The notes under the pieces are model-generated. The model made no database searches and was not told the origin of the DNA. It worked only from the letters and a program-made list of their open reading frames with translations. Positions 1-64,000 of a stretch of 64,000 nucleotides of DNA are shown piece after piece. Source of the stretch: Pigmentiphaga humi (GTDB taxonomy: Bacteria; Pseudomonadota; Gammaproteobacteria; Burkholderiales; Burkholderiaceae_B); assembly GCF_900606115.1 (NCBI RefSeq), contig NZ_UWPJ01000026.1, positions 62,001-126,000 on the forward strand. Reading direction: 5' to 3'. Both the position numbers and the translations under genes were made by a program. Position 1 is the stretch's first letter. Each line of letters opens with the position of its first letter.

Positions 1-702
1 TTCGGCGACGAACCCGCGCTGATCGCCCGCCAGGCGCACGTGCCGGTCGCCATCCATCCGCGCCGGCTGCTGGCCGCCCGCGCGCTGCTGGCGCGCCACC
101 CCGAGATCGACGTCATTCTTGCCGACGACGGCCTGCAGCACCTGGCGCTCGGCCGCGACGTCGAGATCGTGATGCAGGACGAGCGCGGCGTGGGCAACGG
201 CCGGCTGCTGCCGGCCGGCCCCTTGCGCGAACCGGCCGCGCGGCTGCGCAGCGTCGATGCCATCGTCACCAACCGCAGCGGCGCCGAGGCCGCGCCGGAC
301 CGGGCCGCGCCCGCCGGCGTACGCGCCGTCGACATGCAGCTGGAGGTGCAGGACGCCTGGCGCCTGGCCGACGGCGCGCGCCGGCCGTTGGCCGAGCTGC
401 CGCGCACCGGCCGCATCGTCGCCGTCGCCGGCATCGGCAACCCGGCCCGCTTCGCCGCCACGCTGCGACGCGCCGGCCTGCCCCCCGATGAACTGGTGGC
501 GCTGCCCGACCACTACGACTACGCCCGCCTTCCCTTCCCGGACATCGCCGCCGATCTCATCCTCGTCACCGACAAGGACGCCGTAAAATGTGGCACTCTG
601 GACGACCCCCGCGTATGGGCCGTCAGCGTCTCGGCGCATCTGTCCGACCCCACCTTCTTCGACTGGCTGGAATCCCGACTCCATGGACACACGCCTGCTT
701 GA
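1..702 (+). CDS. lpxK: Tetraacyldisaccharide 4'-kinase, 3' part
   Basis: Phosphorylates the 4' position of the tetraacyl-disaccharide 1-phosphate lipid A precursor at the inner membrane, giving lipid IVA. The frame is open from base 1, so the N-terminal third with the P-loop lies outside the window and about 233 residues are visible. The visible part begins at the conserved GDEP segment and carries the LpxK signature ADDGLQH near visible residue 41. A late VTDKDAVK motif is also typical of the family. The stop lies 20 bases inside the next small gene, so the two are translationally linked. Lipid A (lpxK) and KDO (kdsB) functions grouped together are common in betaproteobacteria. Identity is sure; only the truncation by the window edge limits it. 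Confidence 0.95.
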
Positions 703-877
703 CATCCTGGTCTGCCCCCTTTGCAAGGGCCCGCTGCAGCACGACCGCAGCGCCCGGCTCCTGACCTGCCGGGCCGACCGGCTCAGCTTCCCCGTTCGCG
801 ACGGCATCCCCGTCATGCTCGAATCCGAGGCCCAGCCCTGGCAAGGCGATACGAGCCCCGGCGCCGCTCATAGCTGA
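683..877 (+). CDS. Trm112 family small protein (YcaR-like)
   Basis: A 64-residue protein beginning [18 protein letters not shown], the classic start of the Trm112/UPF0434 family. Two Cys (CPLC) near residues 11-14 and a later Cys in LLTC resemble a degenerate zinc-ribbon. Family members act as small partner or activator proteins of methyltransferases in eukaryotes; the bacterial role between lpxK and kdsB is not established. The start at 683 overlaps the end of lpxK by 20 bases and the stop is 1 base before kdsB. A longer reading upstream would only be lpxK in another frame. The lpxK-ycaR-kdsB order is a well known arrangement. Confidence 0.9.
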
Positions 878-878
878 T

Positions 879-1643
879 ATGGAATTCACCGCGCTCATTC
901 CCGCCCGCGCCGCCTCTACACGGCTGCCCGGCAAGATGCTGGCCGACATCGGCGGCCTGCCCATGGTGGTGCGGGTCGCGGGACAGGCGCGCGCCAGCGG
1001 CGCCGCCCGCGTGGTGGTCGCCACCGACGACGCGCGCATCCACGAGGCGGTCCGCGCCCACGGCTTCGACAGCCTGCTGACGCGGCCCGACCATCCCACC
1101 GGCACCGACCGCCTGGCCGAGGCCTGCGATGCGCTCGAACTGGACGACTCGCGCATCGTCGTCAACATCCAGGGCGACGAACCGCTGATCGATCCGGAAC
1201 TGGTCGCGCACGTGGCCCATACGCTGGCGCGCCACACCTCGGCCGCCATCGCCACCGCCGCCCACCCCATCGATACCGCCGACGAGCTGTTCAATCCCAA
1301 TTTCGTCAAGGTCGTCTGCGGCGCCGACGGCCACGCGCTGTACTTCTCGCGCGCCCCCATCCCGTGGGCCCGCGACGCCCTGGCCAGCGGCGAGAAAGTC
1401 TGCGCCGAAGGCCTGCCGGCGCTGCGCCACATCGGCATCTATGCCTACCGCGTGGGTTTCCTGCGCCGCTTTCCCACCTTGCCCCAGGGCCGCCTCGAGC
1501 GCTGGGAATCGCTGGAGCAACTGCGCGCGCTGGAGCATGGCTACGCCATCCAGGTGCACGTCACGCCGCAGGCCCCGGCCCCGGGGGTGGATACCCAGGC
1601 CGACCTGGATTTCGTACGCCGGCTGATCGCTGGAAAAGGCTGA
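879..1643 (+). CDS. kdsB: 3-deoxy-manno-octulosonate cytidylyltransferase (CMP-KDO synthetase)
   Basis: Activates KDO with CTP to CMP-KDO for attachment to lipid A in the inner core of LPS; cytoplasmic. The protein is 254 residues, the usual length. The N-terminal nucleotide-binding segment [13 protein letters not shown] lies at about residues 6-18, and [10 protein letters not shown] near residue 95 is the family signature. The start lies 1 base after the upstream stop, so lpxK, the Trm112 gene and kdsB form one transcript. The stop is followed by about 240 bases before adk. Confidence 0.96.
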
Positions 1644-1703
1644 TAAAAGACCGATTTGACCGCGCTGGCGCGCTTGAGGTAAGTTTCCGACAGTCACGCC
1701 TGA

Positions 1704-2534
<831 letters not shown>

Positions 2535-2643
2535 CCGCACCGGGCGGCGCCAGGCGCCGCCCACGCAGACGGACGCCAAGCCTCGCCTGCGCTCGATCGT
2601 TTTTTGTTTGCCCCGCAGTTGATGAACACGGTTTCGCAGTGAG

Positions 2644-2678
2644 AAAGGCCGGCCCGCAAGCCGGCCTTTCCCGCCACC
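2644..2678 (+). terminator. Hairpin after adk
   Basis: A perfect 10-bp stem (AAAGGCCGGC / GCCGGCCTTT, 2644-2653 and 2660-2669) with a 6-base loop lies 110 bases after the adk stop and ahead of hppA. The run of T is only three bases and is part of the stem, so this is a likely but not classical intrinsic terminator. It could work in either direction. Confidence 0.55.
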
Positions 2679-2781
2679 AGTCATGGGAGCCTCGCGGCTC
2701 CTGAAAGGGGACCGCCTTGCGCAATTCCGCCCATCCGGGCGGGTCAACGCTCAGGCGCGTAGTCAAAAAAGGAGGAGATGC

Positions 2782-4857
2782 ATGGCAACCGGTCTGCTAT
2801 TCGCGCTCGTATGCGGCCTTCTGGCCGTGGCTTTCGGCGCTGTTTCCACCCGCTGGATCCTGAAACAGGAAAGCGGCAACGCCCGCATGGCCGAGATCGC
2901 CTCGGCCATCCAGCAGGGCGCACAAGCCTATCTCGCCAGACAGTACTCGACCATCGCCGTCGTCGGCGTCGTGCTGTTCGTCGTGATCGGCCTGGTGCCC
3001 GGCCTGGGCTGGCCCTGCGCAGTCGGTTTCGCGATCGGCGCGGTGCTCTCCGGCGCCGCGGGCTTCATCGGCATGAACGTATCGGTGCGGGCCAACGTGC
3101 GCACCGCGCAGGCCGCCACGCAAGGGCTGAACCAGGCGCTCACCGTGGCCTTCCGCGGCGGCGCCATCACCGGCATGCTGGTGGTGGGGCTGGGGCTGAC
3201 CGGCATCACCGTGCTGCTGTGGTTTCTGCTGACCACCGGGCTTGGCGCCGTAGGCGACGGCAGCCTGCACGACCGGCTGCAGCCGTTGATCGGGCTGGCC
3301 TTCGGCTCGTCGCTGATCTCCATCTTCGCGCGCCTGGGCGGCGGCATCTTTACCAAGGGCGCGGACGTCGGCGCCGACTTGGTGGGCAAGGTCGAGGCCG
3401 GCATTCCCGAGGACGACCCGCGCAACCCCGCGGTGATCGCCGACAACGTGGGCGACAACGTCGGCGACTGCGCCGGCATGGCGGCCGACCTGTTCGAAAC
3501 CTATGCCGTCACCCTGGTCGCCACCATGCTGCTGGGCTCGCTGATCATCGAGGTGGCGCCGCTGCAAGCCGTGCTCTACCCGCTGGTGCTGGGCGGCTTT
3601 TCCATCATCGCCTCCATCCTCGGCTGCATGGCCGTCAAGGCCAGCCCCGGCAAGCGCATCATGAGCGCCCTCTACCGCGGCCTGATCGTCGCCGGGATAC
3701 TGGCGCTGGTGGCCTTTTATCCGCTTACGGCCTGGGTCTTCGGCGACACGCCGCTGGGCGACAGCGGCAGCGTCGGCCGGCTCTACGGCAGCAGCGTGGT
3801 CGGGCTGGTGCTGACCGGGCTGCTGGTGTGGATCACCGAGTACTACACCGGGACCGAATACAAGCCGGTCCGCTACGTGGCGCAGGCGTCCACCACCGGC
3901 CACGGCACCAACATCATCGCCGGCCTGGCGGTGTCGATGAAATCCACCGCCGCGCCGGTCATCCTGGTGTGCCTGGCGATCTACGCCGCCTATACCCTGG
4001 CGGGCCTCTACGGCATCGCCATCGCCGCGACCGCCATGCTGTCCATGGCCGGCATCATCGTCGCGCTGGACGCCTATGGCCCCATCACCGACAACGCCGG
4101 CGGCATCGCCGAAATGGCGCAAATGCCGGAATCGGTGCGCAACATCACCGACCCGCTGGATGCCGTGGGCAACACCACCAAGGCGGTCACCAAGGGCTAC
4201 GCCATCGGCTCGGCAGGCCTGGCGGCACTGGTGCTGTTCGCCGACTTCACCCATGCGCTGGAGCACCTCGGCAAGAACGTGAATTTCTCGCTGGCCGAGC
4301 CGGCCGTGATCATCGGCCTGTTCATCGGCGGACTCATCCCCTTCCTGTTCGCCGCCATGGCCATGGAAGCCGTGGGCCGCGCGGCCGGCTCGGTGGTGGT
4401 CGAGGTCCGGCGCCAGTTCCACGAAATACCCGGCATCATGGAAGGCACCGCCAAGCCCGAATACGGCAAGGCCGTCGACATGCTGACCCGCGCGGCCATC
4501 AAGGAAATGATGCTCCCCTCGGCCCTGCCGGTCATCGTGCCCATCCTGCTCGCGCTGATCATCGGCGCGCTGATGGGCGGGGAATCGGCGCGCATGGCCG
4601 TGGGCGGCATGCTGATGGGCGCCATCGTGACCGGCCTGTTCGTGGCGATCTCGATGTGCACGGGCGGCGGCGCCTGGGACAACGCCAAAAAGTACATCGA
4701 GGAAGGCAACCACGGCGGCAAGGGCTCGGAATCCCATAAAGCCGCAGTAACCGGCGACACCGTCGGCGACCCCTACAAAGATACCGCCGGCCCGGCCATC
4801 AACCCGCTGATCAAGATCGTCAACATCGTCGCACTGCTGCTGGTGCCGCTGCTCTAG
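2782..4857 (+). CDS. hppA: K+-independent proton-pumping membrane pyrophosphatase
   Basis: Integral membrane enzyme that couples PPi hydrolysis to H+ export. The protein has 691 residues with about 16 hydrophobic segments. The catalytic loop [11 protein letters not shown] starts at about residue 195 and is followed by the Asp-rich [13 protein letters not shown] second catalytic loop near the C-terminus contains [13 protein letters not shown] and [13 protein letters not shown]. The GNTTKAVT motif near residue 463 has Lys where K+-dependent enzymes have Ala, which in this family marks K+-independent H+ pumps. The start at 2782 has a strong AAGGAGGAG ribosome site; the upstream in-frame ATG at 2683 has none. 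It is a single-gene unit followed by a dispersed repeat. Confidence 0.95.
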
Positions 4858-4916
4858 CCCGTCCAGCATTCCCCTGGCGGCATAGTCGTCACCCACGAAG
4901 CAGGTTGGGGTGAGAT

Positions 4917-5132
4917 CCAGGGCACGGCGGATCCGGCTCCGCCGGTCCGGGTAGTGCCGCCCCTTGAGGGGCGCCCAAAGGGCGTAGGGGTGGGCTTCCC
5001 CTTCCAGTCCGCCGGTTTCGCCCACTGGGCCCGGCGCCGGGCCGCCCCAAGGCGGGCCCAGGCCCCCTCGGGGGGCTGCCGCGCAGCGGCTGGGGGCCCA
5101 CCATTCGGGGCACGCGTCAGCGCGTAGGGGGG
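4917..5132 (-). repeat. Dispersed GC-rich intergenic repeat, copy 1
   Basis: Positions 4917-4953 and 5024-5132 match the reverse complement of 26598-26753 almost base for base. The shared parts include GGCGGATCCGGCTCCGCC and a long block around GGCCCAGGCCCCCTCGGGGG. Copy 1 carries about 70 extra bases (4954-5023) between the two conserved parts. The repeat is rich in internal palindromes and lies between the convergent hppA and murJ genes. It explains the spurious open frames seen here. Similar elements are common between genes in Bordetella and Achromobacter, from memory. Confidence 0.75.
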
Positions 5133-6679
5133 GGTCTCATATAATCCTTCGCCCGGAAGCCCAGCGCCAACAGCACCCCGAAATACGCGGCCGCCGCGCC
5201 GGCTATCACCGCCAGCAGCAGGCCCACGCGCAGCCAGGCGTGCGTCTGGAGCGCCAGCCAGTCGATGCGCAGCTGGCAGGCCCACAGGGTTGCCCCCATC
5301 GCCGCCAGCGCGCCGGCCAGCCGCAACAGGAACACCGGCCAGCCCGGCGCCGGCACGTAGACCCCGCGCCGGCGCAACCCCACCAGCAGCGCCAGCGTAT
5401 TGACGCAGGCCCCCAGCCCGATGGACAACGCCAGCCCCGCATGCTGGAGCCAGGGCACGAACACCAGGTTCATGCACTGCGTGACCACCAGCACCGCCAG
5501 CGCGATCTTGACCGGCGTGCGGATGTCCTGGCGGGCATAGAAGCCCGGCGCGAGGATTTTCACCGCAAGCAGGCCGAGCAGCCCGACCGAATAGGCAATT
5601 ACCGCCATCCTGGTCTGCGCCACGTCGGCGGCGCTGAAGGCGCCATAGTGGAACAGCGTGCTGACCAGCCCTTCCGACAACAGCGCGAGCCCGGCGCATG
5701 CCGGCAATCCCAGCAGCAGCGTCAGCCGCAGCCCCCAATCGAGCAAGGCGCTGTATTCATCCGCACGCCCGGCCGCATGCGCCTGCGACAGGCTGGGCAG
5801 CAACACGGTACTGAGCGCGATGCCCAGCAGCGCCGTGGGAAACTCCATGAGCCGGTCCGCGAATGACAGCCAGCTCACGCTGCCCGGAGCCAGCCACGTG
5901 GCGATATTGGTATTGATCAGCAAAGAAATCTGGGCCACCGATACGCCGACGATGGCCGGCAGCATCTGCCGCAGGATGCGCCGCACGAACGGATCGGCCC
6001 AAGCCTGCCGCAGCCGCAGTCCGATGCGCGGGCACAGCCCGATCCGCGCCAGCGCGGCGAACTGCACCGCCAGTTGCGCCACGCCGCCCGCCATCACGCC
6101 CACCGCCAGGGCGTGGACCGGCACCTCCAGATGCGGAGCCAGCCACAGGCTGGCGCCGATCATGGACAGGTTGAGCAATACCGGCGTAAACGCCGGCACC
6201 GCGAAATTGCGCCAGGTATTGAGCACGCCCGAGGCGAACGCCACCAGCGACATGCACAGGATGTACGGGAACATCACCCGGGTCATCCAGACCGCCGACT
6301 GGAAATCGGCCGCCCGCTCCGCCTCGCGCAACCCGCTGCCGATGGCGCTGACGACCCACGGCGCGCCCAGCACTCCCAGCGCCGTCACCGCCATCAGCAC
6401 GAAAGTGAGCACCGAGGCGACGTGGTCGAGCAGCTCGCGCGTGGTTTCCGGCGCGTGCCGGTTCTTGGCCTCGCCCAGGATGGGCACGAAAGCCTGGGCG
6501 AACGCCCCTTCGGCGAACAGGCGCCGCAGCAGATTGGGAATGCGGAACGCGACCCAGAAAGCGTCGGTCAGGCTGCCCGCGCCGAACGCCCGTGCGATCA
6601 GCACGTCGCGCACCAGGCCGGTCACGCGGGACAACAGGGTAAAACTACTGACAGTGGCCGCGGCGCGCAGCAGATTCAT
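5117..6679 (-). CDS. murJ: Lipid II flippase MurJ
   Basis: Flips lipid II across the inner membrane during peptidoglycan synthesis (MviN/MurJ, MOP superfamily). The protein is 520 residues, the normal length, with about 14 hydrophobic segments. The N-terminus MNLLRAAATVSSFTLLSRVTGLVRD is typical; the conserved Arg and Asp of TGLVRD lie near residues 20-25. GSLTDAFWVAFRIPNLLRR and FAEGAFAQAFVP are further hallmarks. It diverges from rpsT, a neighbour arrangement found in many betaproteobacteria. Its 3' end runs into the edge of the dispersed repeat. Start chosen by homology at 6679. Confidence 0.96.
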   Translation of the reverse strand: MNLLRAAATVSSFTLLSRVTGLVRDVLIARAFGAGSLTDAFWVAFRIPNLLRRLFAEGAFAQAFVPILGEAKNRHAPETTRELLDHVASVLTFVLMAVTALGVLGAPWVVSAIGSGLREAERAADFQSAVWMTRVMFPYILCMSLVAFASGVLNTWRNFAVPAFTPVLLNLSMIGASLWLAPHLEVPVHALAVGVMAGGVAQLAVQFAALARIGLCPRIGLRLRQAWADPFVRRILRQMLPAIVGVSVAQISLLINTNIATWLAPGSVSWLSFADRLMEFPTALLGIALSTVLLPSLSQAHAAGRADEYSALLDWGLRLTLLLGLPACAGLALLSEGLVSTLFHYGAFSAADVAQTRMAVIAYSVGLLGLLAVKILAPGFYARQDIRTPVKIALAVLVVTQCMNLVFVPWLQHAGLALSIGLGACVNTLALLVGLRRRGVYVPAPGWPVFLLRLAGALAAMGATLWACQLRIDWLALQTHAWLRVGLLLAVIAGAAAAYFGVLLALGFRAKDYMRPPPTR

Positions 6680-6798
6680 GAATGCCCTTCTTGCGCGCGG
6701 CGCCCCGCGCGAGTATGTTCGTCTGCCCGGCGCGGGCGGCGCAAAACAGCCGTGCGCGGGCCCCTATGTGGTTTTTGCAGGGACGCCACCACATGGCA

Positions 6799-6827
6799 TT
6801 GATTTTATAGCCATTTGCGGCTATAGT
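6799..6827 (+). promoter_or_regulatory. Likely sigma-70 promoter of rpsT
   Basis: TTGATT (6799-6804) and TATAGT (6822-6827) are spaced by 17 bases, a good sigma-70 match in an AT-rich patch. Transcription would start about 65 bases before the rpsT start codon. An inverted repeat TATAGCC / GGCTATA (6806-6812, 6819-6825) overlaps the promoter. Inferred from sequence only. Confidence 0.6.
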
Positions 6828-6898
6828 CTCTGGCTTTGCGAAGCTCCTGCCCCGCGTATCAGCAAGACGTGTCTTCGCCCTACTGAAACGGAATTTTC

Positions 6899-7162
6899 AT
6901 GGCCAATACCGCCCAAGCACGTAAGCGCGCCCGCCAAGCAGTGGTCCGCAACAAGCACAACTCCAGCCTGCGCTCGATGCTGCGCACCTCGATCAAGCGC
7001 GTTCGCCAGGCGATCGCCGCTGGCGACAAGAGCGCCGCCACGGATGTGCTGCAAAAGGCCACCAGCGTCATCGACCGCGTCGCCGACAAGAAGATCATCC
7101 ACAAGAACAAGGCTGCCCGCCACAAGAGCCGCCTGGCCTCCGCCGTCAAGGCTCTGGCCTGA
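6899..7162 (+). CDS. rpsT: 30S ribosomal protein S20
   Basis: Small-subunit ribosomal protein that binds the 5' domain of 16S rRNA. The 87-residue, Lys/Arg-rich protein begins [13 protein letters not shown], the standard S20 start. It ends with the conserved [18 protein letters not shown] helix. Monocistronic, divergent from murJ, with a good upstream promoter and a downstream hairpin. Confidence 0.97.
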
Positions 7163-7249
7163 GGATCATCCGGGCCTGGCAGCAGGCCTGAACCGCGCGT
7201 TCCTGCTCGCGCCCAGCGGATCTCCGCAGCGCCGGCACTACGCTCCACG

Positions 7250-7288
7250 AACCAGCCCGACAGGCACCTCCTGGCCGGCTGGTTTTGT
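7250..7288 (+). terminator. Terminator after rpsT
   Basis: AACCAGCC (7250-7257) pairs with GGCTGGTT (7277-7284) over a 19-base loop. TTG follows immediately, 88 bases after the rpsT stop. A plausible intrinsic terminator with a short T run. Confidence 0.5.
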
Positions 7289-7336
7289 GCGTCTGCACGT
7301 TTCCTCTCACAACGGCAAGACCCGAAAACGAGAACG

Positions 7337-7360
7337 TAAAAAAAGCCGCAGTGGGCGGCT
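7337..7360 (-). terminator. Intrinsic terminator of the DUF3579 gene
   Basis: Read on the minus strand, AGCCGC pairs with GCGGCT (7355-7360 with 7344-7349) and is followed directly by a run of six to seven T. The first stem base is also the last base of the DUF3579 stop codon, so the terminator abuts the gene. Confidence 0.7.
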
Positions 7361-7683
7361 CAGGTTCCGTCGGGCTTGACCGGTTTCTCGGGTATGAGAC
7401 AAGCCTCGATCGTGCGCAAGTCGTTGTCGCGCGCGAAGTCATGCACGAACTGCCAGGCCAGCGGCTCGAGCGCGCGCAGGCGCTCGTCGACCATCACCGA
7501 TTTCACGCCGTCCACGAAAGTGGGCACGACGTAAGGCGAATAGGTATAGGGACTGGCCACGCTGCCCTTGGGCCGGAACGGAGACATCACGCCAGCCAGC
7601 CGCTCGGCCCAATCGCTGGGACGGAACTTGCTGCCGCTGGAGGTGATGCCCTGGATAATGAACTGCTTGACGCTTTCAGCCAT
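7360..7683 (-). CDS. DUF3579 family protein
   Basis: A 107-residue protein beginning MAESVKQFIIQGITSSGSKF, followed by RPSDWAERLAGVMS and PYVVPTFVDGVKSVMVD. I recognise this as the DUF3579 family, small conserved proteins of betaproteobacteria with no known function. No signal peptide or membrane segment. The frame continues open upstream, but homologous proteins start at this Met (7683). Divergent from argF across a 448-base region with a dyad. In relatives it often neighbours rpsT and argF, which suggests conserved synteny rather than a shared pathway. Confidence 0.85.
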   Translation of the reverse strand: MAESVKQFIIQGITSSGSKFRPSDWAERLAGVMSPFRPKGSVASPYTYSPYVVPTFVDGVKSVMVDERLRALEPLAWQFVHDFARDNDLRTIEACLIPEKPVKPDGT

Positions 7684-8131
7684 CGTCGATGAGCGGAAGC
7701 AAATCCGCGGTGAAGGGGTCTCGTGAACCCGGTGAAACATGGGAGCCCGGCGCGAAGCGCAAGGCCTCGCATCGACCATTTCTTCAATCGTTCGGGATGA
7801 CGATTGAAATACCGGCGCGCCAGGGTGGCAAGCGCAGCCGGAACGGGCGATACCCCGGAAGGACAGCTCGCCATTGTAGCCCACCGCCCCGCCTTCGCTC
7901 CACCCTACGCCCCGTTCCGGCAATGCCTGCGCCCAGGTGGCTTGCTGTCACAGGCCTCGGGTATCATTGGTTCTTTCCGCGAAAACGCGCCGATCGCGCT
8001 GCAAGCACGCAGCCCCAGCCATCTTCCGGCTGGCGCCGCCGGCCTTGCGGCCAGAAACGGAGGGCAGGCAATACACCCAGCCGGTGCCGCGGCACCGCCC
8101 GTCGGATCGGCCACACCTGTCAGAGGCGCGC
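7684..8131. other. Divergent intergenic region with a 9-bp dyad
   Basis: 448 bases between the DUF3579 gene (leftward) and argF (rightward). No convincing gene. It holds a perfect inverted repeat TTCAATCGT / ACGATTGAA (7783-7791 and 7800-7808, 8-base spacer) about 100 bases upstream of the DUF3579 start. The dyad could be an operator or the stem of a leader hairpin. A TATCAT hexamer near 7962 is a possible -10 for argF, about 165 bases before the start codon, but no clear -35 accompanies it. Confidence 0.5.
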
Positions 8132-9079
8132 ATGAACGCACCCCAGCCCAACTCGAAAACGCTTCCGCCCCTGCGCCACTTCCTGCAATTCAACGATTTC
8201 ACCCGCGACGAAATCGAGTACGTCTTCGCGCGGGCCGCGATCATCAAGCGCAAATTCAAGAACTACGAACCGCACTTCACCCTGAGCGACCGCACCCTGG
8301 CCATGGTCTTCGAAAAGGCCAGCACCCGCACCCGCGTCTCGTTCGAAGCCGGCATGTACCAGCTGGGCGGCTCGGTCATCCACCTCACCACCGGCGACTC
8401 CCAACTGGGCCGCTCCGAGCCCATCGAAGATTCGGCCAGGGTCATCTCGCGCATGGTCGACCTGATCATGATCCGCACCTACGAGCAGACCAAGCTCGAA
8501 TGCTTCGCCGCCAACTCGCGCGTGCCGGTCATCAACGGCCTGACCAACGAGTTCCACCCGTGCCAGATCCTGGCCGACATCTTCACCTACATCGAGCACT
8601 GCGGCTCGATCCAGGGCAAGACCGTGGCCTGGGTGGGCGATTCCAACAACATGTGCAACACCTGGCTGCAGGCCGCCGAACTGCTCGACTTCAACCTGCA
8701 CGTCTCCACCCCGCCCGGCTACGAACTCGAGCCCGAACGCGCCGGCATCTTCAGCGCCGAACGCCTCGAACAGTTCGCCGACCCCATGGACGCCTGCCGC
8801 GGCGCCCACCTGGTCACCACCGACGTCTGGACCAGCATGGGCTTCGAGGCCGAAAACGAAGAACGCCGCGCCGCCTTCGCCGACTGGTGCGTCGACAGCG
8901 ACATGATGGCCATCGCCGACCCCAGCGCCGTCTTCATGCACTGCCTGCCCGCCCACCGCGGCGAAGAAGTCACCGCCGAAGTCATCGACGGCCCGCAAAG
9001 CGTGGTCTGGGACGAAGCCGAGAACCGCATGCACGTGCAGAAGGCGCTGATGGAATTCCTGCTGGTGGGGAAACAGTAG
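8132..9079 (+). CDS. argF: Ornithine carbamoyltransferase
   Basis: Forms citrulline from ornithine and carbamoyl phosphate in arginine biosynthesis. The 315-residue protein has the carbamoyl-phosphate motif STRTR at about residues 63-67, HPCQILAD near residue 142 and the ornithine-site HCLPAHRG near residue 270. The start MNAPQPNSKTLPPLRHFLQ at 8132 follows a GAGGCG ribosome site; longer frames upstream are not homologous. argG follows 205 bases downstream, so consecutive steps of the pathway are adjacent but separated by a hairpin. Confidence 0.96.
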   Translation: MNAPQPNSKTLPPLRHFLQFNDFTRDEIEYVFARAAIIKRKFKNYEPHFTLSDRTLAMVFEKASTRTRVSFEAGMYQLGGSVIHLTTGDSQLGRSEPIEDSARVISRMVDLIMIRTYEQTKLECFAANSRVPVINGLTNEFHPCQILADIFTYIEHCGSIQGKTVAWVGDSNNMCNTWLQAAELLDFNLHVSTPPGYELEPERAGIFSAERLEQFADPMDACRGAHLVTTDVWTSMGFEAENEERRAAFADWCVDSDMMAIADPSAVFMHCLPAHRGEEVTAEVIDGPQSVVWDEAENRMHVQKALMEFLLVGKQ

Positions 9080-9091
9080 CCCCCTGCCCGC

Positions 9092-9110
9092 TTACGCCCT
9101 TTGGGCGTAA
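9092..9110 (+). terminator. Hairpin after argF
   Basis: TTACGCCC / GGGCGTAA form a perfect 8-bp stem with a TTT loop, 12 bases after the argF stop. No T run follows, so it may be a weak terminator or a transcript-stabilising stem in an argF-argG message. Confidence 0.4.
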
Positions 9111-9284
9111 CATTGCTACAATAATAGATCGTCCTTTTCAGGCCGGGGGACGAAGCACGATCCTGGGCACCCAAGCGCCGCGGCACCCAGCCGCCGCGCC
9201 ACACCCTGCCCGGTGACCTCCACCGGCCCGCAAGCCGCACCGCGAACGCCCACCCGCGGGGCCGTCCATGTCCTGGGAACCTCA

Positions 9285-10514
9285 ATGAGCGAAGTAAAGA
9301 AGGTCGTACTTGCCTACTCGGGCGGCCTCGACACATCCGTGATCCTGAAATGGCTGCAGGACACCTATCAGTGCGAAATCGTCACCTTCACCGCCGACAT
9401 CGGCCAGGGTGAAGAACTCGACCCCGCGCGCGCCAAAGCCCTCAAGTTCGGCATCAAGCCGGAAAACATCTTCATCGACGACCTGCGCGAAGAATTCGTG
9501 CGCGACTTCGTCTTCCCGATGTTCCGCGCCAACACCATCTACGAAGGCGAATACCTGCTGGGCACCTCCATCGCCCGCCCGCTGATCGCCAAGCGCCAGA
9601 TCGAAATCGCCCGCCAGGCCGGCGCAGAAGCCGTCTCGCACGGCGCCACCGGCAAAGGCAACGACCAGGTCCGCTTCGAACTCGGCTACTACGCGCTCGA
9701 ACCCGGCATCAAGGTCATCGCCCCGTGGCGCGAATGGGACCTGCTCTCGCGCGAAAAACTGCTGGCCTATGCCGAAGCGGCCGGCATCCCGATCGAGATG
9801 AAGCACAAGCAAGGCGGCGCGCCCTACTCCATGGACGCCAACCTGCTGCACATCAGCTACGAAGGCCGCCACCTCGAAGACCCCAAGTCCGAGGCCGAAG
9901 AATCCATGTGGCGCTGGACCGTCGCGCCCGAAGCGGCCCCCGATGCCCCCGAATACCTGGACATCGAATACGAACAGGGCGACATCGTCGCCTTGAACGG
10001 CAAGCGCATGAGCCCGGCCGAAGTGCTGACCGAGCTGAACGCCCTCGGCGGCAAGCACGGCATCGGCCGCCTCGACCTGGTCGAGAACCGCTACGTCGGC
10101 ATGAAATCACGCGGCTGCTACGAAACCCCGGGGGGCACGATCATGCTGCGCGCCCACCGCGCCATCGAATCGATCACGCTGGACCGCGAAGTCGCCCACC
10201 TCAAGGACGACCTGATGCCGCGCTACGCCAGCCTGATCTACAACGGCTACTGGTGGAGCCCCGAGCGCCGGGCGCTGCAGGTCCTGATCGACCATACCCA
10301 GCAGGCGGTCAACGGCTGGGTGCGCGTCAAGCTGTACAAGGGCAACGTCTACACCGTCGCGCGCGATTCCAAGAACACCCTGTTCGACCAGACCATCGCG
10401 ACCTTCGACGACGACGGCGGCGCCTACGACCAAGCTGATGCCGGCGGCTTCATCAAGCTCAACGCGCTGCGCATGCGCATCGCCGAGAACGCCCGCCGCC
10501 AGCGCGGCGGCTGA
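9285..10514 (+). CDS. argG: Argininosuccinate synthase
   Basis: ATP-dependent condensation of citrulline with aspartate. The 409-residue protein has the N-type ATP pyrophosphatase P-loop AYSGGLDTS at residues 10-18. [13 protein letters not shown] lies near residue 117 and [11 protein letters not shown] near residue 177. The length and N-terminus match the shorter (about 400 residue) class, not the 447-residue E. coli form. The start [14 protein letters not shown] at 9285 is set by homology; the frame is open further upstream without similarity. It ends at a strong hairpin. Confidence 0.96.
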
Positions 10515-10569
10515 GCCCGGCCGCCCGGTTGGGCATCACGCGCCCGGCAACGGGCGCGCCGTGACCACG

Positions 10570-10603
10570 ATCGGCGGCCCCATGGGCCGCCGATTGCGTT
10601 TTC
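10570..10603 (+). terminator. Terminator after argG
   Basis: Perfect 11-bp stem (ATCGGCGGCCC / GGGCCGCCGAT, 10570-10580 and 10584-10594) with a CAT loop, followed by TGCGTTTT. It lies 55 bases after argG and just before the amidotransferase gene. Confidence 0.65.
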
Positions 10604-10626
10604 CGCCCTTCCCCCGCCGCATCGCC

Positions 10627-11370
10627 ATGGACGCTCTCACCCCGCTGCCTCTCGCCATCATCCAGACCGGCGTCCCGCCGGCCCCCGTCGCCAGCCGGCA
10701 CGGCAACTTCAGCCACATGATCCGCGAGGCGGCCGGCCTGGCCGCCGATGAAGTGGAAGTCGTCGCGGTCCATGCCGGCGAACGCCTGCGCGGGCCCGCC
10801 GGATATCGCGCCGCGATCATCACCGGCTCGCCCGCCATGGTCACCGACCGCGAGGCCTGGAGCGAAACCACCGCCGGCTGGATACGCGAGGCCGCCGGCC
10901 TGGGCCTGCCCATGTTCGGCATCTGCTATGGCCACCAGTTGCTGGCGCACGCCCTGGGCGGCGCGGTGGACTACCATCCGCAAGGACGCGAGGTCGGCAC
11001 GAACACCGTGGAACTGCTCGAAGCTGCCGGCGGCATCCCGCTGCTGGCCGGACTGCCCAGCCGCTTCCCCGCCCACCTGATCCACCAGCAAAGCGTGGTG
11101 GCGCTGCCCGCCGGCGCGACCGTGCTGGCGCGTTCGGCCCACGATCCGCACCAGATCGTGCATTATCACGGCGCGATCTACTCCAGCCAGTACCATCCCG
11201 AGTTCTGCCCACGCATCATGGGCACCTACCTGGCGCACTTCCAGCCCCAGCTCGGCCGCGAAGGCTTCGACGTCGAGGCGCTGCAAGCCGGCGTCTGCGC
11301 CACTCCCGCCGCCCGGGAACTGCTGCTGCGCTTCGTGCGCCGCCACGCCCGCCTGGAAAAAGCCGCCTGA
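10627..11370 (+). CDS. Class I glutamine amidotransferase (GMP synthase-like domain protein)
   Basis: A 247-residue stand-alone class I glutaminase domain. The nucleophile sits in GICYGHQ (Cys100), and the His-x-Glu pair is in QYHPEF (His190, Glu192). It resembles the YfeJ/GuaA-N group of amidotransferases whose acceptor substrate is unknown; no synthetase domain is attached. No signal peptide. The start MDALTPLPLAIIQTG at 10627 is preferred because the frame upstream runs through the argG terminator. The true substrate cannot be read from sequence; a role in nitrogen metabolism is only inference. Confidence 0.85.
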   Translation: MDALTPLPLAIIQTGVPPAPVASRHGNFSHMIREAAGLAADEVEVVAVHAGERLRGPAGYRAAIITGSPAMVTDREAWSETTAGWIREAAGLGLPMFGICYGHQLLAHALGGAVDYHPQGREVGTNTVELLEAAGGIPLLAGLPSRFPAHLIHQQSVVALPAGATVLARSAHDPHQIVHYHGAIYSSQYHPEFCPRIMGTYLAHFQPQLGREGFDVEALQAGVCATPAARELLLRFVRRHARLEKAA

Positions 11371-11455
11371 GGAGGCGCCGTCCGCCTCCCGGCGGATCCG
11401 GCAGCAGGCGCCGCTGGCACCAGGCACCGGCCGCCGCCATCCAGGCCCCCGCTCT

Positions 11456-12517
11456 TCAATCCTCTGCGGGCGCTCCCGGCACGACCACCGGCTCGGCTTC
11501 CAGCGCCACGCCATAGCGCTGCCGCACGTCATGACGCACGGCGTCTGCCAGCGCCATGACCTCGGCCGCCGTCGCCCCGCCGTAGTTGACCAGCACCAGC
11601 GCCTGGCGCTCGTGCACGCCGACCGGCCCCATCCGGCGCCCCTTCCATCCGCATTGGTCGATCAGCCAGCCCGCCGCCAGCTTGTAGCCGCCATCCTCCT
11701 GCGCGTAGCCCACCAGGCCGGGAAACCGCTCGGCCAGGTTCCGATAGACCTGCGCCGACACCAGCGGATTCTTGAAAAAACTGCCTGCATTGCCCAAGAC
11801 CGCGGGATCCGGCAGTTTCTCGCGCCGGATCCCGCAGACCGCCTCGTAGACCTCGCGCGCGCCCGGCTCGCCCGCCAGCCGCGGATGGCGCCGCAGGTCC
11901 GGGTAGTCCAGCACCGGCCGCCAGGCCTTGGGCAAGCGCAGCCGCACGCTCGTAATCACCCAGCGGCCCGGCGCCTGCTTGAACACGCTGTCCCGGTACG
12001 CAAAAGCGCACTGCGCGCCGTCGAATTCCATCCAGCGTCTTTGTTCCAGGTCGTACGCGGTCAGGCCCGCGAACCGGTCGCGCAGTTCCACGCCATAGGC
12101 GCCGATGTTCTGGACCGGCGCGGCGCCCACGGTGCCGGGGATCAGCGCCAGGTTTTCCAGCCCGCCCCAGCCCCGCTCCACGCAATAGGCGACCAACCCG
12201 TGCCAGGACTCTCCCGCCTGGGCCTCGACGACACGCGCATCGGCATCCTCGCTCTGCAGCCGTATCCCGCGCAGCGCCATACGCGCCACCAGGCCGCGCA
12301 CCCGTTCCGGCAAGACCAGGTTGCTGCCGCCGCCCAGCACCAGCAGGCCACCGTAGCGCGGGGCCAGCTCGGCCAGCTGCGGCACCTGCCCGGCGTGCAT
12401 TATCTGCACGCACGCCGGCGCCGTGCTGGCCAAGGCGAAGGTATTGAAACGGCTAAGGTCGCAGGGCCTGGGGTCGAGGCCGGCCTGCGGTTCGGAATCT
12501 GAAAACACGCGCATCAC
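11456..12517 (-). CDS. murB: UDP-N-acetylenolpyruvoylglucosamine reductase
   Basis: FAD enzyme that reduces UDP-GlcNAc-enolpyruvate to UDP-MurNAc in peptidoglycan synthesis. The 353-residue protein (E. coli 342) has the FAD-binding LGGGSNLVL near residue 62. [22 protein letters not shown] near residue 120 is the type I signature, and [10 protein letters not shown] near residue 245 carries the proton-donor Ser. Faces yajQ across about 110 bases. Confidence 0.96.
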
Positions 12518-12631
12518 CAGGGGGAAGAACAGGCGGCGGCCGGCCGCCCGCGTCCCGCCATCTTACTTGACTACAATTCCATCTATTCCCCTATGACCGG
12601 CCGTTCCGGCCCCATGACAGCGAGACTCCCC

Positions 12632-13117
12632 ATGCCCACTTTCGACGTCGTCTGCAAACCCAACCTGGTCGAACTGCGCAACGCCGTGGACCAGACCAAT
12701 AAAGAGATCGGCACCCGTTTCGACTTCAAAGGCTCGGATGCGCGCGTGGAACAGAGCGAGAAAGAACTGACTGCCTACGCGGACAGCGATTTCCAACTGG
12801 ACCAGGTACGCGACGTCCTGCTCGGCAAGATGACCAAGCGCAGCGTGGACGTGCGTTTCCTCGACCACGGCAAGGTCGAGAAAATCGGCGGCGACAAGGC
12901 CAAGCAGGTATTGACCGTGCGCAACGGCGTCCAGCAGGACGCGGCCAAGAAGATCGTCGCGCTGATCAAGAACAGCAAGATGAAAGTCCAGGCCAGCATC
13001 CAGGGCGACACCGTACGCGTGCAGGGCGCCAAGCGCGATGACCTGCAAAGCGCCATCGCGCTGCTGAAGAAAGACGTGACCGACCTGCCGCTGGGCTTCG
13101 AGAACTTCAGGGATTGA
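12632..13117 (+). CDS. yajQ: YajQ family nucleotide-binding protein
   Basis: A 161-residue protein beginning [21 protein letters not shown], followed by [12 protein letters not shown] and ending [13 protein letters not shown]. These are the full YajQ/UPF0234 signatures with two tandem RNP-like alpha/beta domains. Homologues bind nucleotides or RNA, and in Xanthomonas a relative binds cyclic di-GMP and acts with a regulator. Two in-frame upstream ATGs (12593, 12614) lack similarity, so 12632 is used. Divergent from murB. Confidence 0.93.
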
Positions 13118-13132
13118 GTCCCAGCCGCGCAT

Positions 13133-14284
13133 CTAGCAGCCGGAAGGCCGCTCGTCCAGACGAATGCCGGCCGTGCGCAAGCCCCGGTCGGCGATGCGCA
13201 TGCGGTTGTTCAGAAAGCCCAGCTTGCCGAAGCCCCAGACCACGAGCGGGTGGACGAAATGCAGGGACTGCGGCCATTGACGTGTAAAGGCGTCGTAGTA
13301 CCGTGACCAGCGCTGCGTGCGATCGCTGATGAAGCGCACGCGCTGCTCCCAGGCGGACAAGACTCGGGGAATATCCTCGGCCTCGCGCAGCATGACAGTC
13401 AGCGCCATGGCATTCATGAGCGTCAGTCCGGCCCCCTGCCCCAGGGTCGGCGGCAGGCCGTGGGCCGCGTCGCCCAATATGGCGACCCGGCCGGCCGACC
13501 AGCGCGGACAATCGACGGCTCCGTAGGAATACTGGGTGGCGGGCAGGTCTCCGATGTGTTCGAACAGGCTACGCAACAAAGGGAAGTGCGCCGCCCAGTC
13601 GCCGACGTCGAGAGGCAGACGGGTAGCCGCCGTCTCGCGGGATGGCGCAACCATGTACACATACGTGTGCTCGGGCCCGGCGGGCGTCACCCCGATGCGC
13701 CGATGGCCGGACCAATGCTCCACGGTCTGCAGTTCGGGCGTGAAGCGCCGGGACCTCACCAAGAACCGGTCAATGCGCGTCGGCAACTCGGTGAATCCCC
13801 CGCCGATGCCCAGCGACTGCCGAATAGTGGAATGCACGCCGTCGGCCGCGACGATCAGGTCGGCGGGGTGGCGGCCACCATCCTGCGTCACCAAGGCATC
13901 GGCGTCCACGCCGACGACGCGGGAGTTGGTGTTGACCTCCACGCCCGCATCCATGGCCGCGTCGCGCAGCCCCTCGATCAGGGTCTGGCGGGCATAGGTA
14001 TGCACTTGCGCGGCGCCCGCGAGACGGCGCTCCTGCCGGATGCGCCCATCGGCAAAGCGTATCTGCGCCTTTTCCAGCACGGTGCCGCGATCGCGGATGC
14101 GGTCGATGACCCCCAGGTGCCCGAGTACCTCCAGGCTATTGTTCTTGACGTAGATTCCCGCACCAATCTCTCGGATTTCCGGCCCTTGTTCGTGGACGCG
14201 CACCCGCCATCCATCGTTCGCCAGCATGGTGGCGACGGCCAGGCCGCCGATTCCGCCACCCGAGATTTCCGCCTTCCGAGTCAT
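13133..14284 (-). CDS. FAD-dependent aromatic monooxygenase (PHBH/salicylate hydroxylase fold)
   Basis: A 383-residue single-component flavoprotein hydroxylase. It has an N-terminal GGGIGGL dinucleotide motif (about residues 8-14), the DG motif VAADGVHSTIR near residue 146, and the GD motif ILGDAAHGLPPTLGQGAG near residue 270. These place it among NAD(P)H-dependent monooxygenases acting on aromatic acids such as salicylate or 6-hydroxynicotinate; the substrate is not readable. It lies 10 bases downstream of the Bug-type binding protein gene in the same direction, so they are probably cotranscribed. Unlike its housekeeping neighbours, this looks like an accessory catabolic gene. Confidence 0.85.
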   Translation of the reverse strand: MTRKAEISGGGIGGLAVATMLANDGWRVRVHEQGPEIREIGAGIYVKNNSLEVLGHLGVIDRIRDRGTVLEKAQIRFADGRIRQERRLAGAAQVHTYARQTLIEGLRDAAMDAGVEVNTNSRVVGVDADALVTQDGGRHPADLIVAADGVHSTIRQSLGIGGGFTELPTRIDRFLVRSRRFTPELQTVEHWSGHRRIGVTPAGPEHTYVYMVAPSRETAATRLPLDVGDWAAHFPLLRSLFEHIGDLPATQYSYGAVDCPRWSAGRVAILGDAAHGLPPTLGQGAGLTLMNAMALTVMLREAEDIPRVLSAWEQRVRFISDRTQRWSRYYDAFTRQWPQSLHFVHPLVVWGFGKLGFLNNRMRIADRGLRTAGIRLDERPSGC

Positions 14285-14294
14285 GCTCGATCTC

Positions 14295-15263
14295 CTAATC
14301 CACCTGGATGTTCGCGTCGCGGACGATCGTCCGCACGGTTGTCATTTCTTCATGCACCATGCGGGCTGAGTCTTCCGGCGAAACATAGCCCGCAATGATG
14401 GACAGCCCCAGCAGCTTGGACTGCAGCCCCTTGTCCGAAAACACGTTCTTGATCGCCCCGTCGAGCCGCTTGACCACCGGAGCCGGCGTGCTGGCCGGTG
14501 CGGCCACGAACAGCGTGGAGCTCACGCGGAAATCCCCCAGCCCGACTTCGGCCGCGGTCGGCACGTCGGGCAGGGACGGAATGCGCTCGGGCCAGGCTAC
14601 CGCCAGCGCCCTGAGCTTTTGCGACTTGATGTACTGCAGCGAGGCGGCAGTACTCTCGATGCTCATGTCGATCTGGCCTGCCACCAGATCGACCAGCAAC
14701 GGGCCGATTCCTTTGTACGGAATGTGCAGCAGCTCGATATTGGCGCTTTTCTTGAGCCTTTCGCTCGCCAGATGGTGGACGGAACCGTTGCCGCTAGAGC
14801 CGAAAGTCAGCTTTCCAGGCTGGGCTTTCGCCAGCGAGATCAGTTCCGCGACGCTGTGGGCCGGCACCTTGGGATTGACCACGATCATGTAGGGAATATC
14901 ACCGAACACCGATAATGGAATGAAGTCTTTTTCCAGGTCGTACGGGACGACCTTGCCGTACAGCACCGAATGAATGACGTGGGTACTGAGCGCCGTCCAA
15001 AGCAGGGTGTATCCGTCGGGCGTTCCCTTGGCTACGCTTTCCGCCCCCAGACTGCCGGTAGCGCCGGGTTTGTTCAGCACGATGACTTGCTGGCCCAGTT
15101 GCTGGGACAACAAAGGCGCGACGATACGCGCCGAAGCGTCCACGCCCCCTCCCGGCGGCCATGGCACGACCAGCGTGATCGGCCGTTCGGGCCAGGCAGC
15201 GTGGGTAACGGTACTGACGAGAAATGCCGTCGCCGCCAAAAGCCGCACCATTGTTTTCTTCAT
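14295..15263 (-). CDS. Tripartite tricarboxylate transporter (Bug) substrate-binding protein
   Basis: A 322-residue periplasmic binding protein of the TctC/Bug family, which is hugely expanded in Bordetella. The signal peptide (about residues 1-24, MKKTMVRLLAATAFLVSTV) is followed by the family opening WPERPITLVVPWPPGGGVD and later NKPGATGSLGAESVAKGTPDGYTLL. No TctA/TctB membrane genes are nearby, so it is an orphan that would need a distant permease or act as a sensor. It sits upstream of the monooxygenase gene and may bind its substrate. Start at 15263; the upstream in-frame ATG has no signal sequence. Confidence 0.9.
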   Translation of the reverse strand: MKKTMVRLLAATAFLVSTVTHAAWPERPITLVVPWPPGGGVDASARIVAPLLSQQLGQQVIVLNKPGATGSLGAESVAKGTPDGYTLLWTALSTHVIHSVLYGKVVPYDLEKDFIPLSVFGDIPYMIVVNPKVPAHSVAELISLAKAQPGKLTFGSSGNGSVHHLASERLKKSANIELLHIPYKGIGPLLVDLVAGQIDMSIESTAASLQYIKSQKLRALAVAWPERIPSLPDVPTAAEVGLGDFRVSSTLFVAAPASTPAPVVKRLDGAIKNVFSDKGLQSKLLGLSIIAGYVSPEDSARMVHEEMTTVRTIVRDANIQVD

Positions 15264-15442
15264 CGTTCTATCCTTAGCCTTGCGTATCGAGGAAATGGAT
15301 GACGACGTATTATTGGGTGGCGGTTTCGGCACCGACAAACGATTTATAAAAGCCCTATGCATGAGTTTTGGGAACAGCGCATAGGGCCGGCCTCATGTCT
15401 CCCGGGTTGAATCCAGCGCGCTCGTCTGCAAAGTTTTTTTAT

Positions 15443-15712
15443 TCACTGCGAGGGCCCGAGCTCGGGGCGCGTAAACAGTTGGGCAGGCTCGAGTTCCAGC
15501 GCCTTCGCGAGTTTTTCTATGTTGTCTACCGAGATATTGACGCGGGCGCGTTCGACCTGGCTGACGAAGGTGCGGTCGAGGTGAGCGGCGAAGCCGAGCT
15601 GCTCCTGGGACATTTTTCGCGCAACCCGAAAGGCCCGGATGTTGTAGCCGAGGATTTCACGCAGCGTCGTCAAGGACGCTGAAGGATTGGGAGATCTCAA
15701 AGGTGCGGGCAT
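15443..15712 (-). CDS. XRE-family helix-turn-helix regulator
   Basis: An 89-residue DNA-binding protein with a single HTH_3 domain (about residues 20-78): LGYNIRAFRVARKMSQEQLG, followed by FVSQVERARVNISVDNIEKLAKAL. No sensor domain. It reads in the same direction as the binding-protein and monooxygenase genes, 179 bases upstream, and is the likely local regulator. That pairing is inferred from position only. Confidence 0.85.
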   Translation of the reverse strand: MPAPLRSPNPSASLTTLREILGYNIRAFRVARKMSQEQLGFAAHLDRTFVSQVERARVNISVDNIEKLAKALELEPAQLFTRPELGPSQ

Positions 15713-16040
15713 GATGCATACTCCCCACGACGCCCTGTTGCATCTACCGCTTTTACGTCACGCCGCTGGAGCGCCCAGCAATGACACACAGCGCATCCCA
15801 GCCGCCCCTTTCGCTACGCCCGCTTCCAAGGCATGAAACTTTCGCGCCCTGTCCTGGGCACCGCAGAACCTGCCTTGCCGCCCCACCCCCGCGAGGGGCC
15901 GGCGAGAGGCCGACTCCGGTTGGATCCGGCCCCTTGCGGAGCTTGCCGGAGCCATCGGAGAGGCCATGGAAACGTGGGTGGAATTCGCTTCGGCAGATGA
16001 CACATTGTGTGCACCTGCGCCGTAAAAACGAAAGTACCGA
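15713..16040. other. Intergenic region, no gene seen
   Basis: 328 bases between the XRE gene and the end of dxs. Possible promoter region for the leftward XRE gene. An 11-base palindrome ACACATTGTGT lies at 16000-16010, close to the dxs stop. GC-rich short repeats around 15895-15960 give open frames that do not resemble proteins. Confidence 0.4.
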
Positions 16041-17939
16041 CTAACCCGCAGTTGCCTCGCCCACCCACTCGGGAAAACGCTGACGCACCGAGGCCTGCAG
16101 GCCGGCAGCATCCAGGCCCAGCGCGCCGAGCAGGCCGGCCTGGTCGCCGTGATCGACGAAACGATCGGGCAGGCCCAGTTGCAGGACAGGCAGCGTCACG
16201 CCCGCCTCGTTGAGCACTTCGCAGACGGCGCTGCCTGCGCCGCCCATCACGCAGCCTTCTTCGACCGTTACCAGCGCCGCGTGGCGGCTGGCCAGGTCGA
16301 GGATCAATTCGCGGTCGATGGGTTTGACGAAGCGCATGTCGACCAGCGTCGCATCCAGCGCCTCGGCGGCCCGCAGGGCCGGCACGGCGAGCGTGCCGAA
16401 CGCCAGGATGGCCACGCTTTGCCGGGCTTCGCCGGCGCGGCCGCTCTCGCGCCGCACCACGCCCTTGCCCAGCGCGACGGTCTCCAGGCCGCGGCCCGCC
16501 GCCGCACCGCGGCCGGCGCCGCGCGGGTAGCGAACGGTGGCAGGTCCGGGGTGGGCATAACAGGTGGACAGCAGCAAGCGGCATTCGGCCTCGTCGGAGG
16601 GCGTGGCCACGACCATGTTCGGCACGCAGCGCACGAAGGCGATGTCGTAGTTGCCGGCATGCGTGGCCCCGTCCGCGCCGACCAGCCCGGCGCGGTCCAG
16701 CGCGAAGGTCACGTCCAGGTTCTGCAGCGCCACGTCGTGGATCAACTGGTCGTAGCCGCGCTGCAGGAAAGTGGAGTAAATGGCCACCACGGGCTTGAGC
16801 CCTTCGCAAGCCAGGCCGGCGGCGAAGGTTACCGCGTGCTGTTCGGCGATTCCCACGTCGAAATAGCGCGCCGGAAAGCGCTGTTCGAACTCCACCAGGC
16901 CGCTGCCCTCGCGCATGGCGGGCGTGATGCCCACCAGGCGCCCGTCGGCCGCGGCCATGTCGCACAGCCAGTTGCCGAACACCTGGGTGAAGGTCTGCTT
17001 GGGCGGCGTGGCGGGCTGGCTGATGCCCACGGCCGGGTCGAACTTGCCGGGGCCGTGGTACAGGACGGGATCGGCCTCCGCCAGCTTGTAGCCCTGGCCT
17101 TTGCGGGTGACCACGTGCAGGAACCGCGGGCCCGTCTGCTTGCGCAGGTTCTGCAAGGTGGGAATCAGCGAATCCAGGTCATGGCCGTCGATCGGACCCA
17201 CGTAGGTGAAGCCCAGCTCCTCGAACATCGTCGCCGGGGTGACCATGCCCTTGGCGTGCTCCTCGAAGCGGCGCGCCAGTTCGTATACCGGCGGCACGTG
17301 CGAGAGCACGGCCTTGCCGACGTTGCGCGCGGCGGCGTAGAACTTGCCCGACATCAGCCGCGCCAGATAGCGGTTCAAGGCCCCGACCGGCGGCGAGATC
17401 GACATGTCGTTGTCGTTCAGGATCACCAGCAGGTCCACGTCGGGCAGCACCCCGCCGTTGTTCAAGGCCTCGAAGGCCATGCCGGCCGTCATCGCGCCGT
17501 CGCCGATGACGGCGATGTGCTTGCGCGGCACGCCTTCGATGCGGGCCGCCACAGCCATGCCGAGCGCCGCCGAGATCGAGGTCGACGAGTGCGCGGTGCC
17601 GAAGGCGTCGTATTCGGATTCGCTGCGCCGGGGAAAGCCGGAAATGCCTCCCTGCTGGCGCAGCGTGCCCATGTCGGCGCGCCGGCCGGTCAGGATCTTG
17701 TGCGGATAGGTCTGGTGGCCGACGTCCCAGACGATGCGGTCGCCCGGAGTATCGAACACGTAGTGCAGCGCGATCGTCAATTCCACCGTGCCCAGGTTGG
17801 ACGAAAGGTGGCCCCCGGTGCGCGATACCGACTCCAGCACGAACGCGCGCAGTTGATCGGCCAGGACGGCCAGTTGAGCGCGGTCCAGCTTCCTGAGGTC
17901 GGCCGGGGTTTCGATACGATCGAGCAAATCGGTTGGCAT
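16041..17939 (-). CDS. dxs: 1-deoxy-D-xylulose-5-phosphate synthase
   Basis: Thiamine-diphosphate enzyme that condenses pyruvate and glyceraldehyde 3-phosphate, the first step of the MEP isoprenoid pathway. The 632-residue protein has the TPP motif [16 protein letters not shown] near residue 145. [16 protein letters not shown] lies near residue 40 and [15 protein letters not shown] near residue 420. The start [16 protein letters not shown] at 17939 matches known Dxs N-termini. It is the last gene of xseB-ispA-dxs, with a 16-base gap to ispA. Confidence 0.96.
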
Positions 17940-17955
17940 CTTGCGGGAACTCCGT

Positions 17956-18861
17956 TCAGCGGTCGCGCAGCACAATGAAATCGGCCAGCGCGGCCAGGCG
18001 GGCGGCGCCCATTCCCAGCGGCGCGATCGCCTCGTGCGCCGCCAGGCGCAGGCGCTCCGCCAGGCCCCGGGCCGCATCCAGGCCCAGGATGGATACATAG
18101 GTCGGCTTGTCGGCGGCCGCGTCCTTGCCCGCGGTCTTGCCGAGCCGCGCCGAATCGGCGGTGACGTCGAGGATGTCGTCCACCACCTGGAAGGCCAGGC
18201 CCATCGCCTGCGCATAGCCGTCCAGCGCCGTGCGATGGGCGGAACTGGCGCCGACCACGATGCCGCCCAGGGTGGTGCTGGCGCGCAGCAGCGCACCGGT
18301 CTTGAGGCGATGCATGGTCTCGAGCGCTTCGCGGTCCAGGCTCTTGCCGACGCTGTCCAGGTCGATCGCCTGGCCGCCCGCCATGCCCTGGCTGCCGGAT
18401 GCGGCCGCCAGCGCCTGCACGGCCTGCACGGTCAGACCGGGAGCAATGGGCATGCCCGCCAGCACTTCGAAGGCCAGCGTCTGCAGCGCGTCGCCGGCCA
18501 GCAGCGCCGTGGCCTGGCCGAACTCGACGTGCACCGTCGGCCGGCCGCGCCGCAGCACGTCGTCGTCCATGCACGGCATGTCATCGTGGACCAGCGAATA
18601 CGCGTGGACCAGCTCGACCGCGCAAGCCGCCGCATCCAGCGCCGCGCCGGCGCTCGCAGCGGCTCCGGTGCAGGCTTCTCCCGCCGCATAGACCAGCAGC
18701 GGCCGCACGCGCTTGCCGCCGCCCAATACCGCATAGCGCATGGCGCGGTGCAGCGTGGCGGGCAGGCGGCCTCCGGCGGGAAGCGCCCGTTCCAGCGCCT
18801 GCTCGACACGCTGTCCGCATGCCGCCGTCCAGGCCTGGAAGTCCTCGCGGCTACCGGGCAT
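17956..18861 (-). CDS. ispA: Farnesyl diphosphate synthase
   Basis: Short-chain trans-prenyltransferase making C15 diphosphate from IPP and DMAPP. The 301-residue protein has the first Asp-rich motif DDMPCMDDD at about residues 93-101 and the second, DDILD, near residue 227. The conserved GGKRVRPLL lies near residue 52. Middle gene of the xseB-ispA-dxs operon, which is conserved in proteobacteria and couples precursor supply to chain elongation. Confidence 0.95.
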
Positions 18862-18866
18862 CTAGG

Positions 18867-19130
18867 TCAATCCCCGGACGCTTCGAACGGACGCAGCAAT
18901 TCGCCTTCGAGCACGCGGACCTGCTGCTCGGCGCGCGCCAGCCTTTCCTGGCATACGCGCACCAATTCCACGCCGCGGCGATAGGCGGCCAGCGACGACT
19001 CGAGCTGCAGCGAACCGTCTTCCATCCGGGCGACCAGGGACTCGAGCTCGCCCAGGGCGGTCTCGAAGTCCTGGGGCAGGGCCTCGGGAACATGCTTCAC
19101 ATCTTGGGCCAAGCTAGTCTCCTGCAACAT
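18867..19130 (-). CDS. xseB: Exodeoxyribonuclease VII small subunit
   Basis: An 87-residue coiled-coil protein that joins XseA to form the single-strand-specific exonuclease VII. The core FETALGELESLVARMEDGSLQLE (residues about 22-44) followed by YRRGVELVRVCQERL is the family signature. First gene of the operon, 5 bases before ispA. The start at 19130 gives a 20-residue leader; an internal start is possible but has no better ribosome site. Confidence 0.94.
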   Translation of the reverse strand: MLQETSLAQDVKHVPEALPQDFETALGELESLVARMEDGSLQLESSLAAYRRGVELVRVCQERLARAEQQVRVLEGELLRPFEASGD

Positions 19131-19358
19131 TCACTGCGATCCCGAATTGTACGGGATCGCGCAGCCGACCCCGCCCCCGCGCGGCATGGAGCGCGGGGGA
19201 CGAATCAGGCAGTCCGGGGTACAATCGGCGGTTTGATCGGGCAGATCATTTTCTTCGCGCCAGCGCTACAAGCTGCGAAGTTCACAGGCCGCTCCAGGTC
19301 GCGTAAGGGGCGGTTTCGCAGTGGCATGCTGGCTTCACAACTCTCGCGGAGGGAAGTC

Positions 19359-20525
19359 ATGACCGACATCGGTCGCGTGGCACATGTGACGGCGAGCCGA
19401 GCGCAGCTCCCCGTCAGTGCCTATTTCGATACCTCGCGCTTCGAGCGCGAAATGCAGGCCGTCTTCGGCCATGCGCCCATTTACGTGGGCCACCAGAAAA
19501 CCGTCCCCGAGATCGGGGACTACCGGACACTCACCCAGGAAAACGACGGCCGCGTGCTGGTGCGCAACCAGCGCGGCGTCGAACTGTTGTCCAACGTATG
19601 CCGTCACCGCCAGGCGCTCATGCTGGGCAGGCACCAGCCTGCGCGGGAAAAACAGGCCGCCCATTGCAGCGGCAACCTCGGCCGCCCCGGCAACATCGTC
19701 TGCCCGCTGCACCGCTGGACCTACGACGCCGGAGGAAAGCTGATCGGCGCGCCGCTGTTCAGCGAAACCCCTGGCCTGGATCTGCAGCGCTTCGCGCTGC
19801 AGGAATGGAACGGCTCGCTGTTCGAGGCGCCGCGCGCCGGCGCGCGCCAGATCGCCCGGGAACTGGCGGCGCTGGACGGCCGGCCCGAATTCGATTTCAG
19901 CGACTACGTGCTCGACCGCGTCGAGGTCCACCAGTGCAACTACAACTGGAAGACGTTCATCGAGGTCTATCTCGAGGATTACCACGTCGGCCCGTTCCAC
20001 CCGGGTCTGGGCCGCTTCGTCACCTGCGACGACCTGAGCTGGGAGTTCGCCGAGCATTTCAGCCTGCAGCGCGTCGGCGTGCACAATGCGCTGGCGCATC
20101 CGGGCTCGCATGTCTACCAGCGCTGGCACGACGCCCTGCTGGCCTATCGCGGCGGTAGCGCGCCGGAATTCGGCGCGATCTGGGTCACGCATTTTCCGAC
20201 CCACATGATCGAGCTGTATCCGCACACGCTGGTATTGTCGACGCTATACCCGAAGAGCCCGCAGGAAACCGTCAATATCGTCGAATTCTATTATCCCGAG
20301 GAAATCGTCCATTTCGAACGGGAATTCGTCGAAGCTCAGCAGGCCGCCTATATGGAAACCGCCATCGAGGACGACGAAATCGCCGAGCGCATGGACGCCG
20401 GCCGGAAGGCCTTGATGGACCGCGGCGCCGACGAGGCGGGCCCGTACCAATCCCCCATGGAAGACGGCATGCAGCACTTCCACGAGTGGTACAGGAACGC
20501 CATGGACGAGCCGGAAAATATGTGA
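19359..20525 (+). CDS. Rieske-type aromatic ring-hydroxylating oxygenase, catalytic subunit
   Basis: A 388-residue oxygenase alpha-subunit-like protein. The Rieske [2Fe-2S] ligands are Cys81-x-His83 and Cys115-x2-His118 (CPLHRW). The mononuclear iron site is in [11 protein letters not shown], with His209 and His214. It is well suited to hydroxylating or demethylating an aromatic or quaternary ammonium substrate, but specificity cannot be read. No ferredoxin reductase or beta subunit is adjacent, so electrons must come from elsewhere. The start at 19359 has a GCGGAGGG ribosome site; an in-frame ATG at 19326 is an alternative. It ends before a clear terminator. Confidence 0.88.
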
Positions 20526-20841
20526 AGTCGTAACCAGCCCGTCTGCCCGGTCCAAGCGCCCTTTCACGGGCGCTTTTCTTTTTTACCTGTCCGTAAGGTA
20601 TTGGGCGCCGGCGCCGGGCCGATTGCTTACGGTCGAGCCGTGCGCGCTTTTCCGTCCTTGTAAAAAAGGCGGATTCATTCCAATAAATACACGCCGGGCG
20701 TCGCGCGGAAAATCATTACAAATAAACACACTGACGCCTTGTCAGCCCAGGGGCCGGCGCGTAGCTTGTGAACCAAGGCAGGGCGTGTCCGGCGCAGCGG
20801 CGTCCGGATCACCACCCCGGCCATCAAGAGGGGAGAAAAAC
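20526..20841. other. Intergenic region with terminator and AT-rich promoter region
   Basis: 316 bases. The first 60 hold the Rieske gene's terminator. From about 20650 to 20740 the sequence turns AT-rich (runs such as GTAAAAAAGG and TTCCAATAAATACACG), which probably contains the promoter of the DUF1328/BON pair. No gene seen. Confidence 0.45.
20554..20586 (+). terminator. Intrinsic terminator after the Rieske gene
   Basis: AAGCGCCC (20554-20561) pairs with GGGCGCTT (20568-20575), 6-base loop, followed by TTCTTTTTT. A classical Rho-independent terminator 29 bases after the stop. Confidence 0.85.
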
Positions 20842-21003
20842 ATGCTGCATTATGCAGTCGTATTTTTCGTCATTGCGATTATCGCGGCAGTCCTCGGTTT
20901 CGGAGGCATTGCCGCCGGCGCAGCGTCGATCGCGAAGATACTGTTCTTCATTTTCATCGTGCTTGCGATCCTGTCGCTCTTGAGCGGATTTTTTCGCAGA
21001 TAA
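20842..21003 (+). CDS. DUF1328 small membrane protein (YtjA-like)
   Basis: A 53-residue protein with two hydrophobic helices (about residues 3-24 and 29-48), [20 protein letters not shown] and [18 protein letters not shown]. This is the DUF1328/YtjA family of tiny inner-membrane proteins, often stress-induced. A GGGGAG ribosome site precedes the start. 33 bases upstream of the BON-domain lipoprotein gene and probably cotranscribed; the same two families are often paired with osmotic or envelope stress. Confidence 0.9.
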
Positions 21004-21036
21004 GCCATCAGAAACACAACCAGCAAGGAGAAAATC

Positions 21037-21354
21037 ATGAGCGTTCGCACCCTGCTCATCGCCGGCATTATCGGCACCGCCACCGTGATGGGTGGCTGCA
21101 CTTCGACCCGCACGCACCAGTCGGCGGACGAGTATGTCAGCGACGCGGCCATTACCACCAAGGTCAAGGCCGCCCTGGTATCCGCCAAGGACGTCAGCGC
21201 CGCCGACGTCAACGTCGAAACTTTCCGCCGCACCGTGCAACTGTCCGGTTTCGTCGACTCTTCGGCCCAGATCAACCGTGCCGTGGAAATCGCCCGCGGC
21301 GTGGAAGGCGTGCAGAGCGTGAAGAACGACCTGCGCGTCAAGGGCGGCCGCTAA
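21037..21354 (+). CDS. BON-domain lipoprotein
   Basis: A 105-residue exported lipoprotein with a lipobox (VMGGC, Cys about residue 21) after a hydrophobic signal. A single BON domain (about residues 37-102: DAAITTKVKAALV, VNVETFRRTVQLSGFV, GVEGVQSVKNDLRV) follows. BON domains bind phospholipid and occur in osmotic-shock proteins such as OsmY. An AAGGAG ribosome site lies 7 bases upstream. Likely acts at the outer membrane or periplasm during stress, with the DUF1328 protein. Confidence 0.92.
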   Translation: MSVRTLLIAGIIGTATVMGGCTSTRTHQSADEYVSDAAITTKVKAALVSAKDVSAADVNVETFRRTVQLSGFVDSSAQINRAVEIARGVEGVQSVKNDLRVKGGR

Positions 21355-21382
21355 CGCCCACGCCGCCCCCGCGGCGCCTCTT

Positions 21383-21421
21383 CCGCCCCGGCATCGCCTC
21401 TCAGGCGCGATGCCGGGGCGG
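21383..21421 (+). terminator. Strong hairpin after the BON gene
   Basis: A 15-bp GC-rich stem (21383-21397 with 21407-21421, CCGCCCCGGCATCGC) with a 9-base loop lies 29 bases after the stop. No T run follows, so it may be a non-classical terminator. Confidence 0.5.
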
Positions 21422-21564
21422 AGCCGTTTCCAGCGCCCCCTTGCCACGATCCTTGACAGGCCCAGCCGCCCCCCACACAATCGGCCGACCCGGCGCGGCG
21501 CCGCCTTGCGCCGCAATCACTACCTCCGTCCGGCGCGTCCGCACGAAACTTTAGCAACATTGGC

Positions 21565-22653
21565 ATGGCATTCCCTCCGTTCGATTTTCTCGGCCAGCAG
21601 TGGGCTGGCGCCGTCGATTGGCTCACCGTCCATCTCGTGGTCCCGGCCATACAAGGGCTGGACCTCGCCGCCCGCCTGGGCGATCCGCGGGAAATAGCCG
21701 AAGCGGTGCTGATTGCGGCGATACAGCTGTTCCTGATCGGCGGCGTGATGCGCCCGCTGGAAAGCCTGCTGCCGGCCGAACGCTGGGAGGACCGCCGCCA
21801 TACCACGGTGGATAGAAGCTACACGCTGCTCATGCTGCTGGGGCTGTTCCCGCTGTTCAGCTTCCTGGTGCTGATGCCGTTTGCCCACATGCTGGGCGGC
21901 GGCGCGGCAACCGACGAACCGAGCGGGCTGAAGGCCTGGATCCCTTGGTTCGGCGACCATCCCTATATTCTGTTCGCGGTCTACTACGTGATCTATGACT
22001 GCGTGTACTACTGGATGCACCGCGCGCAGCACGTGCTGCCCTGGTGGTGGGCCATGCACAGCATGCACCACAGCCAACGCCAGATGAGCTGCTGGTCGAA
22101 CGACCGCAGCCATTATCTGGACGGGATGCTGCAATCCTTCATCCTGGCTTCGGTAGGGCTGGCGATGGGCGTGGAACCCTCCGAGTTCGCGCTGCTGGGG
22201 CTGTTGAGCGAACTGGTACAGAACTTCTCGCACGCCAACGTGGCGCTGCGCCTGGGCAAACTGGGCAAGATCGGCGAACGCCTGATGGTGGGGCCGCGTT
22301 TCCACCGCAACCATCACATGCTGCGCGACCCCGAGCGCCCGCTGCGCCACAACTGCAACTTCGGCCAGGTACTGCCGTGGTGGGACCAGCTCTTCGGCAC
22401 CGCCCTGTACCACGATGAACCCCTGCGCCCCACCGGCGTCAGCGACCCGGAAGTGGACGCCGACAACGAACGCGGCCTGGTCGCCATGCAGTGGTACACC
22501 CTGCGCCGCTTCTGGGGCGCCGTGACGCGCCTGAACGGGTGGAAGCCGGGCGACGTCTCGTTCTCCATGCCCGGCTACGTGCCGGTCCATGATGAGGCGG
22601 CCCCTCCCGTACTCGCTGATGCGCGCACTCCAGGGGGCGCGCAAAGCACGTAG
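21565..22653 (+). CDS. Fatty acid hydroxylase / sterol desaturase family membrane protein
   Basis: A 362-residue integral membrane di-iron enzyme. The His-box cluster is present: HRAQH near residue 152, HSMHHS near residue 168, and RFHRNHHM near residue 250, with at least four hydrophobic segments before them. The family hydroxylates or desaturates lipid tails; here the substrate is unknown. It converges with htpX, only 6 bases apart, and the two genes likely terminate against each other. Start by the first Met of the conserved frame. Confidence 0.88.
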   Translation: MAFPPFDFLGQQWAGAVDWLTVHLVVPAIQGLDLAARLGDPREIAEAVLIAAIQLFLIGGVMRPLESLLPAERWEDRRHTTVDRSYTLLMLLGLFPLFSFLVLMPFAHMLGGGAATDEPSGLKAWIPWFGDHPYILFAVYYVIYDCVYYWMHRAQHVLPWWWAMHSMHHSQRQMSCWSNDRSHYLDGMLQSFILASVGLAMGVEPSEFALLGLLSELVQNFSHANVALRLGKLGKIGERLMVGPRFHRNHHMLRDPERPLRHNCNFGQVLPWWDQLFGTALYHDEPLRPTGVSDPEVDADNERGLVAMQWYTLRRFWGAVTRLNGWKPGDVSFSMPGYVPVHDEAAPPVLADARTPGGAQST

Positions 22654-22659
22654 AGGGCT

Positions 22660-23547
22660 CTACCTCTTGCCCCCCGCAGCCATCAAGGCGCGGATGCGGT
22701 CTTCGATGGGGGGGTGCGAGGCGAACAGGGCGCCCAGTCCGCTCTTGCCACCGGAAATGCCGGAGGCCTCGAAGCTCTTGGGCAGTTCGCCCGGCGCCAT
22801 GCCGCCCAGGCGGGCCAGCGCGCGGATCATCGGCTCGCGCGCGCCCAGCAGGTAGGCCGAGCCGGCATCGGCGCGGTATTCGCGCTGGCGCGAGAACCAG
22901 GCGACGATGACGGAGGCCAGGATGCCGAAGACCAGTTCACAGACGATGACCGTGGCGAAATAGCCGATGCCGCCGCCGCGTTCGTTCTTGAGCACCATGC
23001 GGTCGACAAAGTAGCCCACCACGCGCGCCAGGAACACCACGAAGGTGTTGACGACGCCCTGGATCAACGTGAGCGTGATCATGTCGCCATTGGCGATGTG
23101 CGCCACTTCGTGTCCCAGCACCGCGCTGACTTCTTCTTCGGTCATGCCGCGCAGCAGGCCGGTGGACACCGCGACCAGCGCGTCGTTCTTGAAGGCGCCG
23201 GTGGCGAAGGCATTGGGCTCGCCCTCGTAGATCGCCACTTCCGGGCGGCCGATGCCGGCCCGGTCGGCAAGCTGGTGCACCGTATCGACCAGCCATTGTT
23301 CTTCCGCGCTGCCGGGCGCCTGCGGATCGATCACCCGCGCGCCCGTGCTCATCTTGGCCATCGGCTTGCTCATCAGCAGCGAGATGGTGGCGCCCGTGAA
23401 ACCGACGATCAGCGAGAAAATCGCCAATTGCTGGATGTCCAGCCCGTTGGCGGTGAGGAAACGGTTGACGCCGAATAGACTCAGCGTCGCCGTCAATACC
23501 AGCATGACGGCGACGTTGGTCGCGAGAAATAGCATGATGCGTTTCAT
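22660..23547 (-). CDS. htpX: Membrane zinc protease HtpX
   Basis: Inner-membrane M48 metalloprotease that clears damaged membrane proteins alongside FtsH. The 295-residue protein starts [18 protein letters not shown] and has two N-terminal and two central membrane segments. The HEVAH zinc motif lies at residues 146-150 and the third ligand is in [14 protein letters not shown] near residue 225. The frame extends upstream without similarity, so 23547 is used. In many bacteria it is heat-shock or Cpx controlled; no such site is evident here. Confidence 0.96.
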
Positions 23548-23807
23548 GAGGGCTTGAAGCTCCGAATACTTTTGATTTGTTCCGGGGTGGTTTCCCCTCG
23601 GCTTTCCGGGAACCGCCCCGCGCGGCGCCGCATGTGACGGCAGCGGATACCCGAAAGTTCCCGCGGTCCGCCGCAGAACGGACCGCAAGCCTGGATACCC
23701 GTTTCCCGGTCAGGCCTATATGGTAGCCGGGGCGGCCATTTCAAGGGAAATGCCGCCTATGCCCAGCGCTACAATCCAGCCGTCCACACCCCGGCCCGTC
23801 GCCTTCC

Positions 23808-24662
23808 ATGCAAGCACTCTGGATGCTGTTCGCCTCGCTGATGTTCGCGATCATGGGCATGTTCGTGAAGCTCTCCGCCGATCAGGCCTCGCTGGCGCAG
23901 ATCATCCTGTTCCGCGGCCTGCCCACCGCCGTGGGCATCCTCGCCTGGGCCTGCGCCACGCGGCGCCAGATCGTGCCGCCCACCTGGCGCCTGCACATCA
24001 TGCGCAACATCGCCGGCGTGGGCTCGATCTGGCTGTCTTTCTTCGCGATGAGCAGGCTGCCGCTGGCCACGGCCGTCACGCTGAACTACACCTCGCCGCT
24101 ATTCGTGGCCGGATGGATGATCTGGCAGGCGCGCGACGCTACCGACCGGCTGCGCACCCTGGCGGTGATTGCCGGATTCGCCGGCGTCATCGCCATCCTG
24201 CGGCCCACGCTGGACCACTCGCAGTGGCTGCCGGCCCTGCTCGGCCTGGGCGCGGGCTGCCTGACCTCGATCGCGGTCCTGCAGGTGCGCTCGCTGGGCC
24301 GGGCCGGCGAGCCGGAATGGCGCATCGTGCTGTTCTTCGCGCTGTCCACGACGCTGACCGGCGGCCTCGCCACGCTCGCCTCGGGCTGGACGCCGCTGTC
24401 GCCCTATGGCTGGAGCACCCTGATGGGCGTGGGCATCAGCGGCCTGCTCGGACAATTCGCCATGACCCGCGCCTTCAGCCGCGGCTCGGCGGCGCTCTCG
24501 TCCGTGCTGCAATACAGCACCATTCCCTTTTCCATCCTGCTCGGCTACCTGTTCTGGGCCGACCAGCCCGACGGGATAGCATGGCTGGGCATGCTGTTGA
24601 TCGCGTCGGCCGGCCTGGCCTCGACCTGGCGCACGCTGGTGCTTTCGAGGCGCGGCGGCTAG
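23808..24662 (+). CDS. DMT-superfamily (EamA) permease
   Basis: A 284-residue protein with about ten membrane segments in two EamA repeats (residues about 1-135 and 145-280). LPLATAVTLNYTSPLFVAG is the typical end of helix 4. Exporter or importer of an unknown small metabolite. No partner genes. Divergent from htpX over 260 bases. A short GC hairpin followed by TTT at 24673-24692 may end the transcript. Confidence 0.87.
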   Translation: MQALWMLFASLMFAIMGMFVKLSADQASLAQIILFRGLPTAVGILAWACATRRQIVPPTWRLHIMRNIAGVGSIWLSFFAMSRLPLATAVTLNYTSPLFVAGWMIWQARDATDRLRTLAVIAGFAGVIAILRPTLDHSQWLPALLGLGAGCLTSIAVLQVRSLGRAGEPEWRIVLFFALSTTLTGGLATLASGWTPLSPYGWSTLMGVGISGLLGQFAMTRAFSRGSAALSSVLQYSTIPFSILLGYLFWADQPDGIAWLGMLLIASAGLASTWRTLVLSRRGG

Positions 24663-24765
24663 CGCCGGAAGGCGGGCCCACGGGGCCCGTTTGCGGGCGG
24701 GCCGGCCATGCTGGCTTGCGGCAAAGCGCCAGCGGGTTCACACTTGGGGGTCCTTATTGCCGTCC

Positions 24766-25773
24766 ATGCCCATGCCCCGCAAGCTGTCCGTCCTCGATCT
24801 GAGCCCCATCCCCGCCGGCCACACTCCCACCGACGCCCTGGCCAACAGCGTGGATCTCGCCCGCCACGCCGAAGCGGCCGGCTACCACCGCTACTGGCTG
24901 GCCGAGCACCACAATACCGGCATGCTGGCGTGCTCGGCGCCCGAGCTGCTGATCACGCGGATCGCCGCCGCGACCACGACGCTGCGCGTGGGTTCGGGCG
25001 GCACCATGCTGCCCAATCACAGCCCGCTCAAGGTCGCCGAGGTGTTCCGGGTGCTGGAAGCCATGTTTCCGGGCCGCATCGACCTCGGGCTCGGACGCGC
25101 GCCCGGCACCGACCCCGTGACCGCCAGCGCGCTGCGCCGCGGCGCGGCGGGCGCCGACGATTTCCCCGGGCAACTGGCCGACCTGGTCGGCTATCTGAAA
25201 GACGTCATGCCCGACGGTCATCCCCATGCCCGCGTGCGCGCCACCCCCGTGGGCGTGCCCTGCCCGCCCATCTGGATACTGGGCTCCAGCCTGTACGGCG
25301 CGCGCGTGGCCGCCGTCAACGGCTTCGGCTTCGCCTACGCGCACCACATCGTGCCGGAGAACGCGCACGCCGCCATGCGCCTGTACCGCGAGGAATTCCG
25401 CGCCTCCCCGTTCGGCCACGAGCCGCGCGCCATCCTCGCCGTCTCGGCCATCTGCGCCCCCGAAGAGGACGAGGCCGAGCGCCTGGCCGCCACGGCAGAC
25501 CTCAGCATGATGCGCACGCGCACCGGGCGCACGCGCCATCCGCTGCCCAGCGTGGAAGAAGCCCTGGCCTATGTCTACCAGCCCGAAGAGGAAGCGCTGC
25601 GCCAGTACAACCGCACCCGCATCCACATCGGCACGCCGCAGGCGCTGCACGCCGCCATCGGCACGCTGGCCGACGAGACCCTGGCCGACGAAATCATGGT
25701 CACCTCGCAGATCCACCATCACCCGTACCGGGTGCGCAGCTACCAGTTGCTCGCGCAGGCGCTGATGCCCTGA
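24766..25773 (+). CDS. Luciferase-like flavin monooxygenase (LLM class)
   Basis: A 335-residue protein of the bacterial luciferase-like, F420/FMN-dependent superfamily, in the group with MsnO8/YhbW-type members. The N-terminus [13 protein letters not shown] is followed by [11 protein letters not shown] near residue 43, which is diagnostic. [19 protein letters not shown] and [16 protein letters not shown] come next. Function unassigned; the family oxidises small substrates with reduced flavin from a partner. Two Mets (24766, 24772) are possible starts. It is 37 bases before the 3-hydroxybutyrate dehydrogenase gene and may be cotranscribed. Confidence 0.88.
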
Positions 25774-25810
25774 TCGCACCGTTTCCATTTCTCCATCGAA
25801 GGACCACTTC

Positions 25811-26593
25811 ATGCAGCTCCAAGGAAAAGTCGCCCTCGTCACCGGCGCCGCCAGCGGCATCGGCAAAGAGATCGCCGACGCGCTGGCCGCCGCAGGCGCC
25901 GCGGTCGCCATCGCCGACATCAATCTCGCTGCCGCGCAGGCCGTGGCCGAGGATCTCAAGCTCAAGGGCTGCCAGGCCATGGCGGTGGACTTCGACGTAA
26001 CCGACGAGGCGGCCGTCGAGCAAGGCACGCAGCGCGTGGTCGATACGTTCGGCAGCGTGGACATCCTGGTGTCCAACGCCGGCATCCAGGTCGTCAACCC
26101 GATCGACCAGTTCGCCTACGCCGACTGGAAAAGGGTGATGGCCATCCACGTGGACGGCGCTTTCCTCACCACCAAGGCCGCCCTCAAGCACATGTACAAG
26201 GACGACCGCGGCGGCATCGTCATCTACACCGGCTCGGTGCACTCGCACCTGGCCTCGCCGCTCAAGGCCGCCTACGTCACCGCCAAGCACGGCCTGCTCG
26301 GGCTGGCGCGCGTGCTCGCCAAGGAAGGCGCTCCGCACAACGTGCGTTCGCACGTGGTCTGCCCCGGCTTCGTGCGCACGCCGCTGGTCGAGAAGCAGAT
26401 TCCCGAACAGGCCGAGGAACTCGGCATCAGCGAAGATGAAGTCATCAAGAAAGTGATGCTGGGCAACACGGTCGACGGCGAATTCACCACGCTGCAGGAC
26501 GTCGCGCAGACCGTGCTGTTCCTCTCCACGTTCCCGACGGCGGCCTTCACGGGCCAGTCCTTCGTCGTCAGCCACGGCTGGTACATGCACTAA
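25811..26593 (+). CDS. 3-hydroxybutyrate dehydrogenase (SDR family)
   Basis: A 260-residue short-chain dehydrogenase. It has the NAD site [13 protein letters not shown] (about residues 10-22), NAG at about residue 90, Ser in TGSVHS near 140 and the catalytic YVTAK near residue 155. The pattern [19 protein letters not shown] and the C-terminal SHGWYMH closely match D-3-hydroxybutyrate dehydrogenases of PHB metabolism. It would interconvert 3-hydroxybutyrate and acetoacetate in the cytoplasm. It ends immediately before the second dispersed repeat. Confidence 0.88.
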
Positions 26594-26597
26594 TAGG

Positions 26598-26753
26598 TCC
26601 CCGTACGCGCTTACGCGCGCCCAGTATGGTGAGCCCCCAGCCGCTACGCGGCAGCCCCCCGAGGGGGCCTGGGCCCGCCTTGGGGCGGCCCGGCGCCGGG
26701 CCCAGGGGCTCTACTTGCGGACCGGCGGAGCCGGATCCGCTGTGCCCTTGGTT
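26598..26753 (+). repeat. Dispersed GC-rich intergenic repeat, copy 2
   Basis: Reverse-complement copy of 4917-5132. The main block is 26598-26706 and the shorter GGCGGAGCCGGATCCGC part is 26720-26753. This copy lacks the roughly 70-base spacer found in copy 1. It lies between the dehydrogenase stop and the patatin start. Confidence 0.75.
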
Positions 26754-26800
26754 TGATTCAGCGCACTTTGTAGCGTTGCAGGTATGAATAGCGGATACGC

Positions 26801-27967
26801 ATGACGGGAAACGACTCCGACCGCGGGACGCGCGGCTATGACACGGTTGCTCTGGTGCTGCAAGGCGGAGGAGCGCTGGGCTCCTACCAGGGGGGCATCT
26901 ACGAGGGCCTGGCCGAGGCGGGCCTGCAACCGGACTGGATCGCCGGCATTTCCATCGGCGCGATCAACGCGGCGATCATCGCCGGCAATCCGCCCGAGCG
27001 CCGCGTCGAGCAGGTGCGGCGCTTCTGGGAGCACATCTGCCAGCCGCCGCTGCTGCCGCCCACGCCGGTCGATGCGCTGCGCGACACCCTGGCCATGCTC
27101 CCGGCCCCCGCCGGCACGGCGGTCAGCGCCTGGGAAGCGTGGCGCGCGGTGCTCGAAGGGCAGAACGGCTTCTTCGTGCCGCGGCTGGTTCCCTCGTGGC
27201 CGCTGCTGCACAATCCGGAGACCGCCAGCGTCTACGACAGCGGCCCGCTCAAACGCACGCTCGAGGAATTCGTCGACTTCGAACTGCTCAATTCGGGCGC
27301 CATGCGGGTCTCGGTAGGCGCAGTCAATGTGCAGACGGGCAACTTCGCGTACTTCGACAACACCGAGCAGCCGCTCACCGCCGACCACATCATGGCCTCG
27401 GCCGCGCTGCCCCCCGGCTTCGCCCCGGTGCAGATCGACGGCGAATACTACTGGGACGGCGGCATCGTCTCGAATACCCCGCTCTACAAAATCCTGCAAT
27501 CCAACCCCGAGCGCTATGCGCTGATCTTCCAGGTCGACCTGTGGAGCGCGCACGGCCAGTTGCCGGGCAACCTGGCCGAGGTGCCGATCCGCCAGAAGGA
27601 CATCCAGTATTCCAGCCGCACCCGCCTGGTCACCGACTATATGCGCGACGTCCAGGAATACCGGGGCCTGCTGCGCGAGATGCTCAAGCACATGCCGGCC
27701 GGCCACGACGGCGAGCCCTGGATGAAGCGCGCCTGCGAACTGGCCAGCGACCGGCGCATCAACGTGATCCACCTGATCTACCGCGGCGACAAGTCCGAGG
27801 CGCCCTACAAGGACTACCAGTTCGGCCGCCTGGGCATGGAAGAACGCTGGAGCGGCGGCCTGACCGACATCCGCCGCACCCTGGCCCATCCTTCCTGGCT
27901 GGACCTGCCCAGCGCCGAGCATCCCTTCGTCACGCACGACGTCCATCGTCCCTCCAGCGGGCGTTGA
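26801..27967 (+). CDS. Patatin-like phospholipase
   Basis: A 388-residue patatin-domain lipase with a C-terminal DUF3734-like part. The oxyanion loop LQGGGALGSYQ is at about residues 15-25, the nucleophile is Ser51 in GISIG, and the catalytic Asp219 is in DGGIVSNTP. The Ser-Asp dyad is intact, so it should be an active acyl hydrolase. No signal peptide, hence cytoplasmic or membrane-associated; one candidate role is PHB- or lipid-linked turnover next to 3-hydroxybutyrate dehydrogenase. The next gene starts 4 bases after its stop. Confidence 0.9.
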   Translation: MTGNDSDRGTRGYDTVALVLQGGGALGSYQGGIYEGLAEAGLQPDWIAGISIGAINAAIIAGNPPERRVEQVRRFWEHICQPPLLPPTPVDALRDTLAMLPAPAGTAVSAWEAWRAVLEGQNGFFVPRLVPSWPLLHNPETASVYDSGPLKRTLEEFVDFELLNSGAMRVSVGAVNVQTGNFAYFDNTEQPLTADHIMASAALPPGFAPVQIDGEYYWDGGIVSNTPLYKILQSNPERYALIFQVDLWSAHGQLPGNLAEVPIRQKDIQYSSRTRLVTDYMRDVQEYRGLLREMLKHMPAGHDGEPWMKRACELASDRRINVIHLIYRGDKSEAPYKDYQFGRLGMEERWSGGLTDIRRTLAHPSWLDLPSAEHPFVTHDVHRPSSGR

Positions 27968-27971
27968 CGGC

Positions 27972-29636
27972 ATGAACGGCTATCTCACGCTGCTCGACAT
28001 CGCCGGCTACGTCGCCCTGCTGCTATGGGGCGTGCATATGGTGCAAACCGGCATCCAGCGTGCTTTCGGGCCGCGCCTGCGCACGATCCTGGGCGTGGCG
28101 CTGGGCAACCGCGTATATGCCTTTTTCGCCGGGCTGGGCGTAACCGCCATTCTCCAGAGCAGCACGGCCACCGGCCTGATCGTGGCGGGGTTCGCCGCCA
28201 GCGGCCTGGTCGGGCTGGTGCCCGCGCTGGGCGCGATGCTCGGCGCCAACGTCGGCACCACGCTGATCGTGCAGATCCTTTCCTTCGACATCGTGCGCAT
28301 CGCGCCGGTGCTGGTCCTGGTCGGCGTGCTCATGTTCCGGCGCGGCAACGCCACTCACGTGCGCGATCTGGGGCGCGTGTTCATCGGCCTGGGCCTGCTG
28401 CTGCTCGGCCTGCACCTGCTGATGTCTGAACTCCAGCCCTACCGCGACCTGCCCGCGCTGAAAACGGCGCTGGCCGCGCTCTCGGGCCAGCCGGGCCTGG
28501 CCATCATCCTGTCCGCCCTGCTCGCCTGGGCGGCCCATTCCAGCGTGGCGGTGGTCGTGCTGACCATGTCTTTCTCCGCCCAGGGGCTGCTGCCGCTGGA
28601 CGTGGCGTTCGCGCTGGTCCTGGGCGCCAATCTCGGCACCGCCGTCAATCCCCTGCTGGAAGGCTCGGCCAAGAACGACCCGCAGGCACGCCGGCTGCCG
28701 CTGGGCAACCTGCTGACCCGCGCAGTGGGGGTGGTCATCGGCCTGGCCTTGCTGCGCCACGTCCATCCCTGGATGGGCGAACTGGCCGGCGACAACGCCC
28801 GCGCGGTGGCCAACTTCCACACCATTTTCAATCTGGTGCTGGCCGCGGTGTTCCTGCCGCTGCTCACGCCCTACGCCGCATTGCTGCGGCGCTGGCTGCC
28901 GGCCCGGCCGTCGGCCGACGCCGGCCATCCCCTCTACCTGGACAGCGCCGCGCGCAGCCTGCCCGTGGTGGCGCTGGGCAATGCCGCGCGCGAGGCGCTG
29001 CGCATGGCCGACACGCTGCAAGCCATGCTGCATCATTCGCGCCAAGCGCTGGCCAAGGCCGACCGCAAGCGCATCGCCGAGGCGCGCCGGCTGGACGACG
29101 TGCTGGACCGGCTCAACAGCGCCATCAAGACCTACGTGGCCAGCCTGGAACAGGACGACATGACGGCCGAGGACGGGCAGCGCGCCGACGAAATTCTGGC
29201 CTTCATCACCAACCTGGAACACGCCGGCGACGTGATCGACAAGAACCTGCTCAACGACATCGGCAAGCTCAACAAGCGCGGCCTGACTTTCTCGCCCGAA
29301 GGCAAGCGGGAACTGGACGACATGCACGGCAGGCTCGAAGTCAACCTGCGCCTGGCGGCATCGCTGTTCGTCACCACCGACGAGCGCGCGGCGCGCTTGC
29401 TCGCGGCGGAAAAAGAAACCTTCCGGAACCTGGAAAGCCGGGCCACGCAAGCCCATTTCGAACGCTTGCGCAGCGGCCGCGTGGATACCGCGGAAACCAG
29501 CGCGCTGCACCTGGACGTCCTGCGCGACCTTCGCCGCATCAACAGCCACCTGGTCGCCTCGGCCGCCTATCCGACGCGCACCGGCGGCGCGGCCCGGCCC
29601 GTGGAAGAGGACGACGAGGCGGAAGGCCGGGAGTAG
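27972..29636 (+). CDS. Na+/phosphate cotransporter with PhoU-like domain
   Basis: A 554-residue protein. Two Na_Pi_cotrans repeats hold the paired motifs AILQSSTATGLIV (about residue 57) and WAAHSSVAVVVL (about residue 187). A cytoplasmic helical PhoU-like domain follows (about residues 340-540). The family imports phosphate or related anions with Na+ (NptA/YjbB type). It starts 4 bases after the patatin gene, so the two are translationally close. Confidence 0.9.
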   Translation: MNGYLTLLDIAGYVALLLWGVHMVQTGIQRAFGPRLRTILGVALGNRVYAFFAGLGVTAILQSSTATGLIVAGFAASGLVGLVPALGAMLGANVGTTLIVQILSFDIVRIAPVLVLVGVLMFRRGNATHVRDLGRVFIGLGLLLLGLHLLMSELQPYRDLPALKTALAALSGQPGLAIILSALLAWAAHSSVAVVVLTMSFSAQGLLPLDVAFALVLGANLGTAVNPLLEGSAKNDPQARRLPLGNLLTRAVGVVIGLALLRHVHPWMGELAGDNARAVANFHTIFNLVLAAVFLPLLTPYAALLRRWLPARPSADAGHPLYLDSAARSLPVVALGNAAREALRMADTLQAMLHHSRQALAKADRKRIAEARRLDDVLDRLNSAIKTYVASLEQDDMTAEDGQRADEILAFITNLEHAGDVIDKNLLNDIGKLNKRGLTFSPEGKRELDDMHGRLEVNLRLAASLFVTTDERAARLLAAEKETFRNLESRATQAHFERLRSGRVDTAETSALHLDVLRDLRRINSHLVASAAYPTRTGGAARPVEEDDEAEGRE

Positions 29637-29656
29637 GCTATCCGGCGCATGGCCCG

Positions 29657-30502
29657 TCAGTGGCGATGCCCGCCTGCGGCCTCGACCTGCGCCGCCGGCG
29701 CCCCGGCCCGGGCCTCCATCGCGTGGACGTGTTTGTGGAATGCCGAATTGATCAGCCAGACGGCCGCCACGCCCGTCACGATCAGCGCGAATTGCGGCAA
29801 GCTGTCGCGCAGCGTGGCGCGGCGCTGCATCTGCGGCATCAGATCGGCCACCGCGATATAGATGAAGCTGCTGGCCGCCAGGGTCAGCACATAGGGCAGC
29901 CATTGCTGCGAGCCGGCCAGCAAGGCATAGCCCACCACGCCACCCACGACCGCGGTCAGGCTGGACAGCACGTTGAAGAACAAGGCCCGCTTGCGCGTAA
30001 AGCCCGCATTGACCAGAACGATGAAATCGCCGAGTTCCTGCGGGATCTCGTGGGCCGCGATGGTCACCGTCGTCAGCACTCCCAGCATGGGATCGGCCAG
30101 GAAAGCCGCGGCGATGACGATGCCGTCGCAGAAGTTGTGCAGGCCGTCGCCCACCAGCACGGCCAGGCCGCCCCGCCCCGCCTCGTGCGCATCGTGGCCC
30201 GGCGGATGTCCATGGCCGTCGTGCTCATGGTGGTGATTGTGGCGCAGCACGGCCAGCTTCTCGAGCATGAAGAAACCCAGCAGCCCCGCCAGCAGCAGGG
30301 CGAACAGCACGCGCGTATCGGCCTGCGACTCGAAGGCCTCGGGCAGCGTGTGCAGCAGCGCCACCGAGAGCATCACCCCCACGGAAAAGCTGATCATTTG
30401 GTGAAGATGGCGGGCGAAATACCGGAAAGCCAGCCAGCCGGCCACGACGACCGAGAGGACACCGCTCGCCAGCGTGGCAAGCAGGATGTAGGTTAGGGTC
30501 AC
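29657..30502 (-). CDS. ZIP-family divalent metal transporter
   Basis: A 281-residue protein with about eight membrane segments. The metal site in helices 4 and 5 reads HNFCDGIVI and AAHEIPQELGDF, as in ZIP zinc/iron permeases. A His-rich cytoplasmic loop (RHNHHHEHDGHGHPPGHDAH, about residues 88-107) probably senses or buffers zinc. Convergent with the phosphate transporter gene, 20 bases apart. Ion preference (Zn2+, Fe2+ or other) is not decidable here. Confidence 0.92.
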   Translation of the reverse strand: MTLTYILLATLASGVLSVVVAGWLAFRYFARHLHQMISFSVGVMLSVALLHTLPEAFESQADTRVLFALLLAGLLGFFMLEKLAVLRHNHHHEHDGHGHPPGHDAHEAGRGGLAVLVGDGLHNFCDGIVIAAAFLADPMLGVLTTVTIAAHEIPQELGDFIVLVNAGFTRKRALFFNVLSSLTAVVGGVVGYALLAGSQQWLPYVLTLAASSFIYIAVADLMPQMQRRATLRDSLPQFALIVTGVAAVWLINSAFHKHVHAMEARAGAPAAQVEAAGGHRH

Positions 30503-30578
30503 GGGATGCTCGTGAAACTCAGTTGCAGAAACAGGAGTATACGTAACTTCCCGAAAAATCCGAACTGCGCGCCTGCGC

Positions 30579-30598
30579 CGACGGGCAAACCGGCGCTC
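30579..30598 (+). repeat. 20-bp direct repeat flanking the PIN gene, copy 1
   Basis: CGACGGGCAAACCGGCGCTC overlaps the last base of the PIN gene's stop codon. It matches 31218-31237 with a single mismatch, in the same orientation. The pair brackets the gene almost exactly. Confidence 0.7.
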
Positions 30599-31239
30599 TA
30601 TTCCTGGGGTTGCGGTTCCAGGTGCTCAGCCAGCAGGCGGCAGGTCCGGAACAGCCGCTCGCGCCGCAGGGTCGCCATTACCGGCTCGTCGCGCTCGAGC
30701 AGCCGGGCATAGGCCGGCACCCCGGCCAGCGCGGCGGCCACGCCGGCGGGATCCTGAGCCGCCCAGTCCGCCAATTGCCGGTCCGGGTCCCAGACCGACA
30801 TGTCCTGGCGGCGCAATTCGGCACGGTCGAAGTCCTTCAGATTCCAGGTCAGCACCCGCACGCAAGGCCGCTGCTGCAGCGCGGCCCGCGCGCGGCGCGC
30901 CAGGCCCGCGGCCACGACGTGCCTGTCCTTGGGGTCGCCGTAGCGCAGGCTGGCTTCGTAAAGCGCCACGTCGCCCGCATCCGCGTCGGGAAAGCGCTGT
31001 TCCAGTGCGGCCCATTGCGCCTCCAGCACCTCGACGCCTACGCCCCAGACGCGCGCCGCATTGCGCCGCCACTCGAGGCCTATCCGTGCGCTCCAGACCG
31101 GGCGGAACCAGCCCTGCTCCGCCATGTCCAGCAACAGCGGCCGCAGGATGCTCGACATCAGCACGCAGGCGTCCAGCACCAGCCAGAGCGGCTGCCGCGG
31201 TGCGTCCTCGGCCGTCCCGACCGGCAAACCGGCGCTCAC
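30598..31239 (-). CDS. PIN-domain protein
   Basis: A 213-residue protein with a PIN nuclease-like fold. [18 protein letters not shown] near residue 20 gives the first acidic residue, and [16 protein letters not shown] near residue 98 and LTWNLKDFD near residue 130 give the others. The acidic quartet is largely present, so RNase activity is possible. It resembles stand-alone PIN proteins more than VapC, and no antitoxin gene is adjacent. Its start overlaps the stop of the dienelactone hydrolase gene by 4 bases. The gene is bracketed by 20-bp direct repeats, hinting at insertion. Confidence 0.75.
31218..31237 (+). repeat. 20-bp direct repeat flanking the PIN gene, copy 2
   Basis: CGACCGGCAAACCGGCGCTC, one mismatch from 30579-30598. 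It encodes the N-terminal residues of the PIN protein and covers the stop of the neighbouring hydrolase gene. Confidence 0.7.
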
Positions 31240-32111
31240 AGACGCTGCGCGAACCAGTCCCGGGCCAGCGTCCAGGCCTCCTTGGCCTCGGCATCGCGAT
31301 AGCTGGGACGGTAATCCGCATGGAAACCGTGCGGCGCGTTGCGGAACAGCACGAAGGTCGACGCACGCGCTGCCGGGCTGCCCTTGGCCAGCGCATCTTT
31401 CATGGCATTGACCGAGGTCAGCGGAATACCGGCATCCTGCCCGCCATAGAGCCCGAGCACGGGCGCCTTCAACTGCGCCGCCACATCGACCGGAGCAAGC
31501 GGCTGCAGCGCCGTCGGCTTGGGCGTGAGCGGGCCGTAGAACGCCGCCCCCGCCTTGACCGCGGGGTTATGGGCCGCATAAAGCCACACCACGCGGCCGC
31601 CCCAGCAAAAACCCGTCACGCCCAGGCGGGTGCGGCTGCCGCCGTGGCCGGCGGCCCAGCGCGCCGTAGCGTCCAGATCGGCCATTACCTGCTCGTCGGG
31701 CGCCTTGGCGACCACTTCGGACATCAGGCGCGGAATCTCCTGGTACTGCGACGGATCGCCCTGGCGGGCGTAAAGCTGCGGCGCGACGGCCAGATAGCCC
31801 GCCTTGGCCCAGCGGCGGCAAACGTCCTTGATGTACTCGTGCACGCCGAAGATCTCGTGCACGACCAGGATGACCGGCGCCTGCTTCCTGCCTGCCGGCA
31901 TCGCGCGATAGGCGGGAATCTCCCCGCCCTCGACCGGAATGCGGACCTCGCCCGCGACCAGTCCCTGGTCGTCGGTGCGGACCACGGTCTGGGCCGCGAT
32001 CGGACCGGCGGCCAGCGCGAACCCGCTGGCCAGCGAAGTCGTGATGAATCCCCGCCGGTTCAGGACGAGGGGAGGCAGGAGACTGTCGAACTCGGGACCC
32101 GGACTTTGCAT
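31236..32111 (-). CDS. Dienelactone hydrolase family protein, Tat-exported
   Basis: A 291-residue alpha/beta hydrolase. The nucleophile is Cys169 in GFCWGG, Asp is in GGQDAGIP and His is in [10 protein letters not shown], the full Cys-Asp-His triad of dienelactone hydrolases. A twin-arginine signal, [19 protein letters not shown] (about residues 18-36), predicts export in folded form. Natural substrates of exported members are unknown. It is followed by the overlapping PIN gene. Confidence 0.9.
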
Positions 32112-32156
32112 GGCACCACTCCTTCGCGCATGGCGTATGAAAAAATACCTCCACCC

Positions 32157-33149
32157 TCAGTCCGGCACGGGTTCGACGGCGTTGCGTCCGCGCTCCTTGG
32201 CGCGCTCGAGCGCCTGCAGCGCCCGGGCGAGCGTATCGGCGAAATCGCTCCTGGCCTGAGCCACCCCGATCGACAAGGTCATCTGCGTCGCGATCTGCCC
32301 GCGCAGCGCGAACTGGCGCCCCGAGACGTGCAGGCGCAGGCGCTCGCACATGGCCACCGTATCGCGCAGGCTCGCGGGTACGAGGACGGCGAAGCGGTCG
32401 CCCGCCAGGCGCGCCAGCATGTCCCAGGAAGGCAGCAGATTTCTCGTCAGATCGGCCAACTGGCGCAGAATAGCATCGCCGACGGCATGGCCCAATGCCT
32501 GATGCAGCCTGTCGAACCGGTCGATGTCGATCACCGCCAGGCAGACGGGCTCGCCGTCGCGCTCGCAGCGCGCCAGCTCCGCGGGATAGGCCTTGTCCAG
32601 CCAGCGGCGGTTGTAGAGCCCCGTCACCGCATCGTGATTGGCCATGAAATCGATACTGGCCGGCGACTCCTGCGGATCGTGGCGAATATTGGCGGCGCGC
32701 AGCCGTACGCTCAGCATATCGAGCACATTGAGCGCGATGCGCGGCGCCGCCTCCATTACCGCGCGCAGCTTGCGTGCATCCAGCGCCACCAGGCGCGACG
32801 GCCACTGGGCCGCCACGTAGACGCTGCCGCCGTCGGGCCCGATCAGCGCATGCTCGCCCAGGCATTCGCCCGGCACGAAGCGCGCCACGCGGCGCTGCAG
32901 GTCGGCATCGGTGAATGCCGCCAACTGCCCTTCCACCAGCACGTACACGCAGAAATTGGGGTCGCCGGGTTGCAGCAGGATCGCGCCATGGGCAAGGTGG
33001 GTGGCATAGGCGAACCCCCGTACCGCGTCGCGCTGGCTGGACGTGCAGCCGGCGAACAGAAGCGAACGCTCCAGGGCGTCGAGGTCTTCCGCGCTCAGGT
33101 CGCCCGGGGCGCCGTCGGCGGGCATATGGGAAGGGATGCGGCCTATCAT
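32157..33149 (-). CDS. Cyclic-nucleotide-binding-like and degenerate GGDEF protein
   Basis: A 330-residue protein. The N-terminal half (about residues 25-145) is a CAP-type cyclic-nucleotide-binding fold, with PGDPNFCVYVLVEGQLAAF and FVPGECLGEHAL. The usual Arg of the phosphate-binding cassette is not evident. The C-terminal half (about residues 165-325) is a GGDEF domain with a good metal-site region, DIDRFDRLHQALGHAVGD. The signature itself reads AGDRF, and no RxxD inhibitory site precedes it. Diguanylate cyclase activity is therefore doubtful; a receptor or scaffold role is more likely. Divergent from a small lipoprotein gene. Confidence 0.85.
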   Translation of the reverse strand: MIGRIPSHMPADGAPGDLSAEDLDALERSLLFAGCTSSQRDAVRGFAYATHLAHGAILLQPGDPNFCVYVLVEGQLAAFTDADLQRRVARFVPGECLGEHALIGPDGGSVYVAAQWPSRLVALDARKLRAVMEAAPRIALNVLDMLSVRLRAANIRHDPQESPASIDFMANHDAVTGLYNRRWLDKAYPAELARCERDGEPVCLAVIDIDRFDRLHQALGHAVGDAILRQLADLTRNLLPSWDMLARLAGDRFAVLVPASLRDTVAMCERLRLHVSGRQFALRGQIATQMTLSIGVAQARSDFADTLARALQALERAKERGRNAVEPVPD

Positions 33150-33228
33150 GCAGCGATTATCGGCAACAGCGCGTCCAAGTTGAGGTGCGGCCCTACAGTT
33201 CTGGCCATCCCGGGCCGATAAACCGGCT

Positions 33229-33597
33229 ATGAGCCAGACATCCGCCTCTCCACGTCCTTACGCCGCGGCCATCGGCGGCCTGTGCCGCATCGGCCGTCCG
33301 CTGCTGGCGGCGGCCGCGCTGCTCGCGGCGGCGGGCTGCGACTACCTGGGGCTGCAGCCGCTTTCGCAGATCGAAGCCAAGCGCGATGCCGACGCACGCG
33401 CGATCGGCGGCGCCTGCCGGCAAGCCGGGCGCGCTCTCGAAGACTGCTATACATTCAATCCGCACATGTCCAAGGCGGCGATTTTCACCGGCTGGCGGGA
33501 AATGAACGACTATATGCGGCAGAACAACCTGACGGAAGTGCGCCCCGAAGTCGCGCCCATGCTTCCCTCGGGAAGAGCGCGAGCGGCCGGCACATAG
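33229..33597 (+). CDS. Small putative lipoprotein
   Basis: A 122-residue protein not recognised as a known family. A hydrophobic segment, LLAAAALLAAAGC (Cys about residue 37), looks like a lipobox after a long N-region, so it is probably an outer or inner membrane lipoprotein. The mature part has two further Cys (GGACRQAG and EDCYTF) that could form a disulfide. A downstream Met is not available before the lipobox. Alone in its direction with the next lipoprotein gene 40 bases away; the two may be cotranscribed. Confidence 0.65.
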   Translation: MSQTSASPRPYAAAIGGLCRIGRPLLAAAALLAAAGCDYLGLQPLSQIEAKRDADARAIGGACRQAGRALEDCYTFNPHMSKAAIFTGWREMNDYMRQNNLTEVRPEVAPMLPSGRARAAGT

Positions 33598-33637
33598 GCT
33601 GGCCGAAAAAGCCCCGGCGGGCAATTGGGGTTAAGGT

Positions 33638-34120
33638 ATGCGGTTCTCCGCATTTTCACGTACCGCCATGCTGCTCCGCCTGCTCGCACCATTCCTGATC
33701 CTGCCCATGCTCTGGGCCTGCTCCGACGCTTCACCGGCAGCCTCGGCCCACGCCTCCTCGCCCCGGCACCGCTCGCTGCCGCGCTACGACGCCGAACTGT
33801 TGTTCGTCGAGCTCGCATCGCAAGACCCGGATGAACTGGACAAATACCGGGACGGCCCGTTCATCGTCACCGGGCGCCTGCAGAAAATCCATGCCGACGG
33901 CCCGGAACTGCAGTTGGACCTCAAGGCCGCCGATCCCGAGCATCCCGTGCGCGCCCGCCTGAAAGCCGATGGCGCGTGCAGCGGCGCGAATTGCCCCGAG
34001 CCGGTCGCGCTGGATACGCTTCCCAGGGGATTCAAGGTCTACCTGGAATGCACATCCGCCCGACTGGATGCCGGTTTGCCCACGGTAAACGGCTGCGTGC
34101 TGACGGATGGGCCGGGGTAG
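33638..34120 (+). CDS. Putative lipoprotein with an OB-fold-like domain
   Basis: A 160-residue exported lipoprotein: the signal is about residues 1-27, with the lipobox LPMLWAC. The mature part contains a Cys pair (GACSGANC) and a pattern FIVTGRLQKI...LQLDLKA...FKVYLECT that looks like an OB-fold of the tRNA_anti-like type. No function can be assigned. It follows another small lipoprotein gene. Confidence 0.65.
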   Translation: MRFSAFSRTAMLLRLLAPFLILPMLWACSDASPAASAHASSPRHRSLPRYDAELLFVELASQDPDELDKYRDGPFIVTGRLQKIHADGPELQLDLKAADPEHPVRARLKADGACSGANCPEPVALDTLPRGFKVYLECTSARLDAGLPTVNGCVLTDGPG

Positions 34121-34126
34121 GCGCCG

Positions 34127-34438
34127 TCAGTCCACCAGGGCGACCTTGCGCGAGATGACTTCGGCGCATTCGTCGCTATCCGACGATTGGAACAGCTTGT
34201 GGACCACGAATTCGCTGCCTTCCTCCACGCCCAGGGCCTGGGCCGCGGCGCGCCGGAGTTCCTGGCTGGGGTTGCAGCAATAGACGCCGGCCTTTTCGGC
34301 AGCGGCAGCCGGCCCGGCGGCCAGATTGGCCAGCCATTCCCGATCTTCGTTCAGCGCGCACCAGCGCTGCGCGCCGGATGCATTCCTGGTGGCAACGACG
34401 AAACACACCAGCTTCTTGCGATCTATCACCATAACCAT
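34127..34438 (-). CDS. Unknown small protein
   Basis: A 103-residue soluble protein beginning MVMVIDRKKLVCFVVATRN, with no recognised family. Three Cys near the middle (WCALNED, YCCNPS) could bind metal. SQELRRAAAQALGVEEGSEFVVHKLF looks like a helical region. The frame is supported by typical high-GC third-position use. Convergent with the preceding lipoprotein gene, 6 bases away. Low certainty that the start is correct: 34432 is a second in-frame Met. Confidence 0.5.
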   Translation of the reverse strand: MVMVIDRKKLVCFVVATRNASGAQRWCALNEDREWLANLAAGPAAAAEKAGVYCCNPSQELRRAAAQALGVEEGSEFVVHKLFQSSDSDECAEVISRKVALVD

Positions 34439-34624
34439 ACAAATGGCCCTCCTGGGTCCGGCAATCGTAGACCAATCGCACTCCGGTGTCAGCGCTGCCG
34501 TACTGGGACATCTACCTATCCAGGCATAGGCAAAAACCCTTGGAGGAAACGGGATCGCGGGGAACCGTTAAGATGCAGGCAGACCCGCTTTGCGGATTTC
34601 CAACCCTATCATCAAGGAGCCAAC

Positions 34625-34858
34625 GTGGCCGATCCCGAATTCCTGAAAGGGCAGCTCACCGCCCTGCAGAACGTCGTCAGCATGCTGATTTCCGCCCATC
34701 CCAACGCGCAGCAATTGCGCCAGGTCATGCAGGCCATCGCCCAGCAGGTCGAGCCGACGCTGAACGAGGCCCATCCTTCGTTCAAGAAGGGCTGGCAGAA
34801 CGTCATTGCCACCCTGTGCCAGGGCGAAGAAGCGGGCGACGGCACCGACCAGCATTGA
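34625..34858 (+). CDS. Unknown 77-residue helical protein
   Basis: A small soluble protein with a GTG start, chosen because AAGGAGCC lies 5 bases before it. The sequence (VADPEFLKGQLTALQNVVSMLISAHP, then LRQVMQAIAQQVEPTLNEAHPSFKKGWQNVIATLC) is mostly helical. No recognised family. It is followed 73 bases on by a KGG-type protein gene in the same direction. Confidence 0.6.
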   Translation: MADPEFLKGQLTALQNVVSMLISAHPNAQQLRQVMQAIAQQVEPTLNEAHPSFKKGWQNVIATLCQGEEAGDGTDQH

Positions 34859-34931
34859 GGCCGGTCGGGCACGGGGCTTGCGAAAGAGGGACGCCTGCCG
34901 GCAATCGTGTCCACTCTTTGGAGAAACCCTC

Positions 34932-35174
34932 ATGCCACCGAGCGAGAAACGCCCCCGAGGCTTTGCCGCGATGGATCCGCAGAAACAGCGCGCCATTTCC
35001 TCTCGCGGCGGCCGCGCCGCCCACCAGTCCGGCAACGCCCATGAATTCACTTCGGACGAAGCCCGGGCGGCGGGCGCCTTGAGCCACGCGCGCAGGCGCG
35101 AACAGGGCCAGCGCCCCGCCTCCTCCGGCGCGGACGGAACCCTGGAGCGGCAGGAGCGGACGCAGGGGCATTAG
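34932..35174 (+). CDS. KGG-type stress-associated small protein
   Basis: An 80-residue, very hydrophilic and low-complexity protein. Residues about 10-48 (GFAAMDPQKQRAISSRGGRA, then AHEFTSDEARAAG) match the KGG repeat/general stress protein family (GsiB, YciG), in which the core repeat is a substitute for the usual GGK motif. Such proteins are thought to be desiccation or stress protectants. Start at 34932 after GGAGAAA. Confidence 0.78.
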   Translation: MPPSEKRPRGFAAMDPQKQRAISSRGGRAAHQSGNAHEFTSDEARAAGALSHARRREQGQRPASSGADGTLERQERTQGH

Positions 35175-35218
35175 CCCGCCGCACTTGGTCGCCCAGCGCT
35201 TCACTGGCAATACGCCTC

Positions 35219-35248
35219 TTGATTTTTACTGGAGATCCGACGGATACT
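35219..35248 (+). promoter_or_regulatory. Putative SOS promoter of the 35280 gene
   Basis: TTGATT (35219-35224) and GATACT (35243-35248) are spaced by 18 bases, with the -10 overlapping the LexA box. Inferred. Confidence 0.45.
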
Positions 35249-35264
35249 GTATATAAATACAGTT
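35245..35264 (+). promoter_or_regulatory. LexA binding site (SOS box)
   Basis: TACTGTATATAAATACAGTT fits the LexA consensus CTG-N10-CAG with near-perfect dyad symmetry (E. coli consensus TACTGTATATATATACAGTA). It lies 15 bases before the start of the 95-residue gene at 35280 and overlaps the likely -10. In a GC-rich genome a chance occurrence is unlikely. It implies repression by LexA and DNA-damage induction. Confidence 0.85.
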
Positions 35265-35279
35265 ATTGCATGGAGTCGC

Positions 35280-35567
35280 ATGTATACCGTCACTCTCCAA
35301 GACTACCCGCAGATCCCCGACGACCTACGCCAGCAGGCGGAGCGGCGCTATGCCCGCGCCCTGGAGAAATCCCTGGGGGGATCAGAAGCCCTCGCCCTGG
35401 CATACAAAGCCTGGAACTGGGCCGAGGAATCCTTTGGCGACCTCTCGGAAGAAGAAAAAACGCTGGCCTTGCGCTGGCAGCGGGCCGCACTCAAGGCTGC
35501 GCAGGAAGGTTTTTCCTCCCTGGGGCAAGTCGATTCCGCGTATTTCGAAGTGAGGCTGGACCGCTGA
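35280..35567 (+). CDS. SOS-controlled small protein of unknown function
   Basis: A 95-residue soluble protein, MYTVTLQDYPQIPDDLRQQ, then ALEKSLGGSEALALAYKAWNWAEESFGDLSEEEKTLALRWQ. It is rich in acidic and aromatic residues and mostly helical; no signal or membrane segment. I do not recognise its family with certainty; the opening is loosely reminiscent of ChaB-like proteins. The start is fixed by GGAG 4 bases upstream, and a LexA box sits 15 bases before it. Its composition is acidic, which would fit a protein inhibitor, but that is speculation. No downstream partner. Confidence 0.7.
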   Translation: MYTVTLQDYPQIPDDLRQQAERRYARALEKSLGGSEALALAYKAWNWAEESFGDLSEEEKTLALRWQRAALKAAQEGFSSLGQVDSAYFEVRLDR

Positions 35568-35688
35568 ACGGCCGCGCACAGGCGAACAAGGCCGAGCCTT
35601 ACAGGCAACACTAGGATTCGGACGGCTCGTGAAATGCTTCCCGGAGGGTAAGCCAACGGGCGCTGGCAGGGAAGCGAGGAAATGAAGG

Positions 35689-35764
35689 TGGGGTGGCTGA
35701 TGGGACTCGAACCCACGACAACCGGAATCACAATCCGGGACTCTACCAACTGAGCTACAGCCAC
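35689..35764 (-). tRNA. tRNA-His (anticodon GTG)
   Basis: 76 bases with a complete cloverleaf on the minus strand. The acceptor stem GTGGCTG pairs with CAGCCAC. GTAGCTCAGTTGGTAGAG forms the D arm, GATTGTGATTC the anticodon loop and GGGTTCGAGTCCC the T arm, and CCA is encoded at the 3' end. The extra G opposite position 73 typical of tRNA-His follows from the flanking base at 35765. Confidence 0.97.
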
Positions 35765-35870
35765 CACCGAACGCTGCGCCGTCAGCCGCAAGGCATCAAG
35801 CGAGACCGAGATTCTAACCGAAATTTCCCGAGTAGGCCAATGGGAGCCGACCAGCTCGCTTCAACCAATA

Positions 35871-35899
35871 AAAAACCCCTGCATGCAGGGGTTTTTCAT
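35871..35899 (-). terminator. Intrinsic terminator of cspA
   Basis: AAAAACCCCTGCATGCAGGGGTTTTT (35871-35896) is a perfect 26-base palindrome: a GC stem flanked by A and T runs, so it can act in both directions. It lies 18 bases after the cspA stop. Confidence 0.85.
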
Positions 35900-35913
35900 G
35901 CATTCGTCGTGGC

Positions 35914-36117
35914 TTACAGCACGCGGATCTTGGAAGCCTGCGGGCCTTTAGGGCCCTGAACGGCCTCGAAGCTCACTTTCTGGTTCTCGTACAGGGTCTT
36001 GCGGCCTTCGGCCTGGATTTCGGAGAAGTGCGCGAACAAATCCTTGCCGCCGTCATCCGGCATGATGAAGCCGTATCCCTTGTCGTCGTTGAACCATTTA
36101 ACGATGCCTGTGGCCAT
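35914..36117 (-). CDS. cspA: Cold-shock protein
   Basis: A 67-residue single cold-shock domain that binds single-stranded nucleic acid. [18 protein letters not shown] carries RNP1, and [10 protein letters not shown] carries RNP2. Usual length. Its transcript would have a long leader in the 570-base AT-richer region upstream, as in other csp genes. Ends at a perfect terminator. The exact paralogue name is not determinable, so cspA is used generically. Confidence 0.93.
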
Positions 36118-36687
36118 GTTGCATTCCTTCGTTTTGAATATGTGCTGTGCCGCAAAAGCACTACAGGTATCCGGACGGGCCCCCCACCATGGAATGCCCC
36201 GTACACCGACGATGCCGAACCGGAAACCAGGAAATCGACTATGCGGCCCATCGATCGCTTAGTCAACTCGTTTTCGTTTCCGTCGGATACAACGCATATT
36301 GACCGAAGGCGCCGATCATTTACTCAGGGTTTTATGCGCATACTGGCTTGCCTGCCGAGCCGGGCATTCCCCGGCACCGGCGATCGCCAGCATTAATGCG
36401 ACGCATCGGCCACAAAGTTGATAAAATCAACTAAATGCGCGAGGGTTTCTACGAAGGAAAACCGTCGATCGGACCATAATCCTATCGTTTTCCCTCACAA
36501 GGTAAATACTAGGTTTTGAACTCACGATTCGGCACGCGGCGCGCGCACGAATTACAAAACCTTGTCCCCATAATTACATCGCCGCGCATGGCACGCATGT
36601 ACCGGCGGCAGGCCTGCCGCCGTTTGCGCCCGAATGCGGAGCCGGCACGCCGCGGCGTGCCGGTTTTCCGGCGATTATGCAGACGCG
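36118..36687. other. cspA upstream region
   Basis: 570 bases, notably AT-richer from about 36400 to 36570. No gene recognised. It likely holds the cspA promoter and untranslated leader. An inverted repeat AGTTGAT / ATCAACT (36416-36422 and 36426-36432) and a perfect 22-base GC palindrome at 36642-36663 followed by TTTT are present. No clear -35/-10 pair could be assigned. Confidence 0.45.
36642..36667 (+). terminator. Palindromic hairpin near the end of the 36688 gene
   Basis: CCGGCACGCCG / CGGCGTGCCGG is a perfect 22-base palindrome (36642-36663), followed on the plus strand by TTTT. It lies 25 bases after the stop of the leftward gene; on that strand no T run follows, so its direction is uncertain. 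Confidence 0.45.
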
Positions 36688-36948
36688 TCAGGTCCCTTTT
36701 TCCAGCTTGTCGATATATCGCTTGGCGACTTTCTCGGCATAGCGGTGCGCCTCGAACTCCGTGCCGAAGACCTGGTCTTCGCCCAGGTGCATATCGGCGG
36801 GCACCGGATCGTATTGCGCTCCGGGATCCAGCGAAACAGTCGCCGCTCCTTCATAAAGCGCCGTCATGCCTTCCTTGGGATGGTTCACGGGCTTGGCCAT
36901 GGTACGGATGTAGTAGCCCTTGTAGAGATCTCCTGCGCCTGCTGACAT
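36688..36948 (-). CDS. Unknown 86-residue protein
   Basis: A small soluble protein, MSAGAGDLYKGYYIRTMAKP, then DPVPADMHLGEDQVFGTEFEAHRYAEKVAKRYIDKLEKG. No known family recognised, though the layout suggests a compact alpha/beta fold. The start at 36948 is chosen because AGGAG lies 6 bases upstream; earlier Mets at 36954 and 36984 have no such site. Faces the LysR gene tail-to-head in the same direction, 54 bases away. Confidence 0.6.
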   Translation of the reverse strand: MSAGAGDLYKGYYIRTMAKPVNHPKEGMTALYEGAATVSLDPGAQYDPVPADMHLGEDQVFGTEFEAHRYAEKVAKRYIDKLEKGT

Positions 36949-37002
36949 ACGCATCTCCTGCTGAACGGTACAACCATGAGGCAAGTATCCGGCCCGGAAA
37001 GT

Positions 37003-37986
37003 TCACACTGCGCCGGACGGCGGCTTACGCAAGCCTACCCGCATGCGCCGCGGCCTGCCCTCAGGGGAAATACGGCCCGCCGTACCGGCGGCCGGCCGCG
37101 CCGCGGTCTCCTGCAGGATGTCGAGCAAGATGCGGGTCGCGGGCGACAGATAGGTATCGCGCAGCCAGCAGACGCCGAAGTCCCGTTTGAACACCGTATC
37201 TTTCAGCGGCACTTCGGCCAGTTGGGTGCCGATGGTCGTCGCTTCCAGGCTGCGCCGCGACACCACGGTCAGCAGGTCGGTGGCCGCGATCAGCAGCGGC
37301 TGGATCTGGATGAGGCTGGCCTTGATCACCACGCGGGGCGGCGGCAGCCCGTGCCGATGCAGCAGTTCGTACAGCCACTCCCGCGGCGGGATCGAATGTT
37401 CGGGCAGGGCCCAGCCCGCGTCGCCCAGGTCGGCGACCGTCACGCCGCGGCGTACCAGCGCATGGCCGCGCCGTGCCGCGATCACGGACTCTTCCTGCCA
37501 CAGGAAGCGGTACTCCAGCGAACCGTCGAGCACCGTGGGCGCGGGCCCGATCCGCACGTCGATGTCGCCCTGCCGCAGCGCCGTGTCGAGCATGTCGCTG
37601 GTGCCGATGGACAGCTCCAGCGTGGCTCCCGGCGTCTGCCGCAGCAGTTGCGCGGTGACGCCGGGCAGAAGATGTTCGAGCGCCGGCGCGCCGATGCCGA
37701 TGCGCACCGCCCCCACGTGGCCGGAAGCGAGATCGGCGATCTGCTGCTTGGCCTGGGCCGATGCCAGGCGCATGCGCTTGGCACTGGCAAGCAGGACCTG
37801 CCCGCTCTCCGTGAGCCTGAGCAGCCGGCCGCTACGCTGCAGCAAGGGCGCGCCGAACTCGGCCTCGAGCCGGTCCACGCACTTGGTCAACGCGGGCTGG
37901 GTGCGCCCTACGGTGCGCGCGGCGAGGCTCAGCGTGCCCAGCTCGGCGATCCGCTCGAACATGTAGAGATCGGCGAGATTCATCAA
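37003..37986 (-). CDS. LysR-family transcriptional regulator
   Basis: A 327-residue regulator. The N-terminal winged helix (about residues 1-60, LADLYMFERIAELGTLSLAARTVGRTQPALTKCVDRLE) is followed by a periplasmic-binding-like effector domain (about residues 95-300). It is divergent from the catabolic operon beginning at 38080 and is its likely activator. The effector is unknown. The 93-base intergenic region is AT-rich and includes the operator region. Confidence 0.9.
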   Translation of the reverse strand: MMNLADLYMFERIAELGTLSLAARTVGRTQPALTKCVDRLEAEFGAPLLQRSGRLLRLTESGQVLLASAKRMRLASAQAKQQIADLASGHVGAVRIGIGAPALEHLLPGVTAQLLRQTPGATLELSIGTSDMLDTALRQGDIDVRIGPAPTVLDGSLEYRFLWQEESVIAARRGHALVRRGVTVADLGDAGWALPEHSIPPREWLYELLHRHGLPPPRVVIKASLIQIQPLLIAATDLLTVVSRRSLEATTIGTQLAEVPLKDTVFKRDFGVCWLRDTYLSPATRILLDILQETAARPAAGTAGRISPEGRPRRMRVGLRKPPSGAV

Positions 37987-38079
37987 TACATTCCTGTCAG
38001 GAATGCAATTATAAATTCTTTCGAATTGTTTTTATGAATCGCCGTTGCGATGATGCCGGGGGAGGAGACGACACAAAAC

Positions 38080-38895
38080 ATGGCAGACATCACCCGGCAT
38101 CTCATCGACACCCGCTTCGGCCAGGTCCATTGCCGCACCATGGGCCGCAGCGACGCCCCCGCCCTGGCCATCGCCCACATCAACCAGCAATCGTCCGCGC
38201 TGCAGATCGAGTTGATGCAGGCGCTGGGAGCAGGCGTGCGCAGCGTCGCAATCGACTACCCGAGCCATGGCATGTCGGATCCGATCGATTTCCAGCCCGG
38301 CATCCAGGACTACGCCGACTGCGTCCAGGACGTCATGAACGGATTGGGCATCGCGCGCTACAGCACGCTGGGCGAAGCCACGGGCGCCGCCGTGGCGCTC
38401 GAAACCGGCATCCGCCACACCGCGCACGTGGAGCGCGTCGTGCTGCTGAACTGTCCGATCTACCGCGACCGCAAGCAGGCGCACGACGTGCATGCGCCGC
38501 TCAAGTCGGGCCTGCGCCCGGCCGACGCCTCGGGCTTCCCGGTCACGCGCACGCTGGAGTTCATGCTCGAACACGACCCATCCCACTCGCCGTTCGCGCC
38601 GACCCAATCGTGGATGGACCGCGTCAATCGCGCGCAGATCGAGGTCGGGCGCAACCGCTGGCAGGCGCTGGACGCGCTGAACGCCTACGACGTAGGGAGC
38701 GGCCTCGAGCGGCTCGACAAGGACACGCTGCTGCTCATGGGCGAACACTTCCACTACACGTCCCGGCTCGAGGAATACCGCGCCCGCCTGCGCAGGCTCG
38801 AATCGGCGCGGATCATCGCCGGCGCGCGCTTCGGCATGGCGTGGGAAAAGGCCGACGAGGTCGCCGACGCAGTCCGGGCATTCCTGCGCGCGTGA
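38080..38895 (+). CDS. Alpha/beta-hydrolase-fold protein with degenerate triad
   Basis: A 271-residue protein with a clear alpha/beta-hydrolase fold: AIDYPSHGMSDPIDF near residue 65, then LGEATGAAVALETG. At the nucleophile elbow the sequence is GEATG, with Ala at about residue 100 in place of Ser/Cys/Asp. No His is found at the expected late position (AGARFGMAWEKADEV). It may be a non-hydrolytic member or use another mechanism. First gene of the LysR-linked operon; the alternative start is 38050, and a GGGGAGGAG site lies about 12 bases before the chosen start. Confidence 0.75.
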   Translation: MADITRHLIDTRFGQVHCRTMGRSDAPALAIAHINQQSSALQIELMQALGAGVRSVAIDYPSHGMSDPIDFQPGIQDYADCVQDVMNGLGIARYSTLGEATGAAVALETGIRHTAHVERVVLLNCPIYRDRKQAHDVHAPLKSGLRPADASGFPVTRTLEFMLEHDPSHSPFAPTQSWMDRVNRAQIEVGRNRWQALDALNAYDVGSGLERLDKDTLLLMGEHFHYTSRLEEYRARLRRLESARIIAGARFGMAWEKADEVADAVRAFLRA

Positions 38896-38936
38896 CGGCG
38901 CAGCGCCGTCCACTTATCGATTCCAAAGGAGGCACG

Positions 38937-39926
38937 ATGAAAAAGACACGGTGGTTCTCCGCATGGCTCGCGCTGGCCGCGGCCTGTACCTTCGCCGGCC
39001 CGCCTGCCGCATACGCGCAGGAAAAGTGGCCGTCGCGGTCGATCAAGCTCGTGGTGCCCTACCCGCCCGGCGGCGGCGCGGACCTGGTGGCGCGCAGCCT
39101 GGGCGAGGCGCTGTACAAACGCATGGGCCAGCCCATCGTCATCGACAACCGGGCGGGCGGCACGGGCACCATCGGCGCCGCCGCCGTGGCGAAATCGGCG
39201 GCCGACGGCTACACGCTCCTGCTCAATCAGCCCGGCCCGGGCGTCACCGCGCTCTACACGCTCAAGTCGCTTTCATACAATCCGCTGCGCGACCTCGCGC
39301 CCGTGATCCTGATGGGCAAGGCGCCCATCGTGGTCCTGGTTCCGGCCAACTCGCCGTACCGGACCATGGACGATCTCGTCAAATACGCCAAGGCCCATCC
39401 GTCCGAGCTCAACTACGGCAGCCCGGGCATCGGCACCGCCGGCCACATCGCCGGCGAAATGCTGCAGCAGCTCGCAGGCATCAAGCTCAACCACATCCCG
39501 TACAAGGGGTCCGCCTCTACCGCGAACGGGCTGATGGGCGGCCAGATCGCGCTGGGCTTCGACACGATTCCGCCCAACCTGTCGCTCGTCCAGAGCGGAC
39601 GCCTGCATGCCCTGGCGGTCGCCAGCGACGTGCGCTCGCCCAACCTGCCCGAGGTCCCGCATGGCGCCGAGGTCAGCCTGCCGGGATTCGAGGTCTATAC
39701 CTGGTACGCCATCTCCGGCCCCGCCGGCCTGCCCGGCGCCGTCGTCGACACGCTCAACCACGCGACCAACGAGTGGATCGCCTCCGACGAGGGCCGCAAG
39801 CGCCTGGACGAACTGGGCATCCTGCCGCAACGCGGCGGCACGCCCGAGGCGTTCGCATCCTTCCTGCAAACCGAGGCCCGCAAGACCGAGACCGTCGTGC
39901 GCGCAGCCCACATCGTTTCCGAATGA
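38937..39926 (+). CDS. Tripartite tricarboxylate transporter (Bug) substrate-binding protein
   Basis: A 329-residue periplasmic binding protein with a signal peptide (about residues 1-29, ending AYAQ). The core WPSRSIKLVVPYPPGGGADLVAR and IDNRAGGTGTIGAAAVAKSA is diagnostic of the TctC/Bug family. No permease genes lie in this operon. AAAGGAGGC precedes the start. Likely captures the substrate or a metabolite of the adjacent oxidation pathway. Confidence 0.92.
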   Translation: MKKTRWFSAWLALAAACTFAGPPAAYAQEKWPSRSIKLVVPYPPGGGADLVARSLGEALYKRMGQPIVIDNRAGGTGTIGAAAVAKSAADGYTLLLNQPGPGVTALYTLKSLSYNPLRDLAPVILMGKAPIVVLVPANSPYRTMDDLVKYAKAHPSELNYGSPGIGTAGHIAGEMLQQLAGIKLNHIPYKGSASTANGLMGGQIALGFDTIPPNLSLVQSGRLHALAVASDVRSPNLPEVPHGAEVSLPGFEVYTWYAISGPAGLPGAVVDTLNHATNEWIASDEGRKRLDELGILPQRGGTPEAFASFLQTEARKTETVVRAAHIVSE

Positions 39927-39939
39927 ACCGGAGTTCCTC

Positions 39940-40863
39940 ATGACCCGACTTCGATCCACCCCCACCGTAGAGAAAAGCGGCTCGCCCATCGGCGCCCGCC
40001 TCAAGGGCATAGACGTGAGCGGCGACCTGGACGACACCGAGGTCCTGCTGATCGAGCAATTGCTCTATCACAACAGCGTGCTGGCCATCGACGCCCAGCA
40101 CCTCGACGTCGCCGGCATGCGCCGCTTCTGCATGCGGCTCGGGCCGCTGCACCGCAACGTCACCACCCGCGCGGCGACCCTCGAGTTCCCCGAGATCATG
40201 ATCCTGACGAACCGGCGCGCGCCCGATGGAACGCCGCTCGGCAACATCGATGCGGGCCAGGACTGGCACACCGACATGTCGTACAACGCCGTTCCGGGCA
40301 AGTTCACCGCACTGCACGGCGTCGAGGTGCCGATGCGCGACGGCAAGGCCCTGGGCGCCACCCGCTTCGCCGACATGTATTCGGCGTACGAGGCCCTGCC
40401 CGACGACGTGCAGGCCAGGATCGAAGGCGCGGTGGCGCTGCACGATTTTCACAAGTACTACGACGAGGCCCGCCGGCGCGGTTCGAGCCGGCCCGAGCTG
40501 ACGCCCGAGCAGCGCGCCAAGCGCCCGCCCGTGCCGCATCCGCTGGTGGGACGCCACCCCGTCACCGGCCGCCGCTTCCTGTATGCGGATCCGGGCTACA
40601 CGGTCGAGATCCTCGACATGGACCCGGAGGAAAGCCGGCAATTGCTCGACTACCTGTTCGCATTCCAATTGCAGGACCGTTTCGTCTACGACCACCAATG
40701 GCGCGTGGGCGACGTGCTGATCTGGGACAACTGGTCGACGGTCCATCGCGCCACGGCCGACTACGGGCCGGACGAATACCGCTACATGCTGCGCTCGCAG
40801 ATCAATGGCTGGCCCGGCCTGGAGACGTTCGACCCCGCCGCTGCGGCGACGGCCGCGGCATGA
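39940..40863 (+). CDS. TauD/TfdA family 2-oxoglutarate-dependent dioxygenase
   Basis: A 307-residue Fe(II)/2-oxoglutarate oxygenase. The facial triad is present: His110-x-Asp112 (WHTDMSY) and distal His269 (STVHRATADY), with the 2OG-binding Arg in YRYMLRSQ near residue 283. The family hydroxylates or cleaves sulfonates, aryloxyalkanoates or similar acids. It overlaps the next gene by 4 bases (ATGA), so they are translationally coupled. Confidence 0.9.
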   Translation: MTRLRSTPTVEKSGSPIGARLKGIDVSGDLDDTEVLLIEQLLYHNSVLAIDAQHLDVAGMRRFCMRLGPLHRNVTTRAATLEFPEIMILTNRRAPDGTPLGNIDAGQDWHTDMSYNAVPGKFTALHGVEVPMRDGKALGATRFADMYSAYEALPDDVQARIEGAVALHDFHKYYDEARRRGSSRPELTPEQRAKRPPVPHPLVGRHPVTGRRFLYADPGYTVEILDMDPEESRQLLDYLFAFQLQDRFVYDHQWRVGDVLIWDNWSTVHRATADYGPDEYRYMLRSQINGWPGLETFDPAAAATAAA

Positions 40864-41996
40864 TGCTGTGCCTGGAGGACTACCGGCGCGCCGCCTCGCG
40901 CCGGCTGCCGCGCGCGATCTACGGCTTCATCGACGGCGGCTCGGAAGAAGAGGCGACCTTGCGCGCGAACCGCGCCGCCTTCGAGGCGGTGCGGTTGGTG
41001 CCGCGCGTGCTGGTCGACACCTCCGAGCGCAGTTCCGCGGTGCGCACGCTGGGCCATGAATGGGCCGCGCCCTTCGGCATCGCGCCCATGGGCGCAGTAG
41101 GGGTCGCCGCCTTCCAGGGCGACCTCGCGCTCGCCGGCGCCGCCGCGGCGGCCAACGTGCCGTTCGTGCTCAGCAGCGCATCGCTGGTGACGATGGACCG
41201 CATCCTGAAAGCGAACCCCCGCACCTGGTTCCAGGCCTACCCCTCGGCCGACGCCGAGCGCAACCGGCGCCTGCTCGGCCGCGTTGCCGACGCAGGCTTC
41301 GAGACGCTGGTCGTCACGGTCGACGTGCCGGTCAGCGGCAACCGCGAAGAGAACATACGGCGCGGCTATGCCTCCCCGCTCAAGCCCAACGCGCGCCTGG
41401 TCGCCGATGCGCTGTGCCATCCACGCTGGCTGTGCGGCAGCTTCCTGCGGAGCGTCGCGCGCGAAGGCATGCCGCACTTCGAGAACATGGCGGAAGAACG
41501 CGCCCCGATGTTCTCGTGGACGGCCACCAGGCGCGCGCACCGGCGCGACAACCTCGACTGGGAAGATCTCCAGCGCATGCGCGACCAATGGCGCGGCCGG
41601 CTCGTGGTCAAGGGCGTGCTCTCGCCCGGCGACGCTGCGCTTGCGCAGGAAGCCGGCGCCGACGCGGTGATCGTCTCCAACCATGGCGGCCGCCAGCTCG
41701 ACGGCGCGGTCGCGCCGCTCGAGGCCTTGCCCGGCATCGTGGCGGCCGCCGATCTGCCCGTCTTCATCGACGGCGGCATCCGCCGCGGCACCGACGTCGT
41801 CAAGGCGCTCGCGCTGGGCGCCTCGCACGTGTTCCTCGGCAGGCCCTTTCTCTATGCCGCCGCGGTGGGCGGCAAGGCCGGCGTGCAGCGCGCGATCGAA
41901 CTGCTGCGCGCCGAAATCCATCGCAACATGGCGCTGCTCGGGACCCGGCGCATCGCCGACATCGGCGCGGCCATGGCGCGCGCGCCGCATTCATGA
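40860..41996 (+). CDS. FMN-dependent alpha-hydroxy-acid oxidase/dehydrogenase
   Basis: A 378-residue TIM-barrel flavoprotein. YGFIDGGSEEEATLR lies near residue 20, the active-site His275 is in SNHGGRQLDG and the phosphate site is in IDGGIRRGTDVVKALALGA. Oxidises L-2-hydroxy acids (lactate, mandelate, glycolate type) to 2-oxo acids; the exact substrate is not readable. Two consecutive ATGs (40860, 40863) are possible starts. The overlap with tauD and with the aldolase gene shows a single operon. Confidence 0.9.
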   Translation: MMLCLEDYRRAASRRLPRAIYGFIDGGSEEEATLRANRAAFEAVRLVPRVLVDTSERSSAVRTLGHEWAAPFGIAPMGAVGVAAFQGDLALAGAAAAANVPFVLSSASLVTMDRILKANPRTWFQAYPSADAERNRRLLGRVADAGFETLVVTVDVPVSGNREENIRRGYASPLKPNARLVADALCHPRWLCGSFLRSVAREGMPHFENMAEERAPMFSWTATRRAHRRDNLDWEDLQRMRDQWRGRLVVKGVLSPGDAALAQEAGADAVIVSNHGGRQLDGAVAPLEALPGIVAAADLPVFIDGGIRRGTDVVKALALGASHVFLGRPFLYAAAVGGKAGVQRAIELLRAEIHRNMALLGTRRIADIGAAMARAPHS

Positions 41997-42013
41997 CTAC
42001 TCAGGAGAATCGC

Positions 42014-42808
42014 ATGGAAATGACGGTACCCATGGCCGTGGCCGTCGCCTCGCTGCGCGGGCGCTGTTCCGACGCCGAATGGCAGAGCCGGGTCGATCTG
42101 GCCGCTTGCTACCGGCTTACCGAGCTGTACGGCTTGACGGACCTGGCCGCCAACCACATCTCGGTGCGCGTGCCGGGCGAGCCGGACGCCTTCCTCATCA
42201 ATCCCCACGGCGTGCTGTACGACGAGATCTGCGCGTCGTCGCTGATCAAGATCGACCACCAGGGCAACATCCTGACGATGCCCGACTTCCACGGCGCGAC
42301 CTACAACGTGAACCGCGCGGGCTTTCTCATCCACGGCGCGATCCACGAGGCGCGGCCCGAGGTCGCGTGCGTCATGCATACGCACACCTGGACCGGCATG
42401 GCGGTGTCCGCCCTCGAATGCGGCCTGCTGCCGATCACGCAGACGGCGATGCGCTTCGCCGACATCGGCTACCACGAGTTCGAGGGCGTGGTGCTGGACG
42501 AGGCCGAAAAGGCAAGCCTGGCGCGCGACCTGGGCCAGGCCAGCACGCTGATCCTGCGCAACCACGGCCTGCTGGCCGTGGGCGGCACGGTGGCCGAGAC
42601 CTTCAACACCATGGTGCGCCTGGAGCTCGCCTGCAAATCGCAGCTCGCCGCCATGGCCTGCGGCACGCCGCTGCATCCGGTCAACGACGAGGTGGTCGAA
42701 GCGACGCGGGTGGAATTCCTGCCTACGACCCGTCGGCCGTTCGGCTTGATGGAATGGCCCGCCATGCTGCGCAAGCTCGACCGCATCGACCCCAGCTATC
42801 GCCTGTGA
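42014..42808 (+). CDS. Class II aldolase/adducin family protein
   Basis: A 264-residue zinc aldolase-fold protein: AANHISVRVPG, FLINPHG, then the zinc ligands in VMHTHTW (His122, His124) and NHGLLAVGG (His184). The metal site is intact, so aldol cleavage or decarboxylation is possible. The start at 42014 has CAGGAG 7 bases upstream; 41993 would overlap the previous stop but has no better site. Fifth gene of the operon. Confidence 0.88.
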   Translation: MEMTVPMAVAVASLRGRCSDAEWQSRVDLAACYRLTELYGLTDLAANHISVRVPGEPDAFLINPHGVLYDEICASSLIKIDHQGNILTMPDFHGATYNVNRAGFLIHGAIHEARPEVACVMHTHTWTGMAVSALECGLLPITQTAMRFADIGYHEFEGVVLDEAEKASLARDLGQASTLILRNHGLLAVGGTVAETFNTMVRLELACKSQLAAMACGTPLHPVNDEVVEATRVEFLPTTRRPFGLMEWPAMLRKLDRIDPSYRL

Positions 42809-42813
42809 CGCGC

Positions 42814-43764
42814 ATGCCGACCGACAAGCCCGCCCTGCTCCTGTTGATCGACGACCTGCCCGCATCCAGCATGGCCAGGCTGCGCGAGCGCTTCGAGCTA
42901 TACACCGCCTCGCCCGGCCCCGGGTGGGGCGCGGCGCTGGATGCGGCCGCGCCCCACGTCCGCGCGATCCTGGTCAAGGGCGGCATCGTCGCCGTCACGG
43001 ACGATGACATGGCCCGGCTGCCGCACCTCGGCCTGGTCAGTTGCCTGGGCGCCGGCTTCGAACGCGTCGACCTCGCCGCCGCCAAGTCCCGCGGCATCGC
43101 CGTCACCAACGGCTCCGGCGGCAACAGCGAATGCGTGGCCGACCATGCGATGGGCCTGGTGATCGCGGTGATGCGCGAGTTCCGCGCGGGAGACCTGGCA
43201 GCCCGCGAGGGCCGCTGGCAGGACGGTTTTCCATCGCCGCCCCGCGTCTCGGGCAAGACCCTGGGCATCGCCGGCCTGGGCCGCATCGGCACGGCGCTGG
43301 CGCGGCGCGCCGAGGCTTTCCGCATGCCGGTGCTGTACTGCAACCGCAGTCCGCGCGACGGCGTGCCGTGGGAGTACGTGCCCGACCTCGAGACCCTGGC
43401 GCACCGCGCCGACGTGCTGGTGTCGGTCCTCCCCGGCGGGGAGGCGACGCGCCGCCTGATCGATCGCCGCGTATTGGAAGCGCTGGGTCCGTCGGGTTAT
43501 TTCGTCAACGTCGGCCGCGGCAATGCCGTGGACACGGACGAACTCGTACGCGCGCTCGCCTCGCGCGCCATCGCCGGCGCGGGGCTCGACGTGCTCGACA
43601 CCGAACCCGCGGTTCCCGCCGAGTTGGCGGCACTGCCGAACGTACTGCTGACGCCTCACGTCGGCGGCCGCTCGCCCGAGTCCGCCGATGCGACGCTGGA
43701 ATTGGCCATTGGCAACCTGCTGGCTTTCCATGCCGGCGAGCCGCTGCAGAACCGGGTCGCGTAG
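42814..43764 (+). CDS. D-2-hydroxyacid dehydrogenase
   Basis: A 316-residue NAD(P)-dependent dehydrogenase of the D-isomer-specific family. The dinucleotide fold is in GIAGLGRIGTALARRAE (about residues 150-166), with VNVGRGNAVDTDEL near 230, the catalytic Glu in DTEPAVP and His in TPHVGG near residue 285. It would reduce a 2-oxo acid to the D-hydroxy acid or the reverse. Starts 5 bases after the aldolase and is the last gene of the operon before tRNA-Arg. Confidence 0.9.
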   Translation: MPTDKPALLLLIDDLPASSMARLRERFELYTASPGPGWGAALDAAAPHVRAILVKGGIVAVTDDDMARLPHLGLVSCLGAGFERVDLAAAKSRGIAVTNGSGGNSECVADHAMGLVIAVMREFRAGDLAAREGRWQDGFPSPPRVSGKTLGIAGLGRIGTALARRAEAFRMPVLYCNRSPRDGVPWEYVPDLETLAHRADVLVSVLPGGEATRRLIDRRVLEALGPSGYFVNVGRGNAVDTDELVRALASRAIAGAGLDVLDTEPAVPAELAALPNVLLTPHVGGRSPESADATLELAIGNLLAFHAGEPLQNRVA

Positions 43765-43829
43765 ACCCGCGCGCTGCGGCTCGGGACGCAAGCATGGGCG
43801 GCTTGAATTCTCGCTCGGGGAAGATGCTG

Positions 43830-43906
43830 TGGCGCGGCGGACAGGAGTCGAACCCGTGACCTACGGTTTAGAAGACCGTTGCTCTATCCAACTGAGCTAC
43901 CGCCGC
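43830..43906 (-). tRNA. tRNA-Arg (anticodon TCT)
   Basis: 77 bases on the minus strand with a complete cloverleaf. GCGGCGG pairs with CCGCCGC. GTAGCTCAGTTGGATAGAG is the D arm, the anticodon loop reads CTTCTAA with TCT, the T arm contains GGGTTCGACTCC, and CCA is encoded. Confidence 0.96.
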
Positions 43907-43954
43907 TCCGCAAGGGCGGCAGTTTACCACCCGCGCACGGCGCCGGACGAGGCT

Positions 43955-44839
43955 TTAGCCGCGCCGGTTCAGCAGCACCAGCCCCGCCACCACCAGCCCT
44001 ACCGCCAGCGCGAACAAGGGCGAGATCGGCTCGCCCAGGACGAGCGCCGCGAACGCCACGCCGAACAGCGGCGACATCGAGGTGGCGGCCTGCAGCGTGC
44101 TGGCCGGATAGTTGGCCAGGAGCCGCAGCCACAGCAGGAAGGTCACGCCGGCGATCCAGATGGTCTGGTACGACAATGCCGCCGCCTGGCCCCACGTCGC
44201 CGCGCCGACGGATTCGCCCATCAGCGCAGCCACCAGCAGCCCGGCCACGCCCGAGACGCCAAGCTGGTAGAGCAGCACTTTCTCGGGCGGCGAGCCGGCC
44301 AGCCGCGTGGTTTTGATCACCAGCGTGGTCGCGGCCCATAGCGCGCCGGCGGCGATGATCATCAGGTCGCCCAGCAGGGCGTAGCGCGAAGCGGCCGCGT
44401 GCGGCACGCCCAGCACGATGGCGGTGCCGCAGAACGACAGCCCCAGACCCAGCCATTGCGCCCAGCGCAGGCGCTCGGCGGGCAGCAGCCAGGTCGCGCC
44501 CACGGCGACGAAGAAAGGCGCGGTGTAGAGGAACAGCGCCGTGCGGCTCGCATCGGTCCACTGCAGCCCCACGTAGAGCAACACGAATTCGCCGGTAAAG
44601 CATGCCGCCGACCACAGCAGCAGCCCCAGGTCGCCGCCGCGCCGGAACAGGCGTCCGCGCCCCGTGGCCAGGCAATAGGCCAGCACGAGCAGGCCCGCGC
44701 CCAGCGAGCGCAGGCCCATCTGCAGGAAAGGCGGAAACGCAGGCAGGGCGATCTTGACGGCGACCTGCTGGCCGCCCCAGCTCGCGCACAGCAGCACGAG
44801 CATGGCGACGGCCCCGGTATCCAGGGGGCGCTTGGGCAT
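43955..44839 (-). CDS. DMT-superfamily (EamA) permease
   Basis: A 294-residue protein with about ten membrane helices in two EamA repeats, LLCASWGGQQVAVKIALPAF and GVTFLLWLRLLANYPAS. Metabolite exporter of unknown specificity; related in type to the permease at 23808. It starts 7 bases downstream of the ProA-like gene, so the two are one transcript. Start by homology at 44839. Confidence 0.87.
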   Translation of the reverse strand: MPKRPLDTGAVAMLVLLCASWGGQQVAVKIALPAFPPFLQMGLRSLGAGLLVLAYCLATGRGRLFRRGGDLGLLLWSAACFTGEFVLLYVGLQWTDASRTALFLYTAPFFVAVGATWLLPAERLRWAQWLGLGLSFCGTAIVLGVPHAAASRYALLGDLMIIAAGALWAATTLVIKTTRLAGSPPEKVLLYQLGVSGVAGLLVAALMGESVGAATWGQAAALSYQTIWIAGVTFLLWLRLLANYPASTLQAATSMSPLFGVAFAALVLGEPISPLFALAVGLVVAGLVLLNRRG

Positions 44840-44846
44840 GGACACC

Positions 44847-46352
44847 CTAGCGCGCGGCGCCGCTCTCGGTATGCGCGACCAGCCGGATCGCGGAGAGATC
44901 GGCGCCGGTGAGCACGCCTCCGCGTCCCAGCAGGCGGCCATGTTCCCAGTTGGACAGGCCCAGTTCGGGCTTGCCCAGCGCGTACTGACCGTCCACCCAG
45001 CGCGTAAAGCCGTCGCAGACGAACGGCGCATCCACGCGCGATTCGAACATGCGGCGCACGGCGGCATCGCGCGAGACCAGGCTCGCGACGAAATGCGGGC
45101 TGTAGCGGTTGAACAGCGCCACCGCCTGCTCCACCGAGTCCACCACCGCCAGCGTCAGTTCCGGGGTGTCTTCCCATTCCCATTCGCGGCCCAGCTGCGC
45201 CTCGGCCAGGGAGGTGGCGTACGGTTCGCTCACCTCCCCTTCGGCGCGCCGCACCGTGACCTGCCTGGCATACAGTTCGTCGGGCACATAGGCCTGCGCG
45301 GACGGCAGCACGTGCAGGCGCGGACTGCCGCCGCGCGCCGCGCCGGCCGCATCGATCGCCGCGAGAAAGCGCGGCACGAGTTCCTGCGCCCGTTCGCGCA
45401 CGATGCAGCATACGTTCAAGGTGTTGCACACCTTGCGGTCCAGCGAACGCGTGACCGAACGCGCGAAATGGTCCGCGTCGCCGGTCGCGTCGACCACCAT
45501 CCACGCGCCGCCCGTGCCATGCGCGCTCACCGGCACGCCGGCCTGGCGCGCCACGCTGCTCAACTGCATGACGGCCTCGCCCGAGCCGCGCGCCACGGCC
45601 AGCGCCAGCCGCGTATCGCTGAACAAGGCCCAGCCGCCCGCCCGGTCCTCCAGGTCGATCAGCGACACGCAGCCATCGGGCAGGCCGGCGGCCTGCAGGG
45701 CCGGCGCCAGCGCGCGCCCGACCAGCGCCCGCGCCGTTCCCAGCGCGTCGCTGCCTATGCGCAGCACGGCGGCATTGCCCGTCGCCAGCACGCCGCAGGC
45801 GTCCACCAGCACGTTCGGACGGCCTTCGAACACAAAGCCCACCACGCCCAAGGGCACGCGCTCGATCGCCACGCGCCAGTCGGCATGCGCCACCTCGCCG
45901 GCCAGCCGGTGGTCGGGACCGACCACGCCGGGCCAGGCCCGCAGCCCGGCGATCATCGCCGCGCGCATCGCATCGGAAACCTTCAGCCGCGTGGTCGAAC
46001 GGCCCTTGGCCGCCGCGCGCGCGACGTCCTCCTGGTTGGCCGCGACGATGTCGGCCCATACCGCATCGTCCGACAGCGCCTGTGCGAACCGCTCGTAGAA
46101 TTGGTCCACGCGTTCGCGCGGACAATCGGCCAGGGCCGCAAAGGCCGCCTGCGCCCGCGCCACGCTGGCGCGCGCCGCCGCATCCACCGCGGCCGGAACG
46201 TGCAGCAGCGCGCCGCTCTCCTGCACCACCAGCAAACGGTCGCCCGGCGCGAACGCGCGCGCCAGCGCCTCGTCCACCCGCGTATACCGGTTGCCGCCAA
46301 AAGGAATCGGCATGCCCGCCTCGAGACGCTCGAGGGTGCCCTGCTCGCTCAT
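44847..46352 (-). CDS. ProA-like aldehyde dehydrogenase (gamma-glutamyl-phosphate reductase paralogue)
   Basis: A 501-residue protein. From about residue 60 it follows ProA: IERVPLGVVGFVFEGRPNVLVDA near residue 165, the catalytic Cys309 in KVCNTLNVCC, and EWEWEDTPELTLAVVDS near residue 390. The N-terminal extension of about 60 residues and the total length exceed ProA (about 417), so this is probably a paralogue rather than the proline enzyme. The substrate would be an acyl phosphate or aldehyde of unknown identity. Operon with the permease downstream; it ends the accessory segment before the polyene cluster. Confidence 0.75.
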   Translation of the reverse strand: MSEQGTLERLEAGMPIPFGGNRYTRVDEALARAFAPGDRLLVVQESGALLHVPAAVDAAARASVARAQAAFAALADCPRERVDQFYERFAQALSDDAVWADIVAANQEDVARAAAKGRSTTRLKVSDAMRAAMIAGLRAWPGVVGPDHRLAGEVAHADWRVAIERVPLGVVGFVFEGRPNVLVDACGVLATGNAAVLRIGSDALGTARALVGRALAPALQAAGLPDGCVSLIDLEDRAGGWALFSDTRLALAVARGSGEAVMQLSSVARQAGVPVSAHGTGGAWMVVDATGDADHFARSVTRSLDRKVCNTLNVCCIVRERAQELVPRFLAAIDAAGAARGGSPRLHVLPSAQAYVPDELYARQVTVRRAEGEVSEPYATSLAEAQLGREWEWEDTPELTLAVVDSVEQAVALFNRYSPHFVASLVSRDAAVRRMFESRVDAPFVCDGFTRWVDGQYALGKPELGLSNWEHGRLLGRGGVLTGADLSAIRLVAHTESGAAR

Positions 46353-46413
46353 CGCCTGCTCCTGCTTGATAAATTGTCCCTATCATATAGCGGCGGCCCG
46401 CCAGGCCGGACCG

Positions 46414-47073
46414 CTAGCAGCTCCAGCTGCCCAGCATGCGATGGACAGGCACGCGGGCAATCTGTCCCGACTGCCACGCAACGACGGGAAGCGGCCCGCC
46501 GCCGCCGGCGCTGGTCACGATGGCGGCCATCCAGTCCGGCTCGAGCAGGAAAACGGCCGCATGCCATTTCCCCGCCGGGGCTCTCAGGCGCTGTTCCCCG
46601 GCCTCTTCCCGCAACCCCACGTCGCGCATGGCGCCGGGAAACTCAAGGCCGGCCGCCTTGACGAAGGCTTCCTTCAAGGTCCACAGCAAATAGAAATAAG
46701 TCAGTTGCAGCGCAGCGGCTTGTCCGTGCAAGATCTCGCATTCCGCGGGATCGCATACCCACTGCGCCAGGCGCAGGACGTCCCGCGGCTTGATCCGCTC
46801 CAGATCGACGCCGAGCTTGCCGCCGGCCGCGCGGGCGCACAGCGCGTGGCCGCCACTGTGACTCAGCGACCACACCCCGGCGCTGGCGACGTCGAGCTCC
46901 GCCATCAATGCGCGGCTGACGCGCCAATCGAGCTCGGCCTTGCCGCGGCGGGCTCCGCCTGCGCGCATGCGATCGGCCTCGGACAGGCACGCTTCCGAAT
47001 AGGCCTGCGCCGCGGCGGGACCCGCCCAGCCCACGTGCAAGACTGTGCTTGCCGCCACATCGGTCGTCTTCAT
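46414..47073 (-). CDS. 4'-phosphopantetheinyl transferase of the aryl-polyene-type cluster
   Basis: A 219-residue Sfp-type enzyme that installs the phosphopantetheine arm on acyl carrier proteins. The metal-site motifs are GVDLERIKPRD near residue 110 and WTLKEAFVKAAG near residue 150. The start MKTTDVAASTVLHVG at 47073 is chosen by homology; the frame is open for 15 more residues. Divergent from the ketosynthase/ACP operon over only 50 bases, it is the obvious activator of the two ACPs at 48615 and 48889. Confidence 0.9.
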   Translation of the reverse strand: MKTTDVAASTVLHVGWAGPAAAQAYSEACLSEADRMRAGGARRGKAELDWRVSRALMAELDVASAGVWSLSHSGGHALCARAAGGKLGVDLERIKPRDVLRLAQWVCDPAECEILHGQAAALQLTYFYLLWTLKEAFVKAAGLEFPGAMRDVGLREEAGEQRLRAPAGKWHAAVFLLEPDWMAAIVTSAGGGGPLPVVAWQSGQIARVPVHRMLGSWSC

Positions 47074-47123
47074 GGTGCGCACAATATAGGGTAAATTCGT
47101 GACTATTCGTAAAATCACGCAGC
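47074..47123. promoter_or_regulatory. Divergent promoter region of the polyene cluster
   Basis: Fifty AT-rich bases between the phosphopantetheinyl transferase and the ketosynthase operon. Two ATTCGT copies lie 10 bases apart (47095-47100, 47105-47110), and CGTGA / TCACG (47098-47102 and 47115-47119) form a dyad. Together these could be a one-helical-turn operator. No -10/-35 is asserted. Confidence 0.5.
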
Positions 47124-47846
47124 ATGGTTACTTTTTCGATAGCGGACTGGCAAGCTTGGGCGCCGCACATCCACGACACGCCCGCTTGGCAGACGTGGGC
47201 TCGGGCGCCCTATTGTCCGGCCGGCGACGATGCCCCGCCCCGCTTGGATTTCCTGCCTGCCATGCAGCGCCGCCGGCTCGGCGCCCTCGCGCGCATGGTG
47301 TTCGCATGCGCCTGGCCGCTCGCCGAGGGGCGTGCGAACCTGCCCGTGGTCTATGGCTCGCAGCACGGGGAAACCACGCGCGACATCGAACTGCTCCTCG
47401 ACCTGGCTCGCGGCGAACCGCTGTCGCCCACGTCCTTCGGCCTCTCCGTGCATAACGCCGTGGCCGGGCAATGGACCATCGCCCGCGGCGAAACCGCGGA
47501 AACCGTGGCGCTGTCGGCGGCGCATTGCGGCGCCGAGCACGCCTTCCTCGAAGCCTGCGCCCTGCTGCGGCAAGGCTATGAAGCCGCGCTCGTCGTCCTC
47601 GCCGAAGAACTCCCGCCCGCACCGTATCGGCCCTGGATCGCCGATGTGCCGTTTTCCTACGCGGCGGCGTTCCGCATCGAGCCCGGCCAGGACTGGCGGC
47701 TTGCGCCGTCCGATCCGCCGGCGTGCTCGCCGGCCCCTGCCTGGCCCAGTCCGCTGAACCTCGTGCGCAACCTGGCGCTCGGCTCGCCCGGCTGGCATCA
47801 CATCGAAAACGGACACGCATGGCAATGGACGCACCTCGATCGCTAG
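47124..47846 (+). CDS. Ketosynthase-like chain-length factor
   Basis: A 240-residue truncated beta-ketoacyl-synthase-like protein (the N-terminal half only) that matches the chain-length-factor family of aryl polyene clusters. The segment corresponding to the nucleophile (SVHNAVAGQW) lacks the active Cys, so it cannot condense by itself; it should partner the full ketosynthase at 59418 or 57037. In this role it sets polyene length. It starts the rightward operon; its stop overlaps the acyltransferase start by 28 bases. Equivalent to ApeC. Confidence 0.85.
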   Translation: MVTFSIADWQAWAPHIHDTPAWQTWARAPYCPAGDDAPPRLDFLPAMQRRRLGALARMVFACAWPLAEGRANLPVVYGSQHGETTRDIELLLDLARGEPLSPTSFGLSVHNAVAGQWTIARGETAETVALSAAHCGAEHAFLEACALLRQGYEAALVVLAEELPPAPYRPWIADVPFSYAAAFRIEPGQDWRLAPSDPPACSPAPAWPSPLNLVRNLALGSPGWHHIENGHAWQWTHLDR

Positions 47847-48634
47847 CGCCGCAGCGCCAGGACGCCTGGCTCTGGCGCCTGGTCGCAACGGGCGCGTCTT
47901 TCGTCCTGTTCGGACTCGGCGGCCTGGCCCTGCGCCTGTTCGTCTTCCCGCCGCAGGGCCTGCTGCCCGGCAGCCGGCGCGTGCGCCAGCGCCGGGCGCG
48001 CCGCGCCATCGGCGGCAGCTTCCGCTGGTTCATCCGCTTCATGGTCCGGGCCGGCATCCTGACCGTCGATTTCCGCGGCGCCGAGCGGCTCGGACGCCCC
48101 GGCCAGCTCATCGTGGCCAACCACCCGTCGCTGCTGGACGTGGTCTTCCTGATCGGCCACGTCGACGGCCATGCCAATTGCGTCGTCAAGCACGGGTTGG
48201 TCACCAACCCTTTCACGCGCGGCCCCATACTCAGCGCGGGCTATATTACGAATGACCAAAGCCTGGAAATGCTGGATCGCTCGGCCGAGGTATTGAAGCA
48301 AGGCGAGGCCCTCATCATTTTCCCCGAGGGTACCCGCACGCCGGTCGGCAGCTTGCCGAAACTCCACCGGGGAGCCTGCGCCATTGCCCTGCGAGGCGCG
48401 CAGGTGGTCACGCCGGTCGTCATCCGCATGACGCCGCGCAGCCTGACCAAGGGCGAGCCCTGGTACCGCATCCCCTACAGGCGCATGCGATACAGCATCC
48501 ACGTCGGCCCGGACATCGACCCGGCCCGGTGGCGCGACAGGCACTCCCCTCCCATCGCCGGCCGTTTGATGAACGATTTTCTCCATGACTATTTCGCGTC
48601 GGAACTGAACCACCATGCAGGCACTGGAAACTGA
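47819..48634 (+). CDS. 1-acyl-glycerol-3-phosphate-type acyltransferase
   Basis: A 271-residue PlsC-family acyltransferase with an N-terminal membrane segment (about residues 16-40). VANHPSLLDVVF carries the HX4D catalytic motif near residue 103, and FPEGTRTP lies near residue 163. In the polyene cluster it would transfer an acyl group to or from a lipid anchor. Its reading frame overlaps both neighbours. Equivalent in position to ApeD. Confidence 0.9.
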   Translation: MAMDAPRSLAPQRQDAWLWRLVATGASFVLFGLGGLALRLFVFPPQGLLPGSRRVRQRRARRAIGGSFRWFIRFMVRAGILTVDFRGAERLGRPGQLIVANHPSLLDVVFLIGHVDGHANCVVKHGLVTNPFTRGPILSAGYITNDQSLEMLDRSAEVLKQGEALIIFPEGTRTPVGSLPKLHRGACAIALRGAQVVTPVVIRMTPRSLTKGEPWYRIPYRRMRYSIHVGPDIDPARWRDRHSPPIAGRLMNDFLHDYFASELNHHAGTGN

Positions 48635-48875
48635 ACTCAAGAACCTCATCATCGAATCGCTGGGCCTGGAGGACGTGACGCCGGAAGACATCGATACGCA
48701 CGACGCGCTGTTCGGCGACGGCCTGGGGCTGGACTCCGTGGACGCGCTGGAGCTCGGGCTCAGCCTGCAGAAGAAATACGGCATCGCCATCGACCCCGAC
48801 ACCAAGGACCTGCGGCAGCATTTTTCCAGCGTCGCCCACCTTGCCGCCTTCGTCACCTCGAACCGCCGAAACTGA
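48615..48875 (+). CDS. Acyl carrier protein A
   Basis: An 86-residue acyl carrier protein. The phosphopantetheine attachment Ser41 is in GLGLDSVDALEL. The N-terminal helix MQALETELKNLIIESLGL is typical, and the whole has an acidic ACP composition. It overlaps the acyltransferase by 20 bases. Carries the growing polyene chain; matches ApeE by position. Confidence 0.95.
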   Translation: MQALETELKNLIIESLGLEDVTPEDIDTHDALFGDGLGLDSVDALELGLSLQKKYGIAIDPDTKDLRQHFSSVAHLAAFVTSNRRN

Positions 48876-48888
48876 CCGCCGATCCGCC

Positions 48889-49143
48889 ATGCAAACTCGA
48901 GAAGAGATCTACGCCGTACTGAGCAATGCCCTCGTCGAGCTGTTCGAGATAGAGCCCGAACGCGTGACGCCTTCGGCCAACCTGTATACCGACCTCGAAA
49001 TCGACAGCATCGACGCCATCGACCTGATCGACCACATCCGCCGCGCGACGGGCCGCAAGCTCGACGCCGCGGACTTCCGCTCGGTCCGGACGGTCGAAGA
49101 CGTCATCGAGGCCGTCTACCAGAAACAGCAGAACGCCGGCTGA
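48889..49143 (+). CDS. Acyl carrier protein B
   Basis: An 84-residue carrier protein with Ser40 in LEIDSIDAIDLIDHIR. A second ACP with a distinct sequence, 13 bases after the first, is standard in this cluster type (ApeF by position). One ACP is thought to carry the starter and one the elongating chain, but which is which cannot be read. The start MQTREEIYAVL is preferred over 48841. Confidence 0.95.
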   Translation: MQTREEIYAVLSNALVELFEIEPERVTPSANLYTDLEIDSIDAIDLIDHIRRATGRKLDAADFRSVRTVEDVIEAVYQKQQNAG

Positions 49144-49145
49144 GC

Positions 49146-49694
49146 ATGCGATCCGCCCTGGTCCCGGTCTCTCTCGCCGCCGGCATGGCCTATCCCTTCT
49201 GGGTCTATGCCGTGCAAGGCCGGGTCGAGCCGGCCTGGATCATGCTTCCGCTCTCGGCGCTGTGGCTGCTGCGCACCCTGCTGGCGCGGCCGGAAGAACC
49301 CGGGGGCCGGCTGCTGCCCGCGGCCGCCCTGGCCGGCTGCATCGCGCTGTCCTGCTCGGATGCCCAACTCTCGTTGCGCGCCTATCCTGTACTGGTCAGC
49401 CTGTTCATGCTGGCCATTTTCGGCGGCAGCCTGCGCTATGGGCCGCCCGTCATCGAGCGCCTGGCGCGCCTGCGCGAACCGGAGCTGCCCGAGCAAGGCG
49501 TGCGGTACACGCGCCGGGTCACGCAGGTCTGGTGCGTGTTCTTCCTGCTCAATGCCGGCGTCGCCGCCGCCCTGGCGCTGTGGGCCCCGTGGAGCTGGTG
49601 GACGCTCTACACCGGCGGCATCAGCTATGCGCTCATCGGCGCGCTGCTGGTGGGCGAGCGCGCGCTGCGCCCCTTCCTGCTGCGAGCGGCCTGA
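49146..49694 (+). CDS. COG4648-type membrane protein of the polyene cluster
   Basis: A 182-residue integral membrane protein with about five hydrophobic segments ([52 protein letters not shown]). It belongs to the small uncharacterised membrane family found at this place in aryl polyene clusters (ApeG). Starts 2 bases after the ACP stop and overlaps the next gene by one base. Confidence 0.85.
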   Translation: MRSALVPVSLAAGMAYPFWVYAVQGRVEPAWIMLPLSALWLLRTLLARPEEPGGRLLPAAALAGCIALSCSDAQLSLRAYPVLVSLFMLAIFGGSLRYGPPVIERLARLREPELPEQGVRYTRRVTQVWCVFFLLNAGVAAALALWAPWSWWTLYTGGISYALIGALLVGERALRPFLLRAA

Positions 49695-51415
49695 TGTCCG
49701 GGCATTGGGTAGCGCTGGCCGAGCTCCTCTCGGCGCCGGATCCTTCACGGCTGGCCGCGCACGGCCCCGCCATGACCCAGGCGGACCTGGCCGCCCGCAG
49801 CCTGGCGCTGGCCGGCGCGCTGGCGGCCGCGCAAGTCCGGACCGCGGGACTCTGGTTCGACGATGCCGCCGAACTGGCTTGCGCGCTGCTCGCATGCTGG
49901 CGAACGGGAACCCGGGCGATCCTGCCGAGCGACGTCCAGCCCGCCACCTGCGCGGAACTGGACGGCGAGATCGACCTCTGGCTCAGCGACGCGGCCTTGC
50001 CGGGCACCGCCGGCCGGACCGCGTCCCCGGCCGGCCTGATCGCGCAGACCGGCGCGGCGGCGCTGTCCGCCTGCCGCCTGGATCCGGCATCCGCCGGCAT
50101 CGTGCTGCTGACTTCCGGATCCAGCGGCAGTCCGAAGCGCATCCTCAAGACCTGGGATCAATTGGCCAGCGAGGTGGAAGCGCTCCAGCGCCAGTGGCCG
50201 GCCCATGCCGGTGCGACCGCCGCCACTGTGATGGGCAGCGTCAGTCCGCACCATATGTACGGCCTGATCTTCAGGGTGCTGTGGCCCTTGTGCTCGGGCC
50301 GCCCCATCCTGCGCCCCCAACTGGTCTATCCCGAAGAGCTCCAGCGCGCCGCCGCGCGCCATGCGCCGGCGATCTGGATCAGCAGCCCCGCCTTGCTGCG
50401 GCGTTGCGGTCCGGCCCTGGACTGGACCGCCCTCGGCTCCCGGGTCGAACGGATTTTCTCCGCGGGCGGGCCGCTGCCCGAAGAAACCGCCGGACAATTC
50501 GCCGCCAGGCTGGACCTGCTGCCGACCGAGATCTACGGCAGTTCGGAAACCGGCATCATTGCCTGGCGCCAAGGCGCCGGTCATTGGCGGGCCTTCGCCG
50601 GCGCCCGCATCGGCGCCGACGAACGGCAGGCACTGTGGGTGGAGTCCCCCTGGACCGCCCTGGCGCGCGAGCAGACCGCGGATACCGTCCGCCTCTGCGA
50701 TGCCGGCTTCGAGCTGCAGGGACGCCTGGACCGCATCGTCAAGATCGAGGAAAAACGCATCGCGCTGCCGGCGGTGGAACGTCTCCTCGCCAGGCATCCC
50801 TACGTGCACGAAGCGTACGTCGGCAAGCGCAAGGAAAATACCCGGCTCACCGCGCTCGCGGCCCTGACCCCGGCCGGCGTGCACGCCCTGCGCAATCAAG
50901 GCAGGCGCGCGCTGGTCGCGGCCTTGCAGGCGCATCTGCGGGAGCACCTCGCCTCCCTGGCGATCCCGCGCAGCTGGCGCTTCATGCAGCGCCTGCCCCG
51001 CAATGCGCAAGACAAGCTCGCGCTTCCCCTGTTCGAATCCTTGGCTGGCCCGCGGCCGACCGCTCCGCACCTGCTTGCGCTGCCTGCCACGGAAGCAGGC
51101 GAGCGGCGCTACGAAGTCGGCATTCCGCTGGATCTGGCATTTTTCTCCGGCCATTTTCCCGCGACGCCGGTCGTCCCCGGCGTGGCGCAAATAGGCTGGG
51201 CCTACGATACGGCCCGGCGCGACGTGTTTCCCGGCCTGGATTTCGGCGGCGTCGAAGTGCTCAAGTTCCAGAAACTGCTGCGCCCGGGCGACGTCGCCGA
51301 ACTCACCCTGCGGTGGAACGAAGCGAACGCCAAACTCTATTTCGCATTCAGGCTGGACGGCGAACCTTGCTCCTCCGGCCGCATCCTGCACAGGCCCCGA
51401 CATGCCGACGCATAG
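49694..51415 (+). CDS. AMP-ligase fused to a hotdog dehydratase
   Basis: A 573-residue bifunctional protein. Residues about 1-440 form an acyl/aryl-AMP ligase with the P-loop LTSGSSGSPKR near residue 137, EIYGSSETG and a late Lys (VKIEEKRI). Residues about 450-573 form a FabA/FabZ-like hotdog domain, with the catalytic His487 in FFSGHFPATPVVPG. It would activate the aromatic starter acid and carry out the dehydration that makes each double bond. In other clusters these are separate genes (ApeH and ApeI). Stop-start overlap of 1 base upstream; 14 bases downstream. Confidence 0.88.
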   Translation: MSGHWVALAELLSAPDPSRLAAHGPAMTQADLAARSLALAGALAAAQVRTAGLWFDDAAELACALLACWRTGTRAILPSDVQPATCAELDGEIDLWLSDAALPGTAGRTASPAGLIAQTGAAALSACRLDPASAGIVLLTSGSSGSPKRILKTWDQLASEVEALQRQWPAHAGATAATVMGSVSPHHMYGLIFRVLWPLCSGRPILRPQLVYPEELQRAAARHAPAIWISSPALLRRCGPALDWTALGSRVERIFSAGGPLPEETAGQFAARLDLLPTEIYGSSETGIIAWRQGAGHWRAFAGARIGADERQALWVESPWTALAREQTADTVRLCDAGFELQGRLDRIVKIEEKRIALPAVERLLARHPYVHEAYVGKRKENTRLTALAALTPAGVHALRNQGRRALVAALQAHLREHLASLAIPRSWRFMQRLPRNAQDKLALPLFESLAGPRPTAPHLLALPATEAGERRYEVGIPLDLAFFSGHFPATPVVPGVAQIGWAYDTARRDVFPGLDFGGVEVLKFQKLLRPGDVAELTLRWNEANAKLYFAFRLDGEPCSSGRILHRPRHADA

Positions 51416-52157
51416 ACTCTGCGCCATCGTGCCCGTCTACAACCACGGCGCGACGGTGGCCGGCGTAGTTCGCAGCCTGCGCGCCCAAGGCCTGGACACC
51501 CTGCTCGTGGACGACGGCTCCGCCCCCGACTGCGCCACGGTGCTCGACGGCCTCGTCCGCACCATCCCCGGCACCTGGCTCTTGCGCCGCCGCGACAACG
51601 GCGGCAAGGGCGCGGCCGTCCTGGACGGATTGCGCGCCGCCGCCGGCCGCGGCTACAGCCACGCGCTGCAAATCGACGCCGACGGCCAGCATGCGCTGGC
51701 GGACGTCGCGCAATTCGCCGCGCTGTCGAGGGCGCACCCCCAGGCCCTGGTGTGCGGCGCACCGATCTACGGCGACGATGCGCCCCGTGCCCGCCTCTAC
51801 GGACGCTGGATCACGCGCGTCTGGGTCTGGATCAACACGCTCGCCCTGGACATCCCCGATGCCATGTGCGGCTTCCGCATCTATCCCCTCGCCGCGACGC
51901 TGCCGGTCATCGACAACGCCAGCATCGGGCGGCGAATGGATTTCGACATTTCCATCATCGTCCGCCTGCACTGGCGCAACGTGCCCATGGTGTGGCTGCC
52001 GACGCGGGTCATGTATCCGGGTGACGGCATCTCGCATTTCCACGCGCTGCGCGACAACCTGCTGATCAGCAAAGAGCACGCGCGCCTGTTCTTCGGCATG
52101 CTGGGCCGCCTCCCCCTGCTGCTTGCCCGCCGCGCGCTGCGCAGGACCGGCGCATGA
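51402..52157 (+). CDS. Family 2 glycosyltransferase
   Basis: A 251-residue GT2 enzyme. CAIVPVYNHGATVAGVV near residue 6 starts the nucleotide-binding fold, VDDGSAPDC follows, and the metal-binding motif is in LQIDADGQH near residue 90. A hydrophobic C-terminus may anchor it to the membrane. In the cluster it would add a sugar to the polyene or its anchor. Equivalent to the GT half of ApeJ; here the acyltransferase is a separate gene. Confidence 0.88.
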   Translation: MPTHRLCAIVPVYNHGATVAGVVRSLRAQGLDTLLVDDGSAPDCATVLDGLVRTIPGTWLLRRRDNGGKGAAVLDGLRAAAGRGYSHALQIDADGQHALADVAQFAALSRAHPQALVCGAPIYGDDAPRARLYGRWITRVWVWINTLALDIPDAMCGFRIYPLAATLPVIDNASIGRRMDFDISIIVRLHWRNVPMVWLPTRVMYPGDGISHFHALRDNLLISKEHARLFFGMLGRLPLLLARRALRRTGA

Positions 52158-53086
52158 GGCCGGCATCCTCTCCCACGCACTGGGCGCGGCGCCCGGAGCG
52201 AGGCGCGAGCCTGCCGATGCGGGCAACGGCCTGGGCCGCGCGCACGCTGGGCCGGCGCGCCGTCGCCCCCGTGGTCTGGCTGGTCGTGCTGTACTTCTAC
52301 GCCACGGGCGGGGAAGCGCGGCGCGCCATCGCGGAATACCAGCGGCGCCTGGCGGCCCATGGCGGGGGGCCGGCGCTCTTTCCGGCGCGATTCCCCGTCT
52401 ACCGCCAATACCTGGCGTTCGCGTGCGCCTTGCTCGACAAGCTCGATACCTGGCAAGGCAGGATAGCCACCGGCGACGTGGACATCGAGGATCCGGACCG
52501 GCTCCGGGCCCAGATGGGCAGCGGTCCGGGGCAGATCCTGCTTTGCTCCCACCTGGGCAACGCCGAACTCTGCCGGGCCATCGCCAGCCACGAGCCGAAC
52601 CTGCGGCTCAACGTGCTGGTCCACAGCCACAACGCGGTGCGCTTCAACGCCTTGCTGTCGCAGGCGGGCGCCAGCCAGTTGAACCTGATCCAGGTCAGCG
52701 AGCTGGACGCGGCGACCATGCTGCACCTGAGCGAAAGACTCAAGCGCGGCGAATGGCTGGCCATCGCCGGCGACCGCACGCCGCTCCAGGGCAAGCGCGT
52801 CGTCCCGGTGACATTCCTCGGCGCCGATGCGCTGCTGCCGCAAGGTCCATGGCTGCTGGCCGGCCTGCTGCGCTGCCCCGTCAATACCGTGTTCTGCACA
52901 CGCCGGCGGGGACGCTACCGCATTGCCCTGCAGCGCCTGTCAGACGGACTGGCCTGGACGCGAGCCACCCGCGAGGCCGAAGTCTCGCGCGGCGCGCAGC
53001 GCTATGCCGACGTGCTCGCCGCGGCCTGCCGCGACGCCCCGCTGCAATGGTTCAACTTCTATCCCTTCTGGCAGAAACATGCGTAA
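52154..53086 (+). CDS. LpxL-type lysophospholipid acyltransferase
   Basis: A 310-residue protein of the LpxL/HtrB family, with an N-terminal membrane segment (AVAPVVWLVVLYFYATGGEA, about residues 32-51). CSHLGNAELCR carries the HX4E/D motif near residue 134, and LAIAGDRTPL is near residue 205. It would esterify the polyene acyl chain to a lipid anchor. Overlaps the glycosyltransferase by 4 bases and the thioesterase by 8, hence tightly coupled. Confidence 0.88.
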   Translation: MRPASSPTHWARRPERGASLPMRATAWAARTLGRRAVAPVVWLVVLYFYATGGEARRAIAEYQRRLAAHGGGPALFPARFPVYRQYLAFACALLDKLDTWQGRIATGDVDIEDPDRLRAQMGSGPGQILLCSHLGNAELCRAIASHEPNLRLNVLVHSHNAVRFNALLSQAGASQLNLIQVSELDAATMLHLSERLKRGEWLAIAGDRTPLQGKRVVPVTFLGADALLPQGPWLLAGLLRCPVNTVFCTRRRGRYRIALQRLSDGLAWTRATREAEVSRGAQRYADVLAAACRDAPLQWFNFYPFWQKHA

Positions 53087-53519
53087 ACGCGGCCTGCTCG
53101 GCATCGACATCCCCATCAAAGTGCCGTTCTACGACATCGATTCGCTGAACGTCGTCTGGCATGGCCACTACGTCAAGTATTTCGAAGAAGTCCGGTGCGA
53201 ACTGCTCGACGACATCGGCTACAACTACGACGACATGCTGCGCGACGGCTACGTCTGGCCCGTGGTCGACCTGCAACTGCGCTACGTCAAGCCCGCGACC
53301 TTCCGCCAGGCCCTCGATGTGCGCGCGGAACTCGTCGAATGGGAGAACCGGCTGCGCATCAACTACCTGGTCAGCTGCGCAGCGTCGGGGGCACGCCTGA
53401 CCCGCGGCACGACCACCCAGATCGCGGTCAGCGTCGCCACCCGGGAAATGCTCTACACCTCGCCGCCCTCGCTGGTCCAGGCCGTCGAGGCGGCGCTTAC
53501 CCGCCGGGGGTTTCGATGA
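53079..53519 (+). CDS. 4-hydroxybenzoyl-CoA thioesterase family protein
   Basis: A 146-residue hotdog thioesterase. VPFYDIDSLNVVWHGHYVKYFEEVR (residues about 16-40) holds the catalytic Asp/His-type motif of the 4HBT family. It could release stalled chains from carrier protein or the finished polyene. Position equivalent to ApeK. The start overlaps the upstream gene and its stop overlaps the next start by 4 bases. Confidence 0.9.
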   Translation: MRKRGLLGIDIPIKVPFYDIDSLNVVWHGHYVKYFEEVRCELLDDIGYNYDDMLRDGYVWPVVDLQLRYVKPATFRQALDVRAELVEWENRLRINYLVSCAASGARLTRGTTTQIAVSVATREMLYTSPPSLVQAVEAALTRRGFR

Positions 53520-54160
53520 ATTCCCTTCCACGCGCTGCCATGGGAACGGCAATGAACAGACGGACGCTGCTGAAGGCGATCATGGCCGCCGGCATCGCGG
53601 CCTGCGGCCCGGCCCATGCCTTCGGCCTGGGCGAACTGGAAACGCAGCTGCGCGCCTCGCCCGTCGTGCACGGGCGCTTCGTCCAGGAAAAATTCCTGCG
53701 CTCGCTGCCCCAGCCGTTGACCAGCCGGGGCGAGTTCACGCTCGCGACCGGCAAAGGCCTGCTGTGGCTGCTGCGCAAGCCCATCGAGCAGGAACTGCGC
53801 ATCACCGCCGACGGCATCGCGCGGCGGGACGAGCGCGGACAATGGACCGCGCTGCCGCGGCAATCGGGCGCCGGCCGCGCACACGGCCTGATGCTGTCCG
53901 TCCTGGCCGGCGACACCCGAGAGCTGCAAGAGAACTTCGACCTGGCTCTCGACGGCAGTCCGGACGCCTGGCGCATGACGATGACGCCGAACTCACCGCT
54001 GCTGCGGCAGATATTCGAGCGGATCGACATCGAAGGCGGCAGGACCATACGCCGGATCGAACTGCGCGAGGCCGCCGGCGACCGCACCGTCCTGAAGATG
54101 GAACAGGTACGGACCGCGCCCGCGCTGACTCCCGAGGAAGCCCGTGCCTATGCGGAATGA
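53516..54160 (+). CDS. LolA-like outer-membrane lipoprotein carrier
   Basis: A 214-residue exported protein: the signal sequence is LLKAIMAAGIAACGPAHA, ending near residue 35. The pattern LETQLRASPVVHGRFVQEKFLRSLPQPL then TLATGKGLLWLLRKPIEQEL is the LolA/LptA-like half-barrel. It would carry the polyene lipid across the periplasm. Position equivalent to ApeL. An internal Met at 53552 is an alternative start. It overlaps the exporter start by 17 bases. Confidence 0.87.
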   Translation: MNSLPRAAMGTAMNRRTLLKAIMAAGIAACGPAHAFGLGELETQLRASPVVHGRFVQEKFLRSLPQPLTSRGEFTLATGKGLLWLLRKPIEQELRITADGIARRDERGQWTALPRQSGAGRAHGLMLSVLAGDTRELQENFDLALDGSPDAWRMTMTPNSPLLRQIFERIDIEGGRTIRRIELREAAGDRTVLKMEQVRTAPALTPEEARAYAE

Positions 54161-56504
54161 GCGCTGGCTGCCGCGCCTGTTCCTGCTGTGCATGGCGGCG
54201 CTGCTGTGCACAGCGCTGTGGCAAGCCCGGCAGGGCTGGCCGGTGTCGTCCGGCCTGCTCGATCTCCTGCCCCAGGTCGCGAGCGATCCGGTTCTGCGCC
54301 AGGCGCAGGAGCGCGTCCAGGCGCCGTTGACGCATCAGCTCGTCGCGCTGCTCGGCGCCCCCGACAAACGCGAGGCGATCCGGCAGGCGCGCGACCTGAG
54401 CCAGCGCTGGCGGCAAAGCGGCCTGTTCGAACGCGTCCAGGTCGAATTCGAACCCGACCTGGAACAGCTCCGCGCCCGCCTCCTGGCCGGCCGCATCGCC
54501 ATGCTGCCGCCGCAGGCGCGCGCCCAGCTCGAACAGCGTCCCCAGGCCTATGCCGAACAGCGGGCGCGGGAGATCGGCGATCCCTTCTCGTCCGCTTCGC
54601 TCATTCCCCTGGACCAGGATTGGCTGGGCCTGGCGCGCCAGGCCGAACGCGCCCTCCAGCCTGACACCAGCCTGCAGCTGGATCCCGGCAGCGGCATGCT
54701 GCTCACCCGGCACGACGGCCTGACGTGGGCGCTGGTCCGCACCGAGACGCGCGGACGCGCCTTCGACCAGGACTCCCCGCCGCGGCTGGCGGACTACATC
54801 GGCCAGGAACAGCAACGGCTGCGGGCGGACGGCGCGCGCCTGCTCGCCACCGGCGGCATCCTGTACGCGGAGTCCGGCCGCAGCCTGGCCATGCGGGAAG
54901 GCGGCTGGATCAGCGCCTGCTCCATCGCCGGCATCGTCCTGATTCTGCTGCTCGCCTTGCGCAGCGCGCGGGCGCTGCTCAGCTTCATCGTCGTGGGCTG
55001 CGCGCTGCTCACCGGCTTCGTCGCCTGCGTCGCGGCGTTCGGCACCATCCACGTGATGACCCTGGTCGTGGGCGCGAGCCTCATCGGCATCGTGATCGAT
55101 TTCCCGCTGCACTGGCTGAGCAAGAGCCAGGACATGCCGGTGTGGCAGCCCTGGCGCGCCCTGGACCGGATCCGGTCCAGCCTCCGCATCAGCCTGGCCG
55201 CCAACCTGCTGGGCTACCTGGCGCTCGCCTTCACGCCGTTTCCCGCGCTCACCCAGATCGCGGTGTTCTCCTCCGCCGGCCTGCTCGGCGCCTATGCCTG
55301 CACCACCTGCCTCTTGCCGGCCCTGTTCCGGAACTGGCGTCCCGCCGTGCGGCCCCGCCGGTGGCTCTCGTACCTGCTCGGGCAGCGCGACCGGCTTGCG
55401 AGCCGACGCGGATTGCAGCTCGCAGGCGCCGTGCTTCTGGCCGGCTTCTGCGCGATCGGACTGGCCCGCCTCGACATGCGCGACGACCTGCGGCAATGGA
55501 TCAGCCTGCCGGCCGCCATGCAGGACGAAGCGCGGCAGATCGGCGCCATTACCGGCTTCATGCCGACCAGCCAGTTCTTTCTGGTGCGGGCCCCGGACGA
55601 CGACGAGCTGCTGCGCCGCCAGGCGCGCGTCGCCGCCGCGCTGGATACGCTCAAGGCCGAGGGCGGCGTGGGCTCGTACCTCGCGCTCAGCCAGCTGCTC
55701 TCCCCCTCGGACGTTCAGGTCCGCACCCGCGCGCGGCTGGCGGAACTGTCCGCCCAGGCGGCGCCATGGCAGCCATTCGACACGATAGGCGTACCGGCCG
55801 CGGCCATCCGGAACGAGTTGCTGCGCCTGGCGGATACGCCCGTGCTCGATATCCCGGCAGCCCTGGACGCTCCGTGGGCCGAACCTTGGCGCGACCTCTG
55901 GCTGGGCCGGCAAGCGGGCGCATCGGTGGGCCTCGTCACCCTGCAAGGCCTGCGCACCGTGGCGGCGCTGGACGCCATTGCACGCGCGGTGCCCGGCGTC
56001 GTTCTGGTCGACCAGAACGGCGAGCTGAACCGCCAGTTCGCGGCCACGCGCACCAAGGCCGCCGAACTCAAGGCCGCATCGTATGTGCTGGCCGCCGTGC
56101 TTCTGCTGGTCGTCCTCGGGCGCTCGGCCACCTGGCGCATCCTGTCCGTCCCCCTGCTATCGACCGCATGCACCGTGGCCATGCTCGGCATCGTGGGCCA
56201 GCCCTTGACCTTGTTCAGCATGTTCGGCCTGCTGCTGGCCTCGGCCGTCGCGGTCGATTACGCCGTGTTCATGCAGTCCGGCGCATCCAGCCCGCCGGTG
56301 CTGGCCTTCGGCGTGGCGCTGTCGGCCGCGACCACGCTGCTTTCGTTCGGTCTGCTGGGCCTGAGTTCCACGCCCGCGGTCTCGAACTTCGGACTGACCA
56401 TCGCGCTGGGCGCCGTGTTCAGCCTGATGGCGACCTTCCTGATCGTCTCGCCTCGCACCGGTGCAGGCACCCCCGCGGCCGTCCCGCAAGAGGCCGGAGA
56501 ATGA
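54144..56504 (+). CDS. MMPL/RND-type exporter
   Basis: A 786-residue membrane protein with an N-terminal hydrophobic segment and two blocks of about five helices each (about residues 250-430 and 640-770). A large periplasmic loop precedes each, typical of MMPL transporters such as COG4258 predicted exporters. In aryl polyene clusters (ApeM) the homologue exports the polyene lipid. It partners the LolA-like protein before it and the lipoprotein after it, forming a path from inner to outer membrane. Starts at 54144 or the in-frame ATG at 54150. Confidence 0.88.
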   Translation: MPMRNERWLPRLFLLCMAALLCTALWQARQGWPVSSGLLDLLPQVASDPVLRQAQERVQAPLTHQLVALLGAPDKREAIRQARDLSQRWRQSGLFERVQVEFEPDLEQLRARLLAGRIAMLPPQARAQLEQRPQAYAEQRAREIGDPFSSASLIPLDQDWLGLARQAERALQPDTSLQLDPGSGMLLTRHDGLTWALVRTETRGRAFDQDSPPRLADYIGQEQQRLRADGARLLATGGILYAESGRSLAMREGGWISACSIAGIVLILLLALRSARALLSFIVVGCALLTGFVACVAAFGTIHVMTLVVGASLIGIVIDFPLHWLSKSQDMPVWQPWRALDRIRSSLRISLAANLLGYLALAFTPFPALTQIAVFSSAGLLGAYACTTCLLPALFRNWRPAVRPRRWLSYLLGQRDRLASRRGLQLAGAVLLAGFCAIGLARLDMRDDLRQWISLPAAMQDEARQIGAITGFMPTSQFFLVRAPDDDELLRRQARVAAALDTLKAEGGVGSYLALSQLLSPSDVQVRTRARLAELSAQAAPWQPFDTIGVPAAAIRNELLRLADTPVLDIPAALDAPWAEPWRDLWLGRQAGASVGLVTLQGLRTVAALDAIARAVPGVVLVDQNGELNRQFAATRTKAAELKAASYVLAAVLLLVVLGRSATWRILSVPLLSTACTVAMLGIVGQPLTLFSMFGLLLASAVAVDYAVFMQSGASSPPVLAFGVALSAATTLLSFGLLGLSSTPAVSNFGLTIALGAVFSLMATFLIVSPRTGAGTPAAVPQEAGE

Positions 56505-57040
56505 AGATGCCCGCCCTGCTCCGTCGCATCGCGCTCTGCGTCATGCTGGCCTGGCTGTCGGCATGCTCGACCACGCCGCCGCTGCCGGCCCGCGAACACG
56601 ACTACGGCCTCCCGCGCTGGCTGCACGTCGTCCGCCAACACCCCGGGCAAGCGGATCAAGACAGCATGCTCGCCGTCCAGCGCGAGCAGGGCGCGACCCG
56701 CTGGTCCTGGTTCGACCCGCTCGGCGTGCCGCTCGCGCGCCAATTGCTCGACCAGGGAAACTGGCGCAGCGACGGCCTCGCCCCGCCCAATAGCGAAGCC
56801 AGGGAATTGTTCGCCGCGCTGCTGTTCGCCTGGACGCCGCACGACGCGCTGGACGCGGCCTACGGCGCGGGCTCGTGGCGGGAAGAACCGATGCGGGACG
56901 GCTGGCGCCGCACCCTGATCCGGGCCAACGCGCCATACTTCGCCATACGGGCTATCCATGCCGGACCGGCAGGCGTCCTGGTGATCGAGGATTCGCACGG
57001 AACACATTGGCGGGTCGCCCCGCTGGATACACGACCATGA
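56501..57040 (+). CDS. DUF3261 lipoprotein of the polyene cluster
   Basis: A 179-residue lipoprotein: the signal is about residues 1-20, with the lipobox AWLSAC. The mature sequence (GVPLARQLLDQGNW, then LFAALLFAWTPHDAL) matches the DUF3261 family, found next to aryl polyene exporters (ApeN). It likely receives the lipid at the outer membrane. Overlaps the exporter stop and the next start by 4 bases each. Confidence 0.87.
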   Translation: MKMPALLRRIALCVMLAWLSACSTTPPLPAREHDYGLPRWLHVVRQHPGQADQDSMLAVQREQGATRWSWFDPLGVPLARQLLDQGNWRSDGLAPPNSEARELFAALLFAWTPHDALDAAYGAGSWREEPMRDGWRRTLIRANAPYFAIRAIHAGPAGVLVIEDSHGTHWRVAPLDTRP

Positions 57041-58239
57041 AGACTTGGCTGGGACCTCCGGGCCTGGTATGCGCCCTGGGCAGCGGCATCGCCGAAGTGC
57101 GCGCCCGCCTCCATGCCGGCGACACGTCCGGCATGCGCCCGCGTGCCGGGTGGATAGCCGGCCGCACGCCCGTGCTGGGCGCCTATGAAGGCGTGCTGCC
57201 CGAATGGCCCGGGCACATCCCCGCGCACCATCGCACCCGCAACAACCGGCTGCTGCTGGCCGCCGCCCGGCAGATCGAGCCCGCCTTGCGCAATGCCCTG
57301 GCCCGCCATGGCGCCCATCGGGTCGCTGTCGTGCTGGGCACCAGCACATCCGGGGTCGACGACAACGTCGATGCCTTCCGTTCGCTGGCCGCCGACAACG
57401 CGTGGCCGGCCGCCTACGACTACCGCAGGCAGGCCCTGTCCTCGCCCTCCGCCTTCCTGTCGGACTGGCTGGGCGCCACAGGACCGGCCTACACCCTCTC
57501 CACGGCCTGCACCTCCAGTGCGCGCGCCCTGATCACCGCCCGCCACCTGCTGGCCATGGGCGTATGCGATGCCGTCGTCTGCGGCGGCGCCGACTCGCTG
57601 TGCCGGCTCACCATCAATGGCTTCGCCGCGCTGGGCGCCGTCGCGGACACCCTCTGCCGGCCGTTCTCGGCGCATCGCGCAGGCATCAACATCGGCGAAG
57701 CCGGCGTCGTCTTCCTGATGGAGCGCGATCCGGCGGCGCCCGGCTCGGTCGCGCTGCTGGGAGGCGGAGGCAGTTCGGACGCCTGGCACATGTCGGCCCC
57801 CGACCCCAGCGGCGCGGGCGCCGCCAAGGCCATGCGGGCGGCGCTGCAGGACGCCTGCGTGGAGCCCGAAGCGGTCGGCTGGATCAATCTCCACGGCACC
57901 GCGACCGAGCACAACGACGCCATGGAAAGCCTGGCCGTGCAGGCCATATTTCCGGACCTGGACGTGCCGTGCGCATCGACCAAGGCGCTCACCGGCCACA
58001 CGCTGGGCGCGGCCGGCGCGCTCGAGGCCGCCCTGGCCTGGCTGACCCTGGACCCCGCCAACCGCGACGGCGCCCTGCCGCCGCACGTCTGGGACGCGCA
58101 GCCCGACCCGGCGCTGCCCCGGCTGTCCTTCAGCACCGCCGGCCACCGCTATCCCCCAGGCTGTGCGCGCGTCGCCATGAGCAACTCGTTCGCTTTCGGC
58201 GGCAACAACACCACCCTCATCCTGGGGAGCGCCGCATGA
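57037..58239 (+). CDS. Beta-ketoacyl-ACP synthase (first)
   Basis: A 400-residue FabF-type condensing enzyme with an intact triad: Cys158 in STACTSSARAL, His286 in LHGTATEHND and His321 in LTGHTLGAAGALE. It would condense malonyl-ACP with the growing chain. Position equivalent to ApeO. Start at 57037 by ATGA overlap with the lipoprotein stop. Confidence 0.93.
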   Translation: MKTWLGPPGLVCALGSGIAEVRARLHAGDTSGMRPRAGWIAGRTPVLGAYEGVLPEWPGHIPAHHRTRNNRLLLAAARQIEPALRNALARHGAHRVAVVLGTSTSGVDDNVDAFRSLAADNAWPAAYDYRRQALSSPSAFLSDWLGATGPAYTLSTACTSSARALITARHLLAMGVCDAVVCGGADSLCRLTINGFAALGAVADTLCRPFSAHRAGINIGEAGVVFLMERDPAAPGSVALLGGGGSSDAWHMSAPDPSGAGAAKAMRAALQDACVEPEAVGWINLHGTATEHNDAMESLAVQAIFPDLDVPCASTKALTGHTLGAAGALEAALAWLTLDPANRDGALPPHVWDAQPDPALPRLSFSTAGHRYPPGCARVAMSNSFAFGGNNTTLILGSAA

Positions 58240-58694
58240 ACCCGCCTCTTCTGCGCGAGCTGCTGCCGCATGCCGGCGACATGGTGTTGCTCGACGAGCT
58301 GCTGTCCTGCGATGCGGAAAGCCTCAGCGCGCGGGCCGTCGTCAGGCCCTGCCCCTTCAGCCTGCCCGACGGCAGCCTGCCGCCCTGGCTCGGCCTGGAG
58401 ATGCTGGCCCAAGGCGTGGGCGCCTGGGCCGGCTGGCATGCCCGGCAGGCGGGAACCCCCGTCAAGCTGGGCTTCCTGCTCGGCACGCGGCACTACGCCT
58501 GCCATGCCGCAGGCTTCCCCGCCGGCGCCGTGCTCACGATCGCCATACGCCGCGCCATGCAGGACGCCACGGGCATGGGCGTCTTCGAATGCGAATTGCG
58601 CCAGGACGAGACCGTGCTGGCGCAAGCCCGCCTCAACGTCTATCAGCCGGCCGATGCCGCCCACTACACGCAGGAACCCGCCCCCCATGAATAA
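58236..58694 (+). CDS. 3-hydroxyacyl-ACP dehydratase
   Basis: A 152-residue hotdog protein, LLPHAGDMVLLDELLSC then LGLEMLAQGVGAWAGWHA (FabZ/ApeP-like). It would dehydrate 3-hydroxyacyl-ACP during polyene formation. This cluster has two dehydratase activities: this one and the domain fused to the AMP-ligase. Overlaps both neighbours by 4 and 8 bases. Confidence 0.88.
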   Translation: MNPPLLRELLPHAGDMVLLDELLSCDAESLSARAVVRPCPFSLPDGSLPPWLGLEMLAQGVGAWAGWHARQAGTPVKLGFLLGTRHYACHAAGFPAGAVLTIAIRRAMQDATGMGVFECELRQDETVLAQARLNVYQPADAAHYTQEPAPHE

Positions 58695-59418
58695 TCAGAC
58701 CGTCCTCGTCACCGGCTCCAGCCGGGGCATCGGCCGCGCCATCGCGCTGGCCCTGACCGACGCGGGCTACGACATCGTCGTGCATTGCCGCGCGGGCCTG
58801 GAACAGGCGCATGCCGTGCAGGCGGAAATCCTCGCCCGCGGCCGCCAGTCGCGCGTGCTCGCCTTCGACACGGCCGACCGCGCCCAATGCGCCCGGGTGC
58901 TGGAAGCCGACATCCAGGCGCACGGCGCCTACTACGGCGTCGTGCTCAACGCGGGCATCAGCCGCGACGGCGCCTTCCCGGCACTGACCGACAGCGACTG
59001 GGACCAAGTCCTGCGCACCAACCTCGACGGCTTCTACAATGTCCTGTCGCCGCTCAGCATGCCCATGATCCGCCGGCGCGCGCCGGGCCGCATCATCTGC
59101 ATGGCCTCGGTATCCGGCCTGGTCGGCAACCGCGGCCAGGTCAACTACAGCGCCTCCAAGGCCGGGCTCATCGGCGCCGCCAAGGCGCTCGCCGTGGAAC
59201 TGGCCAAACGCCGGATCACCGTCAACTGCGTGGCGCCCGGCCTCATCGACACCGACATGATCGACGAAGACGTACCCGTGGAAGAAATCCTCAAAGCCGT
59301 GCCGGCGCAGCGCATGGGCACACCCGAAGAAGTCGCCGCGGCCGTCGTGTTCCTGATGTCGCCCGGGGCGGCGTACATCACCCGGCAGGTGCTGGCCGTC
59401 AACGGAGGGCTGTGCTGA
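58687..59418 (+). CDS. 3-ketoacyl-ACP reductase (FabG-type)
   Basis: A 243-residue SDR: TGSSRGIGRAIA (residues about 9-20), NAGISRDG near residue 90, a Ser in ASVSGLVG near residue 140, and catalytic Tyr154 and Lys158 in YSASK. It reduces 3-ketoacyl-ACP, here in the polyene pathway (ApeQ position) rather than in housekeeping fatty acid synthesis. Its stop shares one base with the next start. Confidence 0.93.
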   Translation: MNNQTVLVTGSSRGIGRAIALALTDAGYDIVVHCRAGLEQAHAVQAEILARGRQSRVLAFDTADRAQCARVLEADIQAHGAYYGVVLNAGISRDGAFPALTDSDWDQVLRTNLDGFYNVLSPLSMPMIRRRAPGRIICMASVSGLVGNRGQVNYSASKAGLIGAAKALAVELAKRRITVNCVAPGLIDTDMIDEDVPVEEILKAVPAQRMGTPEEVAAAVVFLMSPGAAYITRQVLAVNGGLC

Positions 59419-60644
59419 TGCATCGCGTCGTCGTAACGGGCATGGGCGGAACCAGCGCGCTGGGAGATGACTGGCGCACCATCGACGCGGCGTTCCGCGC
59501 CGGGCGGAACGCGGTCCGCAGCATGCCCGACTGGGACAGGTATCCCGACCTGAACACCCGCCTGGCCGCCCCCATCGCGGGCTTCGCGCCGCCGTCCCAC
59601 TGGACCCGCAAGCAGCTGCGCAGCATGGGGCGGGTCTCTCAATTGGCCGTCTATGCCGCCGAGCGGGCGCTCGACGATGCCGGCCTGCTCGGCGATCCAT
59701 CGATCACCGACGGACGCATGGGCGTCGCCTGCGGCTCGTCCACCGGCAGCACCGCCGAGGTCAAGGCCTTCGGCAACATGCTGCTCAATGGCGTCACCGA
59801 CGCCCTCAGCGCCAACTCCTACGTGCGCATGATGCCGCACACGACCGCCGCCAACATCGGCATCTTCTTCTCCGCCAAGGGCCGCATCATCCCCACCTCC
59901 AGCGCCTGCACCTCGGGCAGCCAGGGCATAGGCTATGCGTTCGAGGCCATACGGTACGGACGCCAGGCCATGATGCTGGCGGGCGGAGCCGAGGAACTCT
60001 GTCCCAGCGAGGCCATCGTCTTCGACGCCCTCTACGCCACCAGCCAGAAGAACCAGACGCCGGAACTGACGCCGCGCCCCTACGACAGCCAGCGCGACGG
60101 CCTGGTCATCGGCGAAGGCGCCGGCATGCTGGTGCTCGAATCGCTCGACCATGCGCAGGCGCGCGGCGCCCGCATCCACGCGGAGATCGTCGGCTTCGGC
60201 AGCAACTCCGACGGCAGCCACATCACGCGGCCGGAATCGGCCACCATGCAGAAAGCCATGGAACTCGCCCTGGACGACGCCGGCCTGGCTCCCGAAGCCA
60301 TCGGCTACGTCAACGGCCACGGCACCGCCACCGAGCAGGGCGACATCGCGGAAACCCAGGCCACGGCGGCCGTGTTCGGCCCGCGCATCAGCCTCAGCTC
60401 CCAGAAGAGCTACCTCGGGCACACACTGGGCGCATGCGGCGCGCTGGAGTCGTGGTTCAGCATAGAAATGCTCAAGAACGACAGCTACGTCGGCACCCTG
60501 AACCTGGACCGCGTCGATCCGCTCTGCGCCGAACTCGACTACATCACCGGACAGCCCCGGCAGGCCAGCCACGAATTCGTCATGAACAACAACTTCGCGT
60601 TCGGCGGCATCAACACCTCCCTGATCTTCCGCCGCTGGCCGTAG
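59418..60644 (+). CDS. Beta-ketoacyl-ACP synthase (second)
   Basis: A 408-residue FabF/FabB-like enzyme with the Cys-His-His triad: Cys164 in SSACTSGSQG, His301 in NGHGTATEQGD and His335 in YLGHTLGACGALE. The presumed partner of the chain-length factor at 47124 in aryl polyene systems (ApeR position). Last gene of the core operon. Confidence 0.93.
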   Translation: MHRVVVTGMGGTSALGDDWRTIDAAFRAGRNAVRSMPDWDRYPDLNTRLAAPIAGFAPPSHWTRKQLRSMGRVSQLAVYAAERALDDAGLLGDPSITDGRMGVACGSSTGSTAEVKAFGNMLLNGVTDALSANSYVRMMPHTTAANIGIFFSAKGRIIPTSSACTSGSQGIGYAFEAIRYGRQAMMLAGGAEELCPSEAIVFDALYATSQKNQTPELTPRPYDSQRDGLVIGEGAGMLVLESLDHAQARGARIHAEIVGFGSNSDGSHITRPESATMQKAMELALDDAGLAPEAIGYVNGHGTATEQGDIAETQATAAVFGPRISLSSQKSYLGHTLGACGALESWFSIEMLKNDSYVGTLNLDRVDPLCAELDYITGQPRQASHEFVMNNNFAFGGINTSLIFRRWP

Positions 60645-60675
60645 ACCTCAGCCCTCAAGCTCATCCGGAGACCCC

Positions 60676-61104
60676 ATGAAACCCGTCACCCGCCTCCTCG
60701 CCGCCATCATGATCGCCCTGGCCATGGGCAACGCCGCCTATGCCGCGCGCGCCGGCAAGCCCATGCAGCTCCACCTGGACAACCCGATACGCACCCTCAA
60801 CACCGCCACGCCCGGCAAGACGGAAATCGAGAACGCGATCATCCGCGCCGGCATGCAGCGCAACTGGATCATCACGCGCAACGGCGACGGCACGCTCAAC
60901 GCCCACCTGGCGATACGCCAGCACACGCTGGACGTGACCATCGTCCTGAAAGACACCACCTACGACATCGTCTACAAGAACAGCACCAACCTGCAATACG
61001 CGCCCAACCCCGACGATCCGGCCCGCCCCATCATCCATCCCTCCTACGACAAATGGGTAGACAACCTGATCGGCGACATCCGGGTCCAGCTGGCGCAGCT
61101 TTGA
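60676..61104 (+). CDS. Unknown secreted protein
   Basis: A 142-residue protein with a clear signal peptide (residues about 1-23, LLAAIMIALAMGNAAYA). The mature part (ENAIIRAGMQRNWIITRNGDGTLNAHL, then RQHTLDVTIVLKDTTYDIVYKNSTNL) reads as an alpha/beta periplasmic domain; I do not recognise its family. It starts 31 bases after the polyene operon with a GGAG site, so it may be cotranscribed, but nothing ties it to the pathway. Confidence 0.7.
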   Translation: MKPVTRLLAAIMIALAMGNAAYAARAGKPMQLHLDNPIRTLNTATPGKTEIENAIIRAGMQRNWIITRNGDGTLNAHLAIRQHTLDVTIVLKDTTYDIVYKNSTNLQYAPNPDDPARPIIHPSYDKWVDNLIGDIRVQLAQL

Positions 61105-61166
61105 CGGGATAGCCGCCTTCACCGGCGCGTTGAGCGCCCACGGTCGATCCGGTGAGCGAATCGAAG

Positions 61167-62204
61167 TCAGTTGCCCCCCGCCGCGCCGCAAGCATGGCAA
61201 TAGTGCGCGAACGTGCTGCGCCGCGCATGGCATGCCGGGCACGGCTGGAACAATCCGATGCCGCAATGCGGGCAGAAATCCGTCTTGCCGTCCTTCAGGT
61301 CCACGCTACGCTCGCACCCCGGACACACCTGCTTGGCGAGCCTGGCCTGCGCAAGGTCGTAATCCAGCGTCCGCCGCCGTTCGGCATCGGATAGCTGCTC
61401 GGCCTGCTGCTGGCGCTGCAGATAGCGATTCAGCGCCACAATGGCCTGCCGCCCAAGCAGCACGGTCAATACAATTCCGACCGTATAGCGCACGTAGCCG
61501 CCATAGCTCGGCAGATAAGGCACGAGCTCGACGAAGAAGGCGAACAGCGCAAAGAAAATAAAGCCCCAGGCGAATGGCCAATAAGTGCTGTTGCGCTTAC
61601 GGACGAACAGCCAGCCGGCGATCACCAGCAAAGGGAGCGTCAAGGCGAGCCGGTACAAAAAGACCCGCAACTCCATCTTGCGCATAGCCGATTCCAGCTT
61701 GCCGCCGGCATCGCGCTCCAGCAGGCTCAGCTCGGTCCGGTTCAACTTCAACACCTGGTTGAGGTCCAGGAGCTGCTTCTCCAAACCCAACACCTGGCCG
61801 TCGCGGCGCTTCTCCTCTTCCATCAGCGCATCGAGCTGGCGCGAACGCTCGATTAATGCAGCATCCTGATCCGGCTGGCTCGTCGCGCGGCGCGTCGCGA
61901 CCCAGTTCGCGAAAGTCTCGCGCGCGGACAGCGACGCCTGCCGCGCCGCCTGCTGCTGCAGGCGGGCCTGCTTCAACTCGTCCTGCAGCGCATTGCGCTG
62001 CCGCTCGCCCGCCTCGATTTGCATGCGCAAAGGACCGGCGGCCTGCTTGTCGAGAAAATCCTCCTGCGTCAGCCGATGCTCGACGTTCGGCAGATCGCCC
62101 ACCACGGCGCCCCCGAGTCCGATCAGGAACCAGGCGAACGCGAAAGCCACCAGCCAGAGGCCACGGCGGAACCACTTTTCCGACCAACGCAGGGATTTGC
62201 TCAT
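61167..62204 (-). CDS. Zinc-ribbon membrane protein
   Basis: A 345-residue protein with an N-terminal helix (about residues 15-36) and a coiled-coil-rich periplasmic or cytoplasmic part (about residues 45-160). Two or three central membrane segments follow near residues 190-260. A C-terminal double zinc ribbon has four Cys pairs (CPGC, CPHC, CPAC, CHAC, residues about 295-340). No enzymatic motif. Start at 62204 by position, with GGAGGG in front of it. Function unknown; zinc ribbons of this type often bind partners or nucleic acid. Confidence 0.75.
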   Translation of the reverse strand: MSKSLRWSEKWFRRGLWLVAFAFAWFLIGLGGAVVGDLPNVEHRLTQEDFLDKQAAGPLRMQIEAGERQRNALQDELKQARLQQQAARQASLSARETFANWVATRRATSQPDQDAALIERSRQLDALMEEEKRRDGQVLGLEKQLLDLNQVLKLNRTELSLLERDAGGKLESAMRKMELRVFLYRLALTLPLLVIAGWLFVRKRNSTYWPFAWGFIFFALFAFFVELVPYLPSYGGYVRYTVGIVLTVLLGRQAIVALNRYLQRQQQAEQLSDAERRRTLDYDLAQARLAKQVCPGCERSVDLKDGKTDFCPHCGIGLFQPCPACHARRSTFAHYCHACGAAGGN

Positions 62205-62323
62205 GGGAGGGTCCTGAATGCGGGGAATGCAGGGGATTGTAATGAAGGTGCATGGGCGGGCCTGCCGGCGAGAATGCCTATGCAGGCCTGCAGCATCGCT
62301 CTGCTTCGATCCTGCCAGTAAGG

Positions 62324-62329
62324 TACAAT
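62324..62329 (+). promoter_or_regulatory. Possible -10 of tRNA-Pro
   Basis: TACAAT lies 10 bases before the tRNA-Pro gene. The -35 (CTGCTT, 62301-62306, 17-base spacer) is poor, so this is tentative. Confidence 0.35.
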
Positions 62330-62339
62330 CCTGCTCGTT

Positions 62340-62416
62340 CGGGGCGTAGCGCAGCCTGGTAGCGCATCTGCTTTGGGAGCAGAGGGTCGCGAGTTCGAAT
62401 CCCGCCGCCCCGACCA
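62340..62416 (+). tRNA. tRNA-Pro (anticodon TGG)
   Basis: 77 bases with a full cloverleaf. CGGGGCG pairs with CGCCCCG. GTAGCGCAGCCTGGTAGCG is the D arm, the anticodon loop reads TTTGGGA with TGG, GAGTTCGAATC is the T arm, and the 3' CCA is encoded. Less GC-rich DNA follows immediately. Confidence 0.96.
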
Positions 62417-62795
62417 TATATATCAAAGGGTTAGCCGTTTTCTTCGGCTAGCCCTTTTTCGTTTCCGGGCTCAATGGGGCAACCGGCGGGCGGACGGCCG
62501 TGTATTGGTGCGGATCTCGGCGGACGGTTGGATGAAATTCGCCTTGAATGGCTGGCCTAAAGGTCGGTCGGAATGGTGTCCCGGACAGGGCCCAACGAGC
62601 AGTCTTGGTCGAATGGACAGGTGGCCGATGCGCCATCCGCGTGCGGACCCAGCGTGCGTATGCGCGAAGTAATACAGCGCCCACGCAAATACCTATCTTC
62701 CCTATCATGATCGGCTTGTGCGCCGTGCGCCGTGCGCTGTGCCGGGTCTTGCGAGGACGCCGCAGCGGCTATCCCGCAGATGCCGTGTGTCCATC
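62417..62795. other. Non-coding stretch after tRNA-Pro
   Basis: 379 bases with a terminator at its start (62425-62459) and no convincing gene afterwards. Short open frames here have no similarity I recognise. Base composition becomes less GC-rich than the core chromosome, in keeping with an inserted or decayed element. Confidence 0.45.
62425..62459 (+). terminator. Intrinsic terminator after tRNA-Pro
   Basis: AAAGGGTTAGCCG (62425-62437) pairs with CGGCTAGCCCTTT (62445-62457) over a 7-base loop, followed by TT and a further C. Classical Rho-independent terminator 9 bases after the tRNA. Confidence 0.8.
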
Positions 62796-63152
62796 ATGAG
62801 CCAAGAGTCCTACGATCAACTTCCTGTTCGATCTTTGCCGTTGCTGCTGCGCCAGTTGCCGCGTCTTGACGGCGATGCGCGCGGCATAGACTTCGCGGGC
62901 AGCGATGCGGAGGCGATGGTTGCCGTGGCCGAAGCTGCGGAGGGTGTGGTCTTGCGCGCGCATGCGGAACTGGAAAGCCTTGGCACGTTGCTGGCATTTG
63001 TAGAAGGCGATGCTACCCGGCTCAGTGCATCCGCCGCACTGGCGGGCATCGGCGATCTGATTGCGGAGTTGAGCGCGTTTGCGACGGCATGCGTGGAGCT
63101 TGCGGCTGACTGCCGATACGAAACCGCCGACTATTGCCCACTGCCGCCGTAG
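62796..63152 (+). CDS. Unknown small protein near the putative prophage
   Basis: A 118-residue acidic, Ala-rich soluble protein, MSQESYDQLPVRSLPLLLRQ, then FAGSDAEAMVAVAEAAEGVV. No family recognised. The start at 62796 is chosen as the last Met before the conserved-looking part; the frame is open from 62718. It lies between tRNA-Pro and a filamentous-phage replication gene fragment and may belong to the same element. Confidence 0.5.
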   Translation: MSQESYDQLPVRSLPLLLRQLPRLDGDARGIDFAGSDAEAMVAVAEAAEGVVLRAHAELESLGTLLAFVEGDATRLSASAALAGIGDLIAELSAFATACVELAADCRYETADYCPLPP

Positions 63153-63338
63153 ACGGGCGACAACGACGCGTAGGCCTTGTTCCCGCCGCGTGCATGACGT
63201 TGGGCCTTGCGTGGCGGAAATGTGCCCAAAACGGCGCCTTTAGCGTCGGCTAGGCGGAAAAAGCGTGCGCTGGCACAAAGTAATGACGCCAACCAAACGC
63301 GCCGCCGATTGGCTATGATTTTGAGGTAGTGCCATCAC

Positions 63339-63863
63339 ATGCTGACGATCTACTGCAAGCACGAGCAATTGAAGGGGCAATGGCAAGAGATCGGACCGCT
63401 GAAGAGCCAGGTGCTTGCGTTGGCGGATAAGACGATCCGAGTGGAGATCAAGCTGTACCGCGCTGGTCTGTTGGCGCGAAGGCTGGGCTCGCTTCGCGCT
63501 TGGGGCGGGCTGGATGTGGACGCGGTGTTCTTTCAACTTCTGGACAAATACAGGCTGACCGGTACTGTCCAGAAGCAGGTGCTGCTCTCCTGGGTCGAAC
63601 AGACGCTCAGCAAGCCGCAGTTGCGTGTCTACACGGCCTGGCTGGCAGGAAAAGGCCTGGTATCGCTTTATTCGAAGGCCACGGTCTACGCCCATCGCAA
63701 GGGAATTCTTGAGGCGATTGGCGTCGATATTTCTTTGAGGTACTGCCCTGAGGCGGACGGCATGATTGACTTGGCGAACGTCTTCACGCCCGAGAACATC
63801 ATGGGGTTGCCGCATGGCAGGCTGCGCGAGGATCGGTACTTTCTGCCCCGCGAAGGAAGCTAG
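63339..63863 (+). CDS. C-terminal part of a filamentous-phage replication initiator (gene II/X family)
   Basis: A 174-residue protein: MLTIYCKHEQLKGQWQEIG, then ADKTIRVEIKLYRAGLLARRLG and VLLSWVEQTLSKPQLRVY. This resembles the C-terminal half (Phage_X/CRI type) of inovirus replication proteins, normally about 350-420 residues. A stop codon (TAG, 63327-63329) lies in frame just 3 codons before this Met, and only about 190 bases separate it from the preceding gene, so the N-terminal catalytic half is missing. It is either a decayed remnant or a gene X-like internal product. No other phage genes are visible before the window ends. Confidence 0.65.
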   Translation: MLTIYCKHEQLKGQWQEIGPLKSQVLALADKTIRVEIKLYRAGLLARRLGSLRAWGGLDVDAVFFQLLDKYRLTGTVQKQVLLSWVEQTLSKPQLRVYTAWLAGKGLVSLYSKATVYAHRKGILEAIGVDISLRYCPEADGMIDLANVFTPENIMGLPHGRLREDRYFLPREGS

Positions 63864-63944
63864 AGTGGCATAAGCGTAGGACATCCCGTGATGCCGTTGC
63901 CCATCATGGAATGCGACTTTGGGGGTGGACTAGGACGGGTGCTG

Positions 63945-63972
63945 ACTATCGATAACGTGTAATTATCAATAG
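63945..63972. other. Candidate dif-like 28-bp site
   Basis: ACTATCGATAA-CGTGTA-ATTATCAATAG has an 11-6-11 layout with imperfect dyad symmetry. It is AT-rich amid GC-rich DNA and resembles Xer/dif sites used by filamentous phages. The match to the known dif arms is only partial (CGATAA near the centre), so this is speculative. Confidence 0.3.
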
Positions 63973-64000
63973 CGATTGTCTGCGTTCGGCCAGCAACAGT

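Follow-up and report, generated by a model that had tools for sequence, protein, structure and literature searches.

Architecture of the locus

In the window, i.e. the whole stretch of 64,000 nucleotides that was analysed, the aryl polyene (APE) locus consists of 16 co-directional plus-strand genes (47124–60644), a divergent phosphopantetheinyl transferase gene on the minus strand (46414–47073) and a plus-strand ApeA homologue (60676–61104). Gene names and roles follow the E. coli ape system, as given in Table 1 and the accompanying text of PMC8253772. The sequence-only reading had described 17 consecutive overlapping genes confined to 46414–60644. The genes do lie in that span, but the cluster continues past 60644 with the ApeA homologue; likewise, 13 of the 15 junctions among the co-directional genes overlap by 1–28 bases, while ApeE/ApeF and ApeF/ApeG are separated by gaps of 13 and 2 bases, respectively, and the transferase is on the opposite strand. 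None of the 18 genes contains an internal stop, and the catalytic motifs of the enzymes are present, as found by pattern.

The 4′-phosphopantetheinyl transferase matches PF01648 (1.1e-13 for the longer ORF, 46414–47118), carries GVD and WTLKEA motifs and is divergent from ApeC in 11 of 17 family loci. Since similarity to these relatives starts no earlier than residue 24 of the longer ORF, the start is likely the ATG at 47073, which leaves a divergent gap of 50 bases. A simple scan revealed no sigma-70-like promoter for the operon. The co-directional series opens with the ketosynthase chain-length factor ApeC (47124–47846; PF13723, Ketoacyl-synt_2, 3.3e-64), for which 6qsp_B and 7f28_A are the only solved matches at E ≤ 0.001, and continues with the lysophospholipid-type acyltransferase ApeD (47819–48634; PF01553 2.5e-15, motifs NHPSLLD and FPEGTR) and two acyl carrier proteins, ApeE (48615–48875; PF00550 1e-9, motif DSV) and ApeF (48889–49143; PF00550 2.1e-11, motif DSI). 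ApeG (49146–49694), a COG4648-type membrane protein, has no Pfam family above cut-off and was assigned by position and by 43% identity to E. coli ApeG over residues 49–180. The AMP-ligase and one of the dehydratases, listed separately in the earlier reading, are both present as a single fused gene, ApeH-ApeI (49694–51415; PF00501 3.2e-19, PF13193, and PF22818, ApeI-like, 4.7e-14), in which the dehydratase part is best matched by 6qsr_A. Conversely, E. coli ApeJ is represented by two genes: a family 2 glycosyltransferase (51402–52157; PF00535 4.9e-15, 55% identical to the N-terminal half) and a lipid A-type acyltransferase (52154–53086; PF03279 4.2e-10, 34% identical to the C-terminal half).

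Downstream follow the thioesterase ApeK (53079–53519; PF13279 8.5e-12), the LolA-like periplasmic carrier ApeL (53516–54160; PF03548 1.1e-6) and ApeM (54150–56504), an RND/MMPL-type exporter whose HpnN-like (8.2e-12) and Pfam MMPL (12.4 bits) matches are both below cut-off. ApeM was therefore assigned via similarity to its relatives: it aligns near full length with ApeM of E. coli and of 13 of the 17 family loci at 29–57% identity (29% to E. coli, at most 57% to family loci), the alignment being partial only in L024, L027, L036 and L038. A search of genome contigs with the ApeM protein alone returned no relatives. ApeN (56501–57040) is a DUF3261 LolB-like protein (PF11659 1.2e-5; 25.7 bits, cut-off 22.3); its assignment rests on this domain, with no tblastn match to E. 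coli at 1e-3, and no NCBIfam model matched either ApeC or ApeN. The series ends with the elongating ketosynthase ApeO (57037–58239; NF006618 1.1e-146, Cys-His-His motifs present, best solved match 6qsp_A, then 7f28_B), the dehydratase ApeP (58236–58694; PF22817, ApeP-like, 2.6e-20, with 6qsr_B as only solved match at E ≤ 0.001), the ketoreductase ApeQ (58687–59418; NF004200 7.6e-115 and TIGR01831, FabG2, 9.7e-113, both above cut-off) and a second ketosynthase, ApeR (59418–60644; NF006587 3.7e-218, best solved matches 4ewg_A at 1.2e-174 and 7f27_A at 1.3e-152). The ApeA homologue, last here and first in E. coli, is 36% identical to E. coli ApeA over 107 aligned positions (E 2e-20 in a two-sequence comparison). 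It has no cysteine and is thus not a lipoprotein as read.

Assignment to the aryl polyene class

We take 6qsr to be ApeI/ApeP. According to PMC8358021, 6QSP and 7F28 are ApeO–ApeC, 7F27 is ApeR and 4EWG is an ApeR homologue. The core enzymes thus find their best solved relatives among APE-cluster proteins, and the gene order is that of E. coli CFT073 apeC–R, which bears out the aryl-polyene type proposed earlier. All protein types named at that stage (including Ketoacyl-synt_2, ApeI-like, ApeP-like, LolA and DUF3261) were recovered intact and with scores far beyond chance, as were the ketosynthase model matches of ApeR and ApeO. The locus combines a ketosynthase–chain-length factor pair (ApeC/ApeO), the second ketosynthase, two dehydratases with a ketoreductase, two carrier proteins with an acyl-ACP synthetase, and the genes for attachment and export (ApeD, J, K, L, M and N). 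In gene content and order, in the intactness of its genes, in family membership and in active-site motifs, the locus matches an APE system, and we assign it with high confidence as an operon of the Bordetella/Achromobacter type for the biosynthesis, attachment and export of APE. By analogy with named APE systems, each catalytic step would proceed as outlined below, and the product would be a yellow pigment with a protective role.

A fatty-acid-like or other type II polyketide synthase lipid pathway unrelated to APE, e.g. flexirubin or dialkylresorcinol, is very improbable and disfavoured. The flexirubin-pathway models FlxB and LolA2_flexi do match, but weakly (260.8 against a curated cut-off of 340 and 42.6 against 125, respectively), the StlD/DarB model reaches 15.4 bits on ApeR where 450 are required, and ApeC and ApeO are best matched by APE structures.

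Comparison with related clusters

The E. coli CFT073 cluster (apeA–R, c1204–c1186) shares the order C-D-E-F-G-H-I-J-K-L-M-N-O-P-Q-R and an ApeA homologue. It differs from the present locus in that here ApeA is last, ApeB is absent, ApeH and ApeI are fused and ApeJ is split into two genes; moreover, the divergent transferase has no counterpart in the E. coli cluster (PMC8253772). The order of matched genes is kept in all 17 family loci, with the limits that L027 is unmatched beyond ApeM, that ApeN finds no match in L034, L035 or E. coli, and that some loci hold extra genes. The ApeH-ApeI fusion recurs in 15 of the 17. E. coli-type ApeB was found neither in the cluster nor in the genome, with a query that had no positive control there and that does find ApeB in L034 and L035; it occurs in two of the 17 family loci.

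An ApeR-alignment search of genome contigs gave 535 confirmed relatives, the best 80 of which, mostly Pseudomonas, are the nearest named by ApeR; counts over them therefore apply to these near relatives and not to APE clusters at large. E. coli-type ApeB is absent from all of these best 80, and 79 of them hold a halogenase-like enzyme between ApeM and ApeN that is absent here. In 47 of the best 80, an ApeA-like match lies 15–634 bases downstream of ApeR, a position seen in many Pseudomonas loci, as here. Matches above 150 bits, at any position, to an aromatic ammonia lyase occur in 62 of the best 80 and to a methyltransferase in 60; neither enzyme is present in this cluster. The best-80 loci span at most 10 kb on each side of ApeR, some less, so that a missing ammonia lyase or ApeA in these loci has to be read with caution.

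Close similarity is seen with the Bordetella/Achromobacter-type clusters (L069 and L071–L074), which share the ApeM, ApeN, ApeR order and have ApeR proteins 81–83% identical to that of the window. Unlike the cluster in the window, they carry a halogenase-like FAD enzyme, placed between ApeM and ApeN; L069 is the only one of the five in which an ApeA-like gene was recognised. In a four-gene tree the window groups with these loci (support 0.99), the larger grouping having FastTree local supports of 0.98–0.99, whereas its sister placement with L032 (G198) reaches only 0.81. Pseudomonas-type clusters, and that of G001 from the same genus, hold the core genes in the same order; G001, the sole other APE-bearing genus-mate, has the Pseudomonas-like version. 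Xanthomonadin and Lysobacter yellow pigment clusters are type II polyketide synthase APE systems as well. In this genome the PF21168 model, which we take to represent the XanB2 family and through which XanB2 was sought, has no match, and the cluster has no halogenase-like gene, so that the xanthomonadin-type combination of xanB2 and halogenase is not found. PMC3691225 describes xanB2 or a homologue for the 3-hydroxybenzoate starter in the xanthomonadin and Lysobacter clusters, and the Lysobacter cluster, too, lacks a halogenase gene.

Of 200 family genomes, 34 have the marker domain, and the cluster itself occurs in named genomes of Bordetella, Achromobacter, Pollutimonas and Pseudomonas. ApeR, ApeN and ApeM occur together in Bordetella genomosp. 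1, genomosp. 13 and sp. LUAb4. The earlier statement that such a system is not well described for Bordetella can thus hold for the product only, of which we found no description in the literature on aryl polyenes and Bordetella, as covered mostly outside subscription papers. The cluster is not new in kind, the APE type being known from many bacteria; it is present here in a slimmed-down form.

Genomic site

The stretch 46353–62321 is missing from three genus-mates (L059, L060 and L061), in which the flank ending at 46352 and the tRNA-Pro flank starting at 62321–62322 are only 197–203 bases apart. More broadly, of the nine cluster-free genus-mates, five have the flanking gene and tRNA-Pro in the same orientation at a distance of 0.2–1.1 kb. 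Given that the cluster sits 5′ of tRNA-Pro and that no integrase matched among the ORFs scanned near it, we do not claim an integrative element. The GC content of 46001–60000 (0.68–0.72) is like that of much of the window (0.60–0.72), and therefore neither supports nor rejects horizontal gain. The cluster-free genus-mates may reflect loss rather than gain.

Proposed pathway and origin of the aryl starter

In the proposed pathway, the transferase at 46414–47073 would arm ApeE and ApeF, and the fused ApeH-ApeI would activate an aryl acid, 4-hydroxybenzoate being the most likely one, and load it onto ApeE. Extension with malonyl units, reduction and dehydration by ApeR, ApeO/ApeC, ApeQ and ApeP/ApeI, never proceeding to full reduction, would yield a conjugated polyene. 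ApeK may release the chain, ApeD and both ApeJ halves would attach it to a lipid, and ApeM, ApeL, ApeN and ApeA are predicted to act in movement or finishing at the outer membrane. Because the cluster holds neither an ApeB-type methyltransferase nor a halogenase-like enzyme, the head group is most simply predicted to carry neither a methyl group nor a halogen.

The same two absences could instead mean that the cluster is silent or makes a partial product only. According to PMC8253772, deletion of apeB in E. coli leaves only immature APE carboxylic acids, and the FAD enzyme missing here is kept in 12 of the 17 family loci as well as in nearly all of the best 80 relatives. Still, we regard this as quite unlikely: the reading frames and motifs are intact throughout, the lack of E. 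coli-type ApeB is shared with all of the best 80, and the FAD gene is also absent in Pollutimonas L070, in L031 (probably the same genome as L070), and in L023, L034 and L035.

The cluster had been called complete, and its gene set is near-complete; in addition to ApeB, however, the enzyme supplying the starter was not found in the genome. The search covered four enzyme families with 4-hydroxybenzoate or aromatic acrylates as products, namely UbiC, FkbO/Hyg5-type chorismatase, Rv2949c-type lyase and aromatic ammonia lyase, and none of them was found in the window's own genome. The PF21168 model gave no match in a first search, controls included; it was then run over 274 class genomes, where the model works, and the FkbO/Hyg5-type chorismatase is positive in 48 of these. 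Among five ApeC-marker family genomes searched for UbiC (G000, G001, G013, G015 and G024), only the window's own is without it. These absences would fit the same machinery working on a starter other than 4-hydroxybenzoate, whether a different aryl acid, an acid imported from the surroundings or a non-aryl acid, to give a polyene with a different head. We consider that unlikely, as ApeH is 49–57% identical to ApeH of nine family loci in the same tree group, and G013 and G015 hold both clusters of that tree-group kind and UbiC; together these make the same starter likely.

UbiC is also absent from nine other genomes of the genus, which suggests a lineage-wide, unrecognised route. It is tentatively proposed, at rather low confidence, that this lineage makes APE without a recognised source of 4-hydroxybenzoate or coumarate, either through an undescribed 4-hydroxybenzoate-forming enzyme that also feeds ubiquinone or from a different starter acid. 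This lineage presumably needs ubiquinone.

Implications

For the gene cluster family, which is very common in bacteria, the locus adds a slimmed-down member, and this is mostly of annotation value. It also illustrates that one genus can hold two versions of the APE system, with at least one version occupying a site where several genus-mates have no cluster. The missing starter source, in turn, may point the way to a 4-hydroxybenzoate-forming enzyme that has so far gone unrecognised, and ubiquinone synthesis would require this compound too.

Gene content and identity of the cluster

All reading frames between 46414 and 60644 were examined. The comparison covered Pfam, NCBIfam and solved structures as well as 17 clusters of the same family (family loci), the best 80 of 535 ApeR relatives (named loci, mostly Pseudomonas) and E. 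coli CFT073. Every gene type listed in the sequence-only reading is present. Its count of overlapping genes, 17, needs a small correction: the plus strand (47124–60644) carries 16 genes, none with an internal stop, and 13 of their 15 junctions overlap by 1–28 bases, the other two being gaps of 13 and 2 bases. The phosphopantetheinyl transferase gene lies on the minus strand (likely start 47073), divergent from ApeC, as it does in 11 of the 17 family loci. Pattern searches detected active-site motifs in the two ketosynthases, the ketoreductase, both ACPs and the ligase, and likewise in the dehydratases and transferases.

Annotation and tblastn matches place the genes in the E. coli apeC–R order (names from Table 1 of PMC8253772). 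For ApeN, tblastn against E. coli found nothing, and its position was assigned via its DUF3261 domain. At E ≤ 0.001, the sole solved-chain matches are 6qsp_B and 7f28_A for ApeC and 6qsr_B for ApeP, while the dehydratase portion of the ApeH–ApeI fusion hits 6qsr_A and 3esi_A; we take 6qsr to be ApeI/ApeP. The closest solved chains are 6qsp_A and 7f28_B for ApeO, and 4ewg_A and 7f27_A for ApeR. According to PMC8358021, 6QSP and 7F28 are ApeO–ApeC, 7F27 is ApeR and 4EWG an ApeR homologue. With this gene order and aryl polyene (APE) structures as nearest solved matches, the initial identification as an aryl polyene cluster is correct; the locus is an ordinary, intact, pared-down representative of a known type of cluster. 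The epithet “complete” needs qualifying: no starter source was detected (see below) and an E. coli-type ApeB is missing from the cluster, as from all of the best 80 of 535 named loci and 15 of the 17 family loci.

The next ORF after ApeR (60676–61104) encodes an ApeA homologue with 36% identity to E. coli ApeA over 107 positions. Because 47 of the best 80 of 535 named loci have an ApeA-like match 15–634 bases downstream of ApeR (the remaining 33, some of them short, gave none at the same cut-off), this ORF most likely belongs to the cluster. In E. coli, however, ApeA is located at the opposite end. The homologue appears to be exported and lacks cysteine, whereas E. coli ApeA is a predicted lipoprotein.

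Further differences concern fusions and accessory enzymes. ApeH and ApeI form a single protein here and in 15 of the 17 family loci, but are encoded separately by E. coli and family loci L034 and L035; two genes correspond to the one ApeJ of E. coli. In 79 of the best 80 of 535 named loci and in 12 of the 17 family loci, an FAD-dependent, tryptophan-halogenase-like enzyme is encoded between ApeM and ApeN; none was found there in the window. Of the remaining five family loci, L023, L031, L034 and L035 lack it, and the matches of the fifth, L027, end at ApeM. Homologues of such genes are termed halogenases in a Lysobacter paper (PMC3691225). Among the best 80 of 535 named loci, an aromatic ammonia lyase is matched in at least 62 and a second kind of methyltransferase in at least 60, both lower bounds as these loci reach 10 kb upstream of ApeR; neither gene lies inside the window cluster.

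Starter supply

For the E. coli APE, 4-hydroxybenzoate is said in PMC8253772 to come from UbiC. The genome holding the window gave no match to the UbiC family (34 of 61 genomes positive in the search of relatives), nor to a profile built from 14 UbiCs of the family, for which only G001, the other APE-bearing genus-mate, was positive among 11 genus genomes. Likewise, it gave no FkbO/Hyg5-type chorismatase domain (48 of 274 class genomes positive), Rv2949c-type lyase (three control genomes positive) or aromatic ammonia lyase (five control genomes positive). Five family genomes covered by the UbiC search carry the ApeC marker; four of them contain UbiC, and the window genome is the only exception. 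An assembly gap is unlikely to be the full explanation, since the stated completeness is 98.85% and UbiC is also missing in all but one of the other ten genus genomes (10 of 11 in total).

Distribution and genomic site

The ApeC marker domain occurs in 2 of 11 genus and 34 of 200 family genomes. A FastTree phylogeny built on ApeO, P, Q and R with 32 rows places the window with Bordetella, Achromobacter and Pollutimonas (support 0.99), in a subgroup with L032, L024 and the Bordetella/Achromobacter-type locus L069 (0.98), adjoining L032 at just 0.81. The suggestion that such a product is not well described for Bordetella stands in part: no described APE product was found, but clusters of the same kind occur in public Bordetella genomes. 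G001 groups with Pseudomonas (0.99), and it carries the ammonia lyase and a methyltransferase. Matches in two pieces, possibly frameshifts or assembly errors, were seen for ApeM in L024 (genome G190) and ApeC in L036 (G191).

The left flanking gene is retained in nine genus-mates without the ApeC marker domain. In five of these nine stretches it is followed by tRNA-Pro in the window orientation with no cluster between, at distances of 197, 198 and 203 bases (L059, L060, L061), 327 bases (L064) and 1139 bases (L062). A tRNA-Pro is present but inverted 1.7 kb away in L067 and 6.5 kb away in L063; no tRNA was found within the fetched stretches L065 and L066.

Several side observations were made. 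The flanking gene (44847–46352) encodes a ProA-like aldehyde dehydrogenase (157 bits; ProA cut-off 289) and is conserved in nine of ten genus-mates. Between cluster and tRNA-Pro, a minus-strand ORF (61167–62426) has a zinc-ribbon-like C-terminus, matched below cut-off, and would not fit into the three shortest empty sites. Region 62001–64000 has a GC content of 0.60. The lower GC downstream of tRNA-Pro, the lack of blastn matches beyond about 62470 in the nine genus-mate stretches and the weak similarity of ORF 63339–63863 to the phage protein G2P, a replication protein (17.4 bits; cut-off 25), suggest that 62417–64000 may contain another element. Elsewhere, a cspA thermoregulator leader matches Rfam at 35869–36225 on the minus strand (90.7 bits).

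Two separate gains of APE clusters within the genus would explain this distribution most simply; losses in genus-mates may account for it instead.
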